A DNA stretch of 64,000 bases, taken from contig NZ_BCYZ01000009.1 of the NCBI RefSeq assembly GCF_001598455.1, forward strand, positions 1-64,000. Reading direction: 5' to 3'. The translations under genes and the position numbers were made by a program. Under the pieces are notes generated by a model. That model was not told the origin of the DNA and made no database searches. It saw nothing but the letters and a program-made list of their open reading frames with translations. Below are positions 1 through 64,000 of the stretch, one piece after another (the first letter of the stretch is position 1; the number at the start of each line of letters is the position of its first letter). The stretch comes from Sphingomonas pruni NBRC 15498 (GTDB lineage Bacteria > Pseudomonadota > Alphaproteobacteria > Sphingomonadales > Sphingomonadaceae).

Positions 1-36
1 GGGGGGGGCGGACGGCAACCAACTATCGCCGGTGCT

Positions 37-86
37 TCCTCCCCCTCCGCCACGCTTCGCGTGCCACCTCCCCCTGGCGGGGGAGG
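37..86. repeat. Paired inverted-repeat (REP-like) hairpins
   Basis: Two hairpins stand side by side: CACGC-TTC-GCGTG at 51-63, and CCTCCCCC at 67-74 pairing with GGGGGAGG at 79-86 across a TGGC loop. Both lie downstream of the minus-strand hydrolase operon. C-rich, G-rich hairpins of this shape are common intergenic repeats in sphingomonads, but their copy number cannot be judged from one window. Confidence 0.5.
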
Positions 87-103
87 ATTTATTCTACCAA
101 ACA

Positions 104-142
104 AAAAGGGCCTGGGAAGGCGATCGCTTCCCACGCCCTTTT
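104..142 (-). terminator. Intrinsic terminator of the glycosidase operon
   Basis: Arms of 15 bases at 104-118 and 128-142 pair with a single mismatch around a GCGATCGC core. An A-run precedes the left arm, which gives a T-tail on the minus strand. It lies 16 bases after the stop of the last gene of the minus-strand operon, and the symmetric T-tracts could also stop plus-strand transcription. Confidence 0.8.
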
Positions 143-157
143 CGTTTCAACGAGCAA

Positions 158-3067
158 TCAGCGGCGGATCGTAACCGGCCGCCCGTCATAGGCCACCTCG
201 CGCGCCGGATTGGCGGTGAAGTCGGGAGCGGTAGCGCCCTTCGGCCCATAGAAGCGCACCGAGATCGACCGCTTCGCCGCCATCCCGTCATAGCCGCCGG
301 CCCGCGCGCCGATCGTCAGCGTGCCGCTCTTGTCGTCCCAGCGGATCGGGATGCGCGCATATTTGCCCTTGGCATAGCCGTCGCTGAGGCCGTCATCCTC
401 GTAGAGCGAATAGGTGCCGTTCGCGCCGGTGAAGACCTGGAGCACGATCGGCCCGCCCGGCTGTTCGCTGGTCGTCTGCACATCGGGGCCGGTCGGCACG
501 ATCGCGCCCGCCCGGACGAACAGCGGCATGCGCTCGTACGGCGCCGCCGCGGTGATCGACTGGCCGCCGGCGTAATAGGTGCCGCGATTGAAGTCGTACC
601 AGTCGCTCCCGGCGGGCAGGTAGACCCGCCGGCTGCGTGCCTTGAATTCGGAAACCGGGGCGACGAGGAATGACGGGCCGAACATATATTCGTCGTTGAT
701 CGCCCAGGTGCGCCGGTCGGCTCCGAAATCCATCACCAGCCCGCGCATGATGCTGCCGTCGGCGAACCAGGTGTCCGCCGCGCTGGTGTAGATGTAGGGC
801 ATCAGGCGATAACGGAGCTTGTCGTACCAGATCATCGACGCCTGCATCGCCGGATCCTTGGCCGAGATCTCGTAGATCTCGCGATACGGGAATTCGCCGT
901 GACTGCGGAACAGAGGCGAGAAGGCGCCGAACTGGAACCAGCGCAGGTTGAGCTCGCGCCATTCGGGCTGATCGGCGGGGCGCTGCTGGGTGTAACGGTC
1001 CTCGACCGCGAAGCCGCCGATATCCTGGCTCCAGTTCGGCAGCCCCGACATCGACAGATTGACCCCGGCCGAGATCTGGTCGCGCAGATTGTCCCAGCGC
1101 GCCGCGACATCGCCCGACCAGACCGCCGCGCTCGACCGCTGGATGCCGCCGAACGCCGAGCGCGTCAGGATGAACGGCCGCCGTCCCGGTTCCACACGGC
1201 GCAGATTGTCGGCCACGCCCTCGACATGGACGAGCGGATAGGTGTTGAATTCCGCCGCGCCCGGCCCGCGCACGGTCGGGCCCATCTGGAACGCGCGTTC
1301 CTCGATCGACAGGTTCGAATGCCAGTCGGGCTCGTCCGAATCGAGCCACCAGCCGTCGAACCCCTTCGACACCAGCTTGTCGTTGACCTGGTCGAAGAAC
1401 AGGTCGCGCGCACCCTTGGTGTAGGGATTGTAGAAAGTGTTGGCATAACCGGGGCCGACCCAGTCCTTCTGCCCCGCCTCGAGCGGGCGGCGATAGAGAT
1501 AGCCCTTGGCGTCGAGTGCCTTGCCGTTGGCGGTGTTCGGATAGAATTTTCCCCAGACCGAGATCATGATGTGCGCGTCCATCGCATGGACGTCGTCGAC
1601 CATCTTCTTGGCGTCGGGGAAGCGGCTGGTGTCGAAGTCGTGGCTGCCCCATTGGTCGTCGACCCAATAGCGCCAGTCGAGCACGATATTGTCGAGCGGG
1701 ATGCCGCGCTTGCGATATTCGCGCACGACGCCGACCAATTGGTCCTGTGTCTCGTAGCGCTGACGGCTCTGCCAGAAGCCATAGGCCCATTTGGGCAGCA
1801 AGCTCGCCTTGCCGGTGAGCGCGTGATAGCCGGCGATCGCGCCATCGATACTGCCGCTGCCGCCGACGAAATAATAATCAACGTCCTTGCCGACATCCGA
1901 GGTCATCCACAGCGAATGACGGTCGGCGGTGGGCAACGGGTCGTTGTGGACCAGCCCGATATAACCGGCATTCGGGTCCCATTCGACGCGGATCGCGACC
2001 GGCTTGCCTGCGGTCATCGGCAGATCGAAATTATGGTACCAGGGATTCCAGTTCTGCCGCCAGTGCGACATCACCAGTTTCCCGTCGGCATAGACCTTCA
2101 TGTAGCTCGATGCGTAAAGCCTGAACTTGTGCATGCCGCTCTTGTCGGCGGTCACATTGCCGGTCCACACGACGCGCTGCTCCTCGGTGTTGACGCCGGC
2201 GGTGTTCTGCCCGCTCTCGCCTGATGCCTTGGTCGTCGCCTTCGCTGCCGCGGGCCATTTCTTCTGGTCGCGGATATATTGATAGTTGATCGTCGCTTCC
2301 TGGCGGCTGACCGCGAGCTTGCCGCCCAGGTAATAATCGGCCTTCCAGCCGGGCTTGCCGCCGCTCGTCACCTTGAGCTCGTCATTGCCGACCAGCGCGT
2401 AGGAGCGCGGATTGCCGAACCGGGTGATCCCGTCATTGTCCCAGAGCAGCCCGTAGCCGCGCGTCGACACCAGGAACGGGATCGCGATATCCATATTGTG
2501 CTGGGCGAGTTCGACGTCTTCGCCATTGTAATTCATCTGGCGGTTCTGGTGCTGGCCCAGCCCGTAAAAGCCTTCGTCGGTGCCGCGGTTGAATTGCTGG
2601 CTGACCGAGAAATAGGGTTTGCCCTCGACCGATACCGGCCGGAACGGCCCGCGCGGCGCCTCGGCGAGCAGGGGCTTGCCGGCGGCGTCGAGGAAGCTGA
2701 CCGAGCCATCGGTCAGGCGAATCCGTGCGCTGGCCTTGGGTAGTTTTAGGGTAACATAGCCGCCGGTCGTGGAGACCACGGGGTCGCCATCGGGTTTGGC
2801 GATCACCATCAGGCTGTTGGGGACGTCGTCGAAATCGGTGCCGGGTACGGCGGTCACGCGAAAGCTCGCGTCGCCATAAGCGAGCACGCGAACGCGCTTC
2901 GCCGGTCCGGATAAGGGCGTGACCACGACGCCGTGATCGACTTTCGTCACCGATCCATCCGCCGCCGCTGCTGCCGCGACTGCGTCAGCCGCCAGCGCCG
3001 CTACGCTTCCGGCTCCCGCCAGCGCGAGCGCCGCCGAGCTCATCATCAACCAGCGCATCGCCGTCAT
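158..3067 (-). CDS. GH31 alpha-xylosidase with PA14-like insert
   Basis: This is a predicted periplasmic glycoside hydrolase family 31 enzyme (969 aa) with an N-terminal signal peptide ending near AALAA. The catalytic nucleophile is the Asp of WWLDSDEPD (about residue 576) and the acid/base is the Asp of WSGDV (about 653). A PA14-like beta domain is inserted at about residues 285-375. That layout matches alpha-xylosidases acting on xyloglucan oligosaccharides, such as Cellvibrio Xyl31A, so removal of alpha-1,6-xylose from xyloglucan fragments is the likely job. The start chosen is the ATG at 3067 because it overlaps the upstream GH35 stop as ATGA; an ATG three codons later is also possible. 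It is the last gene of a four-gene operon that ends at the terminator at 104-142. A general alpha-glucosidase is the alternative, made less likely by the GH74 and GH35 neighbours. Confidence 0.9.
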   Translation of the reverse strand: MTAMRWLMMSSAALALAGAGSVAALAADAVAAAAAADGSVTKVDHGVVVTPLSGPAKRVRVLAYGDASFRVTAVPGTDFDDVPNSLMVIAKPDGDPVVSTTGGYVTLKLPKASARIRLTDGSVSFLDAAGKPLLAEAPRGPFRPVSVEGKPYFSVSQQFNRGTDEGFYGLGQHQNRQMNYNGEDVELAQHNMDIAIPFLVSTRGYGLLWDNDGITRFGNPRSYALVGNDELKVTSGGKPGWKADYYLGGKLAVSRQEATINYQYIRDQKKWPAAAKATTKASGESGQNTAGVNTEEQRVVWTGNVTADKSGMHKFRLYASSYMKVYADGKLVMSHWRQNWNPWYHNFDLPMTAGKPVAIRVEWDPNAGYIGLVHNDPLPTADRHSLWMTSDVGKDVDYYFVGGSGSIDGAIAGYHALTGKASLLPKWAYGFWQSRQRYETQDQLVGVVREYRKRGIPLDNIVLDWRYWVDDQWGSHDFDTSRFPDAKKMVDDVHAMDAHIMISVWGKFYPNTANGKALDAKGYLYRRPLEAGQKDWVGPGYANTFYNPYTKGARDLFFDQVNDKLVSKGFDGWWLDSDEPDWHSNLSIEERAFQMGPTVRGPGAAEFNTYPLVHVEGVADNLRRVEPGRRPFILTRSAFGGIQRSSAAVWSGDVAARWDNLRDQISAGVNLSMSGLPNWSQDIGGFAVEDRYTQQRPADQPEWRELNLRWFQFGAFSPLFRSHGEFPYREIYEISAKDPAMQASMIWYDKLRYRLMPYIYTSAADTWFADGSIMRGLVMDFGADRRTWAINDEYMFGPSFLVAPVSEFKARSRRVYLPAGSDWYDFNRGTYYAGGQSITAAAPYERMPLFVRAGAIVPTGPDVQTTSEQPGGPIVLQVFTGANGTYSLYEDDGLSDGYAKGKYARIPIRWDDKSGTLTIGARAGGYDGMAAKRSISVRFYGPKGATAPDFTANPAREVAYDGRPVTIRR

Positions 3068-4677
3068 TTCCACGTCCCCATCGTTACCTTGAGCCACACC
3101 GGCGTGGCGGTGAAGTTGAGCCCGTAATCGGTCTGATCGCCGTTCCAGACGCGCTCGAACACCCAATTGCCCTGCGCGTCGAAATGGCCTTCCTCGACCC
3201 GCAGCATCATGCCGTTGCCGCCGCCGGCATCGTCGACGCGCAGGCGGACATCGGATCCGGTCAGCAGGAATTGGTCGGGGCCCAGCTGCGCGACCAGCGC
3301 GCCGCCGACCGGCTTGCCTGTGGTGGGCGCCGGCCCCATCTTGATCCAGGTCCAGTCGCGTTCGCCGAACTGCCATTGATCATACTGGACGGTGATCTTC
3401 CACCGGCCGAAGCTCGTCGTCTGATCGGCGGCGTCGTCCATCTTGGCCGCCCCCCAAACCGGGTGCTCGAACGCGACTCGCGCCCAGCCCCGAGCCGCGG
3501 GTGCCAGCAGGCGATATTTGGCGGCAAAGGCATCGATCGTCGCGTCGTCTAGCTCCTTGGCGCCGAGCGGATAATTGACGTAGCCGGTGGCGTCGAAGCC
3601 GAAAGGCGAAAAGCCGATCGCGCCCTTGCCCAGCACCGGCCACAGGAAGCGCGCATATTCCGCGGCGTTGCCGGTTTCCGGCACCATCAGCGGATTGTCG
3701 GGCCGCGCATAGAGATCGAGATATCTCGCATAGGCCTTGGGGTCGCGATTGTAGATGTCGGGCGCGACCAGGGCGATGTGCGGTGCGGCGGCACGCCACA
3801 CGTCGATTACCGGCCAGTCCGGGCCGCCGCTGGCGCCGCCCGAAACCGCGGGGCCGAACGGGTCGCTGAGCGCCGCGTTGCAATACATCGGCAGGTTCTT
3901 GATCGCCTGGCCGGCGGCGGCGACTTCGTCGACATAGCGCGCGACGTACCAGGCGTTGAAGGCGGTATCGGCGAGCTTGCCGAACGCCTGCGACCACGTC
4001 CCCGATTTGCCGGTCTTGGCGGCCAGCGCCGGCGGGATCGGCTGCGCGAACAGCTTTTGCGCCTCGGGCGAGTAATCGCGAGCCGAGCGGTAGCTGCCAC
4101 TTTCGTTCTCGACCTGCACCATGATCACATTGTTGTCGGGGTCGTCCGTCTTCAGTCGCTCCATCAGCGCCATGAACGCGCGTTTGTCTGCGTCGAGCGT
4201 GGCACGAGCATGCGGGCTCAGCGCATAATGCGCCTTGCCGTCACTGGTCCGCATCCGCGGAAAACGAACATTGTTGGTCTTGACCCAGGCCGGCGCATAG
4301 TTCGGCGACGTGTTCTTCCACGCGCCGAACCACAACAGGACAAGGCGGACGTGGTGCTCGCGGGCGCCCTTCAGCAGCGCGTCGAGATAGGAGAAGTCGA
4401 ACTTGCCTTCGACCGGTTCAATCTGTTCCCAGGCGACCGGGATTTCGAGCGTATTGGCGTTGAGCCGCTCCAGCATCGGCCACACCTTGGGCAGGGCCGC
4501 CGGATAATTGCTCGAATTGTTGGCTTGGGCACCCAGCATCAGCCATGGGGCGCCATCGACGAACAAGGCCGAGCGCCCGTTCTTCGTCACCACGCGCGGC
4601 AATTCCCCGGTGGCGTGCGCCGGGAACGTCAGCCCCGCAAGCAGCAACGGCAGGACGCGAGCCAGGCGACGGTTCAT
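3064..4677 (-). CDS. GH35 beta-galactosidase
   Basis: This 537-aa exported protein belongs to glycoside hydrolase family 35. The acid/base Glu lies in VQVENES (Glu192) and the nucleophile in MVPETG (Glu334), with a C-terminal beta domain typical of the bacterial short GH35 enzymes. A signal peptide occupies about the first 22 residues (LLLAGLTFPAHA). By family and context it removes beta-1,2-galactose from xyloglucan side chains, as Bgl35A does in Cellvibrio. The start at 4677 overlaps the upstream GH3 stop as ATGA, and its own stop overlaps the GH31 start in the same way, so translation is coupled through the operon. The usual ENEYG motif reads ENESG here, a variation that still keeps the catalytic Glu. 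Confidence 0.87.
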   Translation of the reverse strand: MNRRLARVLPLLLAGLTFPAHATGELPRVVTKNGRSALFVDGAPWLMLGAQANNSSNYPAALPKVWPMLERLNANTLEIPVAWEQIEPVEGKFDFSYLDALLKGAREHHVRLVLLWFGAWKNTSPNYAPAWVKTNNVRFPRMRTSDGKAHYALSPHARATLDADKRAFMALMERLKTDDPDNNVIMVQVENESGSYRSARDYSPEAQKLFAQPIPPALAAKTGKSGTWSQAFGKLADTAFNAWYVARYVDEVAAAGQAIKNLPMYCNAALSDPFGPAVSGGASGGPDWPVIDVWRAAAPHIALVAPDIYNRDPKAYARYLDLYARPDNPLMVPETGNAAEYARFLWPVLGKGAIGFSPFGFDATGYVNYPLGAKELDDATIDAFAAKYRLLAPAARGWARVAFEHPVWGAAKMDDAADQTTSFGRWKITVQYDQWQFGERDWTWIKMGPAPTTGKPVGGALVAQLGPDQFLLTGSDVRLRVDDAGGGNGMMLRVEEGHFDAQGNWVFERVWNGDQTDYGLNFTATPVWLKVTMGTWK

Positions 4678-7166
4678 CGCGCCGCTTCCGGGCACACAGC
4701 GCCGCTGGGGTCGCTGGCGAGGTGAATGTCGGCGACCGACAGCGTAAACGGCGCGCTCGCGGCAAGCGACCACAAGCTGGTCACGCCGGTCATGTCGGCG
4801 CCGCGGTCACGCAGGCATTTGAGCCCGATGCGCACCGTCCGCCATTGCGGACCAGGAGCGAAGAAGGCGGTAGCATCGACCTTTGCGCCGCCGAAGCCCA
4901 TCGTCACTGGGCCGGTCGGCGCAGCGTCGACGCGATAGGTCATTTCGAGCACCAGGTCGGCATTCGTTTCGCGCGTCAGGTTGAGCGCCGCGCCCTTGAT
5001 TGCGACCGCCGCGCTACGCCCGGCGGGCCAGATCAGCCGGGCCGCGCCCTCCTGGGTGTGCGGCCCGTCGACCGGCACGGGTACTACGCCCGAATCCGGT
5101 GCCCAGGCGAACGGCGCCGGGACCTTGCCCTTGGCGAAGAATTGGCTGGTATTGGCGAGGCCAGGGTCGATCCCGGCCACTTCGCCGAGCATTCCGACCT
5201 TGCCGGGCTTGGCGTAGCTCAGCCCGTAGCCAAAGGCGAACAGCGGGTGGTAGCCCGGTTGTCCGGTGTTGAGCGTGAATTGACCCGCGGTCTTCGGCCA
5301 GCTGTACGACAGGCGGCCGGTGAAATCCTTGCGGGGCTTGCCGTCGCGCGTGCCGATCAGCACGTCGGCGATGCCGCCACCCTCGCTGCCCGGCAGCCAG
5401 GCCGCGACGAACGCGCCCGACTGGTTGAGTTCGGGATTCACCCAGAGCGGCCGGCCCGACAGGAACACCGAGACGGTCGGGATACCCGCGGTGCGCAATT
5501 TCTTGAGCAAGGCCAGCGCCTGCTTGTCGCCAGGCTGGAACTCGAGCGTCTTCACGTCGCCGCGCATCTCGGCATAAGGCCGCTCGCCGAACACGACGAT
5601 CGCGGCGTCGGGCTTTTTGCTGAAGCTGCCGTCGATCGACAAGGTTGCCGATCCGCCCCCCGCCTTCATCGCTTCGGCGATCCCCGAATAGATGGACTGC
5701 GCGTTGGGAAAATCGGCATTGGTGTTGCCGTCGCCCTGCCAGCTTAACGTCCAGCCGCCCGACTGCATCGAGATGTCGTCGGCCCCCGGGCCCGCGACCA
5801 GGACGTTGGCCGACGCCTTGAGCGGCAGCACGCCGTCATTCTTGAGCAGCACCAGCGTTTTGGCCACCGCCTCGCGCGCCAGCGCGCGGTGCTCGGACGA
5901 GCCGAGCACGCCGGCGCGCCCTTCCCACGGCCGCGCGGCGTCGAACAGGCCGAGCGCGAATTTGACGCGCAGGATACGGCGCACCGCGTCATCGATCCGG
6001 CTCATCGGGATGACGCCCGATTTTGCTTCCTTCAGCGTGTTGTCGAACAGGTCGCGCCAGCTGTCCGGCGCCATCGCCATATCGAGTCCGGCGTTGAACG
6101 CGATCGCGCAATCGGTGTTGCTGCAGCCGGGGACTTGGCCATGGCCGTTCCAGTCGCCGACGACGAAGCCGGCAAAACCCATCCGCCCTTTCAGGACATC
6201 GGTCAGCAACGATTTGTTGCCGTGCATCTTCTGGCCGTTCCAGCTCGAATAGGACGCCATCACGGTCATCGTTCCGGCGTTGATCGCAGGCGGATAGCCT
6301 TGCGCGTGGATGCGGATCAGCGTCGCCTCGTCGATCTGGTCGTCGCCCTGGTCGATCCCGTCCTTGGTTCCGCCGTCGCCCAGGAAGTGTTTGGCGCTCG
6401 CCGCGACATTGCCCAGCTGGATGCGGCCCTTGCCGGGTTTGCCCTGCAGGCCGCGGATCATCGCGCCGGCATAACGTGCGGTAATCGAAGGATTCTCCGA
6501 ATACCCTTCATAGGTGCGACCCCAACGGTCGTCCTGCGGCACCGCCAGCGTCGGCCCGAAAGCCCAGTCGATGCCCGTCGCCGCCGTCTCCTCGGCGGTA
6601 GCGCGCCCGATCCGCGTCATCAGCGCGGGATCGTTGGCGGCGCCGAGACCGATATTGTGCGGAAACAGCGTCGCGCCGACCACGTTCGAATTGCCGTGGA
6701 CCGCGTCGATGCCGAACATCAGCGGGATCGCGACATGGTCAGACCGCGGTTCGTTGGCGACCGCGGCGAACGCCCGGGAGGTCGCGACCCATGGCCCCTG
6801 CGGCGAGCGGTCGGGACTGCCCAAAGGCGGCGAGCTGCCGCCGGCGAGGATGCTGCCGAGCGGATATTTCCTGAGATCCTCGGGTTTGATCGAGCCGATA
6901 TCCGCCTGGATCATCTGCCCGATCTTTTCCTCGAGCGACATCTTCGCCATCAGCGCGGTGATTTTCGCCTCGGTCGCGGGGTTCACCAGCCCGCGGCTTC
7001 GCGCTGCCGGCCATAGCGCCGGGTTGGCAATACCCGGCGCGTCCGGCGCGTCCGGCGCGCCAGCAACCGCGGTCGCGCCGATCATCGTCGCGGATAAAAA
7101 CGCCACCAACCCGATCCTTGCCCTCATCTTGATCCTCTGCACCGACTGTTCTTTCCCTGAATTCAT
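4674..7166 (-). CDS. GH3 beta-glucosidase, ExoP type
   Basis: This 830-aa family 3 glycoside hydrolase has a signal peptide (hydrophobic stretch about residues 18-36). The GH3 N-terminal barrel carries the nucleophile Asp338 in VVGDWNG and KHF-type substrate contacts near 259-261. A GH3 C-terminal domain follows, then a beta-sandwich tail of about 170 residues as seen in ExoP-like exo-1,3/1,4-glucanases. It would release glucose from cello- or xyloglucan backbone oligosaccharides once the side chains are removed. The ATG at 7166 is chosen because it overlaps the upstream stop as ATGA; an ATG 13 codons later (MRARIG) also gives a good signal peptide. It sits between the unassigned secreted protein and the GH35 gene. 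Confidence 0.9.
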   Translation of the reverse strand: MNSGKEQSVQRIKMRARIGLVAFLSATMIGATAVAGAPDAPDAPGIANPALWPAARSRGLVNPATEAKITALMAKMSLEEKIGQMIQADIGSIKPEDLRKYPLGSILAGGSSPPLGSPDRSPQGPWVATSRAFAAVANEPRSDHVAIPLMFGIDAVHGNSNVVGATLFPHNIGLGAANDPALMTRIGRATAEETAATGIDWAFGPTLAVPQDDRWGRTYEGYSENPSITARYAGAMIRGLQGKPGKGRIQLGNVAASAKHFLGDGGTKDGIDQGDDQIDEATLIRIHAQGYPPAINAGTMTVMASYSSWNGQKMHGNKSLLTDVLKGRMGFAGFVVGDWNGHGQVPGCSNTDCAIAFNAGLDMAMAPDSWRDLFDNTLKEAKSGVIPMSRIDDAVRRILRVKFALGLFDAARPWEGRAGVLGSSEHRALAREAVAKTLVLLKNDGVLPLKASANVLVAGPGADDISMQSGGWTLSWQGDGNTNADFPNAQSIYSGIAEAMKAGGGSATLSIDGSFSKKPDAAIVVFGERPYAEMRGDVKTLEFQPGDKQALALLKKLRTAGIPTVSVFLSGRPLWVNPELNQSGAFVAAWLPGSEGGGIADVLIGTRDGKPRKDFTGRLSYSWPKTAGQFTLNTGQPGYHPLFAFGYGLSYAKPGKVGMLGEVAGIDPGLANTSQFFAKGKVPAPFAWAPDSGVVPVPVDGPHTQEGAARLIWPAGRSAAVAIKGAALNLTRETNADLVLEMTYRVDAAPTGPVTMGFGGAKVDATAFFAPGPQWRTVRIGLKCLRDRGADMTGVTSLWSLAASAPFTLSVADIHLASDPSGAVCPEAAR

Positions 7167-9127
7167 TGGCTGGTGGCGATGGCGCGGAACGAATGCGGCG
7201 GCAGGTCGAGCACGAAGCGCGTCCAGCCCGGCTGGGCGTCCTTGCCGCCGGGCACCGGCGCGGCGGCGGCGATCGGCTTGTTGCCGGCTAGTTCGACCGC
7301 TTTGACGCTCTCGCCCTTTACGATCAGCGTCGCCGAGACCGGCTGGTCGCGGAAATTCTCCACGACGTACGATCCGTTGTCATAGGCGAAGAGAGAGACA
7401 TTGGCCGGCGCCGCGAGATGGGCGGGGAAGTCCTGCATCGTCATCGCTCGGATATGGTCGAGCGCGGCGGTCGGCAGGGTGTAGAGGTCGCTGGGATTTT
7501 CGGGCGTCGCCAGCATCATCAGCGTGCCTTGCGAATATCGGTTCATCAACAGGATCGGGAATCCCTTCTGCCCCGACACCCCGCGCACGACCGCCCAACT
7601 GTCATTGGTGTAGAAGCGCATATCGGGGAACAATATCGGCCGCGCCGCACCGCCCGGATCGTCGAGCAGGCGGCCGTTGCCGGCGCCGAATCCCTCGACG
7701 AAATGATCGACTGCGACGATCCGCCCGGTCGGCGTCCATTCGGCGAGATCCGCGAAGCGCGTGCCGAGCGCGGACACGAAGCCCGACGTCACGACGACCG
7801 TCGCGCCGCCTTTCAGGCTCGCTTGTACTTTCGCGACGATCGCCGGATCGGCTGCGGCGGATTCGGTCAGCAGGATCGTCCTGGCTCCGGCGGGATAGGT
7901 CGGCGCCAGCTCGATCGGGATGCCGATATTGCCGAGATAATTGTGCAGGAAATCGTCGCCGCTCGATTGATAGGGCTTGTAGCTCGCCACGCCGATCGGC
8001 TTGCCGAGCGACCCGAGCACCGAATCGACAGCGTCGAGCGACAGCCCCGCCGCGCGTGCCCAGCCCGCCGGCGTGAGCGATCCCGACTGTCGCCAGGCGC
8101 GCATGGCCGCCGACCAGTCGAAACTCGTCCCCATCGTGGCCCAGGGCCGCTCACCCTCGTCGGCGCCAACGTCGGACGCCATCGGGCTCCAGTTGAACAG
8201 CGTGATCTCCGGCGCCTTGGCCAGCATTGTGTCCCACAATTGCTCGGCATAGCGGTCGAGGTAGCGCGTGCTGAACGTATCGACCCAGCCGCCGCCGTTC
8301 GCGCCCGGACGGATGTTCGCGTAATAGCGATAGACCGAATAGCTCTCATATTGCTGGAGCAATTGGTCGGTGATCACCGGGTCGCGCGTCTCGGTGCCGG
8401 TATAGATGCCGTCGAACGCCTTGGCTTCCTGGTCGAGGTCGTAGCCCAACCCCTGAAAATGCTCGTACCAGTTCGGATATTTGATGATCATCCGAACCTT
8501 GGGGTTTTCCGCCTTGGCGGGGCGCAGGACGAGATCGCGCGCGACGCCGCGCATCGTGTCGAGCCGGTATTGCGTCCAGCTGCGCTTGCCCTTGGCCGCG
8601 ATGTTGGCGTCGCTCTTCGAGGTGAAGAAGAAGAAGTCGTCCAGGATGACCTGATCGAAATGCCGCGCCGCGAGCCGGACCGCGCGCTCGCATTCGGCGC
8701 GGTCGTCGCGATCCTCGTAATCGAACGTGCCGAACTGACCGTTCTTGCCCCCGGCCGCGAGCGTGATGCCGCCGGCGACCTCAATGCCCTGCTCGCGGAA
8801 ATAGGACGACACCTTGGCCAGTTCGTCATCGGTCGCGAATTGGTGGTCGCGATAGGCCTCGACATAGACCTTGTCGAAATGGAGCTGGCTGGCGACGCGG
8901 GCATATTCGCGGTCGAAGGTCGCACGGTCGGCGAGTGCGCGGACGTTGCCGACGACGACGTAGATCGCGACCTTGAAGTTGCGATACGGGGCGGGGGCGG
9001 AGGAAGGCGCCGCCTGCAACAGGGGAGGTGTCGCGGCGGCCGGTGTTGCGCTCAATCCCGCGGCCGCGGCGAGCAAGATGGCGCGCGCGATCGGTCCAGA
9101 GCGTCGCCGGCGGGCAATTTCAGGCAC
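7163..9127 (-). CDS. Secreted protein of unassigned family, TIM-barrel-like, first gene of the glycosidase operon
   Basis: The protein (654 aa) starts at a GTG preceded by GAGGGGAGAT and has a signal peptide ending near AAAT. I cannot assign it to a numbered GH family. Residues 50-330 read like a (beta/alpha)8 barrel, with acidic strand ends: KVYVEAYRD, QVILDDFFFF, IIKYPNWYE, GIYTGTETRD and ITLFNWSP. Residues 400-480 resemble the class I glutamine-amidotransferase-like domain found in GH42-type enzymes (RTILLTES, GGATVVVTSG), and a small beta domain ends the chain. This GH42-like architecture, a predicted export signal, and its place as first gene under a LacI-type operator all suggest a carbohydrate-active enzyme. 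Substrate unknown; xyloglucan side chains, including fucose, are the natural guess. Confidence 0.75.
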   Translation of the reverse strand: MPEIARRRRSGPIARAILLAAAAGLSATPAAATPPLLQAAPSSAPAPYRNFKVAIYVVVGNVRALADRATFDREYARVASQLHFDKVYVEAYRDHQFATDDELAKVSSYFREQGIEVAGGITLAAGGKNGQFGTFDYEDRDDRAECERAVRLAARHFDQVILDDFFFFTSKSDANIAAKGKRSWTQYRLDTMRGVARDLVLRPAKAENPKVRMIIKYPNWYEHFQGLGYDLDQEAKAFDGIYTGTETRDPVITDQLLQQYESYSVYRYYANIRPGANGGGWVDTFSTRYLDRYAEQLWDTMLAKAPEITLFNWSPMASDVGADEGERPWATMGTSFDWSAAMRAWRQSGSLTPAGWARAAGLSLDAVDSVLGSLGKPIGVASYKPYQSSGDDFLHNYLGNIGIPIELAPTYPAGARTILLTESAAADPAIVAKVQASLKGGATVVVTSGFVSALGTRFADLAEWTPTGRIVAVDHFVEGFGAGNGRLLDDPGGAARPILFPDMRFYTNDSWAVVRGVSGQKGFPILLMNRYSQGTLMMLATPENPSDLYTLPTAALDHIRAMTMQDFPAHLAAPANVSLFAYDNGSYVVENFRDQPVSATLIVKGESVKAVELAGNKPIAAAAPVPGGKDAQPGWTRFVLDLPPHSFRAIATSQ

Positions 9128-9165
9128 GCATATCTCCCCTCAATGCCGGGTTTTCCCCGAGTCAT

Positions 9166-9179
9166 TGGGAGCGCTACCA
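9166..9179. promoter_or_regulatory. LacI-type operator
   Basis: TGGGAGCGCTACCA is a 14-base imperfect palindrome (6 of 7 base pairs) with the central GC typical of LacI/GalR operators. It lies 39 bases upstream of the hydrolase operon start and 95 bases upstream of the divergent LacI-family gene, so it could control both. Confidence 0.65.
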
Positions 9180-9273
9180 TAAGAATTGTGCCGCTGGCAA
9201 TCGGGACGTGTCGGAATATGGCGAAAGGATTTTGTCTGGGCTTGGCCCGTCCTGCTGCGCTACACGCCCGCGG

Positions 9274-10335
9274 ATGAGCGCGGGAACAACGCAGAAGCGC
9301 AAGGGCCGTGGCGGCGATGCGCCGAGGATCGAGGACGTCGCCAAGCGGGCCGGCGTTTCCCCGATGACGGTGTCGCGCGTGATCAACGGCGCGAGCCATG
9401 TCCGCCAGGCGGCGCGCGACGCCGTCAACGAAGCGATCGCCGCGCTCAATTACGCTCCCAATCGCGCGGCGCGGAGCCTGGCCGGCGGCGGTCAGGTGCG
9501 CCTCGGGCTGCTCTACAGCAATCCCAGCGCCGCCTATCTCAGCGAATTCCTGGTCGGCAGCCTCGATCAGGCGAGCCGCTCGGACGTTCAATTAGTGGTC
9601 GAGAAATGCGACCGCGGAGAGGGCGAGGAGACGAGCGCGCGCCACCTGATCAAGAGCGGGATCGACGGCATCCTGCTGCCGCCGCCTTTGTGCGATTCGC
9701 AACCGCTGATCGATCTGCTCGCGGCCGAGAACGTCACCGCCGTTGCCGTCGCCACCGCCCGACTGGCGGACGGGATTTCGACCGTCTCGATCGACGATTT
9801 CGCCGCGGCGGAGACAATGACCCGCCACATCATCGCGCAGGGCCATCGGCGAATCGGCTTCATCATCGGCAATCCCGATCAGACCGCGAGCGCGCGGCGG
9901 CTCGAAGGCTATAAGGCGGCGCTGGCCGAGGCCGCGATCGCGGTCGACGAGGCGCTGATCAGGCAGGGGCTGTTCACCTATCGCTCCGGGCTCGAGGCGA
10001 GCGAGGCGCTGCTCGATTTGCCGCAGCCGCCGACCGCTATCTTCGCCAGCAACGACGACATGGCGGCCGCCGCGGTCGCGGTCGCGCACCGCCGCGGGCT
10101 GGACGTACCGGGTGACGTGAGTGTGTGCGGGTTCGACGACACCGCGCTGGCTACCGCGATCTGGCCCGAACTCACCACCGTGCGCCAGCCGATCGCGGCG
10201 ATGTCGCGCGCCGCGATCGAGATGCTGGTCGCCGAGGTCAATGCGCGGCGCCAAGGCAAGACGCCGGAACCGCGACGGCTGGTGCTCGACTTCACATTGG
10301 TCGAGCGCGAATCGGACGGGCAGCTGGGGGCCTAG
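9274..10335 (+). CDS. LacI-family transcriptional regulator
   Basis: This 353-aa protein has an N-terminal LacI helix-turn-helix (RIEDVAKRAGVS, then TVSRVING and the hinge NYAPNRAARSL) at about residues 14-68. A periplasmic-binding-protein-like sugar-sensing domain follows to the end. The ATG at 9274 gives the usual spacing to the helix-turn-helix; the open frame upstream lacks family features. It is divergent from the glycosidase operon with an operator-like palindrome between them. Similar sites lie in front of the receptor gene at 13,584, so it probably acts as a local repressor lifted by a xyloglucan-derived sugar. The effector cannot be read from sequence. Confidence 0.9.
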   Translation: MSAGTTQKRKGRGGDAPRIEDVAKRAGVSPMTVSRVINGASHVRQAARDAVNEAIAALNYAPNRAARSLAGGGQVRLGLLYSNPSAAYLSEFLVGSLDQASRSDVQLVVEKCDRGEGEETSARHLIKSGIDGILLPPPLCDSQPLIDLLAAENVTAVAVATARLADGISTVSIDDFAAAETMTRHIIAQGHRRIGFIIGNPDQTASARRLEGYKAALAEAAIAVDEALIRQGLFTYRSGLEASEALLDLPQPPTAIFASNDDMAAAAVAVAHRRGLDVPGDVSVCGFDDTALATAIWPELTTVRQPIAAMSRAAIEMLVAEVNARRQGKTPEPRRLVLDFTLVERESDGQLGA

Positions 10336-10345
10336 GTTCGCCCTA

Positions 10346-12235
10346 TTATCGCCCGATCGGTAAGCGGAACCCTGTCGCGGGCAGGCCATCCGGATTGTAG
10401 AGGTTCACAACTGGGCTCGCCTGCCACAGATAGCGGACCTCGCTGGCCTTGCCGTCGTCGGGCACCAGCACCGTGTCGCCGCTCGCGACCGCATCGGCGT
10501 AATGACACTGTCCGCCGGCGTCGCACAGTTCGAACCCGATGACCTGACCGCCGCCGACCGTCACCAGCGGGCCGTGCGCGAAGCGGATCGCGATCTTGCC
10601 GTCGCGGCGGACCACCGTGGTCGGGGCCGGCCCACGCGCCTCGACCTTTTCGCCCAGGGCAATCGCGCGCGCGCCGAGCGCTAGGCGATGGCCAACGTCC
10701 TCCTTGTTGGTCGGGTGGATGTCGGCGACCTGGCCGATATCGAGCGCGCTGGCCAGCCCCACCTCGGGATCGGCATCGGCGACGCGGCGCTGCACGTCGC
10801 GCAATTGCGCCCAGGGGTCGTCGACGGGTTGCGAGGTCAGCGGCCCGAATCCGGCAAGCTGGACCATCAGGAACGGCTCGGCACCGAAGCGCTTGCGCCA
10901 GTCGGCGATCAGCAGCGGCATCAGCTGGGCATATCCTGCGGCGTCGGTGACGTTCGCCTCTCCTTGATACCAGGCGAAACCCTTGAGCGGATAATTGTCC
11001 AGCGGCGCGATCATACCGTTGTAAAGCGTGGTCCGCCCGCTGCCGCCGAGCCAGGGCACGCTGGGCGGCATACCGGTCACAGCCAGCGCATCGCCGCGGG
11101 CGAACTGCCAGTCCTTCAGCGGCAGGACCGTGCCGTCGGCGAGCGTCAGGGTGCGCGGCGCGTCGCCCCACAGTCCGCCGCCCCCGCCGGTATCGATCGC
11201 GGCGACCTCGATCACATTGTCGCCGGCATGAAGCAGGCCGGGAGCGACCGGATAGCGGCGCGGCGCGTCCCATCCCTGGAGCGCGCCGACCGTGGTTCCA
11301 TTGACGCGCGTAAGGTCGATATCGTCAACCGCGCCGATCGCCAGTTCGGCCTTGCCCGCCTGCGCGGTGGTGAGCGACACATGCGCCCGATAATAGCCGA
11401 TGCCGTCGAAATTCGTGAGCGCGGCGTCGCCCCAAGTCTCCCACGCCGCGGTCGAAGGGGCCGGACGCCAGGAGGCATCGGCCGGTGCAGACGCGCGCGC
11501 GCCGAGCCATTTTTCGACCATATTGCGCCATTGCAGCGATGCCGCCGCGGGGTCGCGTCCGTACAGACCCAACAAGTCTAGGTCCGGGCGATAGCGCGGC
11601 AGCGTGGCCAGCGATCCGCGGCTGATCCAGTCCTCGATCACCGACCCGCCCCAGGCCGAGGAAATCAGCCCGACCGCGATCCCCTGTCGTTGCTGGAGGT
11701 CGCGCCCCATGAAATAGCACGCCGCCGAGAAGTCTGCCGCGCTGGCGGGCGCCGAGACCTGCCAGCCGACCGGCGCGCCGAAGCCCATCTGCGGCGTCGC
11801 GCTCGACTGGCGCGGTACGTTGAACAGTCGCAGCAAGGGATGAGCCGACTGCTGAACCTCGGCATCGGCATTCGTCGCGTGGCGGAGCGTGAACTCCATG
11901 TTCGACTGGCCCGAACAGAGCCAGACGTCGCCGACCATGACGTCGCCGAGCGTCGCGCTCGTGCCGCCGCTCGACGCGACGAGCGAATAGGGACCGCCGG
12001 CGGGCTTGGCCGGCAAGGCCGCGCGCCAGGCTCCCTTGGCGTCGGCCACGGTGCGGACGGTCGCGCCTGCAAAGTTCAGCAGGACCTCCGCCTTGGGCGC
12101 GGCATGGCCATGCACCGCGATCGCACGATCACGCTGCAGCACCGCATGGTCGGTGAACGGCGCGTCGAACGTCACCTGTGCCGCGGCCGGCACGGCGGCC
12201 AACATGCCGAATGCCCCGATAAACCAACGCATCAT
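10346..12235 (-). CDS. Sialate O-acetylesterase-type carbohydrate esterase, CE20-like
   Basis: This 629-aa exported SGNH-type esterase has a short signal peptide (AAVPAAAQ). The block I serine lies in CSGQSNMEF (Ser111) and the Asp/His pair in DIHPTNK (about 505 and 507). A beta-jelly-roll-like insert of roughly 130 residues, beginning near SWRPAP, interrupts the SGNH fold. This bimodular layout recalls the CE20 acetylxyloglucan esterase described in Xanthomonas. In this locus removal of acetyl groups from xyloglucan galactosyl residues is the likely role; other acetylated glycans remain possible. GGGAGAGGGAAG precedes the double ATG at 12235. It lies 14 bases after the cupin gene, in one unit, and converges on the LacI gene. 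Confidence 0.82.
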   Translation of the reverse strand: MMRWFIGAFGMLAAVPAAAQVTFDAPFTDHAVLQRDRAIAVHGHAAPKAEVLLNFAGATVRTVADAKGAWRAALPAKPAGGPYSLVASSGGTSATLGDVMVGDVWLCSGQSNMEFTLRHATNADAEVQQSAHPLLRLFNVPRQSSATPQMGFGAPVGWQVSAPASAADFSAACYFMGRDLQQRQGIAVGLISSAWGGSVIEDWISRGSLATLPRYRPDLDLLGLYGRDPAAASLQWRNMVEKWLGARASAPADASWRPAPSTAAWETWGDAALTNFDGIGYYRAHVSLTTAQAGKAELAIGAVDDIDLTRVNGTTVGALQGWDAPRRYPVAPGLLHAGDNVIEVAAIDTGGGGGLWGDAPRTLTLADGTVLPLKDWQFARGDALAVTGMPPSVPWLGGSGRTTLYNGMIAPLDNYPLKGFAWYQGEANVTDAAGYAQLMPLLIADWRKRFGAEPFLMVQLAGFGPLTSQPVDDPWAQLRDVQRRVADADPEVGLASALDIGQVADIHPTNKEDVGHRLALGARAIALGEKVEARGPAPTTVVRRDGKIAIRFAHGPLVTVGGGQVIGFELCDAGGQCHYADAVASGDTVLVPDDGKASEVRYLWQASPVVNLYNPDGLPATGFRLPIGR

Positions 12236-12249
12236 CTTCCCTCTCCCGA

Positions 12250-13266
12250 TTATTTCGATTGCAGCACCGCGGCGATCATGCGGTGCAGATCACGTCGCAT
12301 TTCGGGCGAGATCGGGCCCATTATCCCGCGCGCGTGCTCGGGCAGGTGGGCCGCCTGTCCGGCATCGTCGGCGAACACGAGATGGTCTAGCAGCGCGCGC
12401 CACGCAGCCCGGCGTGCTGGTGGCAGATCGCGGAACGCCAGCAAGGCGTGCAGCATCGCCTGGACCGGCGCGGTCGGCAAAGCGTGATCGCTCCACCAAT
12501 AATTGACCAGGATACTGACCGGATCGAGCGACCGCACCGCGTGCCACCAAAGATAGGGAATGAAGATCGCGTCGCCCGGTCCGAGCTCGGCGGCGCGCGC
12601 ATGTTTCTCCGCTTCGGCGTAGCGCGGATAGAGATCGCGATCGGGCGCATCGACGTCGACCATGCTGACCGGCGTGCCCGCCGGGGTCAGCTCGAACGGC
12701 CCGAGATAGAGATTCGCCGCCTGATCCGGCGGAAACAGGGTGAACCGTCGGCGACCGGCGACGACGCAGGCGACATTGTCGTTCGAATCGTAATGCGTGG
12801 CGACCGACACGGCGTTGCCGATCCAGATCCGCGCCGCAACCGACCGATCGAGCAACGGCATCGGATGTCGCTCGGCGAATCCTGGGAGCACCTCGCACAC
12901 CGGGGCCGATTGCATCGCGATCGCCAGCGGGTGAGCATCGTTCGCCTGGTGCACCAGCTGGTCGAGCAGATCGCCGACGGTCGCGTCGCGGCGCCCGAAA
13001 TTGAGGCCGGTCATATCGCGCGTGTAGAAAAAGCGGCCGCGAATCGATGGGTGACCGGCAACGCAGCTGGCGACGCCGCCGCGATCGAACGCCTTCAGGA
13101 AGGCGACCAGAGCGGCGCTCCCGTCTCCCGCCGCCGCCACGACAGGCCAATCGCGCACCAGTCCGCGCAACACCGCCGGCTCTGCTGCTGCTACCAGGCC
13201 GGCAAACTGCTCGCCCGCAACGTTGTCGTCGCGGTCCAGCACGATCTCGCGGATGGCGGCCGTCAC
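12250..13266 (-). CDS. Cupin_8/JmjC-like protein
   Basis: This 338-aa protein belongs to the cupin-like (JmjC-related) family. The Fe(II)-type facial triad is visible as His158-x-Asp160 in ATHYDSNDN and His242 in YLWWHAV, so an Fe(II)/2-oxoglutarate-dependent oxygenase is plausible. Members of this family recur beside TonB receptors and tryptophan-halogenase-like genes in sphingomonads, Caulobacter and Shewanella, but their role is unproven. No in-frame ATG fits; the GTG at 13266 is chosen because conserved-looking sequence begins there and because a 14-codon upstream frame with a strong Shine-Dalgarno ends on it. The esterase gene follows after 14 bases. It is divergent from the receptor gene. 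Confidence 0.8.
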   Translation of the reverse strand: MTAAIREIVLDRDDNVAGEQFAGLVAAAEPAVLRGLVRDWPVVAAAGDGSAALVAFLKAFDRGGVASCVAGHPSIRGRFFYTRDMTGLNFGRRDATVGDLLDQLVHQANDAHPLAIAMQSAPVCEVLPGFAERHPMPLLDRSVAARIWIGNAVSVATHYDSNDNVACVVAGRRRFTLFPPDQAANLYLGPFELTPAGTPVSMVDVDAPDRDLYPRYAEAEKHARAAELGPGDAIFIPYLWWHAVRSLDPVSILVNYWWSDHALPTAPVQAMLHALLAFRDLPPARRAAWRALLDHLVFADDAGQAAHLPEHARGIMGPISPEMRRDLHRMIAAVLQSK

Positions 13267-13307
13267 GCCTTCCGCCCGCCTCGACGCCGATCGGTGCTGC
13301 CCTCCAT
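13263..13307 (-). CDS. Possible 14-aa leader peptide coupled to the cupin gene
   Basis: An ATG at 13307 has AGGAG seven bases upstream (complement of 13315-13319). It opens a 14-codon frame (MEGSTDRRRGGRKA) whose TGA overlaps the GTG start of the cupin gene as GTGA. It could be a translation-coupling leader. It could instead be the true N-terminus separated from the cupin frame by a frameshift or sequencing error. No homology can be judged at this length. Confidence 0.35.
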   Translation of the reverse strand: MEGSTDRRRGGRKA

Positions 13308-13405
13308 GTGCCGACTCCTGCCCATCGCATTGTTTAACAAGGAAATGCCGATTCCGACGGTGCGGCGCCCGGAAACGCCTAGCATTCAAGAAGCATAAAA
13401 AAAAT

Positions 13406-13419
13406 TGGTAGCGCAAACA
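13406..13419. promoter_or_regulatory. LacI-type operator-like site 1
   Basis: TGGTAGCGCAAACA keeps the left half (TGGTAGC) and the central GC of the operator-like site at 9166-9179, with 5 of 7 pairs symmetric. It is placed between the divergent cupin and receptor genes. Confidence 0.45.
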
Positions 13420-13429
13420 TTTTTGGTTG

Positions 13430-13443
13430 AGGTAGCGTTATCA
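13430..13443. promoter_or_regulatory. LacI-type operator-like site 2
   Basis: AGGTAGCGTTATCA repeats the GGTAGCG core 24 bases after site 1, which is a little over two helical turns. It overlaps the perfect 13-base palindrome TATCACAGTGATA at 13439-13451, which may be a separate regulator site. Confidence 0.4.
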
Positions 13444-13583
13444 CAGTGATATTCACACAATCAGCCGAGGCACCAGACCACGGCGGCAGAAGGCACCTGG
13501 GAGGTGCACGTGGAGGGGAACCGGATGCTATCCGATCTGTCATTCACGCGCTTCCCTGATCTGCGTTCAGGAAGGGAAGTTTG

Positions 13584-16500
13584 ATGTTCCAGTCGAATAT
13601 GCTTGAAGGCGCGACGCAGCCGGCCACCGATCGCCGCAACTTGCGCGGGGGGGCTTCGGTCCTCGCTTTGGCCTTTGCCGCAATGCTCGCCGTCCCGGCA
13701 CATGCGCAGACGACCGTTAATGCCAGCGCGCCGGTCGATGCGGCTGGGGCCGACAAGCCCGTGGACGGTCAGGCGACCGGCGACGAATCGACGATCAACA
13801 CCCAGACCAAGGGCGATATCATCGTCACCGGCATTCGCGCGTCGGTGCAGAACGCGACCCAGCGCAAGAAGAACTCGGAACAGATCATCGACTCGATCAC
13901 CGCGACCGATATCGGCGCGCTGCCCGATCGCTCGGTGTCGGAGGCGCTGCAGCGCATCGCCGGCGTCACGCTCCAGCGCACCAATGAGAATCGCGATCCG
14001 GCACGCCTTTCGTCCGAAGGCGGCGGCGTCTTCATTCGCGGGCTTTCCTTCGTCCGCTCGGAGCTCAACGGCCGCGACGTCTTCTCGGCGAATAACGGCC
14101 GCGGCCTGTCGTTCGAGGACGTCTCTTCCGACCTGCTCGCCGGCGTCGATGTCTACAAGAACCCTTCGGCCGAACTGGTCGAAGGCGGGATTGGGGGCAT
14201 TATCAACCTGCGCACGCGCAAGCCGTTCGACTCGAAAGGCCTGGTCATCGCCTTCTCAGGCGATGCCAATTATGCCGACCTGCGCAAGAAGACCTTCTTC
14301 TCGGGCAATATCCTCGCCAGCGACCGCTGGCAGTCTCCGCTTGGCGAAATGGGCCTGCTGGTTTCCTACAGCCTCGGCAATATCGGCAACCGCACCGACA
14401 GCATCACTGGCGGGCGCTATGACCCGCAGCCCCTGACCGCGCCGCAAGGAGGGTTCGCGACGGGCACCAATGTGTACGTTCCTGCCGGAATGGGATTCCG
14501 TCGGATCGATTGGCAGCAGCGCCGCACCGCGATCGACGCGGCGTTCCAGTGGAAGCCGAGCGACACCCTGCTCATCACGCTCGAAGGGTTGATCGCCAAG
14601 GCGACACCGCAGGATATCGAAAATGCGGTCGGCGATTACGATACGCCCAACGCCAACGACACGGTCAACAACACCAATCTAAGCTATGGTCCGCAGGGTC
14701 AGCTGCAATCTGGTACGCTGGCCAATCGCAACCTCAACTTCGATACGCGGTCGGGCAAGCAGACCAAGAAGACGCAGGACTATTCGTTCAATCTGCGTTG
14801 GACTCCCAATGCCAATTGGGCGGTCAGTGCCGATGTCCAATATGTGAAGTCGACGGCTCAGGTTTACAGCATGACCGCCTTCACTCAGGTCGGCATTCCA
14901 TCGACGATCAAATTCGACTTCAGCGGCAACGATCCGTCACTCACCATCTCGCCGACCGCCGGCGGCAGCTACAGCGACAAGAGCGCTTATTGGTGGGCGG
15001 CCGCGATGGATCACATCGAGGACAATGAGGCGCATGAATGGGCCGAGCGCGCCGACGTCGAATACACTTTCACCGACTCGCCGTTCCTCAAGTCGTTCCG
15101 CCTCGGCGGCCGGGTCACGGACCGTAACGCGATCACACGCCAGACCGGTTACAATTGGGCCTTGCTGTCGGCGCAATATTGGGGCGGCGGCGCGCCGGTC
15201 TATCTCAACCAGACCGGCTTCGACGCGACGCACCAGAACGCTTTGCTGCCGCAGCAATCCAACCTTTTCAATTACACCAACTTCTTCCGTGGCAAGGTGC
15301 CGTCGGTCGGCGGATATTGGTTCCCAACCGCGGCACTAGTGCAGAATGGCACCGCCAATGCCTATAATTATCTCAGCAACACCGAGTCCGCCGGCTGGGG
15401 CTGGACGCCGCTGACCGGTGATTATTCTCAGGCTGCTCCGGGAGCCGACAATGTCAGCGGCGGCATCAACAATCAGACCGAGCGCACCTACGCCGGATAT
15501 GCCTTGCTGCGTTTCGGCCAGGACCAGGGCAGCGGCTTTCATTTCGACGGCAATGTCGGCGTGCGCGTCATCCGCACCGAAACCGGCGCTTCGGGATCGG
15601 CGATCCGCGTGGCCGCGCCAGCGACAGGGTGTGGGCCTACCACGACGGCGGCCAATTGCGCGATTATTACACAAGCGATAGCGTTCGCCGGGGGTAACAT
15701 CGGCGGGCTCACCCAAAGGTCGAGTGGTTCGTATACCGACGTGCTGCCCAGCCTGAACCTGCGCTTCTTCTTGAATGACCAGGTCCAGCTCCGCCTTGCT
15801 GCGGCGAAGGCAATCGTTCGCCCGACCTTCGCGCAGCTCAATCCATTCACGTCGCTGGGCTTCAGCTTCGACGCGAACGGCGCACCCAACGGTGTCGGGG
15901 TCGGTGGGCGCACTACGGCCTTCACCGGGACGGCGGGCAACCCGGATCTCAAACCGACCCGGGCGAACCAGTTCGATGCCAGCCTCGAATGGTATTTCGG
16001 CAAATCGAACAGCCTGACCTTGGCCGCCTTCTACAAGGATATCAGCAACTACATCTTCGCCGGCGTCGCATCGCAGACCTATACCAGCGGCGGCCAGACG
16101 CTCACGTTCGACGTGACGCGTCAGACCAATGGCGCGCACGGCAAGATTAAGGGGTTCGAGCTCGCCTATACGCAGTTCTTCGACGGACTGCCTGGTGCGC
16201 TCGGCGGCCTCGGCTTCCAGGGCAATCTAACCTACGTCGACTCCAGCGGCGGTGCCAACACGGCCGTCAACGTGTTCGACGCCAACCAGACCACCAACGC
16301 CAAGATCTCCAACCTGCCGCTCGAGGGCCTGTCGAAATGGTCCTACAACATCGCGGGAATATACGAGAAATACGGTGTGTCGGCACGCGTCGCCTATAAT
16401 TGGCGCTCGCATTACCTGCTGACCACGTCGGCGGCGAATATCAATTATCCGGTCTGGTCGGAAGCCTATGGCCAGCTTGACGCGTCCGTGCTCGTGACGG

Positions 16501-16649
16501 TGTTCAAACACTATAAGGTCGGGGTGCAGGCAACCAACCTGCTCAATTCGCGGACGTATCTCGACGTGGGCGATTCCAATTTGCGGCCGCGCTACAGCTG
16601 GACCGATACCGACCGCCGGTTCGCGTTCATCCTGCGCGGCTCGTTCTGA
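13584..16649 (+). CDS. TonB-dependent receptor (Xanthomonas/Caulobacter type)
   Basis: This is a 1021-aa outer-membrane receptor. A signal peptide ends at AHAQ (about residue 33), followed by a TonB-box-like stretch (GDIIVTGIR). The plug domain has the IDSITATDIGALPD signature of the Xanth-Caul receptor subfamily, and a large barrel ends in the terminal aromatic motif RGSF. It probably imports xyloglucan oligosaccharides made by the GH74 enzyme. The ATG at 13584 is preceded by GGAAGGGAAG; a TTG one codon earlier is less likely. Tryptophan-halogenase-like genes follow, a pairing well known for this receptor type. Its control region carries the LacI-type sites, so it probably responds to the same signal as the glycosidase operon. 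Confidence 0.92.
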   Translation: MFQSNMLEGATQPATDRRNLRGGASVLALAFAAMLAVPAHAQTTVNASAPVDAAGADKPVDGQATGDESTINTQTKGDIIVTGIRASVQNATQRKKNSEQIIDSITATDIGALPDRSVSEALQRIAGVTLQRTNENRDPARLSSEGGGVFIRGLSFVRSELNGRDVFSANNGRGLSFEDVSSDLLAGVDVYKNPSAELVEGGIGGIINLRTRKPFDSKGLVIAFSGDANYADLRKKTFFSGNILASDRWQSPLGEMGLLVSYSLGNIGNRTDSITGGRYDPQPLTAPQGGFATGTNVYVPAGMGFRRIDWQQRRTAIDAAFQWKPSDTLLITLEGLIAKATPQDIENAVGDYDTPNANDTVNNTNLSYGPQGQLQSGTLANRNLNFDTRSGKQTKKTQDYSFNLRWTPNANWAVSADVQYVKSTAQVYSMTAFTQVGIPSTIKFDFSGNDPSLTISPTAGGSYSDKSAYWWAAAMDHIEDNEAHEWAERADVEYTFTDSPFLKSFRLGGRVTDRNAITRQTGYNWALLSAQYWGGGAPVYLNQTGFDATHQNALLPQQSNLFNYTNFFRGKVPSVGGYWFPTAALVQNGTANAYNYLSNTESAGWGWTPLTGDYSQAAPGADNVSGGINNQTERTYAGYALLRFGQDQGSGFHFDGNVGVRVIRTETGASGSAIRVAAPATGCGPTTTAANCAIITQAIAFAGGNIGGLTQRSSGSYTDVLPSLNLRFFLNDQVQLRLAAAKAIVRPTFAQLNPFTSLGFSFDANGAPNGVGVGGRTTAFTGTAGNPDLKPTRANQFDASLEWYFGKSNSLTLAAFYKDISNYIFAGVASQTYTSGGQTLTFDVTRQTNGAHGKIKGFELAYTQFFDGLPGALGGLGFQGNLTYVDSSGGANTAVNVFDANQTTNAKISNLPLEGLSKWSYNIAGIYEKYGVSARVAYNWRSHYLLTTSAANINYPVWSEAYGQLDASVLVTVFKHYKVGVQATNLLNSRTYLDVGDSNLRPRYSWTDTDRRFAFILRGSF

Positions 16650-16665
16650 GCTTCGCTGAAGCCAT

Positions 16666-16694
16666 CGAGGTTCCCACATCTTGCGGGAACCTCG
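16666..16694 (+). terminator. Hairpin after the receptor gene (attenuator or terminator)
   Basis: Perfect 10-base arms CGAGGTTCCC and GGGAACCTCG flank a 9-base loop, 16 bases after the receptor stop. Only CTCTTC follows, not a T-run, so partial termination or mRNA 3'-end protection is more likely than full termination. Confidence 0.6.
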
Positions 16695-16700
16695 CTCTTC

Positions 16701-16720
16701 GCCGATGAACATTCATCGGC
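16701..16720. repeat. Inverted repeat just before the halogenase-like gene
   Basis: GCCGATGAA and TTCATCGGC form a perfect 9-base inverted repeat separated by CA, 15 bases before the ATG at 16736. In RNA the two-base gap would have to open, so the stem would be shorter; in DNA it could be an operator. The following gene has no clear Shine-Dalgarno, so control here is plausible. Confidence 0.45.
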
Positions 16721-16735
16721 CGGCGGCAGAACGAC

Positions 16736-18241
16736 ATGAATGAAGCGGCGCTCAGGAAGATCGTCATCGTCGGCGGAGGTTCCGCGGGGTGGATGGCTGC
16801 CGCGATCCTCGGCCACTTTCTTCCCCCGCCTGCCTGCGAGATCGTGCTGATCGAATCCGACGAGATCGGAATCGTCGGCGTGGGCGAGGGCACGGTGCCC
16901 CTGATGACCCATTTCAACGGGCTGCTGGGGATCGACGAGCGCGACTTCGTCGCGGCCACCAACGGTTCGTTCAAGCTCGGCGTGGAGTTCCGCGATTGGG
17001 GCGAAGTCGGCAATTCGCATTTCAACGGCTTTGGCGATTACGGCGATACGATCGAGGGGATCTCGCCGCACCATCACTGGCTCAAGCTCCATCGCTTGGG
17101 CGACCCGCGACCGATCGAGGATTGGTCGATGCCTTGGGCCGCCGCCCGGCGGGGGCGCTTCGCCCCGGCCGAGACGCTGCCGGCCGAAGATGCGTTCTTC
17201 AAGCACGCTTATCATTTCGACGCCACGCTCTACGCCCGCGTTCTTCGCGCCCATTCCGAAACCCGCGGCGTGCGTCGCCGCGAGGGCCGTATCACCGGCG
17301 TCGATCTCGATCCCGAGTCCGGCTTCGTCAAGAGCGTGACGATGGCCGATGGCGAGACGATCGGGGGCGATTTCTTCATCGATTGCTCAGGCTTCGTCGG
17401 GTTGTTGATCGACAAGGCGCTCGGCATCGGCTTTCGCGACTGGTCGAGCCTGTTGCCCTGCGACCGCGCGGTCGCGGTGGGATCCGAGCCGGTCGAGCAC
17501 CTCACGCCGTTCACGCGCTCGACCGCCAAGGCGGCGGGCTGGCAGTGGCGCATCCCGCTGCAGCATCGCACGGGCAACGGCCATGTTTATTGCAGCGATT
17601 TCATCTCCGACGACGAAGCGGCGGCGACGCTGCTCGAAGGGCTCGACGCGCCAGCCTTGGGCGAACCGCGCCTGCTCAGGTTCAAGACCGGGCATCGCCA
17701 GCGTTTCTGGGAAAAGAACGTCGTCGCGGTCGGACTGGCGGCGGGGTTCATGGAACCGCTCGAATCGACCAGCATCCAGCTGATCCAGACCGCGCTCGCG
17801 CGCGTGATCGAGTTGATTCCGGATCGGCGGTTCGACCCGGTGATGATCGAGGAATATAACCGGGTCACCCAAGCCGAGTGGGAGCGGATCCGCGATTTCC
17901 TGATCCTGCATTATTGCCCGACCCGGCGGTCCGAGCCGTTCTGGCGGCACTGTGCGCAGATGCCGATTCCCGACACGCTCGCCTATAAAATCGCGGTCTT
18001 CGAAAGTTGTGGCCGCGTCGCCTTGTTCTCCGAGGAATCGTACCAGGAACCCAGTTGGGTGGCCATCTTCCTGGGCAACAACATGCTCCCGCGCCGCTAC
18101 GATCCGTTGGTCGACCGGCTGCCGCTCGAGCACCTGCGCGGCGGCATGAACCAACGCGCCAATGCGATCGCACGCGCCGCCGAGCATATGCCCGTGCAGC
18201 GCGCGTTCATTGCCAGTTGCTGCGCGGCGCAGGCGGCATGA
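16736..18241 (+). CDS. Tryptophan-halogenase-like flavoprotein 1
   Basis: This 501-aa protein belongs to the flavin-dependent tryptophan halogenase family. Its FAD-binding motif is GGGSAGW (residues 13-19), a Lys in GSFKLG (Lys80) aligns with the catalytic lysine of PrnA/RebH, and the WQWRIP signature lies near 267. The EPLESTSI flavin-contact motif lies near 340. True halogenation is not implied: proteins of this subgroup paired with TonB receptors have no established substrate, and a flavin reductase is absent nearby. It follows the receptor by 86 bases with two inverted repeats between. Its stop overlaps the start of a second family member as ATGA, so the two are translated together. Confidence 0.85.
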   Translation: MNEAALRKIVIVGGGSAGWMAAAILGHFLPPPACEIVLIESDEIGIVGVGEGTVPLMTHFNGLLGIDERDFVAATNGSFKLGVEFRDWGEVGNSHFNGFGDYGDTIEGISPHHHWLKLHRLGDPRPIEDWSMPWAAARRGRFAPAETLPAEDAFFKHAYHFDATLYARVLRAHSETRGVRRREGRITGVDLDPESGFVKSVTMADGETIGGDFFIDCSGFVGLLIDKALGIGFRDWSSLLPCDRAVAVGSEPVEHLTPFTRSTAKAAGWQWRIPLQHRTGNGHVYCSDFISDDEAAATLLEGLDAPALGEPRLLRFKTGHRQRFWEKNVVAVGLAAGFMEPLESTSIQLIQTALARVIELIPDRRFDPVMIEEYNRVTQAEWERIRDFLILHYCPTRRSEPFWRHCAQMPIPDTLAYKIAVFESCGRVALFSEESYQEPSWVAIFLGNNMLPRRYDPLVDRLPLEHLRGGMNQRANAIARAAEHMPVQRAFIASCCAAQAA

Positions 18242-19758
18242 ACGAAACGCCCGCCCCGATCCGCTCGATCGTCATCGCCGGTGGCGGCACCGCGGGTTGG
18301 ATGGCGGCGGCCGCACTGTCGCTGGCGATGGGCGCGAGCGACTGCACCATCACGGTGGTCGAATCCGAGGAGATCGGTACTGTCGGGGTCGGCGAGGCGA
18401 CGATCCCGCCGATCCGGCTGTTCAACGGCATGCTCGGGATCGACGAGAACGAGTTCGTCCGGGCGACCGGCGGCACGTTCAAGCTGGCGATCGAGTTCGT
18501 CGACTGGACCAGGCTGGGGCATCACTATTTCCACCCGTTCGGCCGGTTCGGCGACGATTTCGGCATGACCGCATTCCACCAGCAATGGCTGCGCTGCCGC
18601 GCGGCGGGGAACGATGCACCGCTCTCGGCCTTCTCGCTGACCGAGCAGGCGGCCTTGGCGGGGAAGTTCGACCGGCCACCGGGATCTCCCGGCGTCTTCT
18701 CGACCTTTTCCTATGCCTATCATTTCGATGCCTCACTCTACGCGCGCTTCCTGCGACGCTATGCCGAGGCGCGCGGGGTCACGCGGATCGAAGGCAAGAT
18801 CGCGGACGTCCGGATTGGGTCTGAAAGTGGGCTGATCGAGCGGCTGACGCTCGACGATGGGCGTGAGGTCGCGGGCGAGCTGTTCATCGACTGCACTGGC
18901 TTTCGTGGGCTGCTGATCGGCCAAGCGCTGGGCGAGCCCTATGAGGACTGGAGTCGCTGGCTGCCGTGCAACCGGGCATTGGCCCTTCCGAGCGAACGAT
19001 TGGCCGATCTGCCTCCCTTTACCCGTTCGACCGCGCGCGGCGCCGGCTGGCAATGGCGCATTCCGCTGCAGCACCGGACGGGCAACGGTCATGTCTATTG
19101 CAGCGACTTCATCTCCGATGACGAGGCGGCACGCGTTCTGATCGAGGATATCGGTGCCGCCGCCACCGGCGACCCACGCCCGCTGCGCTTCACCACCGGG
19201 CGCCGCCGCAACACCTGGGTCGGGAATTGCGTATCGCTGGGGCTCGCCTCGGGCTTTCTCGAGCCGCTCGAATCGACCAGCATCCACATGATCCAGACCG
19301 GCATCACCAAATTGCTCGCCTGGTTTCCCGATCGCGGCTTCGATCCCGTCAGCCGCGCCGAATATAACCGCCAGGTCGGCGCCGAATATGAGAGCGTGCG
19401 CGACTTTCTGGTGCTCCATTACAATCGCGTCGAGCGCGACGATTCCGATTTCTGGCGGATGTGCCGCGCGATGGAGATTCCCGACACGCTCGCCGCAAAG
19501 ATTGACGCGTTCGAACGCACCGGGCGGTTGCTCGATCGGGGCAAGGATCTGTTCGAGGCGCCGAGCTGGCTTGCCGTGCTGCTCGGGCAGGGCGTGACGC
19601 CGCGTGCCTACGACCCGATGACGCTCGCAGTGCCGGAAAACGACGCACAACGCGTGCTCGCGGCGATGCGCAAGGTGATCGCCGACACCGTGACGCAGAT
19701 GCCGTCGCAGGCCGCGCATATCGACCGCCATTGCCGGATGCCGGCGGGCCAGGCGTGA
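18238..19758 (+). CDS. Tryptophan-halogenase-like flavoprotein 2
   Basis: This 506-aa paralogue of the preceding gene has the FAD motif GGGTAGW, the putative catalytic Lys82 in GTFKLA, the WQWRIP signature near 270 and the EPLESTSI motif. The ATG at 18238 overlaps the previous stop, and family features start right after it; the longer open frame upstream is not conserved. The two copies are clearly similar but far from identical, which suggests an old duplication with separate jobs or a heteromer. Substrate unknown; modification of an imported ligand or of the receptor are both speculative. Confidence 0.85.
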   Translation: MNETPAPIRSIVIAGGGTAGWMAAAALSLAMGASDCTITVVESEEIGTVGVGEATIPPIRLFNGMLGIDENEFVRATGGTFKLAIEFVDWTRLGHHYFHPFGRFGDDFGMTAFHQQWLRCRAAGNDAPLSAFSLTEQAALAGKFDRPPGSPGVFSTFSYAYHFDASLYARFLRRYAEARGVTRIEGKIADVRIGSESGLIERLTLDDGREVAGELFIDCTGFRGLLIGQALGEPYEDWSRWLPCNRALALPSERLADLPPFTRSTARGAGWQWRIPLQHRTGNGHVYCSDFISDDEAARVLIEDIGAAATGDPRPLRFTTGRRRNTWVGNCVSLGLASGFLEPLESTSIHMIQTGITKLLAWFPDRGFDPVSRAEYNRQVGAEYESVRDFLVLHYNRVERDDSDFWRMCRAMEIPDTLAAKIDAFERTGRLLDRGKDLFEAPSWLAVLLGQGVTPRAYDPMTLAVPENDAQRVLAAMRKVIADTVTQMPSQAAHIDRHCRMPAGQA

Positions 19759-19771
19759 AAGGAGACTGGAG

Positions 19772-20422
19772 ATGAGGATCGCACTTCCCCTCGCGGCGCT
19801 GCTGGCAATAACCGTCCCTGCCGCCGCGCAGGACGTCGCGCCGGTTGACGGCAAGCCCGGCACCGACATCGTTTCCGCCGGCACGATCGGCGACGTCCAT
19901 GTGGTCGCCGAGACCACTTTGGCCAAAGGCCGCCTTGTGCTCCATGTCGTCGCGGTCAACCGCGGCAAGGCGAACGCCCCGTTCGGGCCGGAAAACATTG
20001 CGCTCGCCGCAGCCGACGGCACCGCTATCGCACTCCTTCCGCGCGACAGGCTCCTCGCCGAGGCCGGTGCCCCCGGGCCGGTCGCCGGCAGCACCGCTTC
20101 GTCGGGCTATGCCGCGCCAACGCTGTCGACCAATGGCGCCGGCCAGCTCGATACGACCGGTTATACCGGTGGGATGGGCGCCGTGTCGGCGAGCGGCGTG
20201 CCCCAGGATACGCTCGATCGGTCCCGGGCAGCGCCGCCGAAGGTCGATGTCGGCAAGCTCGACGAAGTATTGCTCAAGCAGGTCGAGGTGAAGCCGGGCG
20301 CCGTTGAGGGCGGGCAGGTGGTGAGCGACAAGCTCAAGCTGCGCGGCGACCGCATCGTGGTCGTGACCGTGAATTTCGCCGGCGAACGCCATATCGTTCG
20401 CCTGCCTGCGCCCAAGAACTAG
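19772..20422 (+). CDS. Secreted protein of unknown function
   Basis: This 216-aa protein has a classic signal peptide (LAALLAITVPAAAQ) and AAAGGAG-type spacing before its ATG. The rest shows two beta-rich segments, about residues 35-90 and 150-215, joined by a Gly/Ser/Thr-rich linker around 98-135. I recognise no family. It lies 13 bases after the second halogenase-like gene and one base before the epimerase, so it is co-transcribed with them. A periplasmic accessory protein for the receptor/halogenase group is a guess from position only. Confidence 0.75.
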   Translation: MRIALPLAALLAITVPAAAQDVAPVDGKPGTDIVSAGTIGDVHVVAETTLAKGRLVLHVVAVNRGKANAPFGPENIALAAADGTAIALLPRDRLLAEAGAPGPVAGSTASSGYAAPTLSTNGAGQLDTTGYTGGMGAVSASGVPQDTLDRSRAAPPKVDVGKLDEVLLKQVEVKPGAVEGGQVVSDKLKLRGDRIVVVTVNFAGERHIVRLPAPKN

Positions 20423-20423
20423 A

Positions 20424-21266
20424 GTGCGCACGCCGGCGGCGCTAAGCGCGGGACCTTGGCAGGCAGGGCTCCTTCCCGAATTGGGCGGCACGATCGCCTA
20501 TCTGACGCGCGATGGCCGCGACGTGCTGCGGCGCGCGCCGGATGGTGTCGATGATCCGCTTGAGACCGGCTGCTTCCCGCTCGTCCCTTATGCCAACCGC
20601 ATCGCGCATGGACGCTTCTTCTTCGCCGGCGAAACGTTTCGGCTGCCGCTCAACTTCGGCGACCATCCGCATAGCCTGCACGGCATCGGCTGGCAGTCGC
20701 GCTGGACGCTACGCATGGAGGGGAGCGCCGACGCGGTGATGGACTTGCGGCATGCCGGCGGCGGCGGCTGGCCCTGGCCGTTCCGCGCCGAGCAGCGCCT
20801 GGCACTGGACGATGATGGCCTGACGATCAGCCTGGCGCTCGCGAATGAGGGTGATCGGGCGATGCCCGCGGGCCTTGGCCTGCATCCCTATTTCCCGCGC
20901 GACGCCTCGACGCGGCTGACGATGGCGGCGGAGCGGATGTGGGAAGGCGACGAGACGATGATCCCAACCCGGACGGTCGCCGCCGGCACGTTCGGTGACT
21001 GGCGCGCGGGCGCGGGTTTTCCCGATCGCCTGATCGATAACAGCTTCGATGGCTGGACGGGTCAGGCCGTGATCGACGGCGCGGGCGGCGTCACCCGGAT
21101 CGGTGCGATCGGCGCGCGCGCCGTCCATCTCTACGCACCGCCGGGCGAGCCCTTCTTGTGCGTCGAGCCGGTGTCGCATCTGCCCGATGCGCTCAACCAA
21201 GGTTTCGCGATCGATACGCTCGAGCCAGGCGAGACGCTCACGCTGACGATGCGCATCACGGACTGA
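20424..21266 (+). CDS. Aldose 1-epimerase family protein
   Basis: This 280-aa galactose-mutarotase-like protein has NRIAHGRF near residue 58, a His in SLHGIG (His86), the catalytic-type His in GLHPYF (His154) and a Glu in CVEPVSH near 250. No signal peptide is seen, so it acts in the cytoplasm on released galactose, glucose or xylose. The GTG start lies one base after the preceding stop, so it is probably translated by coupling. The GH74 gene follows after three bases. Substrate preference cannot be read from sequence. Confidence 0.85.
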   Translation: MRTPAALSAGPWQAGLLPELGGTIAYLTRDGRDVLRRAPDGVDDPLETGCFPLVPYANRIAHGRFFFAGETFRLPLNFGDHPHSLHGIGWQSRWTLRMEGSADAVMDLRHAGGGGWPWPFRAEQRLALDDDGLTISLALANEGDRAMPAGLGLHPYFPRDASTRLTMAAERMWEGDETMIPTRTVAAGTFGDWRAGAGFPDRLIDNSFDGWTGQAVIDGAGGVTRIGAIGARAVHLYAPPGEPFLCVEPVSHLPDALNQGFAIDTLEPGETLTLTMRITD

Positions 21267-21269
21267 GCC

Positions 21270-23462
21270 ATGACATTGCGATCGATCGTCCTCGGCGTCG
21301 TGCTGGCGCTTGCGTCGCTGACGCCCGCCGCGGCCCGCGGCCCGGCGCCGGCGCCTTATCGCTGGACCAACGTGACCGTCGGAGGCGGAGGGTTCGCGCC
21401 GGGGATCGTGTTCAGCCCGGTCGTCCGCGGGCTTGCCTATCTGCGCACCGACATGGGCGGTGGCTATCGCTGGGAGGACCGCGCCGGCGTCTGGGTGCCG
21501 CTTATGGACGGTTTCGCGCAGGGCAGCTTTTTCGGCGTCGAGAGCATCGCTCCCGACCCGGTCGACGCCGATCGTGTCTATGCCGCGGTCGGCATGTATG
21601 CGCGCGATCCTGCGGCGATCCTGCGCTCCGACGATCGCGGCGCACATTGGACGATCGTGCCGGTGCCGTTCCGCATGGGCGGCAATGAGCCGGGCCGCGG
21701 TCTCGGCGAACGGCTCGCGGTCGATCCGCGTCACCCGCGCTCGCTGTTGTTCGGCTCGCGCCACGACGGATTGTGGCGGAGCGACGATGCCGGTGCGCAT
21801 TGGCGGCGCGATACCGCCTTTCCTTATGCCGGCGGCGGTTCCCCCGCCCCGAGGACGACGCATCCGGGCATCGCGTTCGTGCTGTTCGATCCAACGTCGC
21901 CGCGCATATTCGCCGGGATCGCCGATGCCGGCGGCGCCGGGTTGCTCCAGTCCAATGACGATGGCGCGCACTGGGTGCGGGTAGCGGGCGGGCCGGAAGG
22001 GCTGGTGCCGGTCAAGGCTGCGCTCGACGGCGCCGGACGGCTCTACGTCACCTGGGCCGACGGCATCGGCCCGAGCGGCGTGACGCGCGGCGCGATTTGG
22101 GCTCTGGAGCGCTCCGGCACGTTCCATGACATCACCCCCGAGCGCAGCGCCGCGGCACCGCCGGGAGGCTATATCGGCATTGCCGCCGATCCCGCGCGCG
22201 ACGGCGTCGCCTATGCCTCGACCTTCAACCGCTGGAAACCGGGCGACACCTTGTGGCGTACCGCCGATGGCGGCCGGCACTGGACCGACCTCGGTCCGCT
22301 CAGCCGTCGGGACACAAGCGCGACGCCGTTCCTCAACTGGGGCCGGCCGGAGGCTGCCCTCGGACATTGGATCGCCGGGCTGGCACTGGACCCGTTCGAT
22401 GCCGGACGGCTGGCCTATACGACCGGCGACACCGTCTATGTCACTAACGACGCTCCCAAGCCTGCGTTGCTCTGGATGCCCTGGACCAAAGGCGTGGAGC
22501 AGACGGCGATCATCACGCTGACCAGCCCGACCGCTGGTGCGTCTTTGGTGTCGGGCTTCGGCGATCTTGGCGGGTTCGTGCATCGCGACCTTGGTCGTTC
22601 CCCACCGGGCATGTTCCTGTCGCCGCGTAACACCAACACCAATACGCTCGATTATGCCGGCCGCGACGGGCTCGTGCTGGTGCGCAGCGGCAATGTCCAT
22701 GACGGGCAGGCGGTCGAGGCCGGCCTCGGTTGGTCCGATGATGGCGGTGCAAGCTGGCATCCGCTGCGGACGCCGCTGTGGAACGATGGGTATGGTCGGG
22801 AAGCGGAAGGCAAGGCGCCGATCGCCGTCTCGGCCGACGGCCAGCGTTTCTTCGTCGCCGCGGAGCGTCCGTTGCTGACGCGTGATCGCGGCAAGAGCTG
22901 GGTCGAGATCGCGGGGTTGCCCGGCAATATCCGGATCGTTGCCGACAAGGTCGATGCGCGGCTTGCCTGGGCGATCGATCCCGATAGCCGCCGGATCTTC
23001 GCCAGTGTGGATGGCGGCGAGCATTTCGCGCCGATGGCGACACGCGGCCTGTGCCCCGATTTGTCGCTCGCGCGTCCCCGTAACCGCGAAAGCCAGTCCG
23101 CCTTGGTCGCTTCGCCGTTCGCACCGGGCGACTTGTTCATACTATGTGGTACCGAACTTTACCGCAGTCGCGACGGTGGCCCAACCTTCCAGCGGCTCGC
23201 GCCAGAGCTCGATATAGCCTTGTTCGGCTTGGGGCTCGGCAGCTCGCCCGCAAGCCCTGCTGTCTATGCCGTCGCCACGCACGCCGGAAAGACCGGCATT
23301 TGGCGATCAGCCGACGGCGGCGCGCGCTGGTCGCGGATCGACGATGATGGGCACCGCTGGGGCGGCAGGTTCCGCGTCATTTCGGGAGATCCGCGCCGCC
23401 GTGGCCGCGTCTATCTGGGAACTGACGGCCGGGGCATCTTCTACGGCGACCCAGCGCGCTGA
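21270..23462 (+). CDS. GH74 endo-xyloglucanase
   Basis: This 730-aa secreted enzyme has a signal peptide ending near AAAR and the seven-bladed beta-propeller repeats of glycoside hydrolase family 74 (many SxDxGxxW-type blade motifs). The two catalytic Asp positions fit the family: Asp61 in YLRTDMGGGYRW and Asp432 in GFGDLGGF. GH74 cuts the beta-1,4-glucan backbone of xyloglucan and is the strongest single indicator of the locus substrate. No carbohydrate-binding module is attached. It ends exactly where the convergent fuconate dehydratase gene ends, leaving no intergenic base. Confidence 0.92.
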   Translation: MTLRSIVLGVVLALASLTPAAARGPAPAPYRWTNVTVGGGGFAPGIVFSPVVRGLAYLRTDMGGGYRWEDRAGVWVPLMDGFAQGSFFGVESIAPDPVDADRVYAAVGMYARDPAAILRSDDRGAHWTIVPVPFRMGGNEPGRGLGERLAVDPRHPRSLLFGSRHDGLWRSDDAGAHWRRDTAFPYAGGGSPAPRTTHPGIAFVLFDPTSPRIFAGIADAGGAGLLQSNDDGAHWVRVAGGPEGLVPVKAALDGAGRLYVTWADGIGPSGVTRGAIWALERSGTFHDITPERSAAAPPGGYIGIAADPARDGVAYASTFNRWKPGDTLWRTADGGRHWTDLGPLSRRDTSATPFLNWGRPEAALGHWIAGLALDPFDAGRLAYTTGDTVYVTNDAPKPALLWMPWTKGVEQTAIITLTSPTAGASLVSGFGDLGGFVHRDLGRSPPGMFLSPRNTNTNTLDYAGRDGLVLVRSGNVHDGQAVEAGLGWSDDGGASWHPLRTPLWNDGYGREAEGKAPIAVSADGQRFFVAAERPLLTRDRGKSWVEIAGLPGNIRIVADKVDARLAWAIDPDSRRIFASVDGGEHFAPMATRGLCPDLSLARPRNRESQSALVASPFAPGDLFILCGTELYRSRDGGPTFQRLAPELDIALFGLGLGSSPASPAVYAVATHAGKTGIWRSADGGARWSRIDDDGHRWGGRFRVISGDPRRRGRVYLGTDGRGIFYGDPAR

Positions 23463-24752
23463 TCAGGCGGCGGCCGCCGGTCGAAAGGCGAATTCGGCGA
23501 GCGTCCCGGCTTTCATCTCGATCGAATAGCCGGGCGCTTCTGGCACGCGATAGGCGCCGCCTTCCACCATTGTCGGGGCGACGAAATGCTCGTGGAGGTG
23601 ATCGACATATTCGGCGACGCGGCCGTCTTTCGTGCCGGCGAAGCAGAGATAGTCGATCATCGCCAGATGCTGGACATATTCGCACAATCCCACGCCGCCG
23701 GCATGCGGACAGACCGGCAGATCGTATTTCGCCGCCATCAGCAGCACCGCCAGCACTTCGTTGACGCCACCCAGCCGGCACGCATCGATCTGCACCACGT
23801 CGATCGCGCCACGCATCATGAATTGTTTGAACAAGATGCGGTTCTGGCACATTTCCCCGGTCGCGACCTTGACCGGCGCGATCCCTTCGCGAATGCGCCG
23901 GTGCCCTTCGATATCGTCGGGGCTGGTCGGTTCTTCGATGAACCAGGGCTTGGCGAAAGCGAGCCGACGGACATGCGCGATCGCCTCCTCGACTTCCCAA
24001 ACCTGATTGGCGTCGATCATCAGCTGGCGATCCGGCCCGATCGCCTCGCGCGCCAGAGTCACCCGGCGGATATCCTCTTCCAGCGAGCGACCGACCTTGA
24101 GTTTGACGTGATTGAACCCCGCGGCGACCGCTTCGTGGCAGAGCCGGACCAATTTATCATCTGAATAGCCCAGCCATCCGGCGGATGTCGTGTAGCAGGG
24201 ATAGCCGTTCGCCTTGAGGTCGGCGACCCGCGCCGCCTTTCCCCCCGCGCGCTCGGTCAGCAACGCTACCGCTTCCTCGGGTGTGATGCAGTCGGTGATA
24301 TAGCGGAAATCGATCAGCCCGACGATCTCTTCGGGACTCATCTCGCCGATCAGCCGCCACAAGGGCTTGCCGGCCTGTTTCGCCAGCAGATCCCATACCG
24401 CATTGACCACGGCGCCGGTCGCGAGATGGATCACGCCCTTTTCCGGCCCGATCCAGCGGAGCTGGCTGTCGCCCGTCACGTGCCGCCAGAAGCGCGCGCC
24501 GTCGGCCCGGATCCAGTCCAGGTCCAGCCCCTCGACCAAAGGCGCCAGTGCCTCGATCGCGGCGCAACAGATATCGTTGCCGCGGCCGATCGTGAAGGTC
24601 AGGCCGTGGCCGGTGAGGTCGGGCCGGTCGGTCTCGAGGATGCAATAGGCGGCCGAGTAATCGGGATCCGGGTTCATCGCATCCGAGCCGTCGAGCTGCG
24701 ACGAGGTCGGGAAACGGATGTCGAGCACACGAAGCTTGACGATGCTGGTCAT
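23463..24752 (-). CDS. L-fuconate dehydratase
   Basis: This 429-aa enolase-superfamily enzyme carries the full set of residues expected for L-fuconate dehydratase. These are KLK (Lys217, Lys219), the metal ligands Asp247 (IDANQ), Glu273 or Glu274 (EEP) and Glu300 (TGEM), and catalytic His350 (CPHAGG). It converts L-fuconate to 2-keto-3-deoxy-L-fuconate in the cytoplasm, the fourth step of the oxidative fucose route encoded around it. The length matches the Xanthomonas enzyme. It is transcribed divergently from the mutarotase/dehydrogenase pair, and its stop abuts the GH74 stop, forming TGATCA. Downstream steps (ketodeoxyfuconate dehydrogenase and hydrolase) are not in the window. Confidence 0.93.
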   Translation of the reverse strand: MTSIVKLRVLDIRFPTSSQLDGSDAMNPDPDYSAAYCILETDRPDLTGHGLTFTIGRGNDICCAAIEALAPLVEGLDLDWIRADGARFWRHVTGDSQLRWIGPEKGVIHLATGAVVNAVWDLLAKQAGKPLWRLIGEMSPEEIVGLIDFRYITDCITPEEAVALLTERAGGKAARVADLKANGYPCYTTSAGWLGYSDDKLVRLCHEAVAAGFNHVKLKVGRSLEEDIRRVTLAREAIGPDRQLMIDANQVWEVEEAIAHVRRLAFAKPWFIEEPTSPDDIEGHRRIREGIAPVKVATGEMCQNRILFKQFMMRGAIDVVQIDACRLGGVNEVLAVLLMAAKYDLPVCPHAGGVGLCEYVQHLAMIDYLCFAGTKDGRVAEYVDHLHEHFVAPTMVEGGAYRVPEAPGYSIEMKAGTLAEFAFRPAAAA

Positions 24753-24898
24753 GGCGTTCGCGTTCTGCCCCCGAGGTGTTGCCGACCGATGTTTTGCTGG
24801 TGTAGTGTATTTTCATATGTGCCAATTGCCGCCGGTGCAAGTGCGCTTTACGGCTTTTGGGCGCAAGCCGGCGCGGAAGCGGCTGTCAGGAGGGAAAT

Positions 24899-25264
24899 GT
24901 GGAAAGTAGCGATCCACCCATGTCCGCGGCGGGCACCCGGCGCTTTTGCTACGCGCTCGACCTGATCGACGACGCAGCGCTGATCGCCGAATATGAAGCG
25001 CGCCATGCGCCCGGGTCCGCTTGGCCCGAAGTGGTCGCGCATATCCGCGCGCAGGGCGCCGAGCATGTGGAGATCTGGCGTGCGGGCGATCGCCTGATGA
25101 TGATCGTCGAAGCGGTGCTCGACTATCCGCGGCCGCTTCCCGCTCCGCCCGAGATCGACCGCTGGGAACGTCTGATGTGGCGTTTCCAGCGCCCGCTACC
25201 GTTCGCGCCCGCCGGTGAGAAATGGGTGCGGATGACACAGATCTTCGACCTGGACGCGCAATGA
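24899..25264 (+). CDS. RhaM-family sugar mutarotase (probably L-fucose mutarotase)
   Basis: This 121-aa protein belongs to the L-rhamnose mutarotase family, with a ferredoxin-like fold expected. The segments CYALDLIDD, EYEARH, HVEIWRAGDRLMMIVE and MTQIFDLD fit the family. It interconverts anomers of L-fucose (or L-rhamnose) ahead of the dehydrogenase. The GTG at 24899 is preferred because GGAGG lies five bases upstream; an ATG seven codons later is an alternative without such a site. The next gene starts on its stop codon as ATGA. Confidence 0.82.
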   Translation: MESSDPPMSAAGTRRFCYALDLIDDAALIAEYEARHAPGSAWPEVVAHIRAQGAEHVEIWRAGDRLMMIVEAVLDYPRPLPAPPEIDRWERLMWRFQRPLPFAPAGEKWVRMTQIFDLDAQ

Positions 25265-26259
25265 CCGGACTGACATTGCCCCCGATCGGTTTCGGCACCG
25301 CTCCGCTCGGTAATCTCTATCGGCCCGTCGATGACGAGACGGCCGAGGCGACGATCACCGCCGCCGTCCGGGCCGGGCTGCTTTATGCCGATACCGCCCC
25401 TTATTACGGCTTCGGACTGGCGGAGACGCGTTTGGGCCAGGCGATCGCCGGCAACCGCGACGTCGTAATCTCGACCAAGGTAGGCCGAGTGCTGGAGCCG
25501 CTGGCCGGGTCCGCCGAACGCGAGCGCCACGGTTTCGTCGACGCGCCCGCCCTCGCGCCCGTCTATGACTATTCGCGCGACGGCATCTTGCGGTCGCACG
25601 AGGCCAGCTTGAAACGGCTGGGCCGCGATCACATCGATATCCTCTATGTCCACGACATCGGGCGCCGCGTCCATGGGGCAGCCCATGACGCCCGAATGAG
25701 CGAATTGCTGGACAAGGGCGGCTTCGCGGCGCTCGAGGAACTCCGCGAGCAGGGAGCGGTGTCGGCGATCGGGGTCGGCGTCAACGAGACGGCAGTGTGC
25801 CTCGAACTGATGGAACACGTGTCGCTTGATATCATCCTGCTCGCCGGCCGCTACACCTTGCTGGAGCAAAGCCCGGTCGACGAGCTTTTCCCGCGCTGTG
25901 CGGCCACCGGAACCGCGCTGGTTCTGGCCGGCGTCTACAATTCGGGAATCCTCGCGCTAGGGGCAGACGCACCCGCCGCGCATTACGATTATGCAGGCGT
26001 GCCGGAGGCGATCCGCCAGCGCACGCGTGCGATCGAGCGGATATGCGCGGCGCATGACGTCGCCTTGCCCGCCGCCGCGTTGCAGTTCGTCCTTGCCCAC
26101 CCTCAGGCGGCGAGCGTGATCATCGGCCTCGCCAGCGCCGATGAGGTGCGGGCGACGATGACCAATATCGCCGCGCCCGCCCCCGACGGGCTGTGGAGCG
26201 ATCTGAAAGCGGCGGGCTTGCTGCGGGCGGATGTGCCGGTGCCCGCGACGACGGAATAA
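25261..26259 (+). CDS. Aldo/keto reductase, probable L-fucose dehydrogenase
   Basis: This 332-aa aldo/keto reductase carries the catalytic tetrad Asp44, Tyr49 (DTAPYYG), Lys73 (STKVG) and His131 (LYVHD). It resembles D-threo-aldose 1-dehydrogenase/L-fucose dehydrogenase proteins, which oxidise L-fucose to L-fuconolactone with NAD(P)+. The ATG at 25261 overlaps the mutarotase stop, which fixes the start. It converges on the IclR gene with 15 bases between stops. L-galactose dehydrogenase activity cannot be excluded. Confidence 0.87.
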   Translation: MTGLTLPPIGFGTAPLGNLYRPVDDETAEATITAAVRAGLLYADTAPYYGFGLAETRLGQAIAGNRDVVISTKVGRVLEPLAGSAERERHGFVDAPALAPVYDYSRDGILRSHEASLKRLGRDHIDILYVHDIGRRVHGAAHDARMSELLDKGGFAALEELREQGAVSAIGVGVNETAVCLELMEHVSLDIILLAGRYTLLEQSPVDELFPRCAATGTALVLAGVYNSGILALGADAPAAHYDYAGVPEAIRQRTRAIERICAAHDVALPAAALQFVLAHPQAASVIIGLASADEVRATMTNIAAPAPDGLWSDLKAAGLLRADVPVPATTE

Positions 26260-26274
26260 AGCGGGATCGGCAGC

Positions 26275-27060
26275 TCAGACGCGGCTGTCGCCCTCGACCA
26301 GTTGTTCGGAAATCGCCTCCGCCGCCTTGCGCACCAACGCTGCCGTCTCGCGCGCGGACACCGACGGCAGGATCTTCTTCAGATAGGGAACGGTGAGCGC
26401 CGCCGCCGCGCTGCCGCCGCGCATAATGGGTGCGGAAATGTCGGTGATCCCGGCGACGAAATGGCTTGGTGTGTGTTCGACATGGCGTTCAGCGATTTCG
26501 TCGGCGCGGGCGCGCAACGCCGCCATCTCGGCTTCGGGAATCGGCGGGTCGAACATCGCTTCCCAACGGCGGCGCACGTCCTTGGGCTGATGCGCGTAGA
26601 GGATCATCCCCGACGCCGTCTGCATCAGCGGTCGGCGATAACCGACGCGGACCGAAAAACCGATCTGCTCGCCCGATTCCATCCGCGCCACGACCACCAT
26701 CTGCCCGCGCGTATGCAGCGCGAGGTGACACGACTGGCCGATCTCGAGCGCGAGCTGACGCATCACCGGTAAGGCGATTTCGATCAGGTTGGCGGTGCGC
26801 GGCTGCTGCATGCCGAGTGAGAACAGCCGGTCGGTCAGGCGATAGCCGTCCTGGGCCGGATCCTGTTCGATATAGCCGCGCTGTTCGAGGACCTGTACCA
26901 TGCGGAACAGCTCGCCGTGGGAGCGGCCCAGCGCATGGACGATTTCGGTCAGCGTCATCGCGTCGGTTTGGGCCGCGAGCAATTCCAGCACGTCCAGGCC
27001 CTTTTCGAGCGCCGGTGCGCGGTACCGCGAATCTCCGCCGCGATCCTCATCGTCAGCCAT
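26275..27060 (-). CDS. IclR-family regulator of the fucose genes
   Basis: This 261-aa protein has a winged helix-turn-helix at about residues 15-75 (APALEKGLDVLELL, LTEIVHALG, LFRMVQVLEQRGYIEQD) followed by the IclR effector-binding domain. It sits between the dehydrogenase and the divergent FucP permease, and the 181-base gap before FucP carries an A/T-rich direct repeat. Control of the fucose genes by fuconate or a later intermediate is likely but inferred. An IclR family member is a common regulator of such sugar-acid pathways. Confidence 0.88.
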   Translation of the reverse strand: MADDEDRGGDSRYRAPALEKGLDVLELLAAQTDAMTLTEIVHALGRSHGELFRMVQVLEQRGYIEQDPAQDGYRLTDRLFSLGMQQPRTANLIEIALPVMRQLALEIGQSCHLALHTRGQMVVVARMESGEQIGFSVRVGYRRPLMQTASGMILYAHQPKDVRRRWEAMFDPPIPEAEMAALRARADEIAERHVEHTPSHFVAGITDISAPIMRGGSAAAALTVPYLKKILPSVSARETAALVRKAAEAISEQLVEGDSRV

Positions 27061-27125
27061 CGTTAACGTCCTCGCCCCTTCATGGCTGTCTTTGGCATGA
27101 TGGCTTCCTCGCGTCGATCCATCTA

Positions 27126-27166
27126 TCTTTATTCACTAGTAAAAAACATCTTTATCAGCAGAAAAA
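27126..27166. promoter_or_regulatory. Imperfect direct repeat in the IclR-FucP promoter gap
   Basis: TCTTTATTCACTAGTAAAAAA at 27126-27146 (split here as TCTTTATTCAC and TAGTAAAAAA) is followed 23 bases on by TCTTTATCAGCAGAAAAA at 27149-27166. The stretch is strikingly A/T-rich for this genome and lies midway between divergent starts, so it may hold IclR sites and promoter elements. No clean IclR palindrome is visible. Confidence 0.4.
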
Positions 27167-27241
27167 TTGCTCTAGGTTCTCAGCTATAGATCGAAGCGAA
27201 TACGCTCGTATTGTGCTGCGGATCGACGGGAGGGGATTGGT

Positions 27242-28507
27242 ATGAGCGACGAACCTCCGGTGCCGACGACACGCCTGCTGCCTTTTGCGCTGATCGTCGC
27301 ATTGTTCTTCCTGTGGGGAATCGCAAACAATCTCAACGATATCCTGATTGCCCATTTCAAGAAGCTGTTCGTTCTCGGCGACCTGCAAGCCGGTCTCGTC
27401 CAATCGGCCTTCTATCTAGGATATTTCTGCCTCGCCATTCCGGCCGCCTTGTTCATGCGCGCTTACGGCTATCGCGCTGCGGTGTTGCTCGGCCTGTGCT
27501 TCTACGGCGCCGGTGCATTATTGTTCTGGCCGGCAGCCAGCCTGCAGAGCTATCCGTTCTTCCTGGCCGCCTTGTTCGTCATCGCCAGCGGCCTTTCGTT
27601 CCTCGAAACGTCGGCCAACCCGCTCATCGCACGGCTCGGACCGCCGGAGAGCGCGGCGCGCCGGCTCAACCTCGCCCAGGCGTTCAACCCGCTCGGCTCG
27701 ATCACCGGGATCGTCATCGGCAGCCAGTTCATCCTGTCAGGCGTAGCGCACAGCCCCGCCGAGATCGCCGCGATGCTGCCGGACGTACTGGCCCGGTGGC
27801 GCGCGGGCGAAGCCGCTGCAGTCCAGCTGCCCTATCTGCTGATCGGCCTCGGCGTGCTCGCCTGGGCAGTGCTGATCCGGTTGACCGCTTTTCCCGTGAT
27901 CGCGACGCAGCGCGACGTCGAGGAAGATGTCGGCGCCCTCGACGATTTTCGCGCCCTGCTCCGCGATCCTCGCATCCTGCTCGGCGTTCTGGCGCAGTTC
28001 TTTTATGTCGGCGCGCAGGTTGGCGTGTGGAGCTTTCTCATCCGTTACGCCGAAGTCGCCGTGCCCGGCACGCCCGAGCGCGTCGCGGCGGGCTATCTCA
28101 CCATCTCGCTCGTCACCTTCATGGCGGGGCGGTTCGTCGGCTCGGCGCTGATGGGCGTAGTGCGCGCGCCGTCGCTCCTCGCCATTTTCGCGGTGGCGGG
28201 CGCCTTGCTGTGCCTCTTCGCGACGATCGCGGGAGGCATGGGCGGTATCATTGCGCTGATCGCGTCGAGTTTCTTCATGTCGATCATGTATCCGACCATC
28301 TTCGCCGAGACGGTCGAAGGCCTCGGAGCGCGGACCAAATCTGCCGCCGCGCTGCTGGTCATGGCCATTATCGGAGGAGCGGTCTTTCCCGCAGTGATGG
28401 GGTTGGTGTCCGATCGTACCGGGTCGATGGTCAACGCGATGGCTGTGCCGGCCTGCTGCTTCCTCGTCGTGCTCGCCTTCGCATCAAGGGTGCGGAAGCC
28501 TGTGTGA
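27242..28507 (+). CDS. fucP: L-fucose:H+ symporter
   Basis: This 421-aa major facilitator superfamily protein of the FucP type has about twelve hydrophobic segments. It keeps the two acidic residues linked to transport in Escherichia coli FucP: the Asp in NNLNDILIAHF (Asp33) and the Glu in FLETSANP (Glu122). It brings L-fucose across the inner membrane. GGGAGGGG precedes the ATG. Its stop overlaps the GTG of the fuconolactonase as GTGA. Other sugars of the same subfamily, such as galactose or glucose, cannot be ruled out, but the neighbours favour fucose. Confidence 0.9.
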   Translation: MSDEPPVPTTRLLPFALIVALFFLWGIANNLNDILIAHFKKLFVLGDLQAGLVQSAFYLGYFCLAIPAALFMRAYGYRAAVLLGLCFYGAGALLFWPAASLQSYPFFLAALFVIASGLSFLETSANPLIARLGPPESAARRLNLAQAFNPLGSITGIVIGSQFILSGVAHSPAEIAAMLPDVLARWRAGEAAAVQLPYLLIGLGVLAWAVLIRLTAFPVIATQRDVEEDVGALDDFRALLRDPRILLGVLAQFFYVGAQVGVWSFLIRYAEVAVPGTPERVAAGYLTISLVTFMAGRFVGSALMGVVRAPSLLAIFAVAGALLCLFATIAGGMGGIIALIASSFFMSIMYPTIFAETVEGLGARTKSAAALLVMAIIGGAVFPAVMGLVSDRTGSMVNAMAVPACCFLVVLAFASRVRKPV

Positions 28508-29292
28508 TCGACGCCCATGTCCATCTCTGGCGGATCGGCGAGCATGGCTGCACTTGGCCACCCGCCGACCTCGTCGCGATCCATCGCGATGTCGAGCTGG
28601 CCGAGTTGCGCGCGCTGGCGGTCGCCAACAGGATCGAGGGCGTCGTGCTGGTCCAGAGCCAGGATAATGCCGTCGACACCGAGTGGCTGCTGTCGCTTGC
28701 CGATGATCCGCTGGTGTTGGGAATAGTCGGCTGGAGCGATCTGCGCGGCACGCTCCGGTCGCACCCCAAGCTCAAGGGTCTGCGCCCGATGGTGCAGGAC
28801 CTTGCTGCGGACTGGTATGACGATCCTGCGATCGAAGCCGCCCTGATGGCCATGGCCGATCGCGGACTGGTGCTCGACGCGCTGGTCCGTCCGCGACACC
28901 TGGCCGCATTGCGTCGTTTGGCGGCGCGGCATCCGGCGCTGCCGATCGTCATCGATCATGCCGCCAAACCCGATGCCGGCGATCTCGCCGGATGGGAAGG
29001 CGCGATGCGCGCGATCGCCGAACGGCCCAATGTCGCGTGCAAGGTGTCGGGGCTGGTTACCGAACCCGGTCTGACACCCCGCCTCGACGAGGTCGCGGAG
29101 ATAGTGATCGACGCATTCGGAACGGACCGCCTGATCTGGGGGAGCGATTGGCCTGTCCTCACCTTGGCCGAGGATTATGCGGCCTGGCTCGATCGGGCGC
29201 AGGGCCTGATCGCGGCGAGCGACCGGGGCGCAGTGTTCGGCGGTAATGCACAACGTATCTACGCCCTTTCCGGTAATTCCACCTCTTCCTGA
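28504..29292 (+). CDS. Amidohydrolase-2 family L-fuconolactonase
   Basis: This 262-aa TIM-barrel hydrolase of the amidohydrolase_2 family has HVH (His5, His7) right after the start, IDHAAKP near residue 151 and GSDWP near 216. In fucose clusters this family opens L-fucono-1,5-lactone to L-fuconate, between the dehydrogenase and FucD steps. The GTG at 28504 overlaps the FucP stop; sequence upstream in the same frame is FucP read out of frame. A terminator-like hairpin follows at 29301-29331. Confidence 0.87.
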   Translation: MIDAHVHLWRIGEHGCTWPPADLVAIHRDVELAELRALAVANRIEGVVLVQSQDNAVDTEWLLSLADDPLVLGIVGWSDLRGTLRSHPKLKGLRPMVQDLAADWYDDPAIEAALMAMADRGLVLDALVRPRHLAALRRLAARHPALPIVIDHAAKPDAGDLAGWEGAMRAIAERPNVACKVSGLVTEPGLTPRLDEVAEIVIDAFGTDRLIWGSDWPVLTLAEDYAAWLDRAQGLIAASDRGAVFGGNAQRIYALSGNSTSS

Positions 29293-29300
29293 CAACGAAA

Positions 29301-29331
29301 CGGCGCGCCCGGCTTGGTGCCGGACGCGCCG
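29301..29331. terminator. Shared hairpin between convergent genes
   Basis: CGGCGCGCCCGGC pairs with GCCGGACGCGCCG around a TTGGT loop with one mismatch. TTTCGTTGTC follows it on the minus strand, so it best serves the minus-strand secreted-protein gene, while also closing the fucose transcript. Confidence 0.6.
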
Positions 29332-29380
29332 TCAGGATGCGGGCCGCGTGCTATCCGGGGGGTGCGACCCGCACCGGTGA

Positions 29381-30265
29381 CTATTGAGCGGCGTCCTTGA
29401 CGTCGCCCTTGCCCATTGCGGAGACCAGCGCGCTACCCGAGCCCGAGAAGTTGGCGGCCGGCAATTCCGCCGTCTTCTTGCCGACGCGGACCAGCACGCT
29501 TTGCACTTTCCCCTGCGCTGTCGAGCGCACGGACTGGACGGTCCCGATCACTCGGCCCTTGGCGTCGGTCACCGCCATTCCTGGGTTCACCGGGAAAGCC
29601 CCCGCGCTCGCCGCGCCGCTACCGGCCAGGGCCAGGTTGCCCGCGCCCGACGCCGTACCGCCAAGTCCGGAGAGCGTGCCTGAGCCGGCGGCGCTGCCGC
29701 TGCCCGACGCACTGCCGCCGAGCGACTGAGCGCCGGACGATAGATTGCCGACGGCACCGCGCGCGCGCCCGGCAGCCGCACCAGTGGCGTTCCGAGCGCG
29801 TCCGGCCACATTGCGGGTCGCCTCGGTCGCGCGTGAGGCGGTCCCGCGAACGGCATCCGTGCCGACCAGTTGCGCGTCGACACCGGTGCCGGCGCTGCCC
29901 GCTGCCGATCCGCTGCCGGTCAGTGCGCGGTTGCCGATCAGGCTGCTGTTGCTGGCGGTCGTATCGGTCGAGCTCGAATTGGACGCGCTGACCTTGCCCT
30001 TGCGGGTATCGACGCTCTTGTGCGTCCTGCTCGAACTGTGTGTCGAAGTGGCGGTGTCGGTATCGACCGGCATGCGATCGATCATGCCGCCCAACGACCC
30101 GTTGCCCGCGCCGCCGAGCGATCCGGTGGCCCCGCCGAGCGTACCCCCGAGCGTACCGCCCAGACTCCCGCCGAGACCACCGCCGCCGCCCAGCAGCTGC
30201 GCCGAAGCCGGGGTCGCGGCGACCGCGATCGCGAGCGTTGCCGCACCAAACAGGATCTTCATCAT
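29381..30265 (-). CDS. Gly/Ser/Ala-rich secreted protein with PRC-barrel-like C-terminus
   Basis: This 294-aa protein has a signal peptide ending ATPASAQ. A glycine-rich repeat block (LGGSLGGTLGGTLGG and similar) covers about residues 25-60. A long Ser/Thr/Ala/Gly-rich low-complexity middle follows. The ordered tail of about 70 residues (VTDAKGRVIGTVQSV, then VRVGKKTAELPAANF) reads like a PRC-barrel or short beta domain. AGGAG lies eight bases before the ATG at 30265. Function unknown; a cell-surface or periplasmic structural role is possible. It is followed by the hairpin at 29301-29331. Confidence 0.72.
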   Translation of the reverse strand: MMKILFGAATLAIAVAATPASAQLLGGGGGLGGSLGGTLGGTLGGATGSLGGAGNGSLGGMIDRMPVDTDTATSTHSSSRTHKSVDTRKGKVSASNSSSTDTTASNSSLIGNRALTGSGSAAGSAGTGVDAQLVGTDAVRGTASRATEATRNVAGRARNATGAAAGRARGAVGNLSSGAQSLGGSASGSGSAAGSGTLSGLGGTASGAGNLALAGSGAASAGAFPVNPGMAVTDAKGRVIGTVQSVRSTAQGKVQSVLVRVGKKTAELPAANFSGSGSALVSAMGKGDVKDAAQ

Positions 30266-30332
30266 GACCGTTTCTCCTTGTTTCTGCCCGGAGAACGGAG
30301 CCCGACGCGGTTTTAATCCCGAGGCGCGGAAA

Positions 30333-31562
30333 TTATTTCGCGAGCGTCCGGCAATCGCCGCAGACCAGGCCGCGGCCATAGATCCTGTCGGGCCCGCGCG
30401 GTCCAAGGTCGCGGGCGAGCGCGTCGACGCGTTTGAGCGCGGCACCGACGGCGGCGGGCGAGGGCGATGGATAGAAGCGCGCTGTCGTCGCCGCGACCAG
30501 GGGCGCCGCAAAGGACGTCCCCCGCACCCGGAAGACCCGGCCGGCTATACCCGCCGCCAGCATGTCCGCACCGGGGGCCGCATAATCGAGGTGGCTCGCG
30601 CGCCCGGCTTCGATCAGCGCGCGGTTGCGCCCGTCGACCCCGGTCACGGCGATCACGCCCGGATAGGAGGCGGGAAAGCCCGGCGGCGCGGCGGGCCCGT
30701 TATTGCCGACTGCTGCCACGATCACGAGTCCACGCGCCTGTGCCGCCGCCACGACCTTGGCCAGCAAGGGGTTGGCGGGGCCGACCAGGCTGATCGTCAC
30801 CACCGACACGCGCTGTTGGACCATCCAGCCCAGTGCTTTCGCGATCGCGGTCGCGTTGCCGCCGGCAGGATCGCTGCCATAGACATCGGCCGAGGCGATC
30901 CGCGCGCCAGGCAAGCCGCCGCGTACCTTGCCCGAACCGCCGATCAGCGATGCGACGGCGGTGGCATGGTCATTGTCGCGCGGCGCGCCGATTGCGAATC
31001 CGGTCGAGATGGCCGCCCCTGCAACGCCGCCATCTATCACGCCGATCAGCGTGCCGCCGCCGTTTGCGACCGAGGCGGGTCGACCGTCCGTAGCTCCACT
31101 CGGCATGTGGAGTTGGTCCGCGCTCACCTCACCGCCAAGCTTGCGAATTTCTCTAATCGCCGATGGGAGAGATTGTTGGCCGGGAACCGCAAGGCGAACG
31201 TAACCCACGCCCAGCACGTCGCCCCGCTCGATCACCCGATACCCCTTGGCGACTGCGGCGGCGATCACGGCATCCTTGGGGTCGTCGATGACGACTTCCC
31301 CGGCGCGCGCCGGAAAGCCTTCCGGGTCGAGCGCGATGCTGTGGGGATTATCGCGGACCAACCGCGCGATCGCGGCGCGGCGCGCCTGATCGAGCATGCG
31401 TGCCGCGTCCGAAGGCGCGCGGAGTACGTCGTCGGCCAGGCCGCGCGCGGCCGGCAGGCCCGGCACGTCGATCGGCAGGGCCGGAAGCCGGGGCACGAGT
31501 TGCGCGCCCGCCGCTGTCGCGCCGACAAGCACGATCAGGGCAATGAGCATGGGACGGAGCAC
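30333..31562 (-). CDS. Secreted S8 subtilisin-like serine protease
   Basis: This 409-aa protein has a signal peptide, a propeptide-like region up to about residue 170 and a subtilase domain. The catalytic triad is Asp in GVIDGG, His in DNDHATAVAS and Ser in RGTSFAAPLVA. The usual DTG and HGT motifs read DGG and HAT here, small deviations that leave the catalytic residues in place. The catalytic domain is compact, and paired cysteines (VCGDC) stand near the end. The GTG at 31562 is chosen because AAGGA lies upstream; an ATG four codons later is possible. It is divergent from an ECF sigma gene with 86 bases between, so it may be controlled by it. Confidence 0.87.
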   Translation of the reverse strand: MLRPMLIALIVLVGATAAGAQLVPRLPALPIDVPGLPAARGLADDVLRAPSDAARMLDQARRAAIARLVRDNPHSIALDPEGFPARAGEVVIDDPKDAVIAAAVAKGYRVIERGDVLGVGYVRLAVPGQQSLPSAIREIRKLGGEVSADQLHMPSGATDGRPASVANGGGTLIGVIDGGVAGAAISTGFAIGAPRDNDHATAVASLIGGSGKVRGGLPGARIASADVYGSDPAGGNATAIAKALGWMVQQRVSVVTISLVGPANPLLAKVVAAAQARGLVIVAAVGNNGPAAPPGFPASYPGVIAVTGVDGRNRALIEAGRASHLDYAAPGADMLAAGIAGRVFRVRGTSFAAPLVAATTARFYPSPSPAAVGAALKRVDALARDLGPRGPDRIYGRGLVCGDCRTLAK

Positions 31563-31648
31563 GCAAATCCTTTCGCCTGGCAAAAATCACTCTGCGTGGA
31601 TTAAACGGGCGGTGCCATCCGTTTCATCCATACGAAGAAGGAATTGGC

Positions 31649-32134
31649 TTGGCCGCTTTCGAAAACGAGATGCTCGCCTTGCTGCCGCGCCTGCGGCGGC
31701 TCGCGCGTGCGCTCGCCCGCGACGCGGCGGACGCCGACGATCTGTGTCAGATCACGGTCGAGAAGGCGTTGCTGGCGCGCGGATCATGGCAGCCCGGAAC
31801 GAGATTGGACAGCTGGATGTACCGGATCATGCGCAATGCCTGGATCGACACCGCCCGTGCGCGCGGCCGGGCGTCGGAAACTTTTGTCGATGCCGAGGCC
31901 GGGGTGGGAATTGGCAGCGACGGTGGGGGCGAGGCGCGCGTCGCGCTTGGCGAGGTCGAGGCAGCGATGCGTCGCTTGCCGGATGAGCAGCGAGAGGCGG
32001 TGGCGCTCGTGCTGGTCGAGGGCCTTGCCTATAAGGAAGCGGCCGAAGTGCTCGATATCCCGATGGGCACGCTTACCTCGCGGCTGGTGCGTGGCCGCCA
32101 GGCGCTGATGCTGGACCTGGGAGAAGCGGCGTGA
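31649..32134 (+). CDS. ECF-type RNA polymerase sigma factor
   Basis: This 161-aa protein has sigma region 2 (DADDLCQITVEKALL, WMYRIMRNAWIDTAR, about residues 28-72) and region 4 (LPDEQREAVALVLVEGLAYKEAAE and a helix-turn-helix to about 153). The best start is a TTG at 31649 with AAGGA seven bases upstream; an ATG seven codons later is the alternative. Its stop overlaps the GTG of an anti-sigma-like gene as GTGA, the usual arrangement for a regulated ECF sigma. The divergent secreted protease is a possible target. Confidence 0.9.
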   Translation: MAAFENEMLALLPRLRRLARALARDAADADDLCQITVEKALLARGSWQPGTRLDSWMYRIMRNAWIDTARARGRASETFVDAEAGVGIGSDGGGEARVALGEVEAAMRRLPDEQREAVALVLVEGLAYKEAAEVLDIPMGTLTSRLVRGRQALMLDLGEAA

Positions 32135-32811
32135 CGATCGAGCCTGAAATGTTGATGGCCTATGCCGATGGCGAGCTCGATCCGCTCAATGCCAAGCGGG
32201 TCGAGCGCGCGATTGCCGGCGATCCGGCGCTTGTCCAGGAAGTCGAACGGCATCGCGCGCTGCGCAAGCGGATCGCGGACAACTTTGCGCCTGTTGCCGA
32301 CGAGCAGGTTCCCGATCGCCTCGCGGCCTTGCTGAAAAGCAGTGTCGTCGACTTGCCGTTGCCCAGGACGCGTCCGATCGTGACGCGGTGGCGCGAGGCG
32401 ACGGCATTGGCGGCGTGCCTTGTGCTTGGTCTGGTGATCGGCATTGGGCTGCCGCATGGTCCCGTCTCTGGAGGAGCAGGTGGGCTGTACGCCTCGGGAT
32501 CGCTTGCCAGAGCGCTTGACGATCAGGTCGGTGGTGCCGATGGAACCGTGAAGGTGGCAGTCAGCTTCCGCGACAAACAGGGCTCCTATTGCCGGGTGTT
32601 CAGCGCGCGCGTGACGGACGGCATTGCCTGTCGCGACGCCTCCGGCTGGGTGCTGCGCCGCACCCAGCAGGGATCGTCGACACAGCATGGCGACTATGCG
32701 CAAGCCGGATCGCCCGATCCCGACCTCATGGCAGCCGCGCAGGACATGATGGCCGGCGAGCCGCTCGACGCGAAGGCGGAAGAAGCGGCGCGGGGCGCGG
32801 GCTGGCGCTGA
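32131..32811 (+). CDS. Membrane anti-sigma factor
   Basis: This 226-aa protein has a cytoplasmic N-terminal segment typical of anti-sigma proteins (EMLMAYADGELDPLNAKRVE). A single membrane helix lies near residues 88-107, and a periplasmic domain of about 115 residues contains two cysteines (SYCRVF, IACRD). No zinc-binding HxxxCxxC motif is present. GTG start coupled to the sigma gene. The periplasmic cysteine pair and the neighbouring protease suggest sensing of an envelope signal, but that is inference. Confidence 0.82.
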   Translation: MTIEPEMLMAYADGELDPLNAKRVERAIAGDPALVQEVERHRALRKRIADNFAPVADEQVPDRLAALLKSSVVDLPLPRTRPIVTRWREATALAACLVLGLVIGIGLPHGPVSGGAGGLYASGSLARALDDQVGGADGTVKVAVSFRDKQGSYCRVFSARVTDGIACRDASGWVLRRTQQGSSTQHGDYAQAGSPDPDLMAAAQDMMAGEPLDAKAEEAARGAGWR

Positions 32812-32863
32812 GCGCGCGCCGGGAACACCGCGCCCTTCTTAAGCGGGCGGCAGCGGCGGCGTG

Positions 32864-33157
32864 TCAGTTGCGCCGCACTGCGACCAGCCGCGCGCCGCGT
32901 ACGGTGGGAATACCCGACACCTTGTTGAGCAATATTTCCGCGCGCGCTTCCTCCAGTCGACCCAGGTCGATCGAGAGCTTGAGGCCAGCCGGAAACCGGG
33001 TGAGCGCGATACCATAGGGAATTTGGTCGAATTGCGCGACGAGGCCGAGCAGGCGCGGCAGCAGATTGGGACAGACGTCGCCGCTGACATGCAGTCGGAC
33101 GAGCGTCGGACGAACGGTTTTGGGCGCACGTTGGGCGCGAGTTTGACCATGAAGCAC
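32864..33157 (-). CDS. Small ACT-domain-like protein
   Basis: A 97-aa frame from a GTG at 33157 contains one ACT-like beta-alpha-beta pattern: VRLHVSGDVCPNLLPRLLGLVAQF, here split as VRLHVSGDVC and PNLLPRLLGLVAQF, then LKLSIDLGRLEEARAEILLNKVS. Such free-standing ACT proteins occur in proteobacteria as possible amino-acid sensors. No strong ribosome-binding site is visible, and competing short frames overlap it, so the start is uncertain. It is flanked by the anti-sigma gene (convergent) and a 250-base gap (33158-33410) in which I see nothing else. Confidence 0.5.
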   Translation of the reverse strand: MLHGQTRAQRAPKTVRPTLVRLHVSGDVCPNLLPRLLGLVAQFDQIPYGIALTRFPAGLKLSIDLGRLEEARAEILLNKVSGIPTVRGARLVAVRRN

Positions 33158-33410
33158 GCTGAATGACTTTCGAGAAACTTGGCAGGAACGGCGGGGGCGT
33201 TCGCTCACGCCCGGCCGACGAGGCGCCGGATCAGCCGATCCGGCTGATGCTAATTCGTGCCAGAGAATCCCGCATTCGCGCGCTAGCAAGGTCCGGGCGA
33301 AGGCGCCCGGCCGTTGCATCGAGACTCGCGCAGATGGTCATAGCGATCGTGTATAACCGCGTTTTGGTTTTGGCTAGCCGGACTAGCAGGGCAGGGCGGA
33401 CCATGGCCGA

Positions 33411-34724
33411 TCATCCGATCCTGATCGGCCTCGACCTGCTCAGAAAAAACAGGAAGATTGCCGCGATCAGGACCGATGACGCGCCCAGTCCAAAGAACGA
33501 TGTCGCCGGTATGACGCCCCAATAGGCACCCATTGCGCCGGCGAGCAGGCTGCCCAGGAACTTCGCGATATACCAGGCGCCCATCGCCATGGCCGCGACC
33601 TGAACGGGCGACAGCGCGCCGACCAGGGTCAGCCCTACCGGAATGACGAGCAATTCGCCGATGGTCAGCAGGACGAAATAGGCGGTCACCCATTCGACTC
33701 CGACCGGGCGGCCGGTCCTGGCGTTCAACGCCGCCGCCACTACCATCACTACCATCGACAGAGCGGCGATCGCGCAGCCCAGGCTCATCCGCGCCAACAG
33801 GTTCGCCGGTCCGTTGCGCGCGGCGCGCTTCGCCCAATGGCGCATCAGTAACGGCGTCAGGACGATGATCAGCAATGGGTTGATCGACTGAAACCAGGTC
33901 GCGGGAATTTCCAGGCGCTGACCGAACAGATCGACGCTGCGGTCGGTCTGGTGCTCGACCCATAGCGCGATGACGTTACCGCTCTGCTCGTACCCGATCC
34001 GAAACAGCACGACGACCGCGATGATCGCGACCAGCATGCGCAGATTGCCCCAATCCTTGCTGGTAAGCGCGATCCGCGCGCTGGTTTGGGTCTGCGATCG
34101 GCTGGGCGGGTCGGCCGGCAAGAGATGCCTGAAGCGGAGATAGATGACGAGCCCGGCGAACATCCCGACTCCCGCTGCGGCGAAACCCCAATGCCAGCCA
34201 TAGAGCTCGCCGAGCGTGCCGCACACCAAGGGTGCCAACAGGCCGCCGAGATTGATCCCCATATAATAAGCGCTGAACGCCTGGGCCTGGCGCGGATCGT
34301 CGTCGGCATAGAGCCCGCCCACTTGCACGGCGAGCGGCGGCATGAAGAGACCATTGCCCAGCGCGACCAGCGCCAGCGCCGGGAACAGCAACGGCTCGAA
34401 CGCCATGGCGAAATGGCCGCACATCATCAACACGGCGCCGGTCACCACGCTGCGCGTGCGCCCCAGCCAGCGATCGGAGATGATCCCGCCGAAAAAGGGG
34501 CTGAAAAAGGCCGCCGCCCCGTACGCGCCATAGATCAGCGACGACTTCGCCTGGCTGAAGCCGAGATGCTGGGTCATGTAATAGACCAACAGCGCTTGCA
34601 GGCCGAAATAGGAGAATTCGGCCCACATCTGCGTCATGAACAACACCGTCAGGCCCGGCGGATGGCCGAACAGCGCCTTTGGGCGAACCGCGGGTTCCAC
34701 GCCGGCCAGCGTCCCCGTGGCCAT
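33411..34724 (-). CDS. POT/PTR-family peptide:H+ symporter
   Basis: This 437-aa inner-membrane protein of the proton-dependent oligopeptide transporter type has about 12 or more membrane segments. The PTR2 signatures are present (WAEFSYFGLQALLVYY near residue 34 and FFGGIISDRWLGR near 77), as is a second-half NPLLIIVLTPL helix. The classical ExxERFxYY reads AEFSYFGLQALLVYY, so the proton-coupling ExxER is altered. It imports di- or tripeptides. It follows a serine hydrolase and a TonB receptor on the same strand after 70 bases and opposes a dipeptide epimerase, which together point to peptide scavenging. Confidence 0.87.
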   Translation of the reverse strand: MATGTLAGVEPAVRPKALFGHPPGLTVLFMTQMWAEFSYFGLQALLVYYMTQHLGFSQAKSSLIYGAYGAAAFFSPFFGGIISDRWLGRTRSVVTGAVLMMCGHFAMAFEPLLFPALALVALGNGLFMPPLAVQVGGLYADDDPRQAQAFSAYYMGINLGGLLAPLVCGTLGELYGWHWGFAAAGVGMFAGLVIYLRFRHLLPADPPSRSQTQTSARIALTSKDWGNLRMLVAIIAVVVLFRIGYEQSGNVIALWVEHQTDRSVDLFGQRLEIPATWFQSINPLLIIVLTPLLMRHWAKRAARNGPANLLARMSLGCAIAALSMVVMVVAAALNARTGRPVGVEWVTAYFVLLTIGELLVIPVGLTLVGALSPVQVAAMAMGAWYIAKFLGSLLAGAMGAYWGVIPATSFFGLGASSVLIAAIFLFFLSRSRPIRIG

Positions 34725-34794
34725 TACCGGACCCGCATCGTTTGACGACGGCGACCGAGCTCTTGCAACGGGTGGCGGCGATCAATTGCCATGC

Positions 34795-36807
34795 TCAGAA
34801 ATTCAGGCTCGGCGTCAGCGTCCGCATGTCGAACATCACCCAGACCAGGAACAGCGCGGACAGTGCCACGACTACCGCCCAGCCGGTCCTGAACCACCGG
34901 CTGTCAGGGCCGGTCGCAACCACCCGGACGTTCCAGATCGCAAGCCCCGTGCCGATGATCGCACCCAGCGACAGGAGCTGAAGTAGCCGCATCCAGATGT
35001 CGAGACGCCCGTCGAAATTGCCGACATCGCTGCTCAGCGCGGCAATCATCGCCATCCAGCCGGCCGCCACGATCACCATCAGCCAAGCCGTGAGCCGGCT
35101 CGCGCGGTAGAGCATCAGCGAGCGCTTCGCGATCGTCGGATGATAGCCATAGCGGCGGCGGGCCAGCGCCACGATCGGCCAGCCGAGCGCAGTAATCAGC
35201 ATGACTGCCAGCGCCGCCAGCAAAAGCGGCATGATCCAGCCGGCGTTCATCCCGGTCGATGCGGGGACGAAGAGGATGATCGGCGCAAACTCGGCCGGCG
35301 CGAACGCCGTCACCTTGCCGTCCTTGACCGCCGCGCCCAGGCGATCGGTTCCCCCGACTTCCTGCCATTGCCACGGCGCCACCTCCCGCCATTTCTTGGG
35401 CACACCGGCGGGATCGGTAAGGGCGGAAACGGTGATCGTATTGTCGTCGTTCAGCGACACGACGGGCTGGCCGATGAGATTGGCGATGCGCAGCCAGTTG
35501 GTCACCGAACCACGGCTGCTGACATAATTGCCGGCCATCGCGCGGCCATGTTCGGCCGCGGTGGGAAGAGTCGGCAGCGCCGGCGCCTTCTGCGGGAAGT
35601 AGCGGTCGGTGAAGCTGTCGAATATCCGCTGGCGCAGGACATGCGCCGCGCCGTCCTTACCCGCGCTGTTGAACGACAGATACAGCCCCACGCCCTTGTC
35701 GAGATAGAGATGCAGGTCGGAATGGAACCAGTCGGTATCGCCACCATGGCCGATGATGTTCAGCCCGTTGCGATCCTCGTGATAGAAGCCCAGCGCCATG
35801 CCCGGGAGGCCGGGGATGGGGGTGTTGGCGGTCGCATACATCAACGCCGCGGTCTTCCCGTCGAGCAGCGGATTGGTCGCGGACAGATGCGCGATCATGA
35901 ACTTGGCCATATCCGCGCCGCTCGATGACAAAGCGCCGGCCGGCGACAGCGGGATGATCTCATAGGGCTGAGGATCTTCCGAGCCACGGGCATAGCCGCT
36001 CGCGAGCAGTGGCCCGAGACTAGACGGCAAGGGTTGCACGAAGCTGGAGTGCGTCATGCCGAGCGGGGCGAAGATGTGGCGCTGCACATATGCCTCGAAC
36101 GGCTCGCCCGACACTCGCTGGACGATATAGCCGGCAAGTGACGCGCCATAGTTCGAATAGGACGCCGTGCTGCCGGGGGCGTAGATCCGCGCCGGCACCG
36201 ACCGCTTGAGCGCGGCATCGAGCGGCCGGTTATCGGCCAGCTTTGTGGCGATCAGATATTTCGCCGTTTCTTCGAACCCGGCGGTATGCGTCATCAGGTT
36301 GCGCAGCGTGATCGGCTTGCCGAAAGCGGGCGGAATCTTGAAATCGAGATAATCGTTAATGTCTCGATCGAGGTCGAGCTTGCCCGCCTGGACCTGTTGC
36401 ATGACCGCAGTCCAGGTGAAGAGCTTGGAGATCGAGCCGGGCCGAAACAGCGTGGTATCCGGGTCGACCGGCTTGCGCGTCTTCATATCGGCATAGCCAA
36501 AGCCGCGCTGGGTCAGTACCTGGCCGTCCTTGACCACGACGATGACCGCGCCGGCAATGTCGCCGGTATCGAGTCCGTAAGGGATCAATCCGTCGAGCCA
36601 GCTGTCGACATCGGCTTTGGTCAGGGTCGGCGCACCGGTCGCCGTCGCCAGCGCGGCCGTTTCCGCCTGGCCGCTTTTCACCGACGCGACCGGGCTGGCC
36701 GGGTTGAGCGTTGGCGTTTGCGCGGCGATCGGCACCGCCACCAGCAGAAATGACGAGAATACGGCCTTGAACAGGCGTGTCGGGCGGGCAATCCATCCGG
36801 TGCGCAT
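34795..36807 (-). CDS. Serine beta-lactamase/DD-peptidase-like hydrolase with C-terminal membrane segments
   Basis: This 670-aa protein starts with a signal peptide and a class C beta-lactamase-type domain. It has SISK (Ser125, Lys128), YSN (Tyr217, Asn219) and GHGG near residue 350. A beta domain follows, and at least three or four hydrophobic helices fill the last 170 residues, so the catalytic domain is held at the periplasmic face. Enzymes of this kind cut D-amino-acid peptides or act as peptidases; resistance to beta-lactams is not implied. Its ATG overlaps the receptor stop as TGATG, so it is co-translated with it. The context suggests processing of imported peptides before the POT transporter. 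Confidence 0.88.
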   Translation of the reverse strand: MRTGWIARPTRLFKAVFSSFLLVAVPIAAQTPTLNPASPVASVKSGQAETAALATATGAPTLTKADVDSWLDGLIPYGLDTGDIAGAVIVVVKDGQVLTQRGFGYADMKTRKPVDPDTTLFRPGSISKLFTWTAVMQQVQAGKLDLDRDINDYLDFKIPPAFGKPITLRNLMTHTAGFEETAKYLIATKLADNRPLDAALKRSVPARIYAPGSTASYSNYGASLAGYIVQRVSGEPFEAYVQRHIFAPLGMTHSSFVQPLPSSLGPLLASGYARGSEDPQPYEIIPLSPAGALSSSGADMAKFMIAHLSATNPLLDGKTAALMYATANTPIPGLPGMALGFYHEDRNGLNIIGHGGDTDWFHSDLHLYLDKGVGLYLSFNSAGKDGAAHVLRQRIFDSFTDRYFPQKAPALPTLPTAAEHGRAMAGNYVSSRGSVTNWLRIANLIGQPVVSLNDDNTITVSALTDPAGVPKKWREVAPWQWQEVGGTDRLGAAVKDGKVTAFAPAEFAPIILFVPASTGMNAGWIMPLLLAALAVMLITALGWPIVALARRRYGYHPTIAKRSLMLYRASRLTAWLMVIVAAGWMAMIAALSSDVGNFDGRLDIWMRLLQLLSLGAIIGTGLAIWNVRVVATGPDSRWFRTGWAVVVALSALFLVWVMFDMRTLTPSLNF

Positions 36808-39149
36808 CAGAATTCGACCCCCGCTGTAAGGCCTATCGTCCGCGGCCGAATGGTCGCGACGTCGATCAGGCCGGCATAACGCCCACCATAGGGACCGGCA
36901 TAGGTTTGTCCGCCCGAATTGGTGATATTTTTCGCGTAGATACTCAACGTTACCGGTTTCATTTCGATGCCCGCGCGCAGATCGACCGTGGCATAACCGT
37001 CCAGGATCAGGCGGTGGCCGAACGTGGCCTGATACGCGGCATCGAAATCCGCCGGCCGATCGCTGACCATCGAGACCGACCCGCCAACAAAGGCGTTGGT
37101 TTTGCCGCCGAGCGACCAGTCATAGTCCGCGGAAAGACTGGCGTTCCAGCGCGGTGCGTAGGGAAGCTGGTCTCCGTCCGACCCGCCGACCAGGATGTTC
37201 CCCTTGAGCGCGGTGTCATTGTAGGCGACCGACCCGAGCATGACCAAGCCCCGGATCGGTCGCAGCGTCAGCGTGACCTCGCCGCCATAGCTCTTGGCGC
37301 CCTCTCCATTGCCGTCCGCTGTGACCGGACCGATCGAGGTCTGGAATGTCGTCGTGATCTGGGTGTTCTTCCAGTCGAGATAATAAATGGAAGCGTCGAT
37401 GCCGAACGTCCGGTCTTGCGTCTCGGCGCGGACGCCCGCCTCGTAGCTGATCAGGGTGTCGGCCTTGAACTGCGCCGGATAATCGGCCGGAGCTCCCGGC
37501 GGGACGACATTGGGGCCGCCGGGCCGATAGCCCTTGGCGATGCGCGCGTAGATCGCGACCCGTTTGCTGATCTCGTATCGCGGCGACACCGACCAAGTCC
37601 ACACGCCTTCGGAGGACTTCCCGAGCAGCGTGCCGTCCGCGCCCTGGACGACGACGAAGCCCCCACCCAGGCTCTGGGACGTGCGCTGTTCATTGCGGCT
37701 GTACCGGATGCCGCCGGTGATATCGAAAGCGCTGGTCACGTGCCAGGTCGCACTCCCGAACCCGGCATATTCCTTATAGGTCGAGTCCAAGCTCGCGGTC
37801 AGGAAATGGTCAAAGGGAAAGGGCGCGGCGGGCACGCCCGGGCCGAGCAGGTCCTGCGGAATAGTGCCCGCTTCGGGCAGAAGGGCGCCGGTGGCCGGAT
37901 CGAAGGGCCGGTAGAGCTGGAAAATCCGGCCGGGTTCGCGGGTATAATACCCTCCGATCAGCCATTCGAATTTGTCCGACTTCGCCGAGGTCAGGCGGAT
38001 TTCCTGGGCGAACTTCTTCTGGCTGATGTTGGAAGGCTCGTCCGTGCCGAAGGGCGTGGTCGCGCCGTAAAAGGGACTGATGTCGCCCAGTTGGGGCGTC
38101 ACGTCGATATCCTCATGCTGGCGCAGCGTCGCGTAGCTGGTGACCGAGGTCAGCGCCACCGGCCCGAAATCATATTCGATCGTGCCCGAATACAGGCGGT
38201 AATCGACATTGTTGCGTTCGGGCAGCGTTTGATAGCGAAGCAGGCCGGTGCCCGTCGCCCCGGTGAAGGGATCCGCCGTAATCGGCGACAGCGTCGCCGG
38301 ATCGACGTCGATCGTGTCGCGGCCATGCGCGCGGATGTTCTGTGCGATCGCGGTCAACCGGATCGAGAAACGGTCGCTTGGCTTGAACAGCAGGGAGGCG
38401 CGGCCGCCATAGCTGTCGGAATAATTGGTGTTGTGGGCGGGAATGCCGACGCTGTCGATATAGCCCGGCGTGCGGCGATAAAAACCGCTCGCGCGGAACG
38501 CCAGCGTGTCGCTGAGCGGCACGTTGATCACGCCGTTGCCCGACCAGCCGGTGCCGCCGCCATCGACCGTTTCCACGCCGGCCTGGGCGCGCAGCGAGAA
38601 CCGGTCGAACTTGGGCGGAGTGGTGACATATTTGAGCAAGCCGCCCAGCGAATTCGCGCCGTACAGCGTTCCCTGCGGGCCGCGCAGCACCTCGATGCGC
38701 TCGACGTCGAAGGAATCGATGTCGCCCGCCAGATGTGCCGCATTGGTCTGGCTGGTGCTCGATCCGAACGGCGTGTCGTCGATATAGACGGAAACGGTCG
38801 GGCTGGCGCCGCCGGTATTGATGCCGCGCAGGATGATGCGCGATTCGCCCGCATTCTGCTGCTGGATGCTGAAACCGGGAACGAGTGACGCATAGTCGAG
38901 CAAGGTGGTGGCGTGGCGCTGCTCGAGCACCTGGCTCGACACGACGGTGATCGACTGCGGAACGTCGATCAAATTCTGGCTGCGCTTCTGGGCGGTGACG
39001 ATGATGTCGTCGTCGAAATTCGCGGTACCGCTTGTCTGTGGTTGCCCGGTAGCGACCGGAGCGTCGCTTTGCGCCTGCGCGGCGGGCGCCCATATCGCCA
39101 TCGCGGCACCGGCCAGCCACAAAGTTCTTGATCGAGCCACGATCGCCAT
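36807..39149 (-). CDS. TonB-dependent receptor of the peptide cluster
   Basis: This 780-aa outer-membrane receptor has a signal peptide ending AAQAQ and a TonB-box-like DDDIIVTAQKR. Its plug contains DVPQSITVV and RGPQGTLYGANSLGG, and the barrel ends in GVEF. The ATG at 39149 has AAGGGG seven bases upstream; a TTG two codons earlier is less likely. It heads a minus-strand unit with the serine hydrolase and the POT transporter, and is divergent from an XRE-cupin regulator. It probably imports peptides, possibly murein fragments. The plug style is that of siderophore-like receptors, so a different ligand cannot be excluded. Confidence 0.9.
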   Translation of the reverse strand: MAIVARSRTLWLAGAAMAIWAPAAQAQSDAPVATGQPQTSGTANFDDDIIVTAQKRSQNLIDVPQSITVVSSQVLEQRHATTLLDYASLVPGFSIQQQNAGESRIILRGINTGGASPTVSVYIDDTPFGSSTSQTNAAHLAGDIDSFDVERIEVLRGPQGTLYGANSLGGLLKYVTTPPKFDRFSLRAQAGVETVDGGGTGWSGNGVINVPLSDTLAFRASGFYRRTPGYIDSVGIPAHNTNYSDSYGGRASLLFKPSDRFSIRLTAIAQNIRAHGRDTIDVDPATLSPITADPFTGATGTGLLRYQTLPERNNVDYRLYSGTIEYDFGPVALTSVTSYATLRQHEDIDVTPQLGDISPFYGATTPFGTDEPSNISQKKFAQEIRLTSAKSDKFEWLIGGYYTREPGRIFQLYRPFDPATGALLPEAGTIPQDLLGPGVPAAPFPFDHFLTASLDSTYKEYAGFGSATWHVTSAFDITGGIRYSRNEQRTSQSLGGGFVVVQGADGTLLGKSSEGVWTWSVSPRYEISKRVAIYARIAKGYRPGGPNVVPPGAPADYPAQFKADTLISYEAGVRAETQDRTFGIDASIYYLDWKNTQITTTFQTSIGPVTADGNGEGAKSYGGEVTLTLRPIRGLVMLGSVAYNDTALKGNILVGGSDGDQLPYAPRWNASLSADYDWSLGGKTNAFVGGSVSMVSDRPADFDAAYQATFGHRLILDGYATVDLRAGIEMKPVTLSIYAKNITNSGGQTYAGPYGGRYAGLIDVATIRPRTIGLTAGVEF

Positions 39150-39180
39150 CGCCAAACCCCTTGAAATGCTCCGGCATCAT

Positions 39181-39211
39181 GAACACTGTTTCATAATTAG
39201 CAACTGTTTTC
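39181..39211. promoter_or_regulatory. TGTTTC-type repeat sites between the receptor and XRE regulator
   Basis: GAACACTGTTTC at 39181-39192 has the GAA/TTC ends of a perfect palindrome found after the regulator gene (39931-39942). A second TGTTTTC lies 18 bases on at 39205-39211. The repeated half-site suggests binding by the adjacent XRE-cupin protein. Confidence 0.45.
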
Positions 39212-39273
39212 TCGAACGTGCACGGCGGTTCCCTGAGGCAGAGCTTTGCGCTAGGCGGGGGCGGGGAGAGACT

Positions 39274-39927
39274 ATGACCAAGACCGCTCGCGACAATCAT
39301 CCCGGCCGTCTGCTCCGTGCGGCACGCATCGAGCAGGGGCTGACGCTCAGAGCGCTTGCGACGCGACTGGACATGCCGTTTTCGACGCTGTCCAAGCTCG
39401 AGAACGGCAAAATGGCGATGACCTACGACAAATTGGTCAGGCTCGCACAGGCTCTCGGTCTTGATCTGGGCAGCCTGGTGGCCGGGGCGGTTCCGGCGGA
39501 AAAGCCGCCCGCCGCGCTCGGCCGGCGCAGCGTGTCTCGCGCCGGCGAATGGCAGGGCGCCACTACCGAACGTTACACGCATCTCTATCCGGCCGGCGAC
39601 TTGCTCGACAAGATGATGGTGCCGATCATCATCGATGTAAAAGCCCGCAATATCGACGATGTCGGCGGCCTGATCCGCCACTCCGGTGAGGAATATCTGC
39701 ACGTATTGTCGGGCGCGATGGAACTGCATTCGGATCTCTACGCGCCGCTGCCGCTGGCTCAGGGCGATTCGGTCTATTTCGACAGCGGAATGGCGCATGC
39801 CTATGTGCGAGTCGGCGATGAACCCTGCCGAGTGCTGTCGGTTTGCGCCGGGCCGGGCATGCAGCGCTTCGCCGAACTGGCTTCGCGGAGTGCCGATCCC
39901 GCCGCGGAAGACGTTTCAGGGCACTAG
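39274..39927 (+). CDS. XRE-family regulator with cupin sensor domain
   Basis: This 217-aa protein has a lambda-repressor-like helix-turn-helix at about residues 10-68 (LRALATRLDMPFSTLSKLENGK). A cupin domain follows at about 130-200 (HSGEEYLHVLSGAMELH, YFDSGMAHAYV). This fusion commonly senses a small amino-acid or amine ligand. The ATG at 39274 gives the family-typical N-terminus. It lies between the divergent receptor operon and the dipeptide epimerase gene, and repeated TGTTTC sites flank it on both sides, so it probably controls both units. Confidence 0.88.
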   Translation: MTKTARDNHPGRLLRAARIEQGLTLRALATRLDMPFSTLSKLENGKMAMTYDKLVRLAQALGLDLGSLVAGAVPAEKPPAALGRRSVSRAGEWQGATTERYTHLYPAGDLLDKMMVPIIIDVKARNIDDVGGLIRHSGEEYLHVLSGAMELHSDLYAPLPLAQGDSVYFDSGMAHAYVRVGDEPCRVLSVCAGPGMQRFAELASRSADPAAEDVSGH

Positions 39928-39930
39928 ATG

Positions 39931-39959
39931 GAAACATGTTTCTTATATTGAAACATTGC
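39931..39959. promoter_or_regulatory. Palindromic operator and promoter of the epimerase gene
   Basis: GAAACATGTTTC at 39931-39942 is a perfect 12-base palindrome. TATATT follows at 39944-39949 and a third half-site GAAACA lies at 39951-39956. It is placed four bases after the XRE-cupin stop and about 40 bases before the epimerase start, as expected for a repressor site over the -10 region. Confidence 0.6.
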
Positions 39960-39982
39960 TGAATTCGTGTGATGTGGCGGTC

Positions 39983-40981
39983 ATGACGACCGCCCTGACG
40001 CTCAGCCATCGCCGCGATGCCATGGCATTTCGCGAACCCTTCCGGATCTCGGGCTATCTCTTCGAGTCGATGCCGGCGGTGATCGCGACGATCTCTGACG
40101 GAGACGTCACAGGGCGAGGAGAGGCGGCGGGGGTCTATTATCTGGGCGACGATCCCGACCATATCGAACGCGAATTGGAGCGGTGCCGGGCACAGGTCGA
40201 AGCCGGAATCGACCGCGAGGAGTTACGTGGTCTGCTCCCGCCGGGAGGGGCGCGCAACGCGCTCGATTGCGCATTGTGGGAACTGGAGTCGCTCCGCAAG
40301 AATACGCCCGTCTGGAAGCTTGTCGGTGTGGCTCCGCCGAAGCCTCTGGTCACGACGTTCACGCTTCCGGCGGAAGATCCGGCTGAGATCCTTCGCAGGC
40401 TCGCCGACTTGCCGGCGTTGAAGGCTCTCAAGCTGAAGTTAGAGGGCGATCTCGCCGGCGATTCCGAGCGGGTCCGAGCGGTGCGCGCGGCGCGACCGGA
40501 TGTCTGGCTCGGTGTGGATGCCAATCAGGGTTATGGCGGTGACGATCTCGACGAGCTGGTCGCGATGCTCGTCAGGGAAAAGGTGCTGTTGCTGGAGCAA
40601 CCCGTTCGTCGCGGCGAAGAGGCTTTGCTCGACAATTGGCAGTCACCGATCCCGGTGGCGGCCGACGAGAGTATCCAGGACTTGGTCGAACTAGAAGCCC
40701 AGCACGCTCGCTTCCAGGTTTTGAACATCAAGCTCGACAAATGCGGCGGCCTGACCGAAGCGCTGATGATGGCCAAGCGCGGGCGACAGCTCGGGATGAA
40801 GATCATGGTCGGCAACATGGCGGGCGCCACGCTTTCGACCGCCCCCGCCTTCGTCCTTGCTCAGCTGTGCGATGTCGTCGATCTCGACGGTCCCTGGTTC
40901 GTCGCTGACGATCCACTCGCGGCGAGCCTCTATGCCGACGGCGAGATCATGCTGCCTGCAAACCTTTGGGGCGCGGGCTAG
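39983..40981 (+). CDS. Dipeptide epimerase (L-Ala-D/L-Glu epimerase type)
   Basis: This 332-aa muconate-lactonizing-enzyme-type enolase-superfamily protein has the two-base 1,1-proton-transfer set of dipeptide epimerases. These are KLK (Lys150, Lys152), the ligands Asp179 (VDANQG), Glu205 (LLEQPV) and Asp228 (ADES), and the opposite-face Lys250 (NIKLDK). The likely reaction is epimerisation of L-Ala-D-Glu from murein to L-Ala-L-Glu for use as food. The ATG at 39983 lacks a strong Shine-Dalgarno. The flanking POT transporter, peptidase-like hydrolase and receptor support a peptide-scavenging role; specificity for another dipeptide remains possible. Confidence 0.83.
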   Translation: MTTALTLSHRRDAMAFREPFRISGYLFESMPAVIATISDGDVTGRGEAAGVYYLGDDPDHIERELERCRAQVEAGIDREELRGLLPPGGARNALDCALWELESLRKNTPVWKLVGVAPPKPLVTTFTLPAEDPAEILRRLADLPALKALKLKLEGDLAGDSERVRAVRAARPDVWLGVDANQGYGGDDLDELVAMLVREKVLLLEQPVRRGEEALLDNWQSPIPVAADESIQDLVELEAQHARFQVLNIKLDKCGGLTEALMMAKRGRQLGMKIMVGNMAGATLSTAPAFVLAQLCDVVDLDGPWFVADDPLAASLYADGEIMLPANLWGAG

Positions 40982-41044
40982 ACACGCGCCCAGAGAGGTC
41001 AATGGCGGCTGCCGGGATCACCAATGCGGAAACGGTCGCCCGCG

Positions 41045-41233
41045 TCACCAAGCTCGTGGCGCAGAGCCGATGCGTGCGGCGACCGCTGCCTCGATCTCAT
41101 TCAATTGTGCTTGCGACAAGGTGCCGGCCAGCAGCAATCCGCGCATCAATTCGTCAACCAATGCGGCCAGAAAATGCACCTCGGCACGCTCAGCATGCGT
41201 GTCTTCGCCATCCGCGTTCACGTCACTAGCCAT
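41045..41233 (-). CDS. Small hypothetical protein
   Basis: A 62-aa frame whose ATG at 41233 is preceded by GGAGGAGAG. It is largely helical: HFLAALVDELMRGLLLAG, then SQAQLNEIEAAVAARIG. No cysteines or signal peptide. I recognise no family; it looks like a small helical partner or regulator. It converges on the epimerase gene, and the 234 bases upstream of it hold no other gene. Confidence 0.55.
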   Translation of the reverse strand: MASDVNADGEDTHAERAEVHFLAALVDELMRGLLLAGTLSQAQLNEIEAAVAARIGSAPRAW

Positions 41234-41467
41234 GCATCTCTCCTCCGGTGCAGCGTCCACGCACGCGTGAACGATCGACCCGCCCCATTCGACGCAAGCC
41301 GTTGGCCCGCGGTTCTTCGGGTAAGGCGGTGCGCCGGCATATCAGCGAAAAACTACCCGTTTCTTCCATGAGAATCTCGTAAGTCTGGCGCACAACGGCC
41401 GACGGGCGGCATCGCCCTTTTGATAATCATCCTGGCTTATAATAGTCGATCGGCAAGGAGATTGCTG

Positions 41468-42445
41468 ATGATGGATGGGCGGGGGCCGATTCTCGCGATG
41501 ACGATGCTGGTCGCGCTGGCGGGATGCGCATTGCGTGCAGGCGTGGAGCCCGCAGTCGCGATCGCGCCAATCGCGGTATCGGGCAGCACCGCGACGATCG
41601 AGATCGCGCCCGTCCTGCTGGCGGCGCGCGATCTGTATCCGGGCGCGATGGTCAGCAATGGCGGCATCCCCAATCTGTTCGAAGCGGGCGGCACTGCCGA
41701 TATCGCCACGCATGCCGAGACCCAGGCCTTGCGCTATTCGGTCGCGCATCCCGACCTCCGTATCATCCTGACCGTTACCGAAGGCCGCTACCGCATCGTC
41801 GCGCGTCGTTCTGCCGGGATCCGGCGGATCGCCGATCTCAAGGGCAAGAGGATCGCGACGCTGGCGACGACGTCAGCCGGCTATTTCCTCGCGCGCATGC
41901 TCGCGCAGGAGGGATTGAGCTTCGCCGACATCACGCCCGTGCGCATCTCTCCGCTCGAGGGTATCCCCGCTGCGCTCGCACGGCGCGAGGTCGATGCGGT
42001 GGCGATCTGGGAGCCGCATGGCGGTAATGCCGACCGGGCGCTTGGCGACGATATCGTCATCTTCTCCGGCGATGGCGTCTATCGCGAATTGTTCAACCTC
42101 AATACCAACGCGGCGAATCTCGCCGACCCGGCCAAGCGCCGGCGAATCACCGCATTCGTCCGGGCGGTGATCGCCGCAAGCGCGCGGATTCGTCGCGACC
42201 CGGCGCCGGCCCAGGCTCTCGTCGCGGCGACTGCGGGCTTTGGTGCGGCGGAAGTAGCGCACGCCTGGCCGACACTCTCCTTTCCGGCGGCACTGCCTGC
42301 GGATCTGCTCGATGAACTAGTCGCGGAGGAGAAGTGGCTGGCCACGCAGGACAAACGTCCCGCGCGGTCACGCGAAGCGCTGTCGCGACTGATCGATTCC
42401 AGCATCTATAACGAGGCGGCGGCGATGGGGCCGATCGCGGAGTGA
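41468..42445 (+). CDS. Orphan lipoprotein solute-binding protein (NMT1/SsuA-like)
   Basis: This 325-aa periplasmic-binding-protein fold has a lipobox, ALAGC, with Cys20 as the lipidated residue. Its two lobes show family motifs such as GGIPNLFEAGGTADIATHAE (20 residues, near 60), DLKGKRIATL and REVDAVAIWEPHGG. Proteins of this type bind sulfonates, nitrate-like or thiamine-precursor ligands for ABC transporters. No permease or ATPase gene lies nearby. GGAG precedes the double ATG at 41468. The next gene is a TonB receptor 229 bases on, so a shared uptake role is conceivable. Confidence 0.82.
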   Translation: MMDGRGPILAMTMLVALAGCALRAGVEPAVAIAPIAVSGSTATIEIAPVLLAARDLYPGAMVSNGGIPNLFEAGGTADIATHAETQALRYSVAHPDLRIILTVTEGRYRIVARRSAGIRRIADLKGKRIATLATTSAGYFLARMLAQEGLSFADITPVRISPLEGIPAALARREVDAVAIWEPHGGNADRALGDDIVIFSGDGVYRELFNLNTNAANLADPAKRRRITAFVRAVIAASARIRRDPAPAQALVAATAGFGAAEVAHAWPTLSFPAALPADLLDELVAEEKWLATQDKRPARSREALSRLIDSSIYNEAAAMGPIAE

Positions 42446-42490
42446 TACGTAATAGCGAAGACGGTAAATCAGCTAGGCTGCGATTTTAGG

Positions 42491-42519
42491 TTGTCAGCCT
42501 GTCTTATGTGGCATAAACA
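42491..42519 (+). promoter_or_regulatory. Sigma-70-like promoter of the TonB receptor
   Basis: TTGTCA at 42491-42496 and TAAACA at 42514-42519 are separated by 17 bases, giving a leader of about 150 bases before the receptor ATG at 42675. No other gene is visible in the 229-base gap. Confidence 0.5.
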
Positions 42520-42674
42520 ACTGGCGTTCGTTAATCCGGAATGGATTGCGGACCCATAGGAAGCACCGGGCGTCACCCGGCGCGGATTGGAAACAACAAG
42601 CAAGCATCTTGCGATGCAGCGGGAGCAACGGCGCCAAAGCCGGCCTCGCAATTGCCCGGAGAGGGGAGGCTGAT

Positions 42675-45587
42675 ATGGCAGTTCTTATGAAACGTGGTCC
42701 CGCATCATGGCTGCAGCGCATGATGGTCACCACCGCGCTCACCACTGCCACTTTTGCAGGCGGCGCCGCTTTCGCGCAGACCAGCCCGACGCCGGCCAGC
42801 ACGGCGCAAGCCGAGCCGGCTCAGGCTGCCACCGATAACAAGGCCGAGACGCAGGAAGGCGAAATCGTCGTCACTGCGTCGCGTACCGCCACCAATGGCC
42901 TCCAGGCACCGACGCCGACCCAGGTGGTCGGCGCCGAAGTGATCTCGAAGCAGGGTGCCACCACCGTCATGGAGGTGCTCAACCAGAATCCGGCGTTCAA
43001 GGCGACACGATCGCCAGGCGCCAACGCCACCAATACCTCGAGCCCCGCGCAGGCCACCGCCGATCTGCGCGCTCTGGGTGGCCAGCGCACGCTGGTGCTG
43101 GTCAATCAGTCGCGCGTCGTGCCCTTCGCGCCGGCCAGCAACCTCGGCGTGCCGACCACCACCGACCTCAACCTGTTCCCGACGCTGATGATCGAGCGCG
43201 TCGATGTCGTCACCGGCGGCGCCTCGGCGCTGTACGGTTCGGATGCCGTCTCGGGCGTCGTCAACATCGTCATGAAGAAGAAGTATCAGGGCGTCGAAGT
43301 CACCGCGCAGGCGGGTGTTTCCCAGCTAGGCGATTATGGCACTCGCCGCATCGGCTTCATCGCCGGTACCAGCTTCAATGGCGATCGGGGCCATATCGTC
43401 CTCAGCGGCGACTATTCGGACAATGACGGCGTCGGCGACATCTACACCCGCGACTGGGGTCGCGACGAATATATGATCGTCAGCAATGGCCAGCGGACGA
43501 CTCCCGGCACGCCTGGCTTCGGCCAGCCGGCCTTCATCCTGGCCAAGAACGTCCATAATAATCTCGGCGCGGGCGGCGTCATCATCAGTTCCATTCCCGG
43601 GCTGACCAACATGACGTTCAATCCGGACGGTTCGATCCGTCCGTTCCAGCGGGGCTCGATCTCTGGCGGCTCGACGATGATCGGTGGCGAAGGCGGCTCG
43701 ATCATCACCGGCACCGCGTTGGTTCCCAAGGTCGAGCGCGAGACCGCCTATGGCAGCATCTATTATGATTTTTCGGACTCGCTGACCGGCTATATCGAAG
43801 GAGGATATTCGCGCTCCGTCGGGATCCTCGATGGCGTTCCGATCCGCCTGTCCAGCCAGGTGATCCGTCGCGACAACCCCTTCATTCCGGCGCAGGTCCT
43901 CGCCTTGCTGCCGGCGACGACGCAAAGCTTCAACATCAGCCGGATCGGCATCGATATCGGCATCAATCGCTACGAAATCACCAACGAGACGCCGCACGGC
44001 ACCGTCGGTTTGCAAGGTAAGCTCGGCGGGTCGTGGAAATGGGATGCGCACGCATCCTATGGCATCAATTACTATTCCTCTGCGACCTTTAACAACCCGG
44101 TCACCGCCAAGCTGGGCTACGCGATCGACGCGGTTCGCGACAGCTCCGGCAATATCGTCTGCCGCGGCGTTCGCGACGGCGTCGCCGCCGCCGCCGGTTG
44201 CCAGCCGCTCAACCTGTTCGGCGAGGGCAACACCACTGCGGCCGCGCGCAATTATATCTGGGGCGAAGGTCTCGCCAAGGTGAAGTACGACCAGTTCACC
44301 ACCGCCGCCAACATCGTCGGCGAGCCCTTTTCGACCTGGGCGGGTCCGGTGTCCGTGGCGTTCGGCGGCGAATATCGCCGCGAAACCGAAAAGCTGACCG
44401 CCGATGCGGTGGGCGCCAACAACGGCTTCCTCACCGCAGGCAACGCGGTGCCCTATGCGGGCGCATTCAGCGTCAAGGAGGGTTATGCCGAGGCGACCGT
44501 CCCTCTGGCTAAGGGTCTGCCGGCCCTCCACAATCTGAGCGTCAACGGCGCCTTCCGCTACGCCGATTACAGCACCGTCGGCGGCCAGACCGCGTGGAAA
44601 GCGGGCGCGGTGTGGGAACCGGTCGACGGACTGATCTTCCGCGTCGCGCGCTCGCGCGACATCCGGGCGCCTGCGATCAACGAACTCTATAGCCCGGGCA
44701 GCAACGTCACCAACGCGGTGACGATGGTGGTCGACGGCGTCACCAAGAGCCCGGTGATCCCGCAGAACACCAGTATGGGCAATCCCAAGGTCGGGCCCGA
44801 ATTCTCGAAGACCTTCACGGTCGGCGCGGCCTATCGCGGTCGCGGCGCGCTGCGCGGTCTCGGCTTCTCGGTCGACTATTACAATATCAAGATCGACGAC
44901 GCGATCACCAACCTGTCGACGGCGAACATCGCATCGTTATGCAGTGCGGGCGAAGCCTATTTCTGCAACCTGTTCACCTATGGGCCCGATCTCTCCACTC
45001 CCAACCCGAACGATCGGATTCATACCGCGCTGAATGCGGGCTCGCTCAATGTCGGCGCCTTCGCTCAGAAGGGCATCGACATGACCCTGACCTACGGCAC
45101 GTCGCTCGGTTTTCTGGGCTCGGGCGGCCGCGGCAGCATCGCCGCGAGCGGCACCTACGTCCTCCACGCGCTGGTCGATTCGGGCACCGGCGCCGCGCCG
45201 ATCGATCGCGCCGGGGAGAATGGCTGGGCCAATCTCGGCGCGATCCCGCATTTCCGGGGCAATCTGTCGACGACCCTGGGCACCAATGCGTGGGAACTGA
45301 CGCTGCAGACGATCTTCATCAGTAAGGGCGTCCAGGATGTGACCTACAATACGTTGCCGAGCAACACGATCAACGACAACAGGGTGCCGGCGGTTACCTA
45401 TTTCAACCTGTTCGGAAAGATCTTCGCCGGAGAGAATAAGAAGTTCGAATTCTTCTGGGCGGTCAACAATCTGTTCGACAAGGATCCGCCGCCCACCCCG
45501 TATATTATCCTCAACGGCCCGGTGAACGGTCAATATTACGACAAGGTCGGCCGCGCCTTCATGTTCGGAGCGCGTGCGCGCTTCTGA
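42675..45587 (+). CDS. TonB-dependent receptor
   Basis: This 970-aa outer-membrane receptor has a signal peptide ending GAAFAQ and a TonB-box-like GEIVVTASR. The plug contains LRALGGQRTLVLVNQSR and GSDAVSGVVNIV, and the barrel ends ARARF. The overall form matches sphingomonad receptors of the 'TonB-dependent receptor plug, large barrel' group, often for oligosaccharides or aromatic compounds; the ligand is unknown. GAGGGGAGG precedes the ATG. It has its own promoter-like site and a perfect terminator, so it is a single-gene unit. The preceding lipoprotein binding protein is the only functional hint. Confidence 0.9.
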   Translation: MAVLMKRGPASWLQRMMVTTALTTATFAGGAAFAQTSPTPASTAQAEPAQAATDNKAETQEGEIVVTASRTATNGLQAPTPTQVVGAEVISKQGATTVMEVLNQNPAFKATRSPGANATNTSSPAQATADLRALGGQRTLVLVNQSRVVPFAPASNLGVPTTTDLNLFPTLMIERVDVVTGGASALYGSDAVSGVVNIVMKKKYQGVEVTAQAGVSQLGDYGTRRIGFIAGTSFNGDRGHIVLSGDYSDNDGVGDIYTRDWGRDEYMIVSNGQRTTPGTPGFGQPAFILAKNVHNNLGAGGVIISSIPGLTNMTFNPDGSIRPFQRGSISGGSTMIGGEGGSIITGTALVPKVERETAYGSIYYDFSDSLTGYIEGGYSRSVGILDGVPIRLSSQVIRRDNPFIPAQVLALLPATTQSFNISRIGIDIGINRYEITNETPHGTVGLQGKLGGSWKWDAHASYGINYYSSATFNNPVTAKLGYAIDAVRDSSGNIVCRGVRDGVAAAAGCQPLNLFGEGNTTAAARNYIWGEGLAKVKYDQFTTAANIVGEPFSTWAGPVSVAFGGEYRRETEKLTADAVGANNGFLTAGNAVPYAGAFSVKEGYAEATVPLAKGLPALHNLSVNGAFRYADYSTVGGQTAWKAGAVWEPVDGLIFRVARSRDIRAPAINELYSPGSNVTNAVTMVVDGVTKSPVIPQNTSMGNPKVGPEFSKTFTVGAAYRGRGALRGLGFSVDYYNIKIDDAITNLSTANIASLCSAGEAYFCNLFTYGPDLSTPNPNDRIHTALNAGSLNVGAFAQKGIDMTLTYGTSLGFLGSGGRGSIAASGTYVLHALVDSGTGAAPIDRAGENGWANLGAIPHFRGNLSTTLGTNAWELTLQTIFISKGVQDVTYNTLPSNTINDNRVPAVTYFNLFGKIFAGENKKFEFFWAVNNLFDKDPPPTPYIILNGPVNGQYYDKVGRAFMFGARARF

Positions 45588-45606
45588 TCCGCCGCCGACA
45601 AACGAA

Positions 45607-45636
45607 AGGGCGCCCCACCCGAGGGGCGCCCTTTTT
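45607..45636 (+). terminator. Rho-independent terminator of the receptor gene
   Basis: AGGGCGCCCC and GGGGCGCCCT pair perfectly around the loop ACCCGA and are followed by TTTTT. It starts 20 bases after the receptor stop. Confidence 0.92.
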
Positions 45637-45661
45637 GCATTATGGGCAGAAAGGCTTTTCA

Positions 45662-46003
45662 GTGGGCGATATCGTGCGGGTGGTCCTGGTTCCGCAGGGT
45701 GCTCAGGATGCCGCCGATCGGCAGATCATGCTCGATCTGACGGTCGACGCCGGGGGCGCGGCGGTCGGCCCGTTTCCCGCCTTTGGCCGCATCGGCGATT
45801 TCAAACGGCCCGAGACGCTGTTTCCGTTCACGCTGATGGGCGACGGGCGGCTCGATTACGGCGCGCATGCCGGTCCTGCGCCGGCGGAGGACAAGCTAGC
45901 GATCCGCAATGCGGTGCTGACCCCCGGGGCCGAAATCCTGCGAACCGTCGGCGACCGCAGCGAGGCGTTCGTGATTGCGGCGGTGACGTCGCTCACTGCT
46001 TGA
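45662..46003 (+). CDS. Hypothetical protein
   Basis: A 113-aa frame beginning at a GTG (GDIVRVVLVPQG). It has beta-rich predicted content, including the segments RQIMLDLTVDAGG, FGRIGDFKRPETLFPFTLMG and EDKLAIRNAVLTPG. No signal peptide, and I recognise no family. The start is uncertain: a TTG nine codons upstream sits in the terminator T-tract, and no good Shine-Dalgarno is seen. It converges on the SnoaL-like gene with nine bases between stops. Confidence 0.55.
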   Translation: MGDIVRVVLVPQGAQDAADRQIMLDLTVDAGGAAVGPFPAFGRIGDFKRPETLFPFTLMGDGRLDYGAHAGPAPAEDKLAIRNAVLTPGAEILRTVGDRSEAFVIAAVTSLTA

Positions 46004-46012
46004 CGCGACGGC

Positions 46013-46459
46013 TCAGCTGAAGTTGAGCTGGTCGCCGCCGCGGAACAGATTCTTGAGTTCGCGGAGCGTGCACAGCCAGCGCCCCTCGGTTTCGTCCCAG
46101 CGAAACGTCTCGGTCGCCTGGCTGATCCGGGTGGGCACGCGGCTTTCGAGCGGCGCCTCGCCATCGGCAGCCCATAGCAGCATGAACCATGTCGCGGTGG
46201 CACCGCCCTGGTCGTCGAATTCGGCGCGGAAATTGGTGAAGGCATGGATTGAGACGCGCGCGCCGCGGCCTTCGCGCCAACTGTAGAAACCCTGGATCGC
46301 CTCGCGTCCCTCGAGCTTGAGCCCGCCCGAGCGATAGACGGCCTCCGGGGCATAATAGTCGCTCGCCTGGCGGCCCCAATTATTGTCAACGTCATGCCAG
46401 AAATCGGCGAGGCCCATTTCGAGCTCGGCGGTGGCGATGGCGCGCTCGCGACGATTCAT
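46013..46459 (-). CDS. SnoaL-like (NTF2-superfamily) protein
   Basis: This 148-aa protein has the cone-shaped NTF2-like fold pattern: helical LADFWHDVDNNWG, then YYAPEAVYR, GREAIQGFYSWRE and several beta strands (SIHAFTNFRAEF, TATWFMLLW). Such proteins are small isomerases, lyases or hydroxylase partners in aromatic and steroid pathways. Its ATG overlaps the stop of the amidohydrolase gene as ATGA. It is the last gene of a transporter-amidohydrolase-SnoaL operon. The precise reaction is unknown. Confidence 0.82.
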   Translation of the reverse strand: MNRRERAIATAELEMGLADFWHDVDNNWGRQASDYYAPEAVYRSGGLKLEGREAIQGFYSWREGRGARVSIHAFTNFRAEFDDQGGATATWFMLLWAADGEAPLESRVPTRISQATETFRWDETEGRWLCTLRELKNLFRGGDQLNFS

Positions 46460-47253
46460 GGGATGTGGCTCCGTATGTCGAAATAAAGGTCGAGTGCAGT
46501 GGCGTCGATCGCCCGGCGGGTTGCCGCGTCGGGGACGAGGCGATGATACAAAGCCAGCGTGTCGGCATAGCTGGTATCCGCCTCATGGTTCACGAACGGC
46601 GCGTCGCTGCCCCATAACAGGCGCTCCGGTCCCGCTTCGGCGAGCAAGCGCGCGGCGCATTCGCTGGCAATGGCAGGTGGCAGGCGGAAGCCCGCCGAAA
46701 TCTTGACCCAGGTCCGGCCACCGGCCACCGCGCGAAGCAGCGCGTCGGTGCCGGCGCGGCGCTCGCCCTCGTCGCGCGACGGGACGCCAAAATGATCGAC
46801 CACCAGCGGCACGCCTGCGAGGTGCGGCAGTAGCGCCGGCAATTGCGCGCTGCCGGCGAGCAACTCGACATGCAGCCCGCAGTCGGTGATCCGATTCAGG
46901 AAGCCGCGCCATGGCTCGTTCGCCAGGTCGGGAAGATCGGCAAGCCGCCGCCAGGTCAGCCGCACCCCGACCACGCCTTGCTCGGCCAGTGCCCGCAACT
47001 GCTCGGCGCTGGTCTCCGGCGTGGCCAGCACCGTCGCGCGCAGCCGGGGATGCGCCGCCAGCGCCGCGAGCGTATAGGCGTTGTCGTCATCGAACAGACT
47101 GGCCGCCGCGATCACTCCGCGGCCGATGCCATGAGCGTCGAGATCGGCAAGCCACGCTTCGACCGGATAGTCATAGTCGGGCCGCGAATGCGCGTTCGCC
47201 GCGAACGGCATTCCCCGGGTAAAGACATGGGCATGGGCATCGACGGCCGGCAC
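46456..47253 (-). CDS. LigI-like amidohydrolase
   Basis: This 265-aa amidohydrolase_2 family protein resembles 2-pyrone-4,6-dicarboxylate hydrolase. It has DAHAHVF at the N-terminus, VVDHFGVP near residue 152 and GSDAPF near 218. It should hydrolyse a lactone or a C-C/ester bond in an aromatic ring-cleavage route. The GTG at 47253 lies seven bases after the transporter stop. A second member of the family lies at the other end of this cluster (62,884), so the two may act on successive or alternative lactones. Confidence 0.83.
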   Translation of the reverse strand: MPAVDAHAHVFTRGMPFAANAHSRPDYDYPVEAWLADLDAHGIGRGVIAAASLFDDDNAYTLAALAAHPRLRATVLATPETSAEQLRALAEQGVVGVRLTWRRLADLPDLANEPWRGFLNRITDCGLHVELLAGSAQLPALLPHLAGVPLVVDHFGVPSRDEGERRAGTDALLRAVAGGRTWVKISAGFRLPPAIASECAARLLAEAGPERLLWGSDAPFVNHEADTSYADTLALYHRLVPDAATRRAIDATALDLYFDIRSHIP

Positions 47254-47260
47254 GGTCGTT

Positions 47261-48625
47261 TCAGCCGCGCCCGTGCCCGGCCGTGATCACCTGCGGCGCG
47301 TCCTTCAGGCTCATCAGCCAAAACGTGAACAGCCCCCCGCATATCAGCGGCACCCCGAGCATCGCGAAGATACCGATGGGGCCGAAGCCTTCGCTCAGCA
47401 CGAACGTGCCGAACAACGGCGCCCAGATCGATACCACGCGGGCGGCGCCATAGGTCCAGCCGACGCCGGTAGCGCGGCTGCGCGTGGGATAGAGGGCAGT
47501 GGCCAGCGCCGGGATGCTGGCCTGGCTGCCATGCTGGCACATCCCCATGAAAGCGACCGCGACGTACATGCCAATGCCCGGGGCCAGCAGGCCGACCATC
47601 GTCGCGCCCAATCCCGCGAGCAGGAAGGCGCCGGTCATCACGCGTTTGAACCCCAATCGATCGATGAAGAAGCCGATCGTGAGCATGCCGATGAAGCCGG
47701 CGGCGGTGTTGATGCCGTTGATCAATGCCACCTGTTTGAGCGACAGTCCGATCACGTCCTTGAAGATCGTCGTCTTCCACACCCCCGCGGTGATGAACAC
47801 GAAGCTCGAGATCGCGATTCCCCACATGAGGAATGTGCGCAGCAATTGGCCGCGCCCGAAAATATCGGAGAGCAGGATCGCGAGCGGTGGGCGGTCGGGC
47901 TTGGGCGCGACGGTGAGTATGACCTCGGCGTCGCCGGACACCGACGGCCGCATCCGCTTGGTCAGTGCGGAAATGGCGGGATCCTGCGGGTTGCGTGCGA
48001 CCAGCGACCGCAGCGATTCGGGAAGGAAGAAATAGATCAAGGGAAGCATGATCGCGGGCAGCGCGACTGCAATCCAGAACGCGCCGCGCCAGCCGAACGG
48101 GGCCAGGACAAAGGCCTGCATCAGCGAGCCAAGCATCGCACCTATCATCGTGCCGCTGACCGTGATTGTGCTGACGGTCGCGCGCAGCCGCTTTGGTGCG
48201 GTCTCGGCGGCGAGCGTGACCAGGATCGGGATCATCGCGGTACCGCAAAAGCCGGCGGCAAAGCGGCAGATCGTGAAGGGCAGCAGCGACTTGGTGGTCA
48301 GGATCGCCAGCGCGCTGAGCATCATGCCGAGATAGCAGAACAGCAGCACGCGCGGCCGTCCGATGCGGTCGGCAAGCGGGGGAATGACGAATGCGCCGGC
48401 GAGCATGCCGACCTGTTGCGCGACCAGCGCCGAAGTGACTGCCGTCGTCGCGACGCCGAAATCCTTGGCGAGCACCGGCAGCACCCAGCCCACGACATAC
48501 AATTCATAACCGTCGATCGCCGCCAGGGCCGTGCACAGGACCAGGACGATCAGGTGAAAGCGGTTGAATTTGAGCCCGTCCAGGAACGTATCCACGTCGA
48601 TCGGCCGAGCGCCAGTGTCCGTCAT
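47261..48625 (-). CDS. AAHS-type aromatic acid:H+ symporter
   Basis: This 454-aa major facilitator superfamily transporter has the aromatic acid symporter marks: DGYELYVVGWVLP in the first helix, ADRIGRPR in the 2-3 loop, and FPxR-like LYPTRSRATGVGW near residue 375. Twelve membrane segments are expected. It should import an aromatic or related organic acid used by the surrounding genes. GGGAGGGG lies upstream of the ATG at 48625. It heads an operon with the amidohydrolase and SnoaL-like genes and is divergent from the NHL-repeat gene. Confidence 0.88.
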   Translation of the reverse strand: MTDTGARPIDVDTFLDGLKFNRFHLIVLVLCTALAAIDGYELYVVGWVLPVLAKDFGVATTAVTSALVAQQVGMLAGAFVIPPLADRIGRPRVLLFCYLGMMLSALAILTTKSLLPFTICRFAAGFCGTAMIPILVTLAAETAPKRLRATVSTITVSGTMIGAMLGSLMQAFVLAPFGWRGAFWIAVALPAIMLPLIYFFLPESLRSLVARNPQDPAISALTKRMRPSVSGDAEVILTVAPKPDRPPLAILLSDIFGRGQLLRTFLMWGIAISSFVFITAGVWKTTIFKDVIGLSLKQVALINGINTAAGFIGMLTIGFFIDRLGFKRVMTGAFLLAGLGATMVGLLAPGIGMYVAVAFMGMCQHGSQASIPALATALYPTRSRATGVGWTYGAARVVSIWAPLFGTFVLSEGFGPIGIFAMLGVPLICGGLFTFWLMSLKDAPQVITAGHGRG

Positions 48626-48686
48626 GCAAACCCCTCCCGGTGCGGCGATCGGTTGAATACCCATCCTGCTCGCCAATCGGCTTTAT

Positions 48687-48730
48687 CATATGTCGTTCGC
48701 TATGTACAAATGCTCAAGCGACGATATATG
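48687..48730. promoter_or_regulatory. Dyad in the divergent transporter/NHL promoter region
   Basis: CATATGTCGTTCGC at 48687-48700 and GCGACGATATATG at 48718-48730 form an imperfect inverted repeat (one mismatch, one gap) about two turns apart. The A/T-rich spacing lies 62 to 160 bases from the two starts. The left arm with its flank is similar to ATAGCGTTCGTTCTAT at 51685-51700 read in reverse. Confidence 0.4.
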
Positions 48731-48794
48731 TCAGCTTGGCTTAGGAACGAGCGGACGTCTAGGCTGGTTTTTGGATAATCCGTCGAGGAGTGAA

Positions 48795-49814
48795 ATGCCG
48801 GCTATGGCAACCGGGACAGCGCCTGCGTTCGACGTGATGGCCGATTGGGAACGCCTGCCGGCGGGCGTCTCGCATCGCGACGTGACCGGGGTCGCCGTCG
48901 ATTCGCAGGATCGCGTCTATCTGTTCGTCCGCTTTCCGCATCGCGTGCTGGTCTATGAGCGCGACGGCAGCTTCGTCCGTAGCTGGGGCGACGATGTCTT
49001 CACCATGGCGCACGGTCTGACGATCGGCCCCGACGACCGGGTCTATTGCGTCGACAATGGCGATCACAGCATTCGCGTCTTCAGCCTCGAAGGCGAGCCG
49101 ATCATGACCCTCGGCGTGCCCGGCCAGGCATCGGATACCGGCTACGATCCCAAGCCCCCTTACGAAGTCCATGCCTGCGAATGCATCGCCTATCCCGGGG
49201 GGCCGTTCAATCGCTGCTGCAACCTCGCGGTGGCGCCAAGCGGCGAGCTCTATGTCGCTGACGGCTATGGCAATTGCCGCGTCCATCGCTTCAGCGCTGC
49301 CGGCGAACTGATCCAGTCCTGGGGTGAGATCGGCACCGGTCCCGGTGAATTCCACCTGCCGCACGGCATCGGCTGCGACGCGGCCGGGCGCGTATTGGTC
49401 TGCGATCGCGAGAATGACCGTATCCAGGTCTTCACCGCCGACGGCGACTATCTCGAGCAATGGACAGACGTGCAGCGTCCGTGTGACATCGCAATCGACC
49501 GTGATGGCATCATCTATGTTGCCGAGCTGTGGCGGCCCAAGGGCAAGAAGAGCTTCGTCCTCGGCGAAATGCTGCAGGACCATCCCGGCCGCGTCACGAT
49601 GCTCAGCCCCGAGGGCAGGGTCCTGGATCGCTGGGGCGGCTCGTCCGAGCATCGCCACGCGCCGGGCAATTTCATCGCGCCGCACGGTATCGCGGTCGAT
49701 AGCCATGGCGACGTCTATGTCGCCGAAGTGCCCTACAGCTTTGCGATCCGCCCCGGCTGGATCCCCGAGGAACAGGGCGACCACCAGATCCAGAAATTCG
49801 TGCGCCGAACATAA
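48795..49814 (+). CDS. NHL-repeat (peptidyl-hydroxyglycine lyase-like) protein
   Basis: This 339-aa beta-propeller protein has NHL-type repeats (GVAVDSQDRVYLF, GLTIGPDDRVYCVDNGDHSI, NLAVAPSGELYVADGYGN, IGCDAAGRVLVCDREND, GIAVDSHGDVYVAE). It resembles the lyase half of peptidylglycine-amidating enzymes. No signal peptide is visible, so it is probably cytoplasmic. GAGGAGTG precedes the ATG. Related propellers occur in aromatic degradation clusters as lactonase-like or unassigned hydrolases; the reaction here is not known. It is followed after 30 bases by the MetE-like gene. Confidence 0.82.
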   Translation: MPAMATGTAPAFDVMADWERLPAGVSHRDVTGVAVDSQDRVYLFVRFPHRVLVYERDGSFVRSWGDDVFTMAHGLTIGPDDRVYCVDNGDHSIRVFSLEGEPIMTLGVPGQASDTGYDPKPPYEVHACECIAYPGGPFNRCCNLAVAPSGELYVADGYGNCRVHRFSAAGELIQSWGEIGTGPGEFHLPHGIGCDAAGRVLVCDRENDRIQVFTADGDYLEQWTDVQRPCDIAIDRDGIIYVAELWRPKGKKSFVLGEMLQDHPGRVTMLSPEGRVLDRWGGSSEHRHAPGNFIAPHGIAVDSHGDVYVAEVPYSFAIRPGWIPEEQGDHQIQKFVRRT

Positions 49815-49844
49815 GCCGGCGACACCCACTTAGGAGAAGACACG

Positions 49845-51050
49845 ATGCGGCGTTCCACGGACCATATCCTGACGACTCATGGCGGGAATCTGCCCCGCCC
49901 GGCCGATCTCGACGCCCTGCTCGTCGATGCCGACGCCAATCAGGCCGAGATCGCGGTGCGCCTGCCCAAGGCGGTGCGCGAAGTCGTCGAGAAGCAGATC
50001 GAATGTGGCGTCGATATCATCAACGACGGCGAATATGTGAAGGCCGCCAACATGGGCAGCTACACCAGCTATATCCAGCAGAGGGTGACCGGCTGGGAAT
50101 CGCTGCCGCGTGACCCTGCGGCGCCGTCCAAACGGGCTGGTCCCGGCGAGCGCGACCGCCGCGATTTCCCGGGCTTCTATGAATCCGGCCTGTGGTTCGC
50201 CGGCGCCGGCGGCCCGGTCCGCCCAGGCTTCATGACGCCCGGCAATGTTCCCAAGCGCCCGACCACCGAAAAGGTGTGCACGAGCGCGCTGACCTATATC
50301 GGTCAGGCCGAGATCGCGAAGGATATCGACGCGCTCAAGAAGGGGCTCGAGGGAAAGAGCGGTGTCGATGGCTTCATCGCCGCTCTCGGGCCGCTCAGCG
50401 CCGGCGCCGGCGCGCGCAACGCTTTCTATCGCGACGAGCGCGATTACATGATGGCGGTCGGCGCGGCGATGCGCGAGGAATATAAGGCGATCACCGATGC
50501 CGGGCTGATCGTCCAGATCGACGATCCCGAATTCGCGACGAGCTGGATGTTCTATCCCGATTGGTCGGTCGACCAGTATCGCGACTATCTGGAATTTGCG
50601 GTCGAGGTGATCAACCATGCGGTCGAGGGTCTGCCCGAGGAGCAGATCCGCTTCCACATGTGCTGGGGCAGCGGCCATCGCCCGCATGTTCACGACATCG
50701 AGTTCAAGAACATCGTCGACCTGATGCTCAAGATCAACGCGCAATGCTACACGTTCGAGGCGAGCAATGTCCGCCACGCGCACGAATGGCGCATCTGGGA
50801 GGACGTCAAGCTTCCCGCCGGCAAGATCATCTGCCCCGGCGTGGTCGGCCATATGACCGACCTGGTCGAGCATCCCGAGCTGGTGGCCGAACGGCTGGTC
50901 AATGTCGGTAAGCTCGTCGGCATGGAGAATATCCAGGGCGGGACCGATTGCGGCATCGGCTCGCGCGTTGGTCATCCCGAAGTGGTGTGGGCGAAACTGG
51001 CGGCGATGGCCGAAGGCGCGGCAATCGCCACCAAGAAGCTCAAGGGCTGA
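49845..51050 (+). CDS. MetE-like (cobalamin-independent methionine synthase II domain) protein
   Basis: This 401-aa protein corresponds to the catalytic C-terminal barrel of MetE only. The zinc ligands are recognisable as HMC in FHMCWGSGH (about residues 271-273) and the Cys of GGTDCG near 368. The N-terminal half of true methionine synthase is absent. Stand-alone members act as methyl or alkyl transferases on various thiols. In an aromatic cluster it may accept a methyl group from a methoxy compound or a corrinoid/folate carrier, or act in C-S chemistry; this is inference. GGAG precedes the ATG, 30 bases after the NHL-repeat gene. Confidence 0.85.
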   Translation: MRRSTDHILTTHGGNLPRPADLDALLVDADANQAEIAVRLPKAVREVVEKQIECGVDIINDGEYVKAANMGSYTSYIQQRVTGWESLPRDPAAPSKRAGPGERDRRDFPGFYESGLWFAGAGGPVRPGFMTPGNVPKRPTTEKVCTSALTYIGQAEIAKDIDALKKGLEGKSGVDGFIAALGPLSAGAGARNAFYRDERDYMMAVGAAMREEYKAITDAGLIVQIDDPEFATSWMFYPDWSVDQYRDYLEFAVEVINHAVEGLPEEQIRFHMCWGSGHRPHVHDIEFKNIVDLMLKINAQCYTFEASNVRHAHEWRIWEDVKLPAGKIICPGVVGHMTDLVEHPELVAERLVNVGKLVGMENIQGGTDCGIGSRVGHPEVVWAKLAAMAEGAAIATKKLKG

Positions 51051-51133
51051 GCGTCATCACGATCTCGCGGGCGGCGCGGCGAAGTGCCGCGCCGACTCTG
51101 GACAGTTCCGGCACGATCGGACACTAAGGGCGG

Positions 51134-51655
51134 ATGGGTAAAGCCGCTCGCACAACTACCGATCGACATCCGCCTTCGATCCTGCATCTGGTCAAACAGG
51201 TGCAGTATAAGGCGTATGTGCGGCTGGAATCGGTACTCAATCCGCTCGGCGTGACCGCCGTCCAGTTCCGAATTCTTACGACGCTCTCGACGCGGCCCAA
51301 TATGTCTTCGGCCGAATTGTCGCGCCTCTACGACGTCAAGCCGCAGACGATGATCAAGCAGATCGCCTTGCTCGAATCCAAGGGGCTGATCGATCGCCGC
51401 GTCAGCAGCGCCAACAAACGCCTGCTCGAATTGAGCCTGACCGCGGCCGGCAAGGATGCGCTGAAGAAGCTCCAGAAGGACACCCGCGCGCTCGAAGCCG
51501 AATTGCTGACGCCGCTGGATGGCGATGAGTTGGAAATATTGCGCGGCTACCTCACCCGCCTGCTGGAGTCGCTCAGCGCCCCGAACGGGAATCACGGCGC
51601 GGATATCGAGGAGTTCACTCCCGAATATAGCCGGCCGGGAGTGCAGCGGCCCTAA
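51134..51655 (+). CDS. MarR-family regulator
   Basis: This 173-aa winged helix-turn-helix protein has the MarR layout: helix HLVKQVQYKAYVRLESVL, recognition region SSAELSRLYDVKPQTMIKQI, and wing GLIDRRVSSANKRLLELSL (19 residues). It probably represses the cluster until an aromatic acid or its CoA ester binds. It lies upstream of the extradiol dioxygenase with a perfect palindrome (51671-51685) between, and 83 bases after the MetE-like gene. Confidence 0.9.
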   Translation: MGKAARTTTDRHPPSILHLVKQVQYKAYVRLESVLNPLGVTAVQFRILTTLSTRPNMSSAELSRLYDVKPQTMIKQIALLESKGLIDRRVSSANKRLLELSLTAAGKDALKKLQKDTRALEAELLTPLDGDELEILRGYLTRLLESLSAPNGNHGADIEEFTPEYSRPGVQRP

Positions 51656-51670
51656 TCTCGACTGGCGTTC

Positions 51671-51685
51671 TTCGGTATTACCGAA
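51671..51685. promoter_or_regulatory. MarR-type operator palindrome
   Basis: TTCGGTATTACCGAA is a perfect 7-1-7 inverted repeat, 13 bases upstream of the dioxygenase ATG and right after the MarR gene. A further near-palindrome ATAGCGTTCGTTCTAT (51685-51700) overlaps its end and the start codon. Confidence 0.65.
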
Positions 51686-51698
51686 TAGCGTTCGTTCT

Positions 51699-52643
51699 AT
51701 GCTGCAGTCGCTCGGCTATATCGGAGTCACCACGGCGCGGGTCGATGCCTGGGCGAGCTTCGCCGCGGACCTGCTCGGCATGCAGCTTGCCGATCGCGAC
51801 GTGCGCGGTTTCGCCTTGCGTACCGACGATCGTGCGGGTCGCCTGTTCCTCGAAAGCGGCGCAGGCGAGGGCGTCAGCGCGATGGGCTGGGAAGTCGCCG
51901 ATGGCGATGCCCTGGCGCGGCTGGCGACGCGACTATCCAATGCCGGCCATCCGGTCGTTCAAGGCACGCCGCTCGAGGCCGAGCAGCGCCGCGTCGCTGA
52001 GCTGCTCATCGCCCATGATCCCGCCGGCAACCGCCTCGAATTCTTCCACGGTCCCACCGTGGCGCCCTCCGCCTTCGTGCCCGGCCGCGCGCTCAGCGGC
52101 TTTCGCACGGGCGCGCTTGGACTCGGCCATGTCGTACTGACCGTCCGGTCGCTCGACGCGGTGCTGCCTTTCTATGTCGACCTGCTCGGCTTCCGGCTCA
52201 GCGATTATGCGCTGCGGCCGTTCAAGGCATTCTTCTTTCATCTCAACAGTCGTCATCACAGCTTCGCTGCTATCGAGACGGGCGTCGACGGCTTCCATCA
52301 CCTGATGGTCGAGCTCGATTCGCTCGACGATGTCGGCCAGGCCTATGACCTCGCCCAGCTGGAGGAAGGGCGCATCGGCGTGACGCTCGGCCGTCACACC
52401 AACGATTTCATGACCAGCTTCTACGCCCGCACGCCGTCGGACTTCATGATCGAACTGGGCTGGGGCGGGCGCTCGATCGATCCCGCGACATGGCAGCCGT
52501 TCGAATGCGATTACGGCCCCAGCCTATGGGGCCACGAACGCTCATGGTTCGACGACGCCAAGCGCGCCGAAGCTCGCAAGCTCCGCCTCGACGCCGCCGC
52601 GGCCGGCCGCCGCGCGCCGGATTTCGTGCGCGGGGCGGCCTAG
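51699..52643 (+). CDS. Type I extradiol ring-cleavage dioxygenase (BphC-like)
   Basis: This 314-aa two-domain vicinal-oxygen-chelate dioxygenase has the active C-terminal half intact. The Fe(II) ligands are His144 (GLGHVVLTV), His201 (GFHHLMVEL) and Glu252 (FMIELGW). The conserved acid-base His187 (RHHSF), His233 (GRHTND) and Tyr242 are also in place. It should open a catechol-type ring next to the hydroxyls (meta cleavage), as 2,3-dihydroxybiphenyl dioxygenase does. The start at 51699 directly follows the palindrome; there is no strong Shine-Dalgarno. It converges on an IclR gene. The physiological diol is unknown. Confidence 0.9.
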   Translation: MLQSLGYIGVTTARVDAWASFAADLLGMQLADRDVRGFALRTDDRAGRLFLESGAGEGVSAMGWEVADGDALARLATRLSNAGHPVVQGTPLEAEQRRVAELLIAHDPAGNRLEFFHGPTVAPSAFVPGRALSGFRTGALGLGHVVLTVRSLDAVLPFYVDLLGFRLSDYALRPFKAFFFHLNSRHHSFAAIETGVDGFHHLMVELDSLDDVGQAYDLAQLEEGRIGVTLGRHTNDFMTSFYARTPSDFMIELGWGGRSIDPATWQPFECDYGPSLWGHERSWFDDAKRAEARKLRLDAAAAGRRAPDFVRGAA

Positions 52644-52658
52644 GGTCGCGGACTGGCG

Positions 52659-53471
52659 TCAGCCTTTCGCAGGCTTTTCTGCGGGCTTGGGAAGCGCGCC
52701 CATCCGCTCCGACACGGCCTCAGTCGATGCCAGCAGCATCTTGCTGAAGTCCTTGAGCCGAGTCTTGCTCATGAAGTCGGTGGGGCCGAGCAAAGTGATG
52801 GTCGCGGCGATCTTGCCGCTATGGTCGAAGATCGGCGCGGCGATGGCCGCGAAGTTGCGGTTGAGCATCCCGGCGCTCGACGAATAACCCTCGCGGCGGA
52901 TTCGCTCACCGCTCTCCGCCAGCTCTTCCTTGGTCGGCGTGGGGATATCACCGCGGGTGGCGTCATAGGCGGCCTGCGCCGCCACCGCGCGAGCGACCTC
53001 AGCCTCCGGCAGATGGGCGAGGAACACCAGCCCGGTCGCGGACGTGGTCACCGGCAGGATATAGCCGAGCCGGATCAGGAACGCGCCTTGCAGCCTGCCG
53101 TCGGCCTTGGCGACGATGCACGGGCCGCGGTCGCCCCATAGCGACAGGTAGATCGCGCAGTCGGTCTTGTCGCGAAGCTCGGTCAGAGTCTCGGCGGCGA
53201 GCCCGACCACGTCGAGTTGGCGGATGGCGGCCAGCCCGAGCTGGATGGCGAAGGTGCCCAGCCCGTAATGGCCATTATGGGGGTCCTGATAGGCCATATT
53301 CTCGCGCACGAAGCTGACGAGATAGAGATGCACCTTGCTCGGCGGCATGCTGGCGCGCGCGGCAATCTCGCGCAGCGGCAGCGGCCCTTCGGCCATGCGC
53401 AGCACCCGCAGTACGCGGAACCCCACTTCAATCGACTGGACACGCCGGCGCGATTGTTCGGTGTCTGCCAT
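52659..53471 (-). CDS. IclR-family regulator of the aromatic cluster
   Basis: This 270-aa protein has an N-terminal winged helix (VQSIEVGFRVLRVL, LPLREIAARASMPPSKVHLYL) and the IclR sensor domain. The ATG at 53471 has AGAGGA about ten bases upstream; an earlier in-frame ATG at 53543 would add 24 poorly conserved residues. It is the second regulator in a stretch that also holds MarR and LysR types, so the cluster may answer to several pathway signals. Confidence 0.87.
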   Translation of the reverse strand: MADTEQSRRRVQSIEVGFRVLRVLRMAEGPLPLREIAARASMPPSKVHLYLVSFVRENMAYQDPHNGHYGLGTFAIQLGLAAIRQLDVVGLAAETLTELRDKTDCAIYLSLWGDRGPCIVAKADGRLQGAFLIRLGYILPVTTSATGLVFLAHLPEAEVARAVAAQAAYDATRGDIPTPTKEELAESGERIRREGYSSSAGMLNRNFAAIAAPIFDHSGKIAATITLLGPTDFMSKTRLKDFSKMLLASTEAVSERMGALPKPAEKPAKG

Positions 53472-53582
53472 GCGTTTGATTCCTCTCGTCACATTTCCCC
53501 GCTGCTCTCCTGCCGTCCAGCCGCCGATCTGTCCATTCGACAATGATCGGCAACGGGGCGGAGCGCGGTGACGAGAAGGCGA

Positions 53583-54104
53583 TCAGCCGGCGGCGGGCGC
53601 GCCGTGCTTGCGCATATTCCATGCCTCGAGGACTCCATGCGCCTCGCTGGCAGCTTCCTCCAGAAAGCCCGGCGCCTCGGTTCGCGCCGCGACTTCGAGG
53701 CGCAGGCCGTTGGGGTCGAAGAAATAGATCGACCGTACGAACTCGTGATCGACCAAGGGCGTGGTCTTGACCCCATGTTCGGCAAGCCGCAGCCGCATCG
53801 CCTCGACATCGTCGACCGAATCGGTCTCGATCGCGAAATGCTGGACCCATTCGGGTGTGTTGGGAGACGGTGCCGGCTTCTCGTCGCCGCCCAGGTCGAA
53901 AAAGGCGATGTACGAGCCGTCGCCCAGCTGGAAGAAGAAGTGCACATAGGGCTGCTCCTCGCCCGTGCTCGGCACCTTTTCGGACATCATGCAATTGACC
54001 AGCGGCAGCCCCAGAATGTCCTCGTAGAAATGGCGCGTCTCCTCCGCATCGCGGCAGGGATAGGCGAAATGATACAGGCCCTTGAGTGGCGGCGCGTCGG
54101 TCAT
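53583..54104 (-). CDS. VOC-family (glyoxalase/dioxygenase fold) protein
   Basis: This 173-aa vicinal-oxygen-chelate protein has LKGLYHFAYPCRDAEETRHF at the N-terminus and the second module WVQHFAIETDSVDD through IYFFDPNGLRLEV. Likely metal ligands are His in LYHFAYP, His in QHFAIE and Glu near LRLEVA. It could be an extradiol-type dioxygenase partner, an isomerase or a lyase in the pathway. AGAGGAGAG precedes the ATG at 54104. It stands alone between the IclR and LysR genes on the same strand. Confidence 0.83.
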   Translation of the reverse strand: MTDAPPLKGLYHFAYPCRDAEETRHFYEDILGLPLVNCMMSEKVPSTGEEQPYVHFFFQLGDGSYIAFFDLGGDEKPAPSPNTPEWVQHFAIETDSVDDVEAMRLRLAEHGVKTTPLVDHEFVRSIYFFDPNGLRLEVAARTEAPGFLEEAASEAHGVLEAWNMRKHGAPAAG

Positions 54105-54153
54105 CCTTCTCTCCTCTTGCCTGCGACGTAGCAGGATCGAGCGCCAACTTTTG

Positions 54154-55065
54154 TCACCCCGCGGGGAGGACGCCCGCATGGTGGATCATCATGTCGATGA
54201 AGCGCTGCAGCGCCGGCGAGCGGTCGCTCTTGCGCCACACCAACAGCACCTCGAACTGGAGCCCGAGATCGCTGATCGGCACCAGCTGGATATTGTGCGC
54301 CGGCGACGACTGGCTCGACGCCGTCACGAAGCCGACGCCCATGCCCACCGCGACCAGGCTCAGCAGGATCGAATTCGTCGTGCATTCCTGGACGATGCGC
54401 GGCGTGCTGCCGCTCTCGACGCAGGCCGTCATCAACCGGTCGTAATAGCCGGGTGCAGTCAGCCGTGCCGGGCCGAGCGCGGGCTCCTCGGCGATCTCGG
54501 CCATCGTTACCGAGGCTCGACCGGCCAGCCGGTGGCTTTCGTGCACGGCCAGCATCGTCTCGCCATGGCCGAGGCAGATGCGGTCGAGCACCTCATAGTC
54601 GCGCTCTTCGAGATGCGCGTCGTAGATCAGCCCGACGTCGAGCGTGCCTTCCTTGAGCGCGGCAATCTGGTTCACCGATCCCATCGACTTGAGATCGAGC
54701 GCCACCGACGGCTCGCTCTCGCGGAAATTGCGCAGCCCGTGCGAGATGAAGTCGTGCGCCGCGATGATCTCGCTGAGCCCGACGCGGATCGTGCCGAGAT
54801 GGCCGCTGCCCAACCGCTGCGCACGATCGACGGCGCGGTCGACCTGCGACAAGATCTCCTCGACGTCGCCCAGGAAGACGCGACCGGCGCTCGACAGGCG
54901 CACTCCTCGCGGCAACCGCTCGAACAGCTCGATGCCGAGCTCGGCCTCAAGGTCGCGGATCTGCCGCGTCAGCGCCGGCTGCGCGACCCTCAACGCGATC
55001 GCGGCACGGCCGAAATGCTGCTCGCGGCCGATCGCGCGGAAATAGCGAAGATGGCGTAGCTCCAT
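54154..55065 (-). CDS. LysR-family regulator
   Basis: This 303-aa protein has the LysR helix-turn-helix (MELRHLRYFRAI, ALRVAQPALTRQIRDLEAEL) followed by the co-inducer domain. The ATG at 55065 gives the family-typical MELRHLRYF start. It is divergent from the seven-gene operon beginning at 55173, with a 107-base gap, so it most likely activates that operon in response to a substrate or intermediate. Clear T-N11-A boxes were not fixed by eye. Confidence 0.9.
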   Translation of the reverse strand: MELRHLRYFRAIGREQHFGRAAIALRVAQPALTRQIRDLEAELGIELFERLPRGVRLSSAGRVFLGDVEEILSQVDRAVDRAQRLGSGHLGTIRVGLSEIIAAHDFISHGLRNFRESEPSVALDLKSMGSVNQIAALKEGTLDVGLIYDAHLEERDYEVLDRICLGHGETMLAVHESHRLAGRASVTMAEIAEEPALGPARLTAPGYYDRLMTACVESGSTPRIVQECTTNSILLSLVAVGMGVGFVTASSQSSPAHNIQLVPISDLGLQFEVLLVWRKSDRSPALQRFIDMMIHHAGVLPAG

Positions 55066-55172
55066 CCCATTTCCATACCTTCCGGGCATCAAAGCCTCAA
55101 GTACAAAGAATTGGACGTATCAGTCGCCGGGCAACACTCTGAAGCTCACAAAGAAGAGACGAGTGGAGAGCG

Positions 55173-55988
55173 ATGCAGCCCCAAGGCCTTGAAGAACTGA
55201 GCTTCGGCACTGTGTCGGCACTCGACGTGCTGGGCACCGAGCTCGAAATCTTCGAGGCTGGGGACGGTCCGCCGCTTCTGTTCCTGCATGGGCTCGACGG
55301 GATCGAGGGGGCCGCGCCGCTTCAGCGCGAACTGGCGAAGCATTTCACCGTCTACGCGCCTTCGCATCCTGGTTTCGGAGCGTCCGCCGGCTCGCCGCGG
55401 ATCGACCGCGTCGACGACCTCGGCTATTTCTATCTCGACCTGCTCGACCAGCTCGGGCTCGACCGGCCGGTCATCGTCGGCACGTCGTTCGGCGCCTGGG
55501 TGGCCGCGGAAATGCTGACCAAGGAGCCGGGCCGCGCCGCGCAGCTCGTGTTGGTTTCTCCGCTCGGCCTGCCGACCGCCAATCGCCGCGAGCAATATGT
55601 TGCCGACATATTCATGCTGTCGCGCCAGGAGCTCGGCAAACGCATGCAGGTCGGCGAGCCCGCGCTCGGCAGCGACATGAAGACGCTGGCGACGCTGCCG
55701 GAACACCGTCTGCGCCGGCTGATGCGCAATGACGAGGCAGCGAGCCACTTCGGCTGGACCCCGTACATGTCGAACAAGAAGCTCGGGTACCGCACGCACC
55801 GCATCGCCAGCCCGACTCTCGTCATTTGGGGCGAGGCGGACGGCATCGTCAGCGCCAAATATCGCGACGACTGGCGCAAGGCGCTGCCCCAGGCGGACGT
55901 CGAGTCCTTCGAAGACGCCGGACACCGTGTCCACGCCGACCAGCCTGCCAAGCTCGCCGCCCGCATCGCCGCTTTAGCTGGCCGCTGA
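55173..55988 (+). CDS. Alpha/beta hydrolase, possible meta-cleavage-product hydrolase
   Basis: This 271-aa alpha/beta-hydrolase-fold protein has oxyanion motif LFLHGLDG and nucleophile Ser105 in VGTSFGAW. The acid is Asp in GEADGIV near residue 217 and the base is His in DAGHRVH near 249. Such enzymes split C-C bonds of ring-cleavage products or hydrolyse esters, and one is needed after the extradiol dioxygenase. It is the first gene of a seven-gene operon divergent from the LysR regulator; the LLM oxygenase follows 20 bases later. Confidence 0.85.
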   Translation: MQPQGLEELSFGTVSALDVLGTELEIFEAGDGPPLLFLHGLDGIEGAAPLQRELAKHFTVYAPSHPGFGASAGSPRIDRVDDLGYFYLDLLDQLGLDRPVIVGTSFGAWVAAEMLTKEPGRAAQLVLVSPLGLPTANRREQYVADIFMLSRQELGKRMQVGEPALGSDMKTLATLPEHRLRRLMRNDEAASHFGWTPYMSNKKLGYRTHRIASPTLVIWGEADGIVSAKYRDDWRKALPQADVESFEDAGHRVHADQPAKLAARIAALAGR

Positions 55989-56008
55989 ACGACCGCTCGG
56001 AGACAAAG

Positions 56009-57199
56009 ATGAAGATCTGGCAATTCAGCGAACAGGCCTATCACCCCGCCTTTCAGAAGCCGGGCGCGATGCGCGTGACGTTGCCGCAGCGCGAATGCGA
56101 TCCGGTCGAGGCCGGGCAGCTGCTCAACCGCTATCTCGACGAATATATGCTCGCCGACGAGGTCGGGCTCAACATCATGGTCAACGAGCATCACGCCGCC
56201 GCGACCTGCATGTCGACGTCGTGCATGACGACGCTGGCGATCCTCGCGCGCCAGACCAGCAACGCGCGCCTGCTTGCCTTGGGCATCCCGCTCGCCAACC
56301 GCTCCAACCCGCTGCGCGTCGCCGAAGAGATCGCGATGGTCGATTGCCTGTCGGGCGGGCGGCTCGAAGTCGGACTGGTCAAGGGCGCGGCATATGAATT
56401 GTTCATGTCGAACCGCCAGCCGACCGGCTTCATGGACCGCTTCTGGGAAGCGCATGACCTGATCTTGGAGGCGCTTTCCAACACCGGCGATAATTTCTCC
56501 TGGGAAGGCGAGCACTTTCATTACCGTACGGCGAGCCTGTGGCCGCGCCCGATCCAGCAGCCGCATCCTCCCATCTGGATGACCGCGTCGAGCGCGAGCA
56601 GCGCCAGCGAATATGGCAAGCGCGGCTATACCTGCGCGACTTTCCTGTCTGGAGCCGTCGCCCGCTCGGTATTCAGCGGCTACCGCGCGGCGTATCTGGC
56701 CGCGCACGGCGTGCAGCCCGACCAGGACAGACTCGCCTATCTCGCGCTGGTTTCCTGCGCCGGCGACCGCGCCACCGCCTTCGCCCGCGCCGAGAAGATG
56801 AAGAGCTACTTCACGACCGCTGCCCGGCTCGATCCGCAGTTCCGCAATCCGCTCGGCTTCAATCCGGTCGAGGCGAATATCCGCATGCTCCAGGCCGGCG
56901 CCAATGCGATGCGCCCGCGCCTGCGCAACGGCGAGGCGCTGCCGGTCGATGGCACGATCGAGCAATATATGGAGGCGGGCCTGTTCTTCGTCGGCACTCC
57001 TGACGAAGTCTACGAGCAATTGGTGACGTTTCACGAGGAAACGGGCGGCTTCGGCAATCTGCTCATGATGGCGCAGGCCGGCGAACTCGACCACCAGGAG
57101 ACGGTCGACAACTTGACGCTGATGGGCCGCGAAGTCGCGCCGCGGCTTGCCGAACTGGCGACCCGGACGGTCGAGGTGCGGTATGAGGCCGTTGCCTGA
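56009..57199 (+). CDS. LLM-class (luciferase-like) FMN-dependent monooxygenase
   Basis: This 396-aa bacterial-luciferase-family oxygenase has NEHH (NIMVNEHHAA near residue 55), the SGGRLEVGLVKG nucleotide-binding turn near 118 and a TIM-barrel pattern. It uses reduced FMN and oxygen to oxidise a substrate, often by Baeyer-Villiger-type, C-N or C-S cleavage or ring hydroxylation. A flavin reductase and a riboflavin-synthesis-type gene lie in the same operon and could supply FMNH2. It overlaps the next gene by 17 bases. Substrate not deducible. Confidence 0.88.
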   Translation: MKIWQFSEQAYHPAFQKPGAMRVTLPQRECDPVEAGQLLNRYLDEYMLADEVGLNIMVNEHHAAATCMSTSCMTTLAILARQTSNARLLALGIPLANRSNPLRVAEEIAMVDCLSGGRLEVGLVKGAAYELFMSNRQPTGFMDRFWEAHDLILEALSNTGDNFSWEGEHFHYRTASLWPRPIQQPHPPIWMTASSASSASEYGKRGYTCATFLSGAVARSVFSGYRAAYLAAHGVQPDQDRLAYLALVSCAGDRATAFARAEKMKSYFTTAARLDPQFRNPLGFNPVEANIRMLQAGANAMRPRLRNGEALPVDGTIEQYMEAGLFFVGTPDEVYEQLVTFHEETGGFGNLLMMAQAGELDHQETVDNLTLMGREVAPRLAELATRTVEVRYEAVA

Positions 57200-58130
57200 A
57201 CCCGCCCTCGCGGACGGCATAGACCGCTACGTCGCGCTAGTCCGCGCGACGCCGCCGGCTGCCAGCATCGAAACCACGCGGCTGGTCGGCGACCTCACAG
57301 GCCGGCGTTACGCCGAGGACCATGCGCCGCAAGTCGCGCGCTTCGACACCTTTATCGCCGCACCTGGGCGCGAGATCGCGTTGCGCATTTTCGATCCGGG
57401 CGGGGAGGGGTTGCGGCCGGCGATCTGCTATTTCCACGGCGGGGGTTTTGCGTTCGGCAGCGTCGAGAGCTTCGACATCGTCGGCGCGGCGCTGGCCGAA
57501 GCGACCGGCGCGGTCGTCGCCAGCGTCCAGTATCGCCGCCTGCCCGAAACCGACTATGCCGGAGCGCAAGCCGATTGCGATGCGGCGTTCGCCTGGCTCG
57601 GCCGTCAGGCCGAAGCGCTCTCGGTGGATCCGGCACGGATCGCAGTGGCCGGGGACAGCGCCGGCGCGCTGTTGGCGCTGGCATGCGGCGCCACCGCGCG
57701 CCCGATCTGCCAGCTTCTCTTCTACGGCACGTTCGCGATGAATCCGGAAGCGCCCGCCTATTGCAACACGCTCGATCCGCTGCTGACCGCCGATCGCGTC
57801 CGCCAATATATCGCATTGTTTGCTCGCTGCGGCGGCCTCGATGCCAACCCCGCGCCGGTCGATCGCCGCGACCTTGGCGCGCTTCCGCCGACGCACATCG
57901 TCGCGGCCGAACATGATCCGCTCTGCCCCGAAGCAGTCGCGTTTGCCGCGCGGCTCGAAGAGGCCGGCGTGCCGACGACGCTTCGTATCGCCCCGGGCAT
58001 GATCCACGGTTTCCTGCGCGCGGTCGGCGTCTCGGCCGCGGCGCGCGCCGAACTCGTCGCCGCAGCCGAGGCGATCCGCCCGTTGCTGTCGGCGCCAGCA
58101 CCTATCGAAATGAGGAAGGCCATCGCGTGA
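57183..58130 (+). CDS. HSL-family alpha/beta hydrolase (esterase)
   Basis: This 315-aa protein of the hormone-sensitive-lipase family has HGGGF near residue 82, nucleophile motif GDSAG near 158, an Asp in EHDPLCPEA near 244 and a His in GMIHGF near 274. It probably hydrolyses an ester or lactone formed by the preceding LLM oxygenase. The ATG at 57183 lies inside the end of the oxygenase gene; family features begin about 20 residues later. The next gene starts on its stop as GTGA. Confidence 0.85.
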   Translation: MRPLPEPALADGIDRYVALVRATPPAASIETTRLVGDLTGRRYAEDHAPQVARFDTFIAAPGREIALRIFDPGGEGLRPAICYFHGGGFAFGSVESFDIVGAALAEATGAVVASVQYRRLPETDYAGAQADCDAAFAWLGRQAEALSVDPARIAVAGDSAGALLALACGATARPICQLLFYGTFAMNPEAPAYCNTLDPLLTADRVRQYIALFARCGGLDANPAPVDRRDLGALPPTHIVAAEHDPLCPEAVAFAARLEEAGVPTTLRIAPGMIHGFLRAVGVSAAARAELVAAAEAIRPLLSAPAPIEMRKAIA

Positions 58131-58507
58131 ACAAAGACGAGTCCTACGACCGCGGCCGCGCGATGCGCTTCGACATGTTCGGCGAGCCCGGCGTGCGCAG
58201 CCTCGACAATGCCGACGACTTCAACGAGCCGCTACAGGATCTGGTGACGCGGTTGTGCTTCGGCGACGTGTGGAGCCGCCCGGGGCTCGACCGCAAGACC
58301 CGCTCGATGCTGACGATTGCGATCCTGATCGGTCAGTCGCGGCCAGACCAGCTGCGCAACCATATCAATGGCGCGCTCGCCAACGGCGTCACTAAGGACG
58401 AGATCAGGGAGATCCTGCTCCACGCGACGCTCTATGTCGGCCTGCCCGCCGGAACGGACAGCTGGCGTCATGCGCGCGAAGTCCTGCAGGAAAACGATGT
58501 CTATTGA
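58127..58507 (+). CDS. Carboxymuconolactone-decarboxylase (CMD) family protein
   Basis: This 126-aa helical protein has the CMD core (RKTRSMLTIAILIGQ, then LRNHINGALANGVTKDEI and ILLHATLYVGLPAG). No CxxC redox pair is present, so it is of the PcaC-like decarboxylase/isomerase kind rather than the AhpD antioxidant kind. It may handle a lactone in the ring-cleavage path. GTG start on the esterase stop; it overlaps the next gene by 11 bases. Confidence 0.87.
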   Translation: MNKDESYDRGRAMRFDMFGEPGVRSLDNADDFNEPLQDLVTRLCFGDVWSRPGLDRKTRSMLTIAILIGQSRPDQLRNHINGALANGVTKDEIREILLHATLYVGLPAGTDSWRHAREVLQENDVY

Positions 58508-59633
58508 GCTGATCGCGCCGGCGGCCGATCGGCTGCACAATGCGATCTCCTCGACCGAGGAGATCATCGAAGCCGCACGTAACGGCCTGCCCTACATTCT
58601 CGTCGATGCCGAGGATCGCGAGAATGAAGGCGACGTCATCATCCCGGCGCAGTTCGCGACGCCTGCTCAGATCAACTTCATGGCTCGCCATGCGCGCGGG
58701 CTGATCTGCCTGGCGATGACCGAGGAACGGGCGCGAGAATTGCGCCTGCCGCCGATGGTGACGGAGAACAATTCCGGCCATGGCACCGCCTTCACCGTCT
58801 CGATCGAGGCGCGCGATGGCGTCACCACCGGCATTTCGGCGTACGACCGGGCGCATACCGTGGCGGTGGCGATCGATCCCTCCAAAGGCTGCGACGATAT
58901 CGTCTCGCCCGGCCATGTCTTCCCGTTGGTCGCGCGCGGCGGCGGGGTGCTGGTCCGTACCGGCCATACCGAGGCGGCGGTCGACGTGTCGCGGCTGGCC
59001 GGCCTGATTCCGGCGGGCGTGATCTGCGAAGTGCTGAACGAAGACGGGACGATGGCGCGGCTGCCCGATCTGGTCGAGTTTTCGCGCGAGCACGATATTC
59101 CGATCGGCACGATCGCCGACCTGATCAGCTATCGCCGCCGCACCGAACGCTGCGTCGAACGCGTCCATGAGGAAGCGTTCGAGACCGTCTATGGCGAAGG
59201 CTTTCGCCTGTCGGTGTTCCGCAACACGATCGACAATGTCGAGCATGTCGCTTTGTCGCGCGGGCGCATTACCCCGGACGTGCCGACTTTGGTGCGCATG
59301 CACCGTCTCGACTTCGTCTCGGACATGCTCGGGCCGCCGACCGACCGCCGCGAATATGTCTCGCGCGCACTGGCGCGGATCGGCGCGCAGGACGGCCCCG
59401 GCGTGATCGTCTTCATCCGCGACCCGTCGGTCAGCGCGATATCGGAGCGGCGCAGCAGTCCGGGGCCGACGCGCGATCAGCGCATCCGCGATTACGGCGT
59501 CGGGGCGCAGATCCTCCTCGATCTGGGCGTCAAGGATCTGATCTTGCTGTCGGACAGCGAAGCGAAGCTCTCGGGTATCGAAGGCTACGGATTGCGCATC
59601 ATGGGCAGGGAAGGGCTGGGTGCCGATGAGTGA
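58497..59633 (+). CDS. ribB: RibB (3,4-dihydroxy-2-butanone-4-phosphate synthase) with degenerate RibA half
   Basis: This 378-aa protein has a complete DHBP synthase domain at residues 1-210, with [23 protein letters not shown] and SPGHVFPL all present. The C-terminal half aligns in length with GTP cyclohydrolase II, but the zinc-binding Cys-rich motif (normally around GDxFGSxRCDCG) is missing. The corresponding stretch reads [12 protein letters not shown]. It should make the four-carbon riboflavin precursor but not start the purine branch. In this operon it may raise flavin supply for the LLM oxygenase. Such split-function RibBA proteins are known in alphaproteobacteria. A housekeeping copy elsewhere is likely. 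Confidence 0.87.
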
Positions 59634-60153
59634 AGTGCAAATGCCCGAGCTGGACATCGCCCGCGAGAGCGTCGCCGAGCAACTCAAGAAAGGCCTGCGC
59701 CGGCTAGGCAAGGCCGTGGTGGTCATCACCGCCTGGCATGAAGGCAGGCGCTGGGCGATGACCGCTACCGCGGTTAGCGAATTGAGCATGGACCCGCCGT
59801 CGCTATTGGTCTGCGTCAACAAGAGCGCGAGCCTGCATGGGCCGCTGACCGCCGGCGCGCCTTTCTGCGTCAACATCCTCCATGCCGACCAGCTCGCCGT
59901 GTCGCAGACCTGCGCGGGCCAGCTGAAGGGCGAAGAGCGGTTCGCCGAGGGCCGCTGGGGCTCGGGGGCATGCGGTTCGCCGCACCTGTGCGACGCGCAG
60001 GCCAGCTTCTTCTGCGAATATGAGACGCATATCGAATATGGCACCCACGCCGTGGTGATCGGCGCGGTCAAGGAGGTGTATATCTCGGGCGACGTCGATC
60101 CGCTGATCTATCTCGACGGCGGCTATGCCCGCGCAACGCGATTGTCCGCCTGA
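59626..60153 (+). CDS. Flavin reductase (HpaC-like)
   Basis: This 177-aa flavin-reductase-domain protein has GKAVVVITAWHEG, the FMN-binding MTATAVSELSMDPPSLLVCV (20 residues) and PFCVNILHADQLAV. It reduces FMN with NAD(P)H and releases it to a partner oxygenase; the LLM enzyme three genes upstream is the natural partner. The ATG at 59626 overlaps the RibB stop by eight bases. The next gene begins three bases after its stop. Confidence 0.88.
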   Translation: MSEVQMPELDIARESVAEQLKKGLRRLGKAVVVITAWHEGRRWAMTATAVSELSMDPPSLLVCVNKSASLHGPLTAGAPFCVNILHADQLAVSQTCAGQLKGEERFAEGRWGSGACGSPHLCDAQASFFCEYETHIEYGTHAVVIGAVKEVYISGDVDPLIYLDGGYARATRLSA

Positions 60154-60156
60154 GCG

Positions 60157-61527
60157 ATGGACGACACCCAGGCCCTTCTCGAGCAGATCGAGCATAGCTG
60201 CCGGCGGCTCAAGATGGCGCAGTCGACCTTCGGCCGGCTGGCGGTCAACGACGGCAAGCTCGTGCAACGGCTGCAGCAGGGCGGACGGGTGACGGTGCAG
60301 ACTGTCGAGCGCGTTCATCGCTTCATCGAGGAGCAGGACGGCACCTCCGCCAGCGCGCTGCGTTCGGGCATCAAGGGGCTGCGCGCCGAAATGCGGCCCG
60401 AGCATAATTTCCGCTTCTACGACAATCGTCAGAAGTATCTCGCCTTCGTCAACACCACCAATGAGAAGCAGATCATCGCGGATCGTGCGGTGCATGAATT
60501 GTCTGACACGCAACCGGTCCCGCCGGCGATCCGGTTGTTCGACGGAGGTGCCGGCGACGGCACCGCGTTGGCGCGGATGCTCCGCGGGCTGCACCGGCGC
60601 CATCCCTGGGTGCCGTTCTACGTGGTGGCCAAGGAGATCAGCATGGAGAATATTCGGCTGACGCTCGAGAAGATGCCCGACCGGCTGCGCGAGCATCCCG
60701 GCACCGTGCTGGTGCTGACCAACCTCAAATATGGTGAAGCGCCCACACTGCAGCCCGAGACGCCGGCGGGGGCAAGCGCGATGGTGTGGCACGAAGTCGC
60801 GCTCGATGGCACGTCGGCGGGGCAATTCGAGGAACAGGTCCAGCAGCTCGATCCGTTCCTCGCCAAGCATTGGCAGGCAAGCATCGCGCCGAGCGGCAAC
60901 CCTATGTACAAGACGCCGACGGTGCTTGTCCTGTATCGCAAAGACCATCACTTCATGCTCGACCCGATCATTCCGCGGCGCGGCTACGCGCAGGCGGACT
61001 TCGATTTCGTCTTGCTGTCGCAGCCCTATCGCGCACACGCACCGCTCGAGTTCAAGAGCTCGCGCGTCGTCACGCCGCTCGTCCGGGCACTGCGTCCCAA
61101 CGGCAAGTTGATGGGCGTGCACAGCCACGGCAACGATCCCGGACTGGAGATCATCCGCGCGATCTGGCCGGACGAGGACCCGTTCGATACCGGCCGCGAG
61201 GACATCATGCAGGCGGTGCGCGAGGACCTGGGCGCGGCCGCGCGCGACTATCATTTCCATTCGCTGTCGGACGAAGAAGCGCTGTTCCGCTACCACATCC
61301 GCACGCTTCCGACCGAGATCGACGCCCATACCCCGATCGGCAGCTCGACCCTGTTCGCCGCCTGGAACGCGGCCAGCTATGTCGCGCAGATCGAGGATGG
61401 CCGCTTCGCCAAGGCGCTGTCGAACGACCAGTATCTCGAAGCGACGCGCGAGGCCCTGCAGCGCCACCAGGGCCTGTGGTTCAACGACGAGATCTATCTC
61501 ATCTCGCGGCGTTCGCGGTTGAACTGA
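60157..61527 (+). CDS. HTH-containing SAM-methyltransferase-like protein
   Basis: This 456-aa protein begins with a lambda-repressor-like helix-turn-helix pattern (CRRLKMAQSTFGRLAVNDG, then VTVQTVERVHRFIEE, residues about 15-60). The body has a SAM-binding motif I-like turn, IRLFDGGAGDGTALARML, near residue 127, further Rossmann-like strands (WVPFYVVAKEIS, TVLVLTNLKYG) and a mixed alpha/beta tail. I do not recognise a defined family; a methyltransferase of unknown substrate is the best reading. It is the last gene of the seven-gene operon. Fusion of a DNA-binding-type region to a methyltransferase core in a catabolic operon is unusual. Confidence 0.7.
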   Translation: MDDTQALLEQIEHSCRRLKMAQSTFGRLAVNDGKLVQRLQQGGRVTVQTVERVHRFIEEQDGTSASALRSGIKGLRAEMRPEHNFRFYDNRQKYLAFVNTTNEKQIIADRAVHELSDTQPVPPAIRLFDGGAGDGTALARMLRGLHRRHPWVPFYVVAKEISMENIRLTLEKMPDRLREHPGTVLVLTNLKYGEAPTLQPETPAGASAMVWHEVALDGTSAGQFEEQVQQLDPFLAKHWQASIAPSGNPMYKTPTVLVLYRKDHHFMLDPIIPRRGYAQADFDFVLLSQPYRAHAPLEFKSSRVVTPLVRALRPNGKLMGVHSHGNDPGLEIIRAIWPDEDPFDTGREDIMQAVREDLGAAARDYHFHSLSDEEALFRYHIRTLPTEIDAHTPIGSSTLFAAWNAASYVAQIEDGRFAKALSNDQYLEATREALQRHQGLWFNDEIYLISRRSRLN

Positions 61528-61558
61528 TCTTACGCCCCTCTCTTGCCGAGGCGGGGAA

Positions 61559-62542
61559 TCAGTCGGCCAGGAACGCCTTCAAATCCGCTTGCGGCCGTGC
61601 CCCGAAATGGCCGATCGCTTCGCCGGCCGCCGCGCAGCCCAGCCGCCCGCATTCGGCCAGCGGCAGTCCGCGACTTAAGCCGTACAGCACGCCCGCCGCG
61701 TAGAGGTCGCCGGCGCCGGTGGTGTCGACCACCGTCGCCACCCGCGAGGCGGGCACTTCGACCATACCGTCCGCATCGATCAGCAGCGCCCCGGCCGGGC
61801 CGCGCGTCACCGTCACCAGTTCGACGTGCTGCGCGGCGATCTTCGCTGCCTCGACTATGTCGTCGACGCCGTAGAGCGCCCGGATCTCGTCCTCATTGGC
61901 GAACAATATATCGATATGGCCGTCGACCAGTTCGAGGAATGCGTCCTTGTGGCGGTGGACGCAGAAGCTGTCGGACATGGTCAGCGCGACCTTGCGTCCG
62001 GCGGCGTGCGCCAGCGACGCGGCCTTGCGGAAGGCGGCCTTGGCGGGGGGCTCATCGAACAGATAGCCTTCGAGATAGAGGATCCCCGCCGAGGCGACGA
62101 GGGCTTCGTCGATATCGTCCTCATCGAGCCCGGTGCAGGCGCCGAGAAACGTGTTCATCGTCCGCTCGGCATCGGGCGTGACCAGCACGAGGCAGCGCGC
62201 GGTGGCGGGGCCGGTGGTGGTCGCCGGTGTATCGAAGGCGACGCCGATCGCGCGCAAATCGTGACGGTAGATATCGCCGAGCGCGTCGTCGCGGACCTTG
62301 CCGATGAACGCGCCGCGGCCGCCGAACGCCGCCACGCCGGCAATGGTATTACCGCCCGACCCGCCCGAGATTTCCATGCCGGGACCCATCGCAGCGTAGA
62401 TTCGCTCGGCGCTGTCTTCGTCGATCAGGGTCATGCCGCCCTTGGCCATGCCTTCCCGGATGAGGAAATCGTCGCTGGCATGGGCAATGACATCGACGAT
62501 GGCATTGCCGATGGCGAGGACGTCGTAACGGACGGGTTGCAT
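61559..62542 (-). CDS. Adenosine-kinase-like PfkB family kinase
   Basis: This 327-aa ribokinase-family protein has the N-terminal YDVLAIGNAIVDVI, the GGSGGNTIAG substrate motif and the C-terminal anion-hole/catalytic motif VDTTGAGDLYAAG, with the base Asp at about residue 280. Its form matches bacterial adenosine kinase, which phosphorylates adenosine to AMP. Next to a methyltransferase-like gene it could recycle adenosine from S-adenosylhomocysteine; that link is inference. GGAG lies upstream of the ATG at 62542. It is convergent with the methyltransferase gene and divergent from the zinc-ribbon gene. Confidence 0.85.
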   Translation of the reverse strand: MQPVRYDVLAIGNAIVDVIAHASDDFLIREGMAKGGMTLIDEDSAERIYAAMGPGMEISGGSGGNTIAGVAAFGGRGAFIGKVRDDALGDIYRHDLRAIGVAFDTPATTTGPATARCLVLVTPDAERTMNTFLGACTGLDEDDIDEALVASAGILYLEGYLFDEPPAKAAFRKAASLAHAAGRKVALTMSDSFCVHRHKDAFLELVDGHIDILFANEDEIRALYGVDDIVEAAKIAAQHVELVTVTRGPAGALLIDADGMVEVPASRVATVVDTTGAGDLYAAGVLYGLSRGLPLAECGRLGCAAAGEAIGHFGARPQADLKAFLAD

Positions 62543-62659
62543 GCCTGCTTGTCTCCGTGTCGAGGATGAGGAATGCGCGAAAGGCGCTGGATAATGATGG
62601 TAGACGTTATATAAAGACGAACAGCATTCAACAAGATGCATGTTGATGGAGAAGATGAG

Positions 62660-62887
62660 ATGAGCGAGGGCGACGGTGCCACCTGCCCGTTTTGCGGAGC
62701 GGCGTGGAGCGAGGACATGCTCGCCCAGCTCGATCGCTTCACAATGCCTTCGGGTTGTGCCTGTTGCGGTGGGGCGCCGGGCGCGCACGCCACCGCCGCC
62801 CCGCTGCCGACCGAGGACATTTGCTGCGCCGCGTGCGGCCGCGCAATCTACCGCGGCTTTAAAGCACAACAGGAATCGCAATCGTGA
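62660..62887 (+). CDS. Small zinc-ribbon protein
   Basis: This 75-aa protein has three CxxC-type clusters: CPFCG near residue 10, CACCGG near 34 and CCAACG near 56. It should bind one or two zinc ions. The ATG at 62660 has GGAG eight bases upstream and is preferred over an ATG 24 bases earlier. Its stop overlaps the GTG of the amidohydrolase as GTGA, so the two are co-translated. Function unknown; a small metal chaperone or partner of the amidohydrolase is possible. Confidence 0.68.
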   Translation: MSEGDGATCPFCGAAWSEDMLAQLDRFTMPSGCACCGGAPGAHATAAPLPTEDICCAACGRAIYRGFKAQQESQS

Positions 62888-63756
62888 AGAGCGCCGACTT
62901 CGACATCATCGATGCCCAGATTCACCAGCCCGCACCCGCAGTGCCGTTCGGCGACGACGTGCCCGACGCGGTCAAACTGGCGATTAACGTCGAGCTGGCG
63001 CGCGAGGCGATGGACAGCGTCGGGGTCGATGCCACTCTGGTGGTCGCGGCGCTGCCCTATATCGACGCGTGCGTAACGCGCTATCCTGGACGCTTCATCG
63101 GCGTCGAGACGTTCATGGCCGGGAACGCCGAACTGGGCGCGGCGGTGGAGCGGGCAAAAGGCGACGGCCGCGTCATCGCCGGCCGGCTGCTCGTCACCGA
63201 TTTCCGCACCACCGAACTCTCCGAGGCTTTCACCAGCGGCGCGATGGATGCCGGGTTTGCGGCCGCGGCCAGGGTCGGCCTGCCGCTGTTCCTGTCGACC
63301 CACGGCCAGGCCGCGGCAATGCGGCCGCTGATCGAGCGCCATCCCGACCTGAAGGTGATCATCGACCATGTCGGGGTCAGCCAGCACCCGGTGTCGCCGG
63401 CGCGCGACGATCCCTGGGATCGGCTCGACGGGCTGCTCGGCCTTGCCGATCTCCCGAACGTTTCGGTCAAATTGTGCGGGCTGCCGTTGCTGTCGCGCCA
63501 AGCCTATCCGTTCGCCGATGTCTGGCCCAATCTGCGCCGCGTCATCGCGGCGTTCGGGGTCGATCGGCTGATGTGGGCGAGCGACTATACGCGCCTGCGC
63601 ATGGCCGAAGCCGGCGGGCCGAACCGCAATCGCGGCTGCCTGTACAGCGAGAGCCGCGACATGCTGCTCCACAGCGACGAACTCGACCGCGATGCCAAGG
63701 CGGCGATCTTCGGCGGCACCGTAAAGCGCGTGCTCGGCTGGCAACCGCCAGTCTAG
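62884..63756 (+). CDS. Amidohydrolase-2 family protein (LigI/LigW-like)
   Basis: This 290-aa TIM-barrel protein has IIDAQIHQ at the N-terminus, where the usual HxH reads QxH. It also has STHGQAA near residue 139, IIDHVGVS near 160 and ASDYTRL near 232. It could be a lactonase or a nonoxidative decarboxylase in the aromatic route. Loss of the first His of HxH suggests altered metal binding or a metal-free mechanism. The GTG start overlaps the zinc-ribbon stop. A related amidohydrolase lies at 46,456. Confidence 0.8.
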   Translation: MKSADFDIIDAQIHQPAPAVPFGDDVPDAVKLAINVELAREAMDSVGVDATLVVAALPYIDACVTRYPGRFIGVETFMAGNAELGAAVERAKGDGRVIAGRLLVTDFRTTELSEAFTSGAMDAGFAAAARVGLPLFLSTHGQAAAMRPLIERHPDLKVIIDHVGVSQHPVSPARDDPWDRLDGLLGLADLPNVSVKLCGLPLLSRQAYPFADVWPNLRRVIAAFGVDRLMWASDYTRLRMAEAGGPNRNRGCLYSESRDMLLHSDELDRDAKAAIFGGTVKRVLGWQPPV

Positions 63757-63765
63757 ATATGCAAG

Positions 63766-64000
63766 TCAGTGCCCGACGGTGCGGGTCGCCGGGTCGAGCG
63801 GCTTGAGCGTCAGCAGCATCCAGATCACCACCCCGGCCAGGGCCAGTGGCGCGGCGAGCAGGAAGAAATAGCCGATCGCCCCCCAATGAAAATGCAGCGC
63901 GAGCATGCCGTACCAGGGCCCGACGATCGAGGCGGCGCGCCCGGCGCCATAGGCCCAGCCGACCCCGGTAGCGCGGTTGCGCGTCGGGTAGAGTGTCGAG
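63766..64000 (-). CDS. MFS transporter, C-terminal part (cut by window end)
   Basis: The last 77 codons of an AAHS-type major facilitator transporter are visible, ending at TGA 63766-63768. The start lies beyond the window. LYPTRNRATGVGWAYGAGR and two hydrophobic helices (YFFLLAAPLALAGVVIWMLL) match the same region of the complete transporter at 47,261-48,625, where the motif reads LYPTRSRATGVGW. It is convergent with the amidohydrolase gene, nine bases apart. Confidence 0.85.
   Translation of the reverse strand, partial: STLYPTRNRATGVGWAYGAGRAASIVGPWYGMLALHFHWGAIGYFFLLAAPLALAGVVIWMLLTLKPLDPATRTVGH

Follow-up and report, generated by a model that had tools for sequence, protein, structure and literature searches.

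The first gene of a glycosidase operon in Sphingomonas pruni NBRC 15498 encodes a 654-residue secreted protein, here called GHX, that matches no named family in the databases searched. We consider it, at a probability of about 0.58, a candidate new glycoside hydrolase family acting as an accessory exo-glycosidase in xyloglucan and glucuronoxylan processing, and not as the dedicated fucosidase of its locus; sequence relationships, conservation, a predicted fold, and genomic linkage are what the analysis shows, and catalysis, residue roles, exo mode, and substrate are what we infer. Bacterial xyloglucan loci are usually deemed solved, every gene having its named enzyme, and GHX is a conserved exception that has no Pfam or NCBIfam name, yet recurs both in loci of this kind, spanning two phyla or more, and in loci for glucuronoxylan. 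It would be either an unassayed enzyme for a hemicellulose side-chain linkage or a known activity that evolved again on another scaffold.

The window, the whole stretch of 64,000 nucleotides that was analyzed, contains GHX and the following features around it.

158 to 3067, minus strand: GH31 alpha-xylosidase with a PA14 insert (Pfam; PDB match), start at 3067 inferred
3064 to 4677, minus strand: GH35 beta-galactosidase with DUF5597 (Pfam; PDB matches 3u7v and 7kmn), start at 4677 inferred
4674 to 7166, minus strand: GH3 of the Exop_C type, predicted beta-glucosidase (Pfam), ATGA overlap with GHX
7163 to 9127, minus strand: GHX, 654-aa secreted protein without a family name, gene 1 of the operon (ORF and homology searches, alignment)
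9032 to 9127, minus strand: putative GHX signal peptide, residues 1-32, cleavage after PAAA placed by eye (sequence; pLDDT <50 at residues 1-41)
9166 to 9179, no strand: TGGTAGCGCTCCCA, imperfect palindrome, possible LacI operator between divergent genes, proposed from its position alone
9274 to 10335, plus strand: LacI-family regulator divergent from GHX, start inferred (read by eye)
10346 to 12235, minus strand: CE20-type xyloglucan acetylesterase (Pfam; 7kmm, 344 bits)
13581 to 16649, plus strand: TonB-dependent receptor (Pfam, NCBIfam)
21270 to 23462, plus strand: GH74 endo-xyloglucanase (7kn8, a solved xyloglucanase, 410 bits)
23463 to 24752, minus strand: L-fuconate dehydratase-type enolase (4ip4, 697 bits; 2hne, an L-fuconate dehydratase, 558 bits)
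25222 to 26259, plus strand: aldo/keto reductase, possible fucose dehydrogenase (homology search)
27242 to 28507, plus strand: FucP L-fucose permease (TIGR00885, 414 bits, cut-off 280)

The window holds a textbook xyloglucan locus: for GH74, CE20, GH31, GH35, and the fuconate dehydratase alike, a counterpart of solved structure was matched. The GH31 protein matches the alpha-xylosidases 7kmp and 2xvg (1038 bits); the CE20-type protein is a SASA/jelly-roll protein by domain content and matches 7kmm, which we take for the xyloglucan acetylesterase that founded CE20 (PMC8245568). The fucose pathway ascribed to the locus by the initial annotation was recovered as fuconate dehydratase, aldo/keto reductase, and a FucP above its cut-off. 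The stop codon of GHX overlaps the GH3 start as ATGA (7166-7163), GH3 and GH35 share an overlap of the same type (4677-4674), and GH31 comes next; the earlier description of a fully coupled GH3-GH35-GH31 operon therefore holds.

Two tryptophan-halogenase-type genes and an aldose epimerase gene also sit among these enzymes. The halogenase-type genes stand in tandem behind the TonB receptor (16736-19758), and in other Alphaproteobacteria such a pair likewise adjoins the receptor where the xyloglucan locus is complete (L185, L186, L189, and L211). Between a halogenase gene and the epimerase lies a gene for a 216-aa exported-looking protein (19772-20422), which has no Pfam match and has relatives in two other loci. 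LacI genes of a similar kind reappear in other loci. A weak palindrome upstream of the TonB receptor (13406-13419) differs from the 9166-9179 site at three positions and may be another LacI site, the motif count being at chance; with 7 matches in the window against 6.3 expected the operator motif is not enriched, and it was dropped as a marker of a regulon.

The GHX reading frame runs on the minus strand from 9127 to 7163, starting with a GTG codon preceded by the ribosome-binding site AGGGGAG. Its N-terminus, RRRR...AILLAAAAGLSATPAAA-T, looks by eye like a typical export signal, in keeping with the secreted protein of 654 residues first proposed, and the product is probably exported to the periplasm. 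The frame is a genuine gene and not a chance one, since tblastn finds 211 relatives and the mean column identity across 64 sequences is 54%.

These relatives, at least 211 in one genome collection, span several phyla, with hosts that include Sphingomonas, Caulobacter, Nitrospirillum, Oxalobacteraceae, Gammaproteobacteria, Verrucomicrobiota, Acidobacteriota, Myxococcota, and others; within its own order GHX is scarce (3 of 248 Sphingomonadales genomes). Many columns of the 64-sequence alignment are invariant. The profile search proposed in the initial annotation was carried out for Pfam and matched no family at E<=1; likewise, nothing was found in NCBIfam at E<=0.1, and PDB sequences gave no match at E<=10 to either the protein or its profile, though GH164 structures are in the PDB. 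The 64 relatives gave scattered chance matches to Pfam, none of them to GHL6 or GH42. The view that the protein belongs to no numbered glycoside hydrolase family is thus upheld as judged against Pfam, NCBIfam, and the PDB, while CAZy/dbCAN numbering may already cover it. A search of plasmids for annotated relatives returned none, and the literature yielded no family member with proven activity.

A second subfamily, about 43% identical, was recognized at the head of operons that also encode a GDSL esterase, a hexuronate-type MFS transporter, and ManD (L168:9620-11635, L171:8809-10899, L172:7412-9322, and L170:9558-11501), and some genomes carry both. It keeps the acidic residues described below and has pocket replacements of Glu222-His223 by Pro-Ser (E222P, H223S) and of Asp249 by Tyr (D249Y). 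Very divergent relatives at 27-30% identity (L162:6098-8344, L163:3206-5065, and L164:6775-8097) keep the acids of strands beta-4, beta-6, and beta-7 and have lost other invariant positions. Second copies at L175:10868-12690 and L174:8210-8671, beside GH74 or GH31, appear broken, being split between two frames or reduced to a short fragment.

An AlphaFold model of GHX (pLDDT 88, pTM 0.88) has three domains, to which the following positions in the window correspond.

8012 to 8986, minus strand: predicted catalytic (beta/alpha)8 barrel, residues 48-372 (AlphaFold, barrel-only structure searches)
7433 to 8005, minus strand: predicted Rossmann or glutamine-amidotransferase-like domain, residues 375-565 (AlphaFold; full-length GH42/GH164 matches)
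7166 to 7426, minus strand: predicted C-terminal beta domain, residues 568-654 (AlphaFold)
8636 to 8641, minus strand: Asp163-Asp164, end of beta-4, predicted nucleophile position (invariant; strand 159-163 in the model)
8390 to 8392, minus strand: Glu246, end of beta-6, predicted acid/base position (invariant; strand 240-245 in the model)
8279 to 8281, minus strand: Asp283, end of beta-7, second candidate catalytic acid (invariant)

Foldseek with the full-length model placed GH42 and GH164 as best matches, and a second structure aligner gave both Z scores of about 19-20 over some 500 residues (GH164, Z 19.6, 522 residues); the GH151 structure 6tvk followed with Z 18.4, 523 residues aligned, an rmsd of 4.5, and about 11% identity. 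The barrel alone matched Cwp19 (Z 21.4), GH42 (19.9), GH164 (19.2), PgaB (18.7), and 6tvk (18.5). GHX is thus predicted to be a three-domain enzyme of the GH42/GH164/GH151 type. The barrel and the glutamine-amidotransferase-like middle domain, both read from the letters in the initial annotation, reappear in the model and in the full-length matches that structure prediction and Foldseek returned, and its acidic strand ends correspond to D163/D164, E246, and D283, invariant at predicted strand ends. No characterized family was matched, and the acids are conserved: D163, D164, K216, E246, R248, W281, and D283 are all retained in members at 27-30% identity.

In this model, the nucleophile and acid/base are most likely D163 (or D164) and E246, with D283 as an alternative, in a mechanism resembling that of retaining alpha-glycosidases. 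This arrangement is favored because the predicted placement of an Asp on beta-4 and a Glu on beta-6 resembles that in GH151, unlike the Glu pair of GH42 and GH164. The placement of the acids would also allow other mechanisms, such as inversion or the use of the beta-7 Asp as nucleophile. A quite improbable reading is that the fold serves a binding protein, a transglycosylase, or a lyase-like enzyme: the top barrel match is Cwp19, with PgaB lower, and a shared fold shows no function, but the strand-end acids stay unchanged down to 27-30% identity, the pattern that a catalytic pocket would show.

The company that GHX keeps in other genomes points to two polymers. It is linked to xyloglucan genes in Alpha-, Beta-, and Gammaproteobacteria and in Verrucomicrobiota. 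GH74 occurs in 34 of 50 GHX genomes (E<=1e-40) versus 8 of 248 sampled Sphingomonadales (E<=1e-60), a comparison made across different samplings and E limits and among non-independent relatives; the 34 include Caulobacter and Nitrospirillum genomes, whose GHX genes are unlinked, and within the order sample a single lineage carries both. We regard the association as indicative. The second, glucuronoxylan-type context comprises GH67, ManD (above its cut-off), xylulokinase, a beta-xylosidase-like GH3, an MFS transporter of the galactonate/hexuronate type, and a GDSL esterase. Many members, in Caulobacter and Nitrospirillum, adjoin unrelated genes. On a tree of 90 members the minimum number of changes is nine for the xyloglucan context and seven for the xylan context; linkage has therefore been gained or lost repeatedly.

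Some arrangements were set aside or noted separately. An apparent GHX-GH67 tandem in L213 was rejected, as the Pfam scan shows a shadow ORF there, with GH67 itself some 11 kb distant; L044:12006, L047:14107, and most of the L213 ORFs in that scan are likewise shadow ORFs in high-GC DNA. In Verrucomicrobia (L075:11933-13537, L067:11186), GH31 precedes GHX and a GH39-type gene directly follows it, and in L041 GHX is followed by a GH27-type gene and GH29.

Could GHX be the alpha-L-fucosidase of the locus, a GH151-like retaining enzyme that would remove terminal fucose before GH35 acts? The initial annotation had proposed it as the missing fucose enzyme, and several observations are consistent with this: the three-domain layout is that of GH151 6tvk (Z 18.4), D163/D164 and E246 are 82-83 residues apart against 81 for D154 and E235 of GH151 (PMC10154630), the window encodes a fucose pathway, and a genome-wide profile search found no GH95 in the source genome. 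Two other genomes (G004 and G007) have GH74 and GHX with neither GH29 nor GH95 detected, leaving room for such a role. Against it, GH95 adjoins GHX in the xyloglucan loci of G013, G026, and G027, as GH29 does in G005 and G029, so that in five loci GHX stands beside a known type of fucosidase, and two Sphingomonadales xyloglucan loci that have no GHX (G128 and G054) carry GH29. The earlier statement that no fucosidase is recognizable at the locus is correct for the window but fails for the genome: a genome-wide search found four GH29 genes, all on other contigs and none at GHX. One of them (C22:50102) shares 54-55% identity with GH29s from the xyloglucan loci of G005, G054, and G128, compared with 35-37% for two other GH29s of its own genome, and on a GH29 tree (ignoring seed L108, a wrong-strand ORF) a branch with 96/100 support splits the xyloglucan-locus GH29s, including C22:50102, from the others, the order inside the group being unresolved. 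In Caulobacter, GH74 and GH29 matches are adjacent and GHX is elsewhere (e.g., G012:C21, G016:C8). GHX also occurs in glucuronoxylan loci, a setting in which no fucose would be expected, and it lacks a match to the GHL6 profile found in GH151-like proteins, hhalign against GHL6 proteins being not significant. Taken together, the GH95 and GH29 neighbors, the loci without GHX, the C22 GH29, Caulobacter, and the glucuronoxylan loci argue that GHX is probably not the fucose-removing enzyme of the locus, and we consider that role unlikely. What survives of the original proposal is a secreted, barrel-type putative glycosidase of a xyloglucan locus, not assigned to a family, with conserved acids whose placement resembles that in the GH151 fucosidase.

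The glucuronoxylan context, in which GHX lies within the glucuronate-use block, raises the prospect that GHX is an exo-acting uronidase or aids in uronic acid release; in xyloglucan loci its substrate would then be xyloglucan of the uronic acid-bearing kind, such as that of mosses or root hairs. GHX sits directly after MFS and ManD in L044-type loci, where the order is MFS-ManD-GHX and UxaC and GH67 are convergent, while in L168 and L171 the second subfamily heads operons of the order GHX-esterase (GDSL)-hexuronate-type MFS-ManD; an altronate/galactarate dehydratase lies close to GHX in L006, and K216 and R248, both invariant, are residues that could contact a carboxylate. Yet the GH67 alpha-glucuronidase is already present in the same loci, which also weakened GHX as an alpha-glucuronidase of xylan loci; no UxaC was detected in either G013 or G026, both with full xyloglucan loci containing GHX; and the pathway in the window serves fucose, not uronate. 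There is thus a slim chance of this role. The chance is equally slender that GHX removes another substituent from both polymers, such as alpha-L-arabinofuranose or a galactose or arabinopyranose unit. Arabinosyl groups are present on xyloglucan and xylan alike, no known arabinosidase was recognized in the window, and GH42-fold enzymes include the arabinopyranosidase 5xb7, but no arabinose-use genes were recognized near GHX, and an Asp on beta-4 with a Glu on beta-6 is unlike the catalytic placement in clan-A arabinofuranosidases such as GH51.

In the preferred reading, an accessory exo-glycosidase of both polymers, endo-enzymes such as GH74 would make hemicellulose oligosaccharides, the TonB receptor would import them, and exported GHX would act on them, taking off one terminal or side-chain sugar in an accessory step beside GH3, GH35, and GH31. 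The unit removed would be common to, or chemically alike in, xyloglucan and glucuronoxylan. A bolder proposal, which we hold tentatively, is that GHX founds a new glycoside hydrolase family with a GH42/GH151-type scaffold and an Asp on strand 4 paired with a Glu on strand 6, catalyzing an unrecognized step common to the breakdown of both polymers, for example at a side-chain linkage that has no known enzyme. If true, the new family would let annotation tools name GHX in hundreds of genomes.

GHX resembles several known systems in part. Closest in fold of the barrel alone is the group of GHL10, PgaB (GH153), and Cwp19 (Z 21.4), the last a peptidoglycan-lytic enzyme; the GHL10 motif FDDYFY resembles in register the GHX beta-4 motif ILDDFFF. 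Unlike GHX, the solved members of this group do not have the three-domain architecture, and they act on other glycans. GH42 beta-galactosidases/arabinopyranosidases and the GH164 beta-mannosidase share the three-domain architecture of GHX. Their catalytic Glu residues lie on beta-4 and beta-7, whereas in all GHX members inspected the ends of strands beta-4, beta-6, and beta-7 carry Asp-Asp, Glu, and Asp, respectively. Profile comparisons of GHX with GHL6, GH42, GH29, GHL10, GH31, and GH35 gave nothing significant, which is weak evidence of absence given the shallow GHX profile (Neff 2.5). Glyco_hydro_42 (PF02449) did not match GHX (hhalign E 0.046, probability 1%), nor did Alpha_L_fucos (PF01120, GH29); GHL10 (PF02638) had no match in the source genome (G000), and hhalign gave E 0.2 against GHX, not significant, the GHL10 beta-4 register being the one feature of these comparisons that seemed meaningful. 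Assignment to GH95 was rejected, as PF14498 matches nowhere in G000 and the predicted GHX fold is a TIM barrel, not an alpha/alpha barrel.

GH151 (ALfuk2 / iso2, PDB 6tvk) is like GHX in its succession of barrel, Rossmann, and C-terminal domains, which are comparable in length, and, going by the strand positions predicted for GHX, in an Asp at the end of beta-4 and a Glu at the end of beta-6, at a spacing of 81 against 82-83 residues. In GH151 these are the nucleophile D154 and the acid/base E235 (PMC10154630). GHX differs in that GHL6 (PF14871) has no match to it (Pfam, E<=1; hhalign against three GHL6 proteins not significant) and in standing beside true fucosidases in several loci. At the level of the locus, the xyloglucan utilization locus of Xanthomonas comprises GH74, CE20, GH31, GH35, and GH95 (PMC8245568), all of which except GH95 have counterparts in the window; unlike that locus, the window and its genome have no GH95, and the window additionally encodes GHX, GH3, and a fucose pathway.

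Follow-up and report, generated by a model that had tools for sequence, protein, structure and literature searches.

D-Amino acids shield nonribosomal and cell-wall peptides from decay. The ykf operon of Bacillus subtilis is a murein-peptide operon and contains YkfB, an epimerase whose Arg24 in the 20s loop contacts the glutamate side chain. ClbP is a periplasmic, D-specific S12 peptidase of colibactin maturation and possesses membrane helices. In POT transporters, ExxER is the proton-coupling motif. The catalytic lysines of YkfB are Lys162 and Lys268, and the dipeptide epimerase from T. maritima accepts L-Ala-D/L-Phe, -Tyr, and -His (PMC5808125, available excerpt); thus, dipeptide epimerases without a preference for glutamate exist. 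Excerpts of three further sources describe use of the DgcN-DgcA pathway (PMC10845958), the lipopeptide-induced enzymes Lip3 and Lip7, which cleave DL-amide bonds of the lipopeptide (commentary, PMC13188892), and the microcystin degradation gene order mlrC-mlrA-mlrD-mlrB (PMC12474180). General background is given in parts of PMC8142540 and PMC13338154. The available portion of a paper on murein recycling in Caulobacter (PMC13046382) contains no word starting with "epimerase." No publication on the gene cluster described here was found in literature of partial coverage, most subscription papers lying outside it.

The cluster is located in the first 64,000 nucleotides (positions 1-64,000, henceforth the window) of contig NZ_BCYZ01000009.1 from Sphingomonas pruni NBRC 15498 (GCF_001598455.1), a genome of 4.48 Mb across 168 contigs. 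It comprises the following features:

33411-34724, minus strand: POT/PTR2 peptide symporter, 437 aa (PF00854, 160 bits, cut-off 27; TIGR00924, 237 bits, cut-off 130)
34795-36807, minus strand: S12 serine hydrolase, 670 aa (PF00144, Beta-lactamase/S12, 212 bits)
36807-39155, minus strand: TonB-dependent receptor (PF00593 barrel, 122 bits; PF07715 plug, 83 bits)
39274-39927, plus strand: XRE-cupin regulator, 217 aa (HTH_3, 49 bits; Cupin_2, 50 bits)
39938-39954, no strand assigned: inverted repeat GTTTC-N7-GAAAC in the regulator-epimerase gap, candidate operator
39983-40981, plus strand: enolase-superfamily (MR_MLE) dipeptide-epimerase-like enzyme, 332 aa (MR_MLE_C, 81 bits; MR_MLE_N, 28 bits)

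A sequence-only reading had placed five genes of these kinds at 33411-40981, and all of them are there, each protein exceeding its Pfam cut-off. The regulator and epimerase genes are divergent from the receptor-hydrolase-POT unit. The TGATG overlap between receptor stop and hydrolase start that the same reading had reported lies at 36809-36805 of the minus strand, and 70 bases separate the hydrolase stop from the POT start. The epimerase start was corrected to the ATG at 39983, yielding 332 residues. The called start of the receptor is a TTG at 39155, with an in-frame ATG two codons downstream. The closest relatives of the locus occur in Sphingomonas asaccharolytica, S. mali, and one Sphingomonas MAG. 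Neither a DgcN-like acetyltransferase nor an M19 dipeptidase gene adjoins the window locus or others of its type.

Conservation was assessed by scanning GTDB genomes with the hydrolase as the sole query and taking the best 80 of 591 relatives as loci. Neighbors were counted by tblastn, gap lengths are distances between tblastn matches, and, with 61 of the 80 loci being at least 20 kb long, all counts are lower bounds. Among these best 80 of 591, the hydrolase was accompanied by the epimerase in 64 loci, by the XRE-cupin regulator in 62, by a DgcN-like DUF1611 protein in 58 (53 of them with the epimerase too), by a 379-aa membrane protein lacking any Pfam or NCBIfam match in 53, by the TonB receptor in 52, by an M19 dipeptidase in 39, by an amidohydrolase resembling N-acyl-amino-acid deacylases in 30, and by the POT protein in just 25; within the locus DNA examined, neither an epimerase nor a DgcN-like gene accompanied the hydrolase in 11 loci. 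Epimerase and hydrolase genes share a strand in 53 of the 64 loci, lie within ~230 bases of each other in 45, and are divergent, as in the window, in 11 (L079-L086, L088-L090). Receptor, transporter, and amidohydrolase differ from locus to locus. Judged by record titles, the hosts are Sphingomonadales, Nitrospirillum, a Caulobacteraceae MAG, Steroidobacter, Lysobacter and allies, and two Verrucomicrobia MAG contigs, on which tblastn did not find the regulator. The five-gene grouping exceeds chance because 64 of the 80 loci fetched with the hydrolase also hold the epimerase, mostly on the same strand and close by, and the gene set is conserved. In a family-level survey of 149 genomes, restricted to the 26 hydrolase places scoring at least 460 bits, an epimerase of the cluster kind was located within 15 kb of the hydrolase in 23.

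Further neighbors were seen in some loci. A dehydrogenase of the Glu/Leu/Phe/Val family (352-475 aa) occurs in 8 of 92 loci, next to an Lrp-type regulator gene in six of the eight. The top NCBIfam match of the one dehydrogenase scanned was tryptophan dehydrogenase (275 bits, cut-off 600), which would fit, weakly, hydrophobic or aromatic products. No LD-carboxypeptidase, NlpC/P60, or AmpD-type murein enzyme was present among the conserved neighbor families scanned. An S66 (LdcA-type) peptidase is encoded in the window genome outside the cluster.

In the DgcN-DgcA pathway for D-glutamate, as in most of the clusters, a DgcN-type protein is paired with a DgcA-type epimerase. We compared both kinds of pairs with the curated models for DgcN (NF041892, cut-off 480 bits) and DgcA (NF042940, cut-off 400 bits). 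In the 149 family genomes, DgcN matched at 56 places (22 over 480 bits) and DgcA at 108 (69 over 400 bits). All 22 over-cut-off DgcN proteins have a DgcA-family neighbor within 305 bases, exceeding 400 bits in 20 cases, and none of the 22 is found within 15 kb of the hydrolase; likewise, none of the 69 over-cut-off DgcA places is near one of the 26 hydrolase places. Of the 34 sub-cut-off DgcN proteins, 22 are near the hydrolase, and all 22 epimerases near the hydrolase fall under the DgcA cut-off. The 26 hydrolase places divide into 21 with both an epimerase under 400 bits and a DgcN-like protein under 480 bits, two with the epimerase alone (the window and G110), one with the DgcN-like protein alone, and two with neither. 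These two kinds of pairing imply that the cluster has a paralogous pair of its own, apart from the true one. The window genome contains such a true pair on contig C82 (DgcN, 516 bits; DgcA, 428-430 bits; 63 bases apart); its DgcN is the sole DUF1611/DgcN gene found in this genome, and none adjoins the window epimerase. In an alignment with a single true DgcN, the cluster proteins appeared diverged, and specificity residues are not derivable from it.

The genomes of 12 loci were searched for DgcN, and six had none at E ≤ 1e-40. Five of these, four from Nitrospirillum and one from Hephaestia (L082, L083, L084, L085, and L086), carry a window-type epimerase; in the sixth, L087, the epimerase was not found in the locus DNA examined. 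A true DgcN exists elsewhere in the genomes of L079, L080, L081, and L089, and a sub-cut-off DgcN in those of L079, L080, L090, and L156. Thus, the window-type epimerase must manage without DgcN in the five genomes. For this type, a substrate used without prior acetylation is thereby favored, for example a dipeptide, with another acyltransferase as a possible stand-in.

The closest characterized relative of the epimerase by sequence is the L-Ala-D/L-Glu epimerase of Escherichia coli. Against the corresponding model (NF011708) it scored 188 bits, under the cut-off of 343; its best NCBIfam match is DgcA (316-317 bits), again under the cut-off. Lys152 and Lys253, invariant in 32 aligned epimerase sequences, correspond to the AEE catalytic lysines Lys162 and Lys268 of YkfB. 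With YcjG (1jpd) and YkfB (1jpm/1tkk) the enzyme shares the enolase fold, both lysines, and a DxD-type barrel end, and, as in the window cluster, peptide uptake and peptidase genes lie near those epimerases. The difference resides in the AEE substrate loop, which reads ISGYLFES in the window and has no basic residue, whereas YkfB (Arg24), YcjG, and BT1313 all have a loop arginine. The sequence-only reading had named Ala-Glu as the substrate; score and loop both speak against it. Lys or Arg is missing from this eight-residue stretch in 64 of 70 cluster epimerases (exceptions: L074, L075, L102, L137, L148, and L158) and present in 30 of 30 DgcA-type enzymes, taken from the 69 over-cut-off places. 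At residue 24, 99% of the cluster enzymes have Gly, whereas 11 of 11 DgcA-type enzymes have Arg; at residue 27, 93% of the cluster enzymes have Phe, and the DgcA type has Lys. Two epimerases of solved structure, 3jva and 3q45, also have loops without a basic residue; according to its title, 3q45 has D-Ala-L-Val bound. The loop of the N-succinyl-Arg/Lys racemase 2p88 is rather similar to that of the window enzyme. The DLDGP motif is found in DgcA as well and thus cannot tell dipeptide from N-acyl substrates.

Phylogenetic analysis grouped the 70 cluster epimerases in one clade (support 0.84), with the window type as a sub-clade of 12 (support 0.993); E. coli YcjG and 4gfi fell with DgcA (support 0.83). 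The AlphaFold model of the window enzyme (pLDDT 93.6) adopts the enolase fold. Its top match was 4gfi (Z 44.7, rmsd 1.6, 324 aligned residues), and dipeptide epimerases matched at Z 38-40. Predicted fold and catalytic residues fit a dipeptide epimerase of some specificity. The loop suggests that it probably acts on a neutral or hydrophobic side chain and not on glutamate.

The hydrolase contains the motifs S125xxK128, Y217SN, and H354GG, the catalytic positions being invariant in 38 aligned sequences. An N-terminal hydrophobic helix is followed by the catalytic domain, a beta domain (residues ~426-515), and four C-terminal membrane helices (522-553, 561-593, 603-632, and 638-660) predicted from hydropathy and the model. 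The membrane-anchored, penicillin-recognizing hydrolase of the sequence-only reading is thereby recovered as an S12 domain with predicted membrane helices. The AlphaFold model (pLDDT 88.9) was compared with solved structures by VIA-align. It matched 2qmi with Z 40.1 (rmsd 2.6, 337 aligned residues) and the DL-peptidase Lip3 of Paenibacillus (9sn1) with Z 38.0 (483 aligned residues, covering residues 61-670 of the model). Among the matches listed, only Lip3 reached the C terminus: both enzymes have an S12 catalytic domain, which in the window enzyme carries the SxxK, YxN, and HxG motifs, and a further C-terminal part that aligns. They differ in sequence (20% identity) and in the fit (rmsd 4.7), and Lip3 is of Gram-positive origin. 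D-Amino acid amidase, LACTB, AmpC, R61, and ClbP matched at Z 36-37. ClbP (7mdc) resembles the window enzyme as an S12 peptidase with membrane helices, but its alignment stops at model residue 595 and no biosynthetic genes are present in the window cluster. Since AmpC beta-lactamases, esterases, and DD-peptidases are all among the matches at Z 36-40, the bond that is cut cannot be read from the fold alone. In general terms, the fold points to D-stereospecific peptidases, and DL-peptidase activity may be predicted from the likeness to Lip3.

The window POT protein reads QMWAE at the position of ExxER, a motif that the PF00854 model does not require. The arginine was absent from all 30 cluster POT proteins (the window, 28 loci, and MlrD) and present in the three other POT proteins of Sphingosinicella microcystinivorans; we read the window protein as an atypical POT. 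In the S. microcystinivorans genome, the nearest POT to that of the window is MlrD (43% identity, 41% by BLAST). It belongs to locus L170, which was called mlr on the basis of MlrC_C and Rce1-like domains and gene order. Next to mlrB in L170 are an M19 gene, whose identity to those of the clusters reaches 47%, and an amidohydrolase gene 50% identical to one in L072. The mlr cluster thus resembles the one studied here in its S12 peptidase (MlrB), POT transporter (MlrD), M19 and amidohydrolase neighbors, and, as proposed for the present cluster, a peptide substrate with D-residues. The two differ in that MlrB, just 28% identical to the window hydrolase, shows no membrane helices, and no epimerase was seen beside mlr in L170. 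MlrA (Rce1-like) and MlrC (M81, MlrC_C) are absent from the window cluster, as no Pfam match to either was obtained among its five proteins and the flanking window proteins scanned.

The sequence-only reading had further claimed that the cluster has its own XRE-cupin regulator. This agrees with the 62 loci mentioned above, in 51 of which the regulator gene is divergent from that of the hydrolase or receptor at a distance of at most 700 bases. Just past the end of the regulator gene, before the epimerase unit starts, the inverted repeat GTTTC-N7-GAAAC occurs once in the window and once in each of the 12 loci L079-L090, the pattern having been picked after the sites were seen and the regulator ends in relatives being approximate. 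It was not found in L091-L158 or in a single shuffled version of the 80 loci, and is thus confined to window-type loci. Its non-coding conservation from Sphingomonas to Nitrospirillum makes it a candidate operator. An operator common to all cluster types was sought in 56 regions separating the regulator from the first gene and not found. The palindrome GAAACATGTTTC by itself gave one match in the window compared with 0.92 expected by chance, which is not significant.

Taken together, a system for peptides with D-residues is likely. Put more specifically, the genes may form a small regulon for the use of such peptides, a proposal to which we give an even chance. The TonB receptor would take D-residue-containing oligopeptides into the periplasm, where the membrane-anchored S12 hydrolase would cleave D-L bonds and release fragments with a C-terminal D-residue. 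The POT protein would carry the resulting dipeptides inward, and the epimerase would convert the C-terminal D-residue to the L-form, so that ordinary peptidases could complete the breakdown. Hydrolase and epimerase may be linked in that a cut of the DL type yields a C-terminal D-residue, exactly what dipeptide epimerases invert. The XRE-cupin protein would govern both divergent units. In most relatives a second route may be added, consisting of the M19 dipeptidase and the DgcN-like acetyltransferase and, in some, the deacylase-like amidohydrolase.

The sequence-only reading had proposed scavenging of murein peptides. A coherent, conserved system suited to D-residue peptides, from the outer membrane to cytoplasmic epimerization, holds up; murein as the substrate does not. 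In that scheme, murein peptides would enter, the hydrolase would trim D-Ala, the POT protein would import L-Ala-D-Glu, and the epimerase would form L-Ala-L-Glu. DD-carboxypeptidases do belong to the S12 family (the R61 fold match has Z 36), and both the E. coli enzyme as closest characterized epimerase and the S66 peptidase elsewhere in the genome would suit this scheme. The low score with the Ala-Glu epimerase model, the substrate loop without a basic residue, and the lack of murein hydrolase families among the scanned conserved neighbors argue against it. In addition, unlike in ykf, no LdcA or NlpC/P60 partner was seen, and the window instead has a TonB receptor and an S12 enzyme resembling DL-peptidases. 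Because neither the fold nor the loop is proof of a substrate, murein peptides are only disfavored, and we regard this scheme as rather improbable. Somewhat less improbable, though still unlikely, is that the epimerase racemizes, in the manner of DgcA, an N-acyl-D-amino acid supplied by the DgcN-type acetyltransferase on contig C82. The frequent DgcN-like neighbors, DgcA as the best NCBIfam match, and a true DgcN in the window genome are in line with such a route. Yet the C82 DgcN has an over-cut-off DgcA of its own 63 bases away, five window-type genomes are devoid of any DgcN, and the epimerase remains under the DgcA cut-off and lacks the Arg/Lys loop residues of DgcA, which are replaced by Gly and Phe.

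A defensive role, in which the hydrolase guards against peptide antibiotics with D-residues and the other genes dispose of the fragments, is more doubtful than either. It could draw on Lip3, induced by lipopeptide and cutting it (PMC13188892, in part), and on D-stereospecific peptidases that confer resistance to nonribosomal peptides (PMC12516957, excerpt), but a dedicated receptor in the outer membrane and importers in the inner one would admit the very peptides, and the dehydrogenase, acetyltransferase, and dipeptidase neighbors appear catabolic. That the genes are chance neighbors with no common role is barely credible: receptor, transporter, and amidohydrolase do vary, but the epimerase-hydrolase linkage is kept from Sphingomonas to Nitrospirillum, Lysobacter, and the two Verrucomicrobia MAG contigs, in most cases together with the regulator, and the linkage counts already contradict this explanation.

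We return to the use of D-residue peptides as the preferred function. A broader proposal is plausible but falls somewhat short of an even chance, namely that the cluster represents a catabolic system in its own right, widespread and directed at peptides whose D-residues are neutral or hydrophobic, that its epimerases constitute a new subfamily working in a direct dipeptide mode and an N-acylation mode, and that mlr drew transporter and accessory genes from it. The direct mode would be that of the window type without acetyltransferase, and the N-acylation mode would parallel DgcN-DgcA. Every enzyme family involved is known; by the available literature, the way they are combined, the clade formed by the epimerases, and the two modes of this clade are apparently new. 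If confirmed, the system would show how many soil and water bacteria turn D-residue peptides into ordinary food, would give one branch of the dipeptide-epimerase/DgcA family a testable substrate, and would hint at the origin of some microcystin degradation genes. It may also be relevant to how lipopeptide biocontrol agents are degraded in soil.

The neighbour of the D-peptide locus in the window is an aromatic-degradation block, and a further block looks like one for sugar or sugar-acid utilisation.

Window 41420-57199: aromatic-degradation block with NMT1-type binding protein, TonB receptor, amidohydrolase, aromatic-acid MFS protein, extradiol dioxygenase and luciferase-like monooxygenase
Window 12250-28507: putative utilisation block with Cupin_8 protein, TonB receptor, two tryptophan-halogenase genes, aldose epimerase, MR_MLE dehydratase-like enzyme, aldo-keto reductase, IclR regulator and MFS transporter

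All genes listed for the latter are closely grouped. The amidohydrolase of the former bears a weak likeness to 4-sulfomuconolactone hydrolase. At L089, a related locus, the epimerase is adjoined by an NMT1-type binding protein and a TonB receptor, both as in the aromatic-degradation block.

The ExxER motif of the POT family contains an arginine. The POTs of the related clusters (including window 33411-34724) and MlrD (L170:8199-9485) of the mlr microcystin-degradation locus form a subfamily without this residue, the window-type sequence at this position being QMWAE. Two genes beside mlrB are akin to their cluster counterparts.

L170:10978-13907: M19 dipeptidase and amidohydrolase genes, immediate neighbours of mlrB in Sphingosinicella microcystinivorans

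A conserved membrane protein without a match in Pfam or NCBIfam recurred among the clusters.

L118:18763-19875: 379-aa membrane protein, about ten hydrophobic segments

It was present in 53 of the 80 clusters (L118 and 52 others) representing the best 80 of at least 591 hydrolase relatives. Because 36 of these 80 lack a POT and carry this protein, it may serve as the alternative importer.
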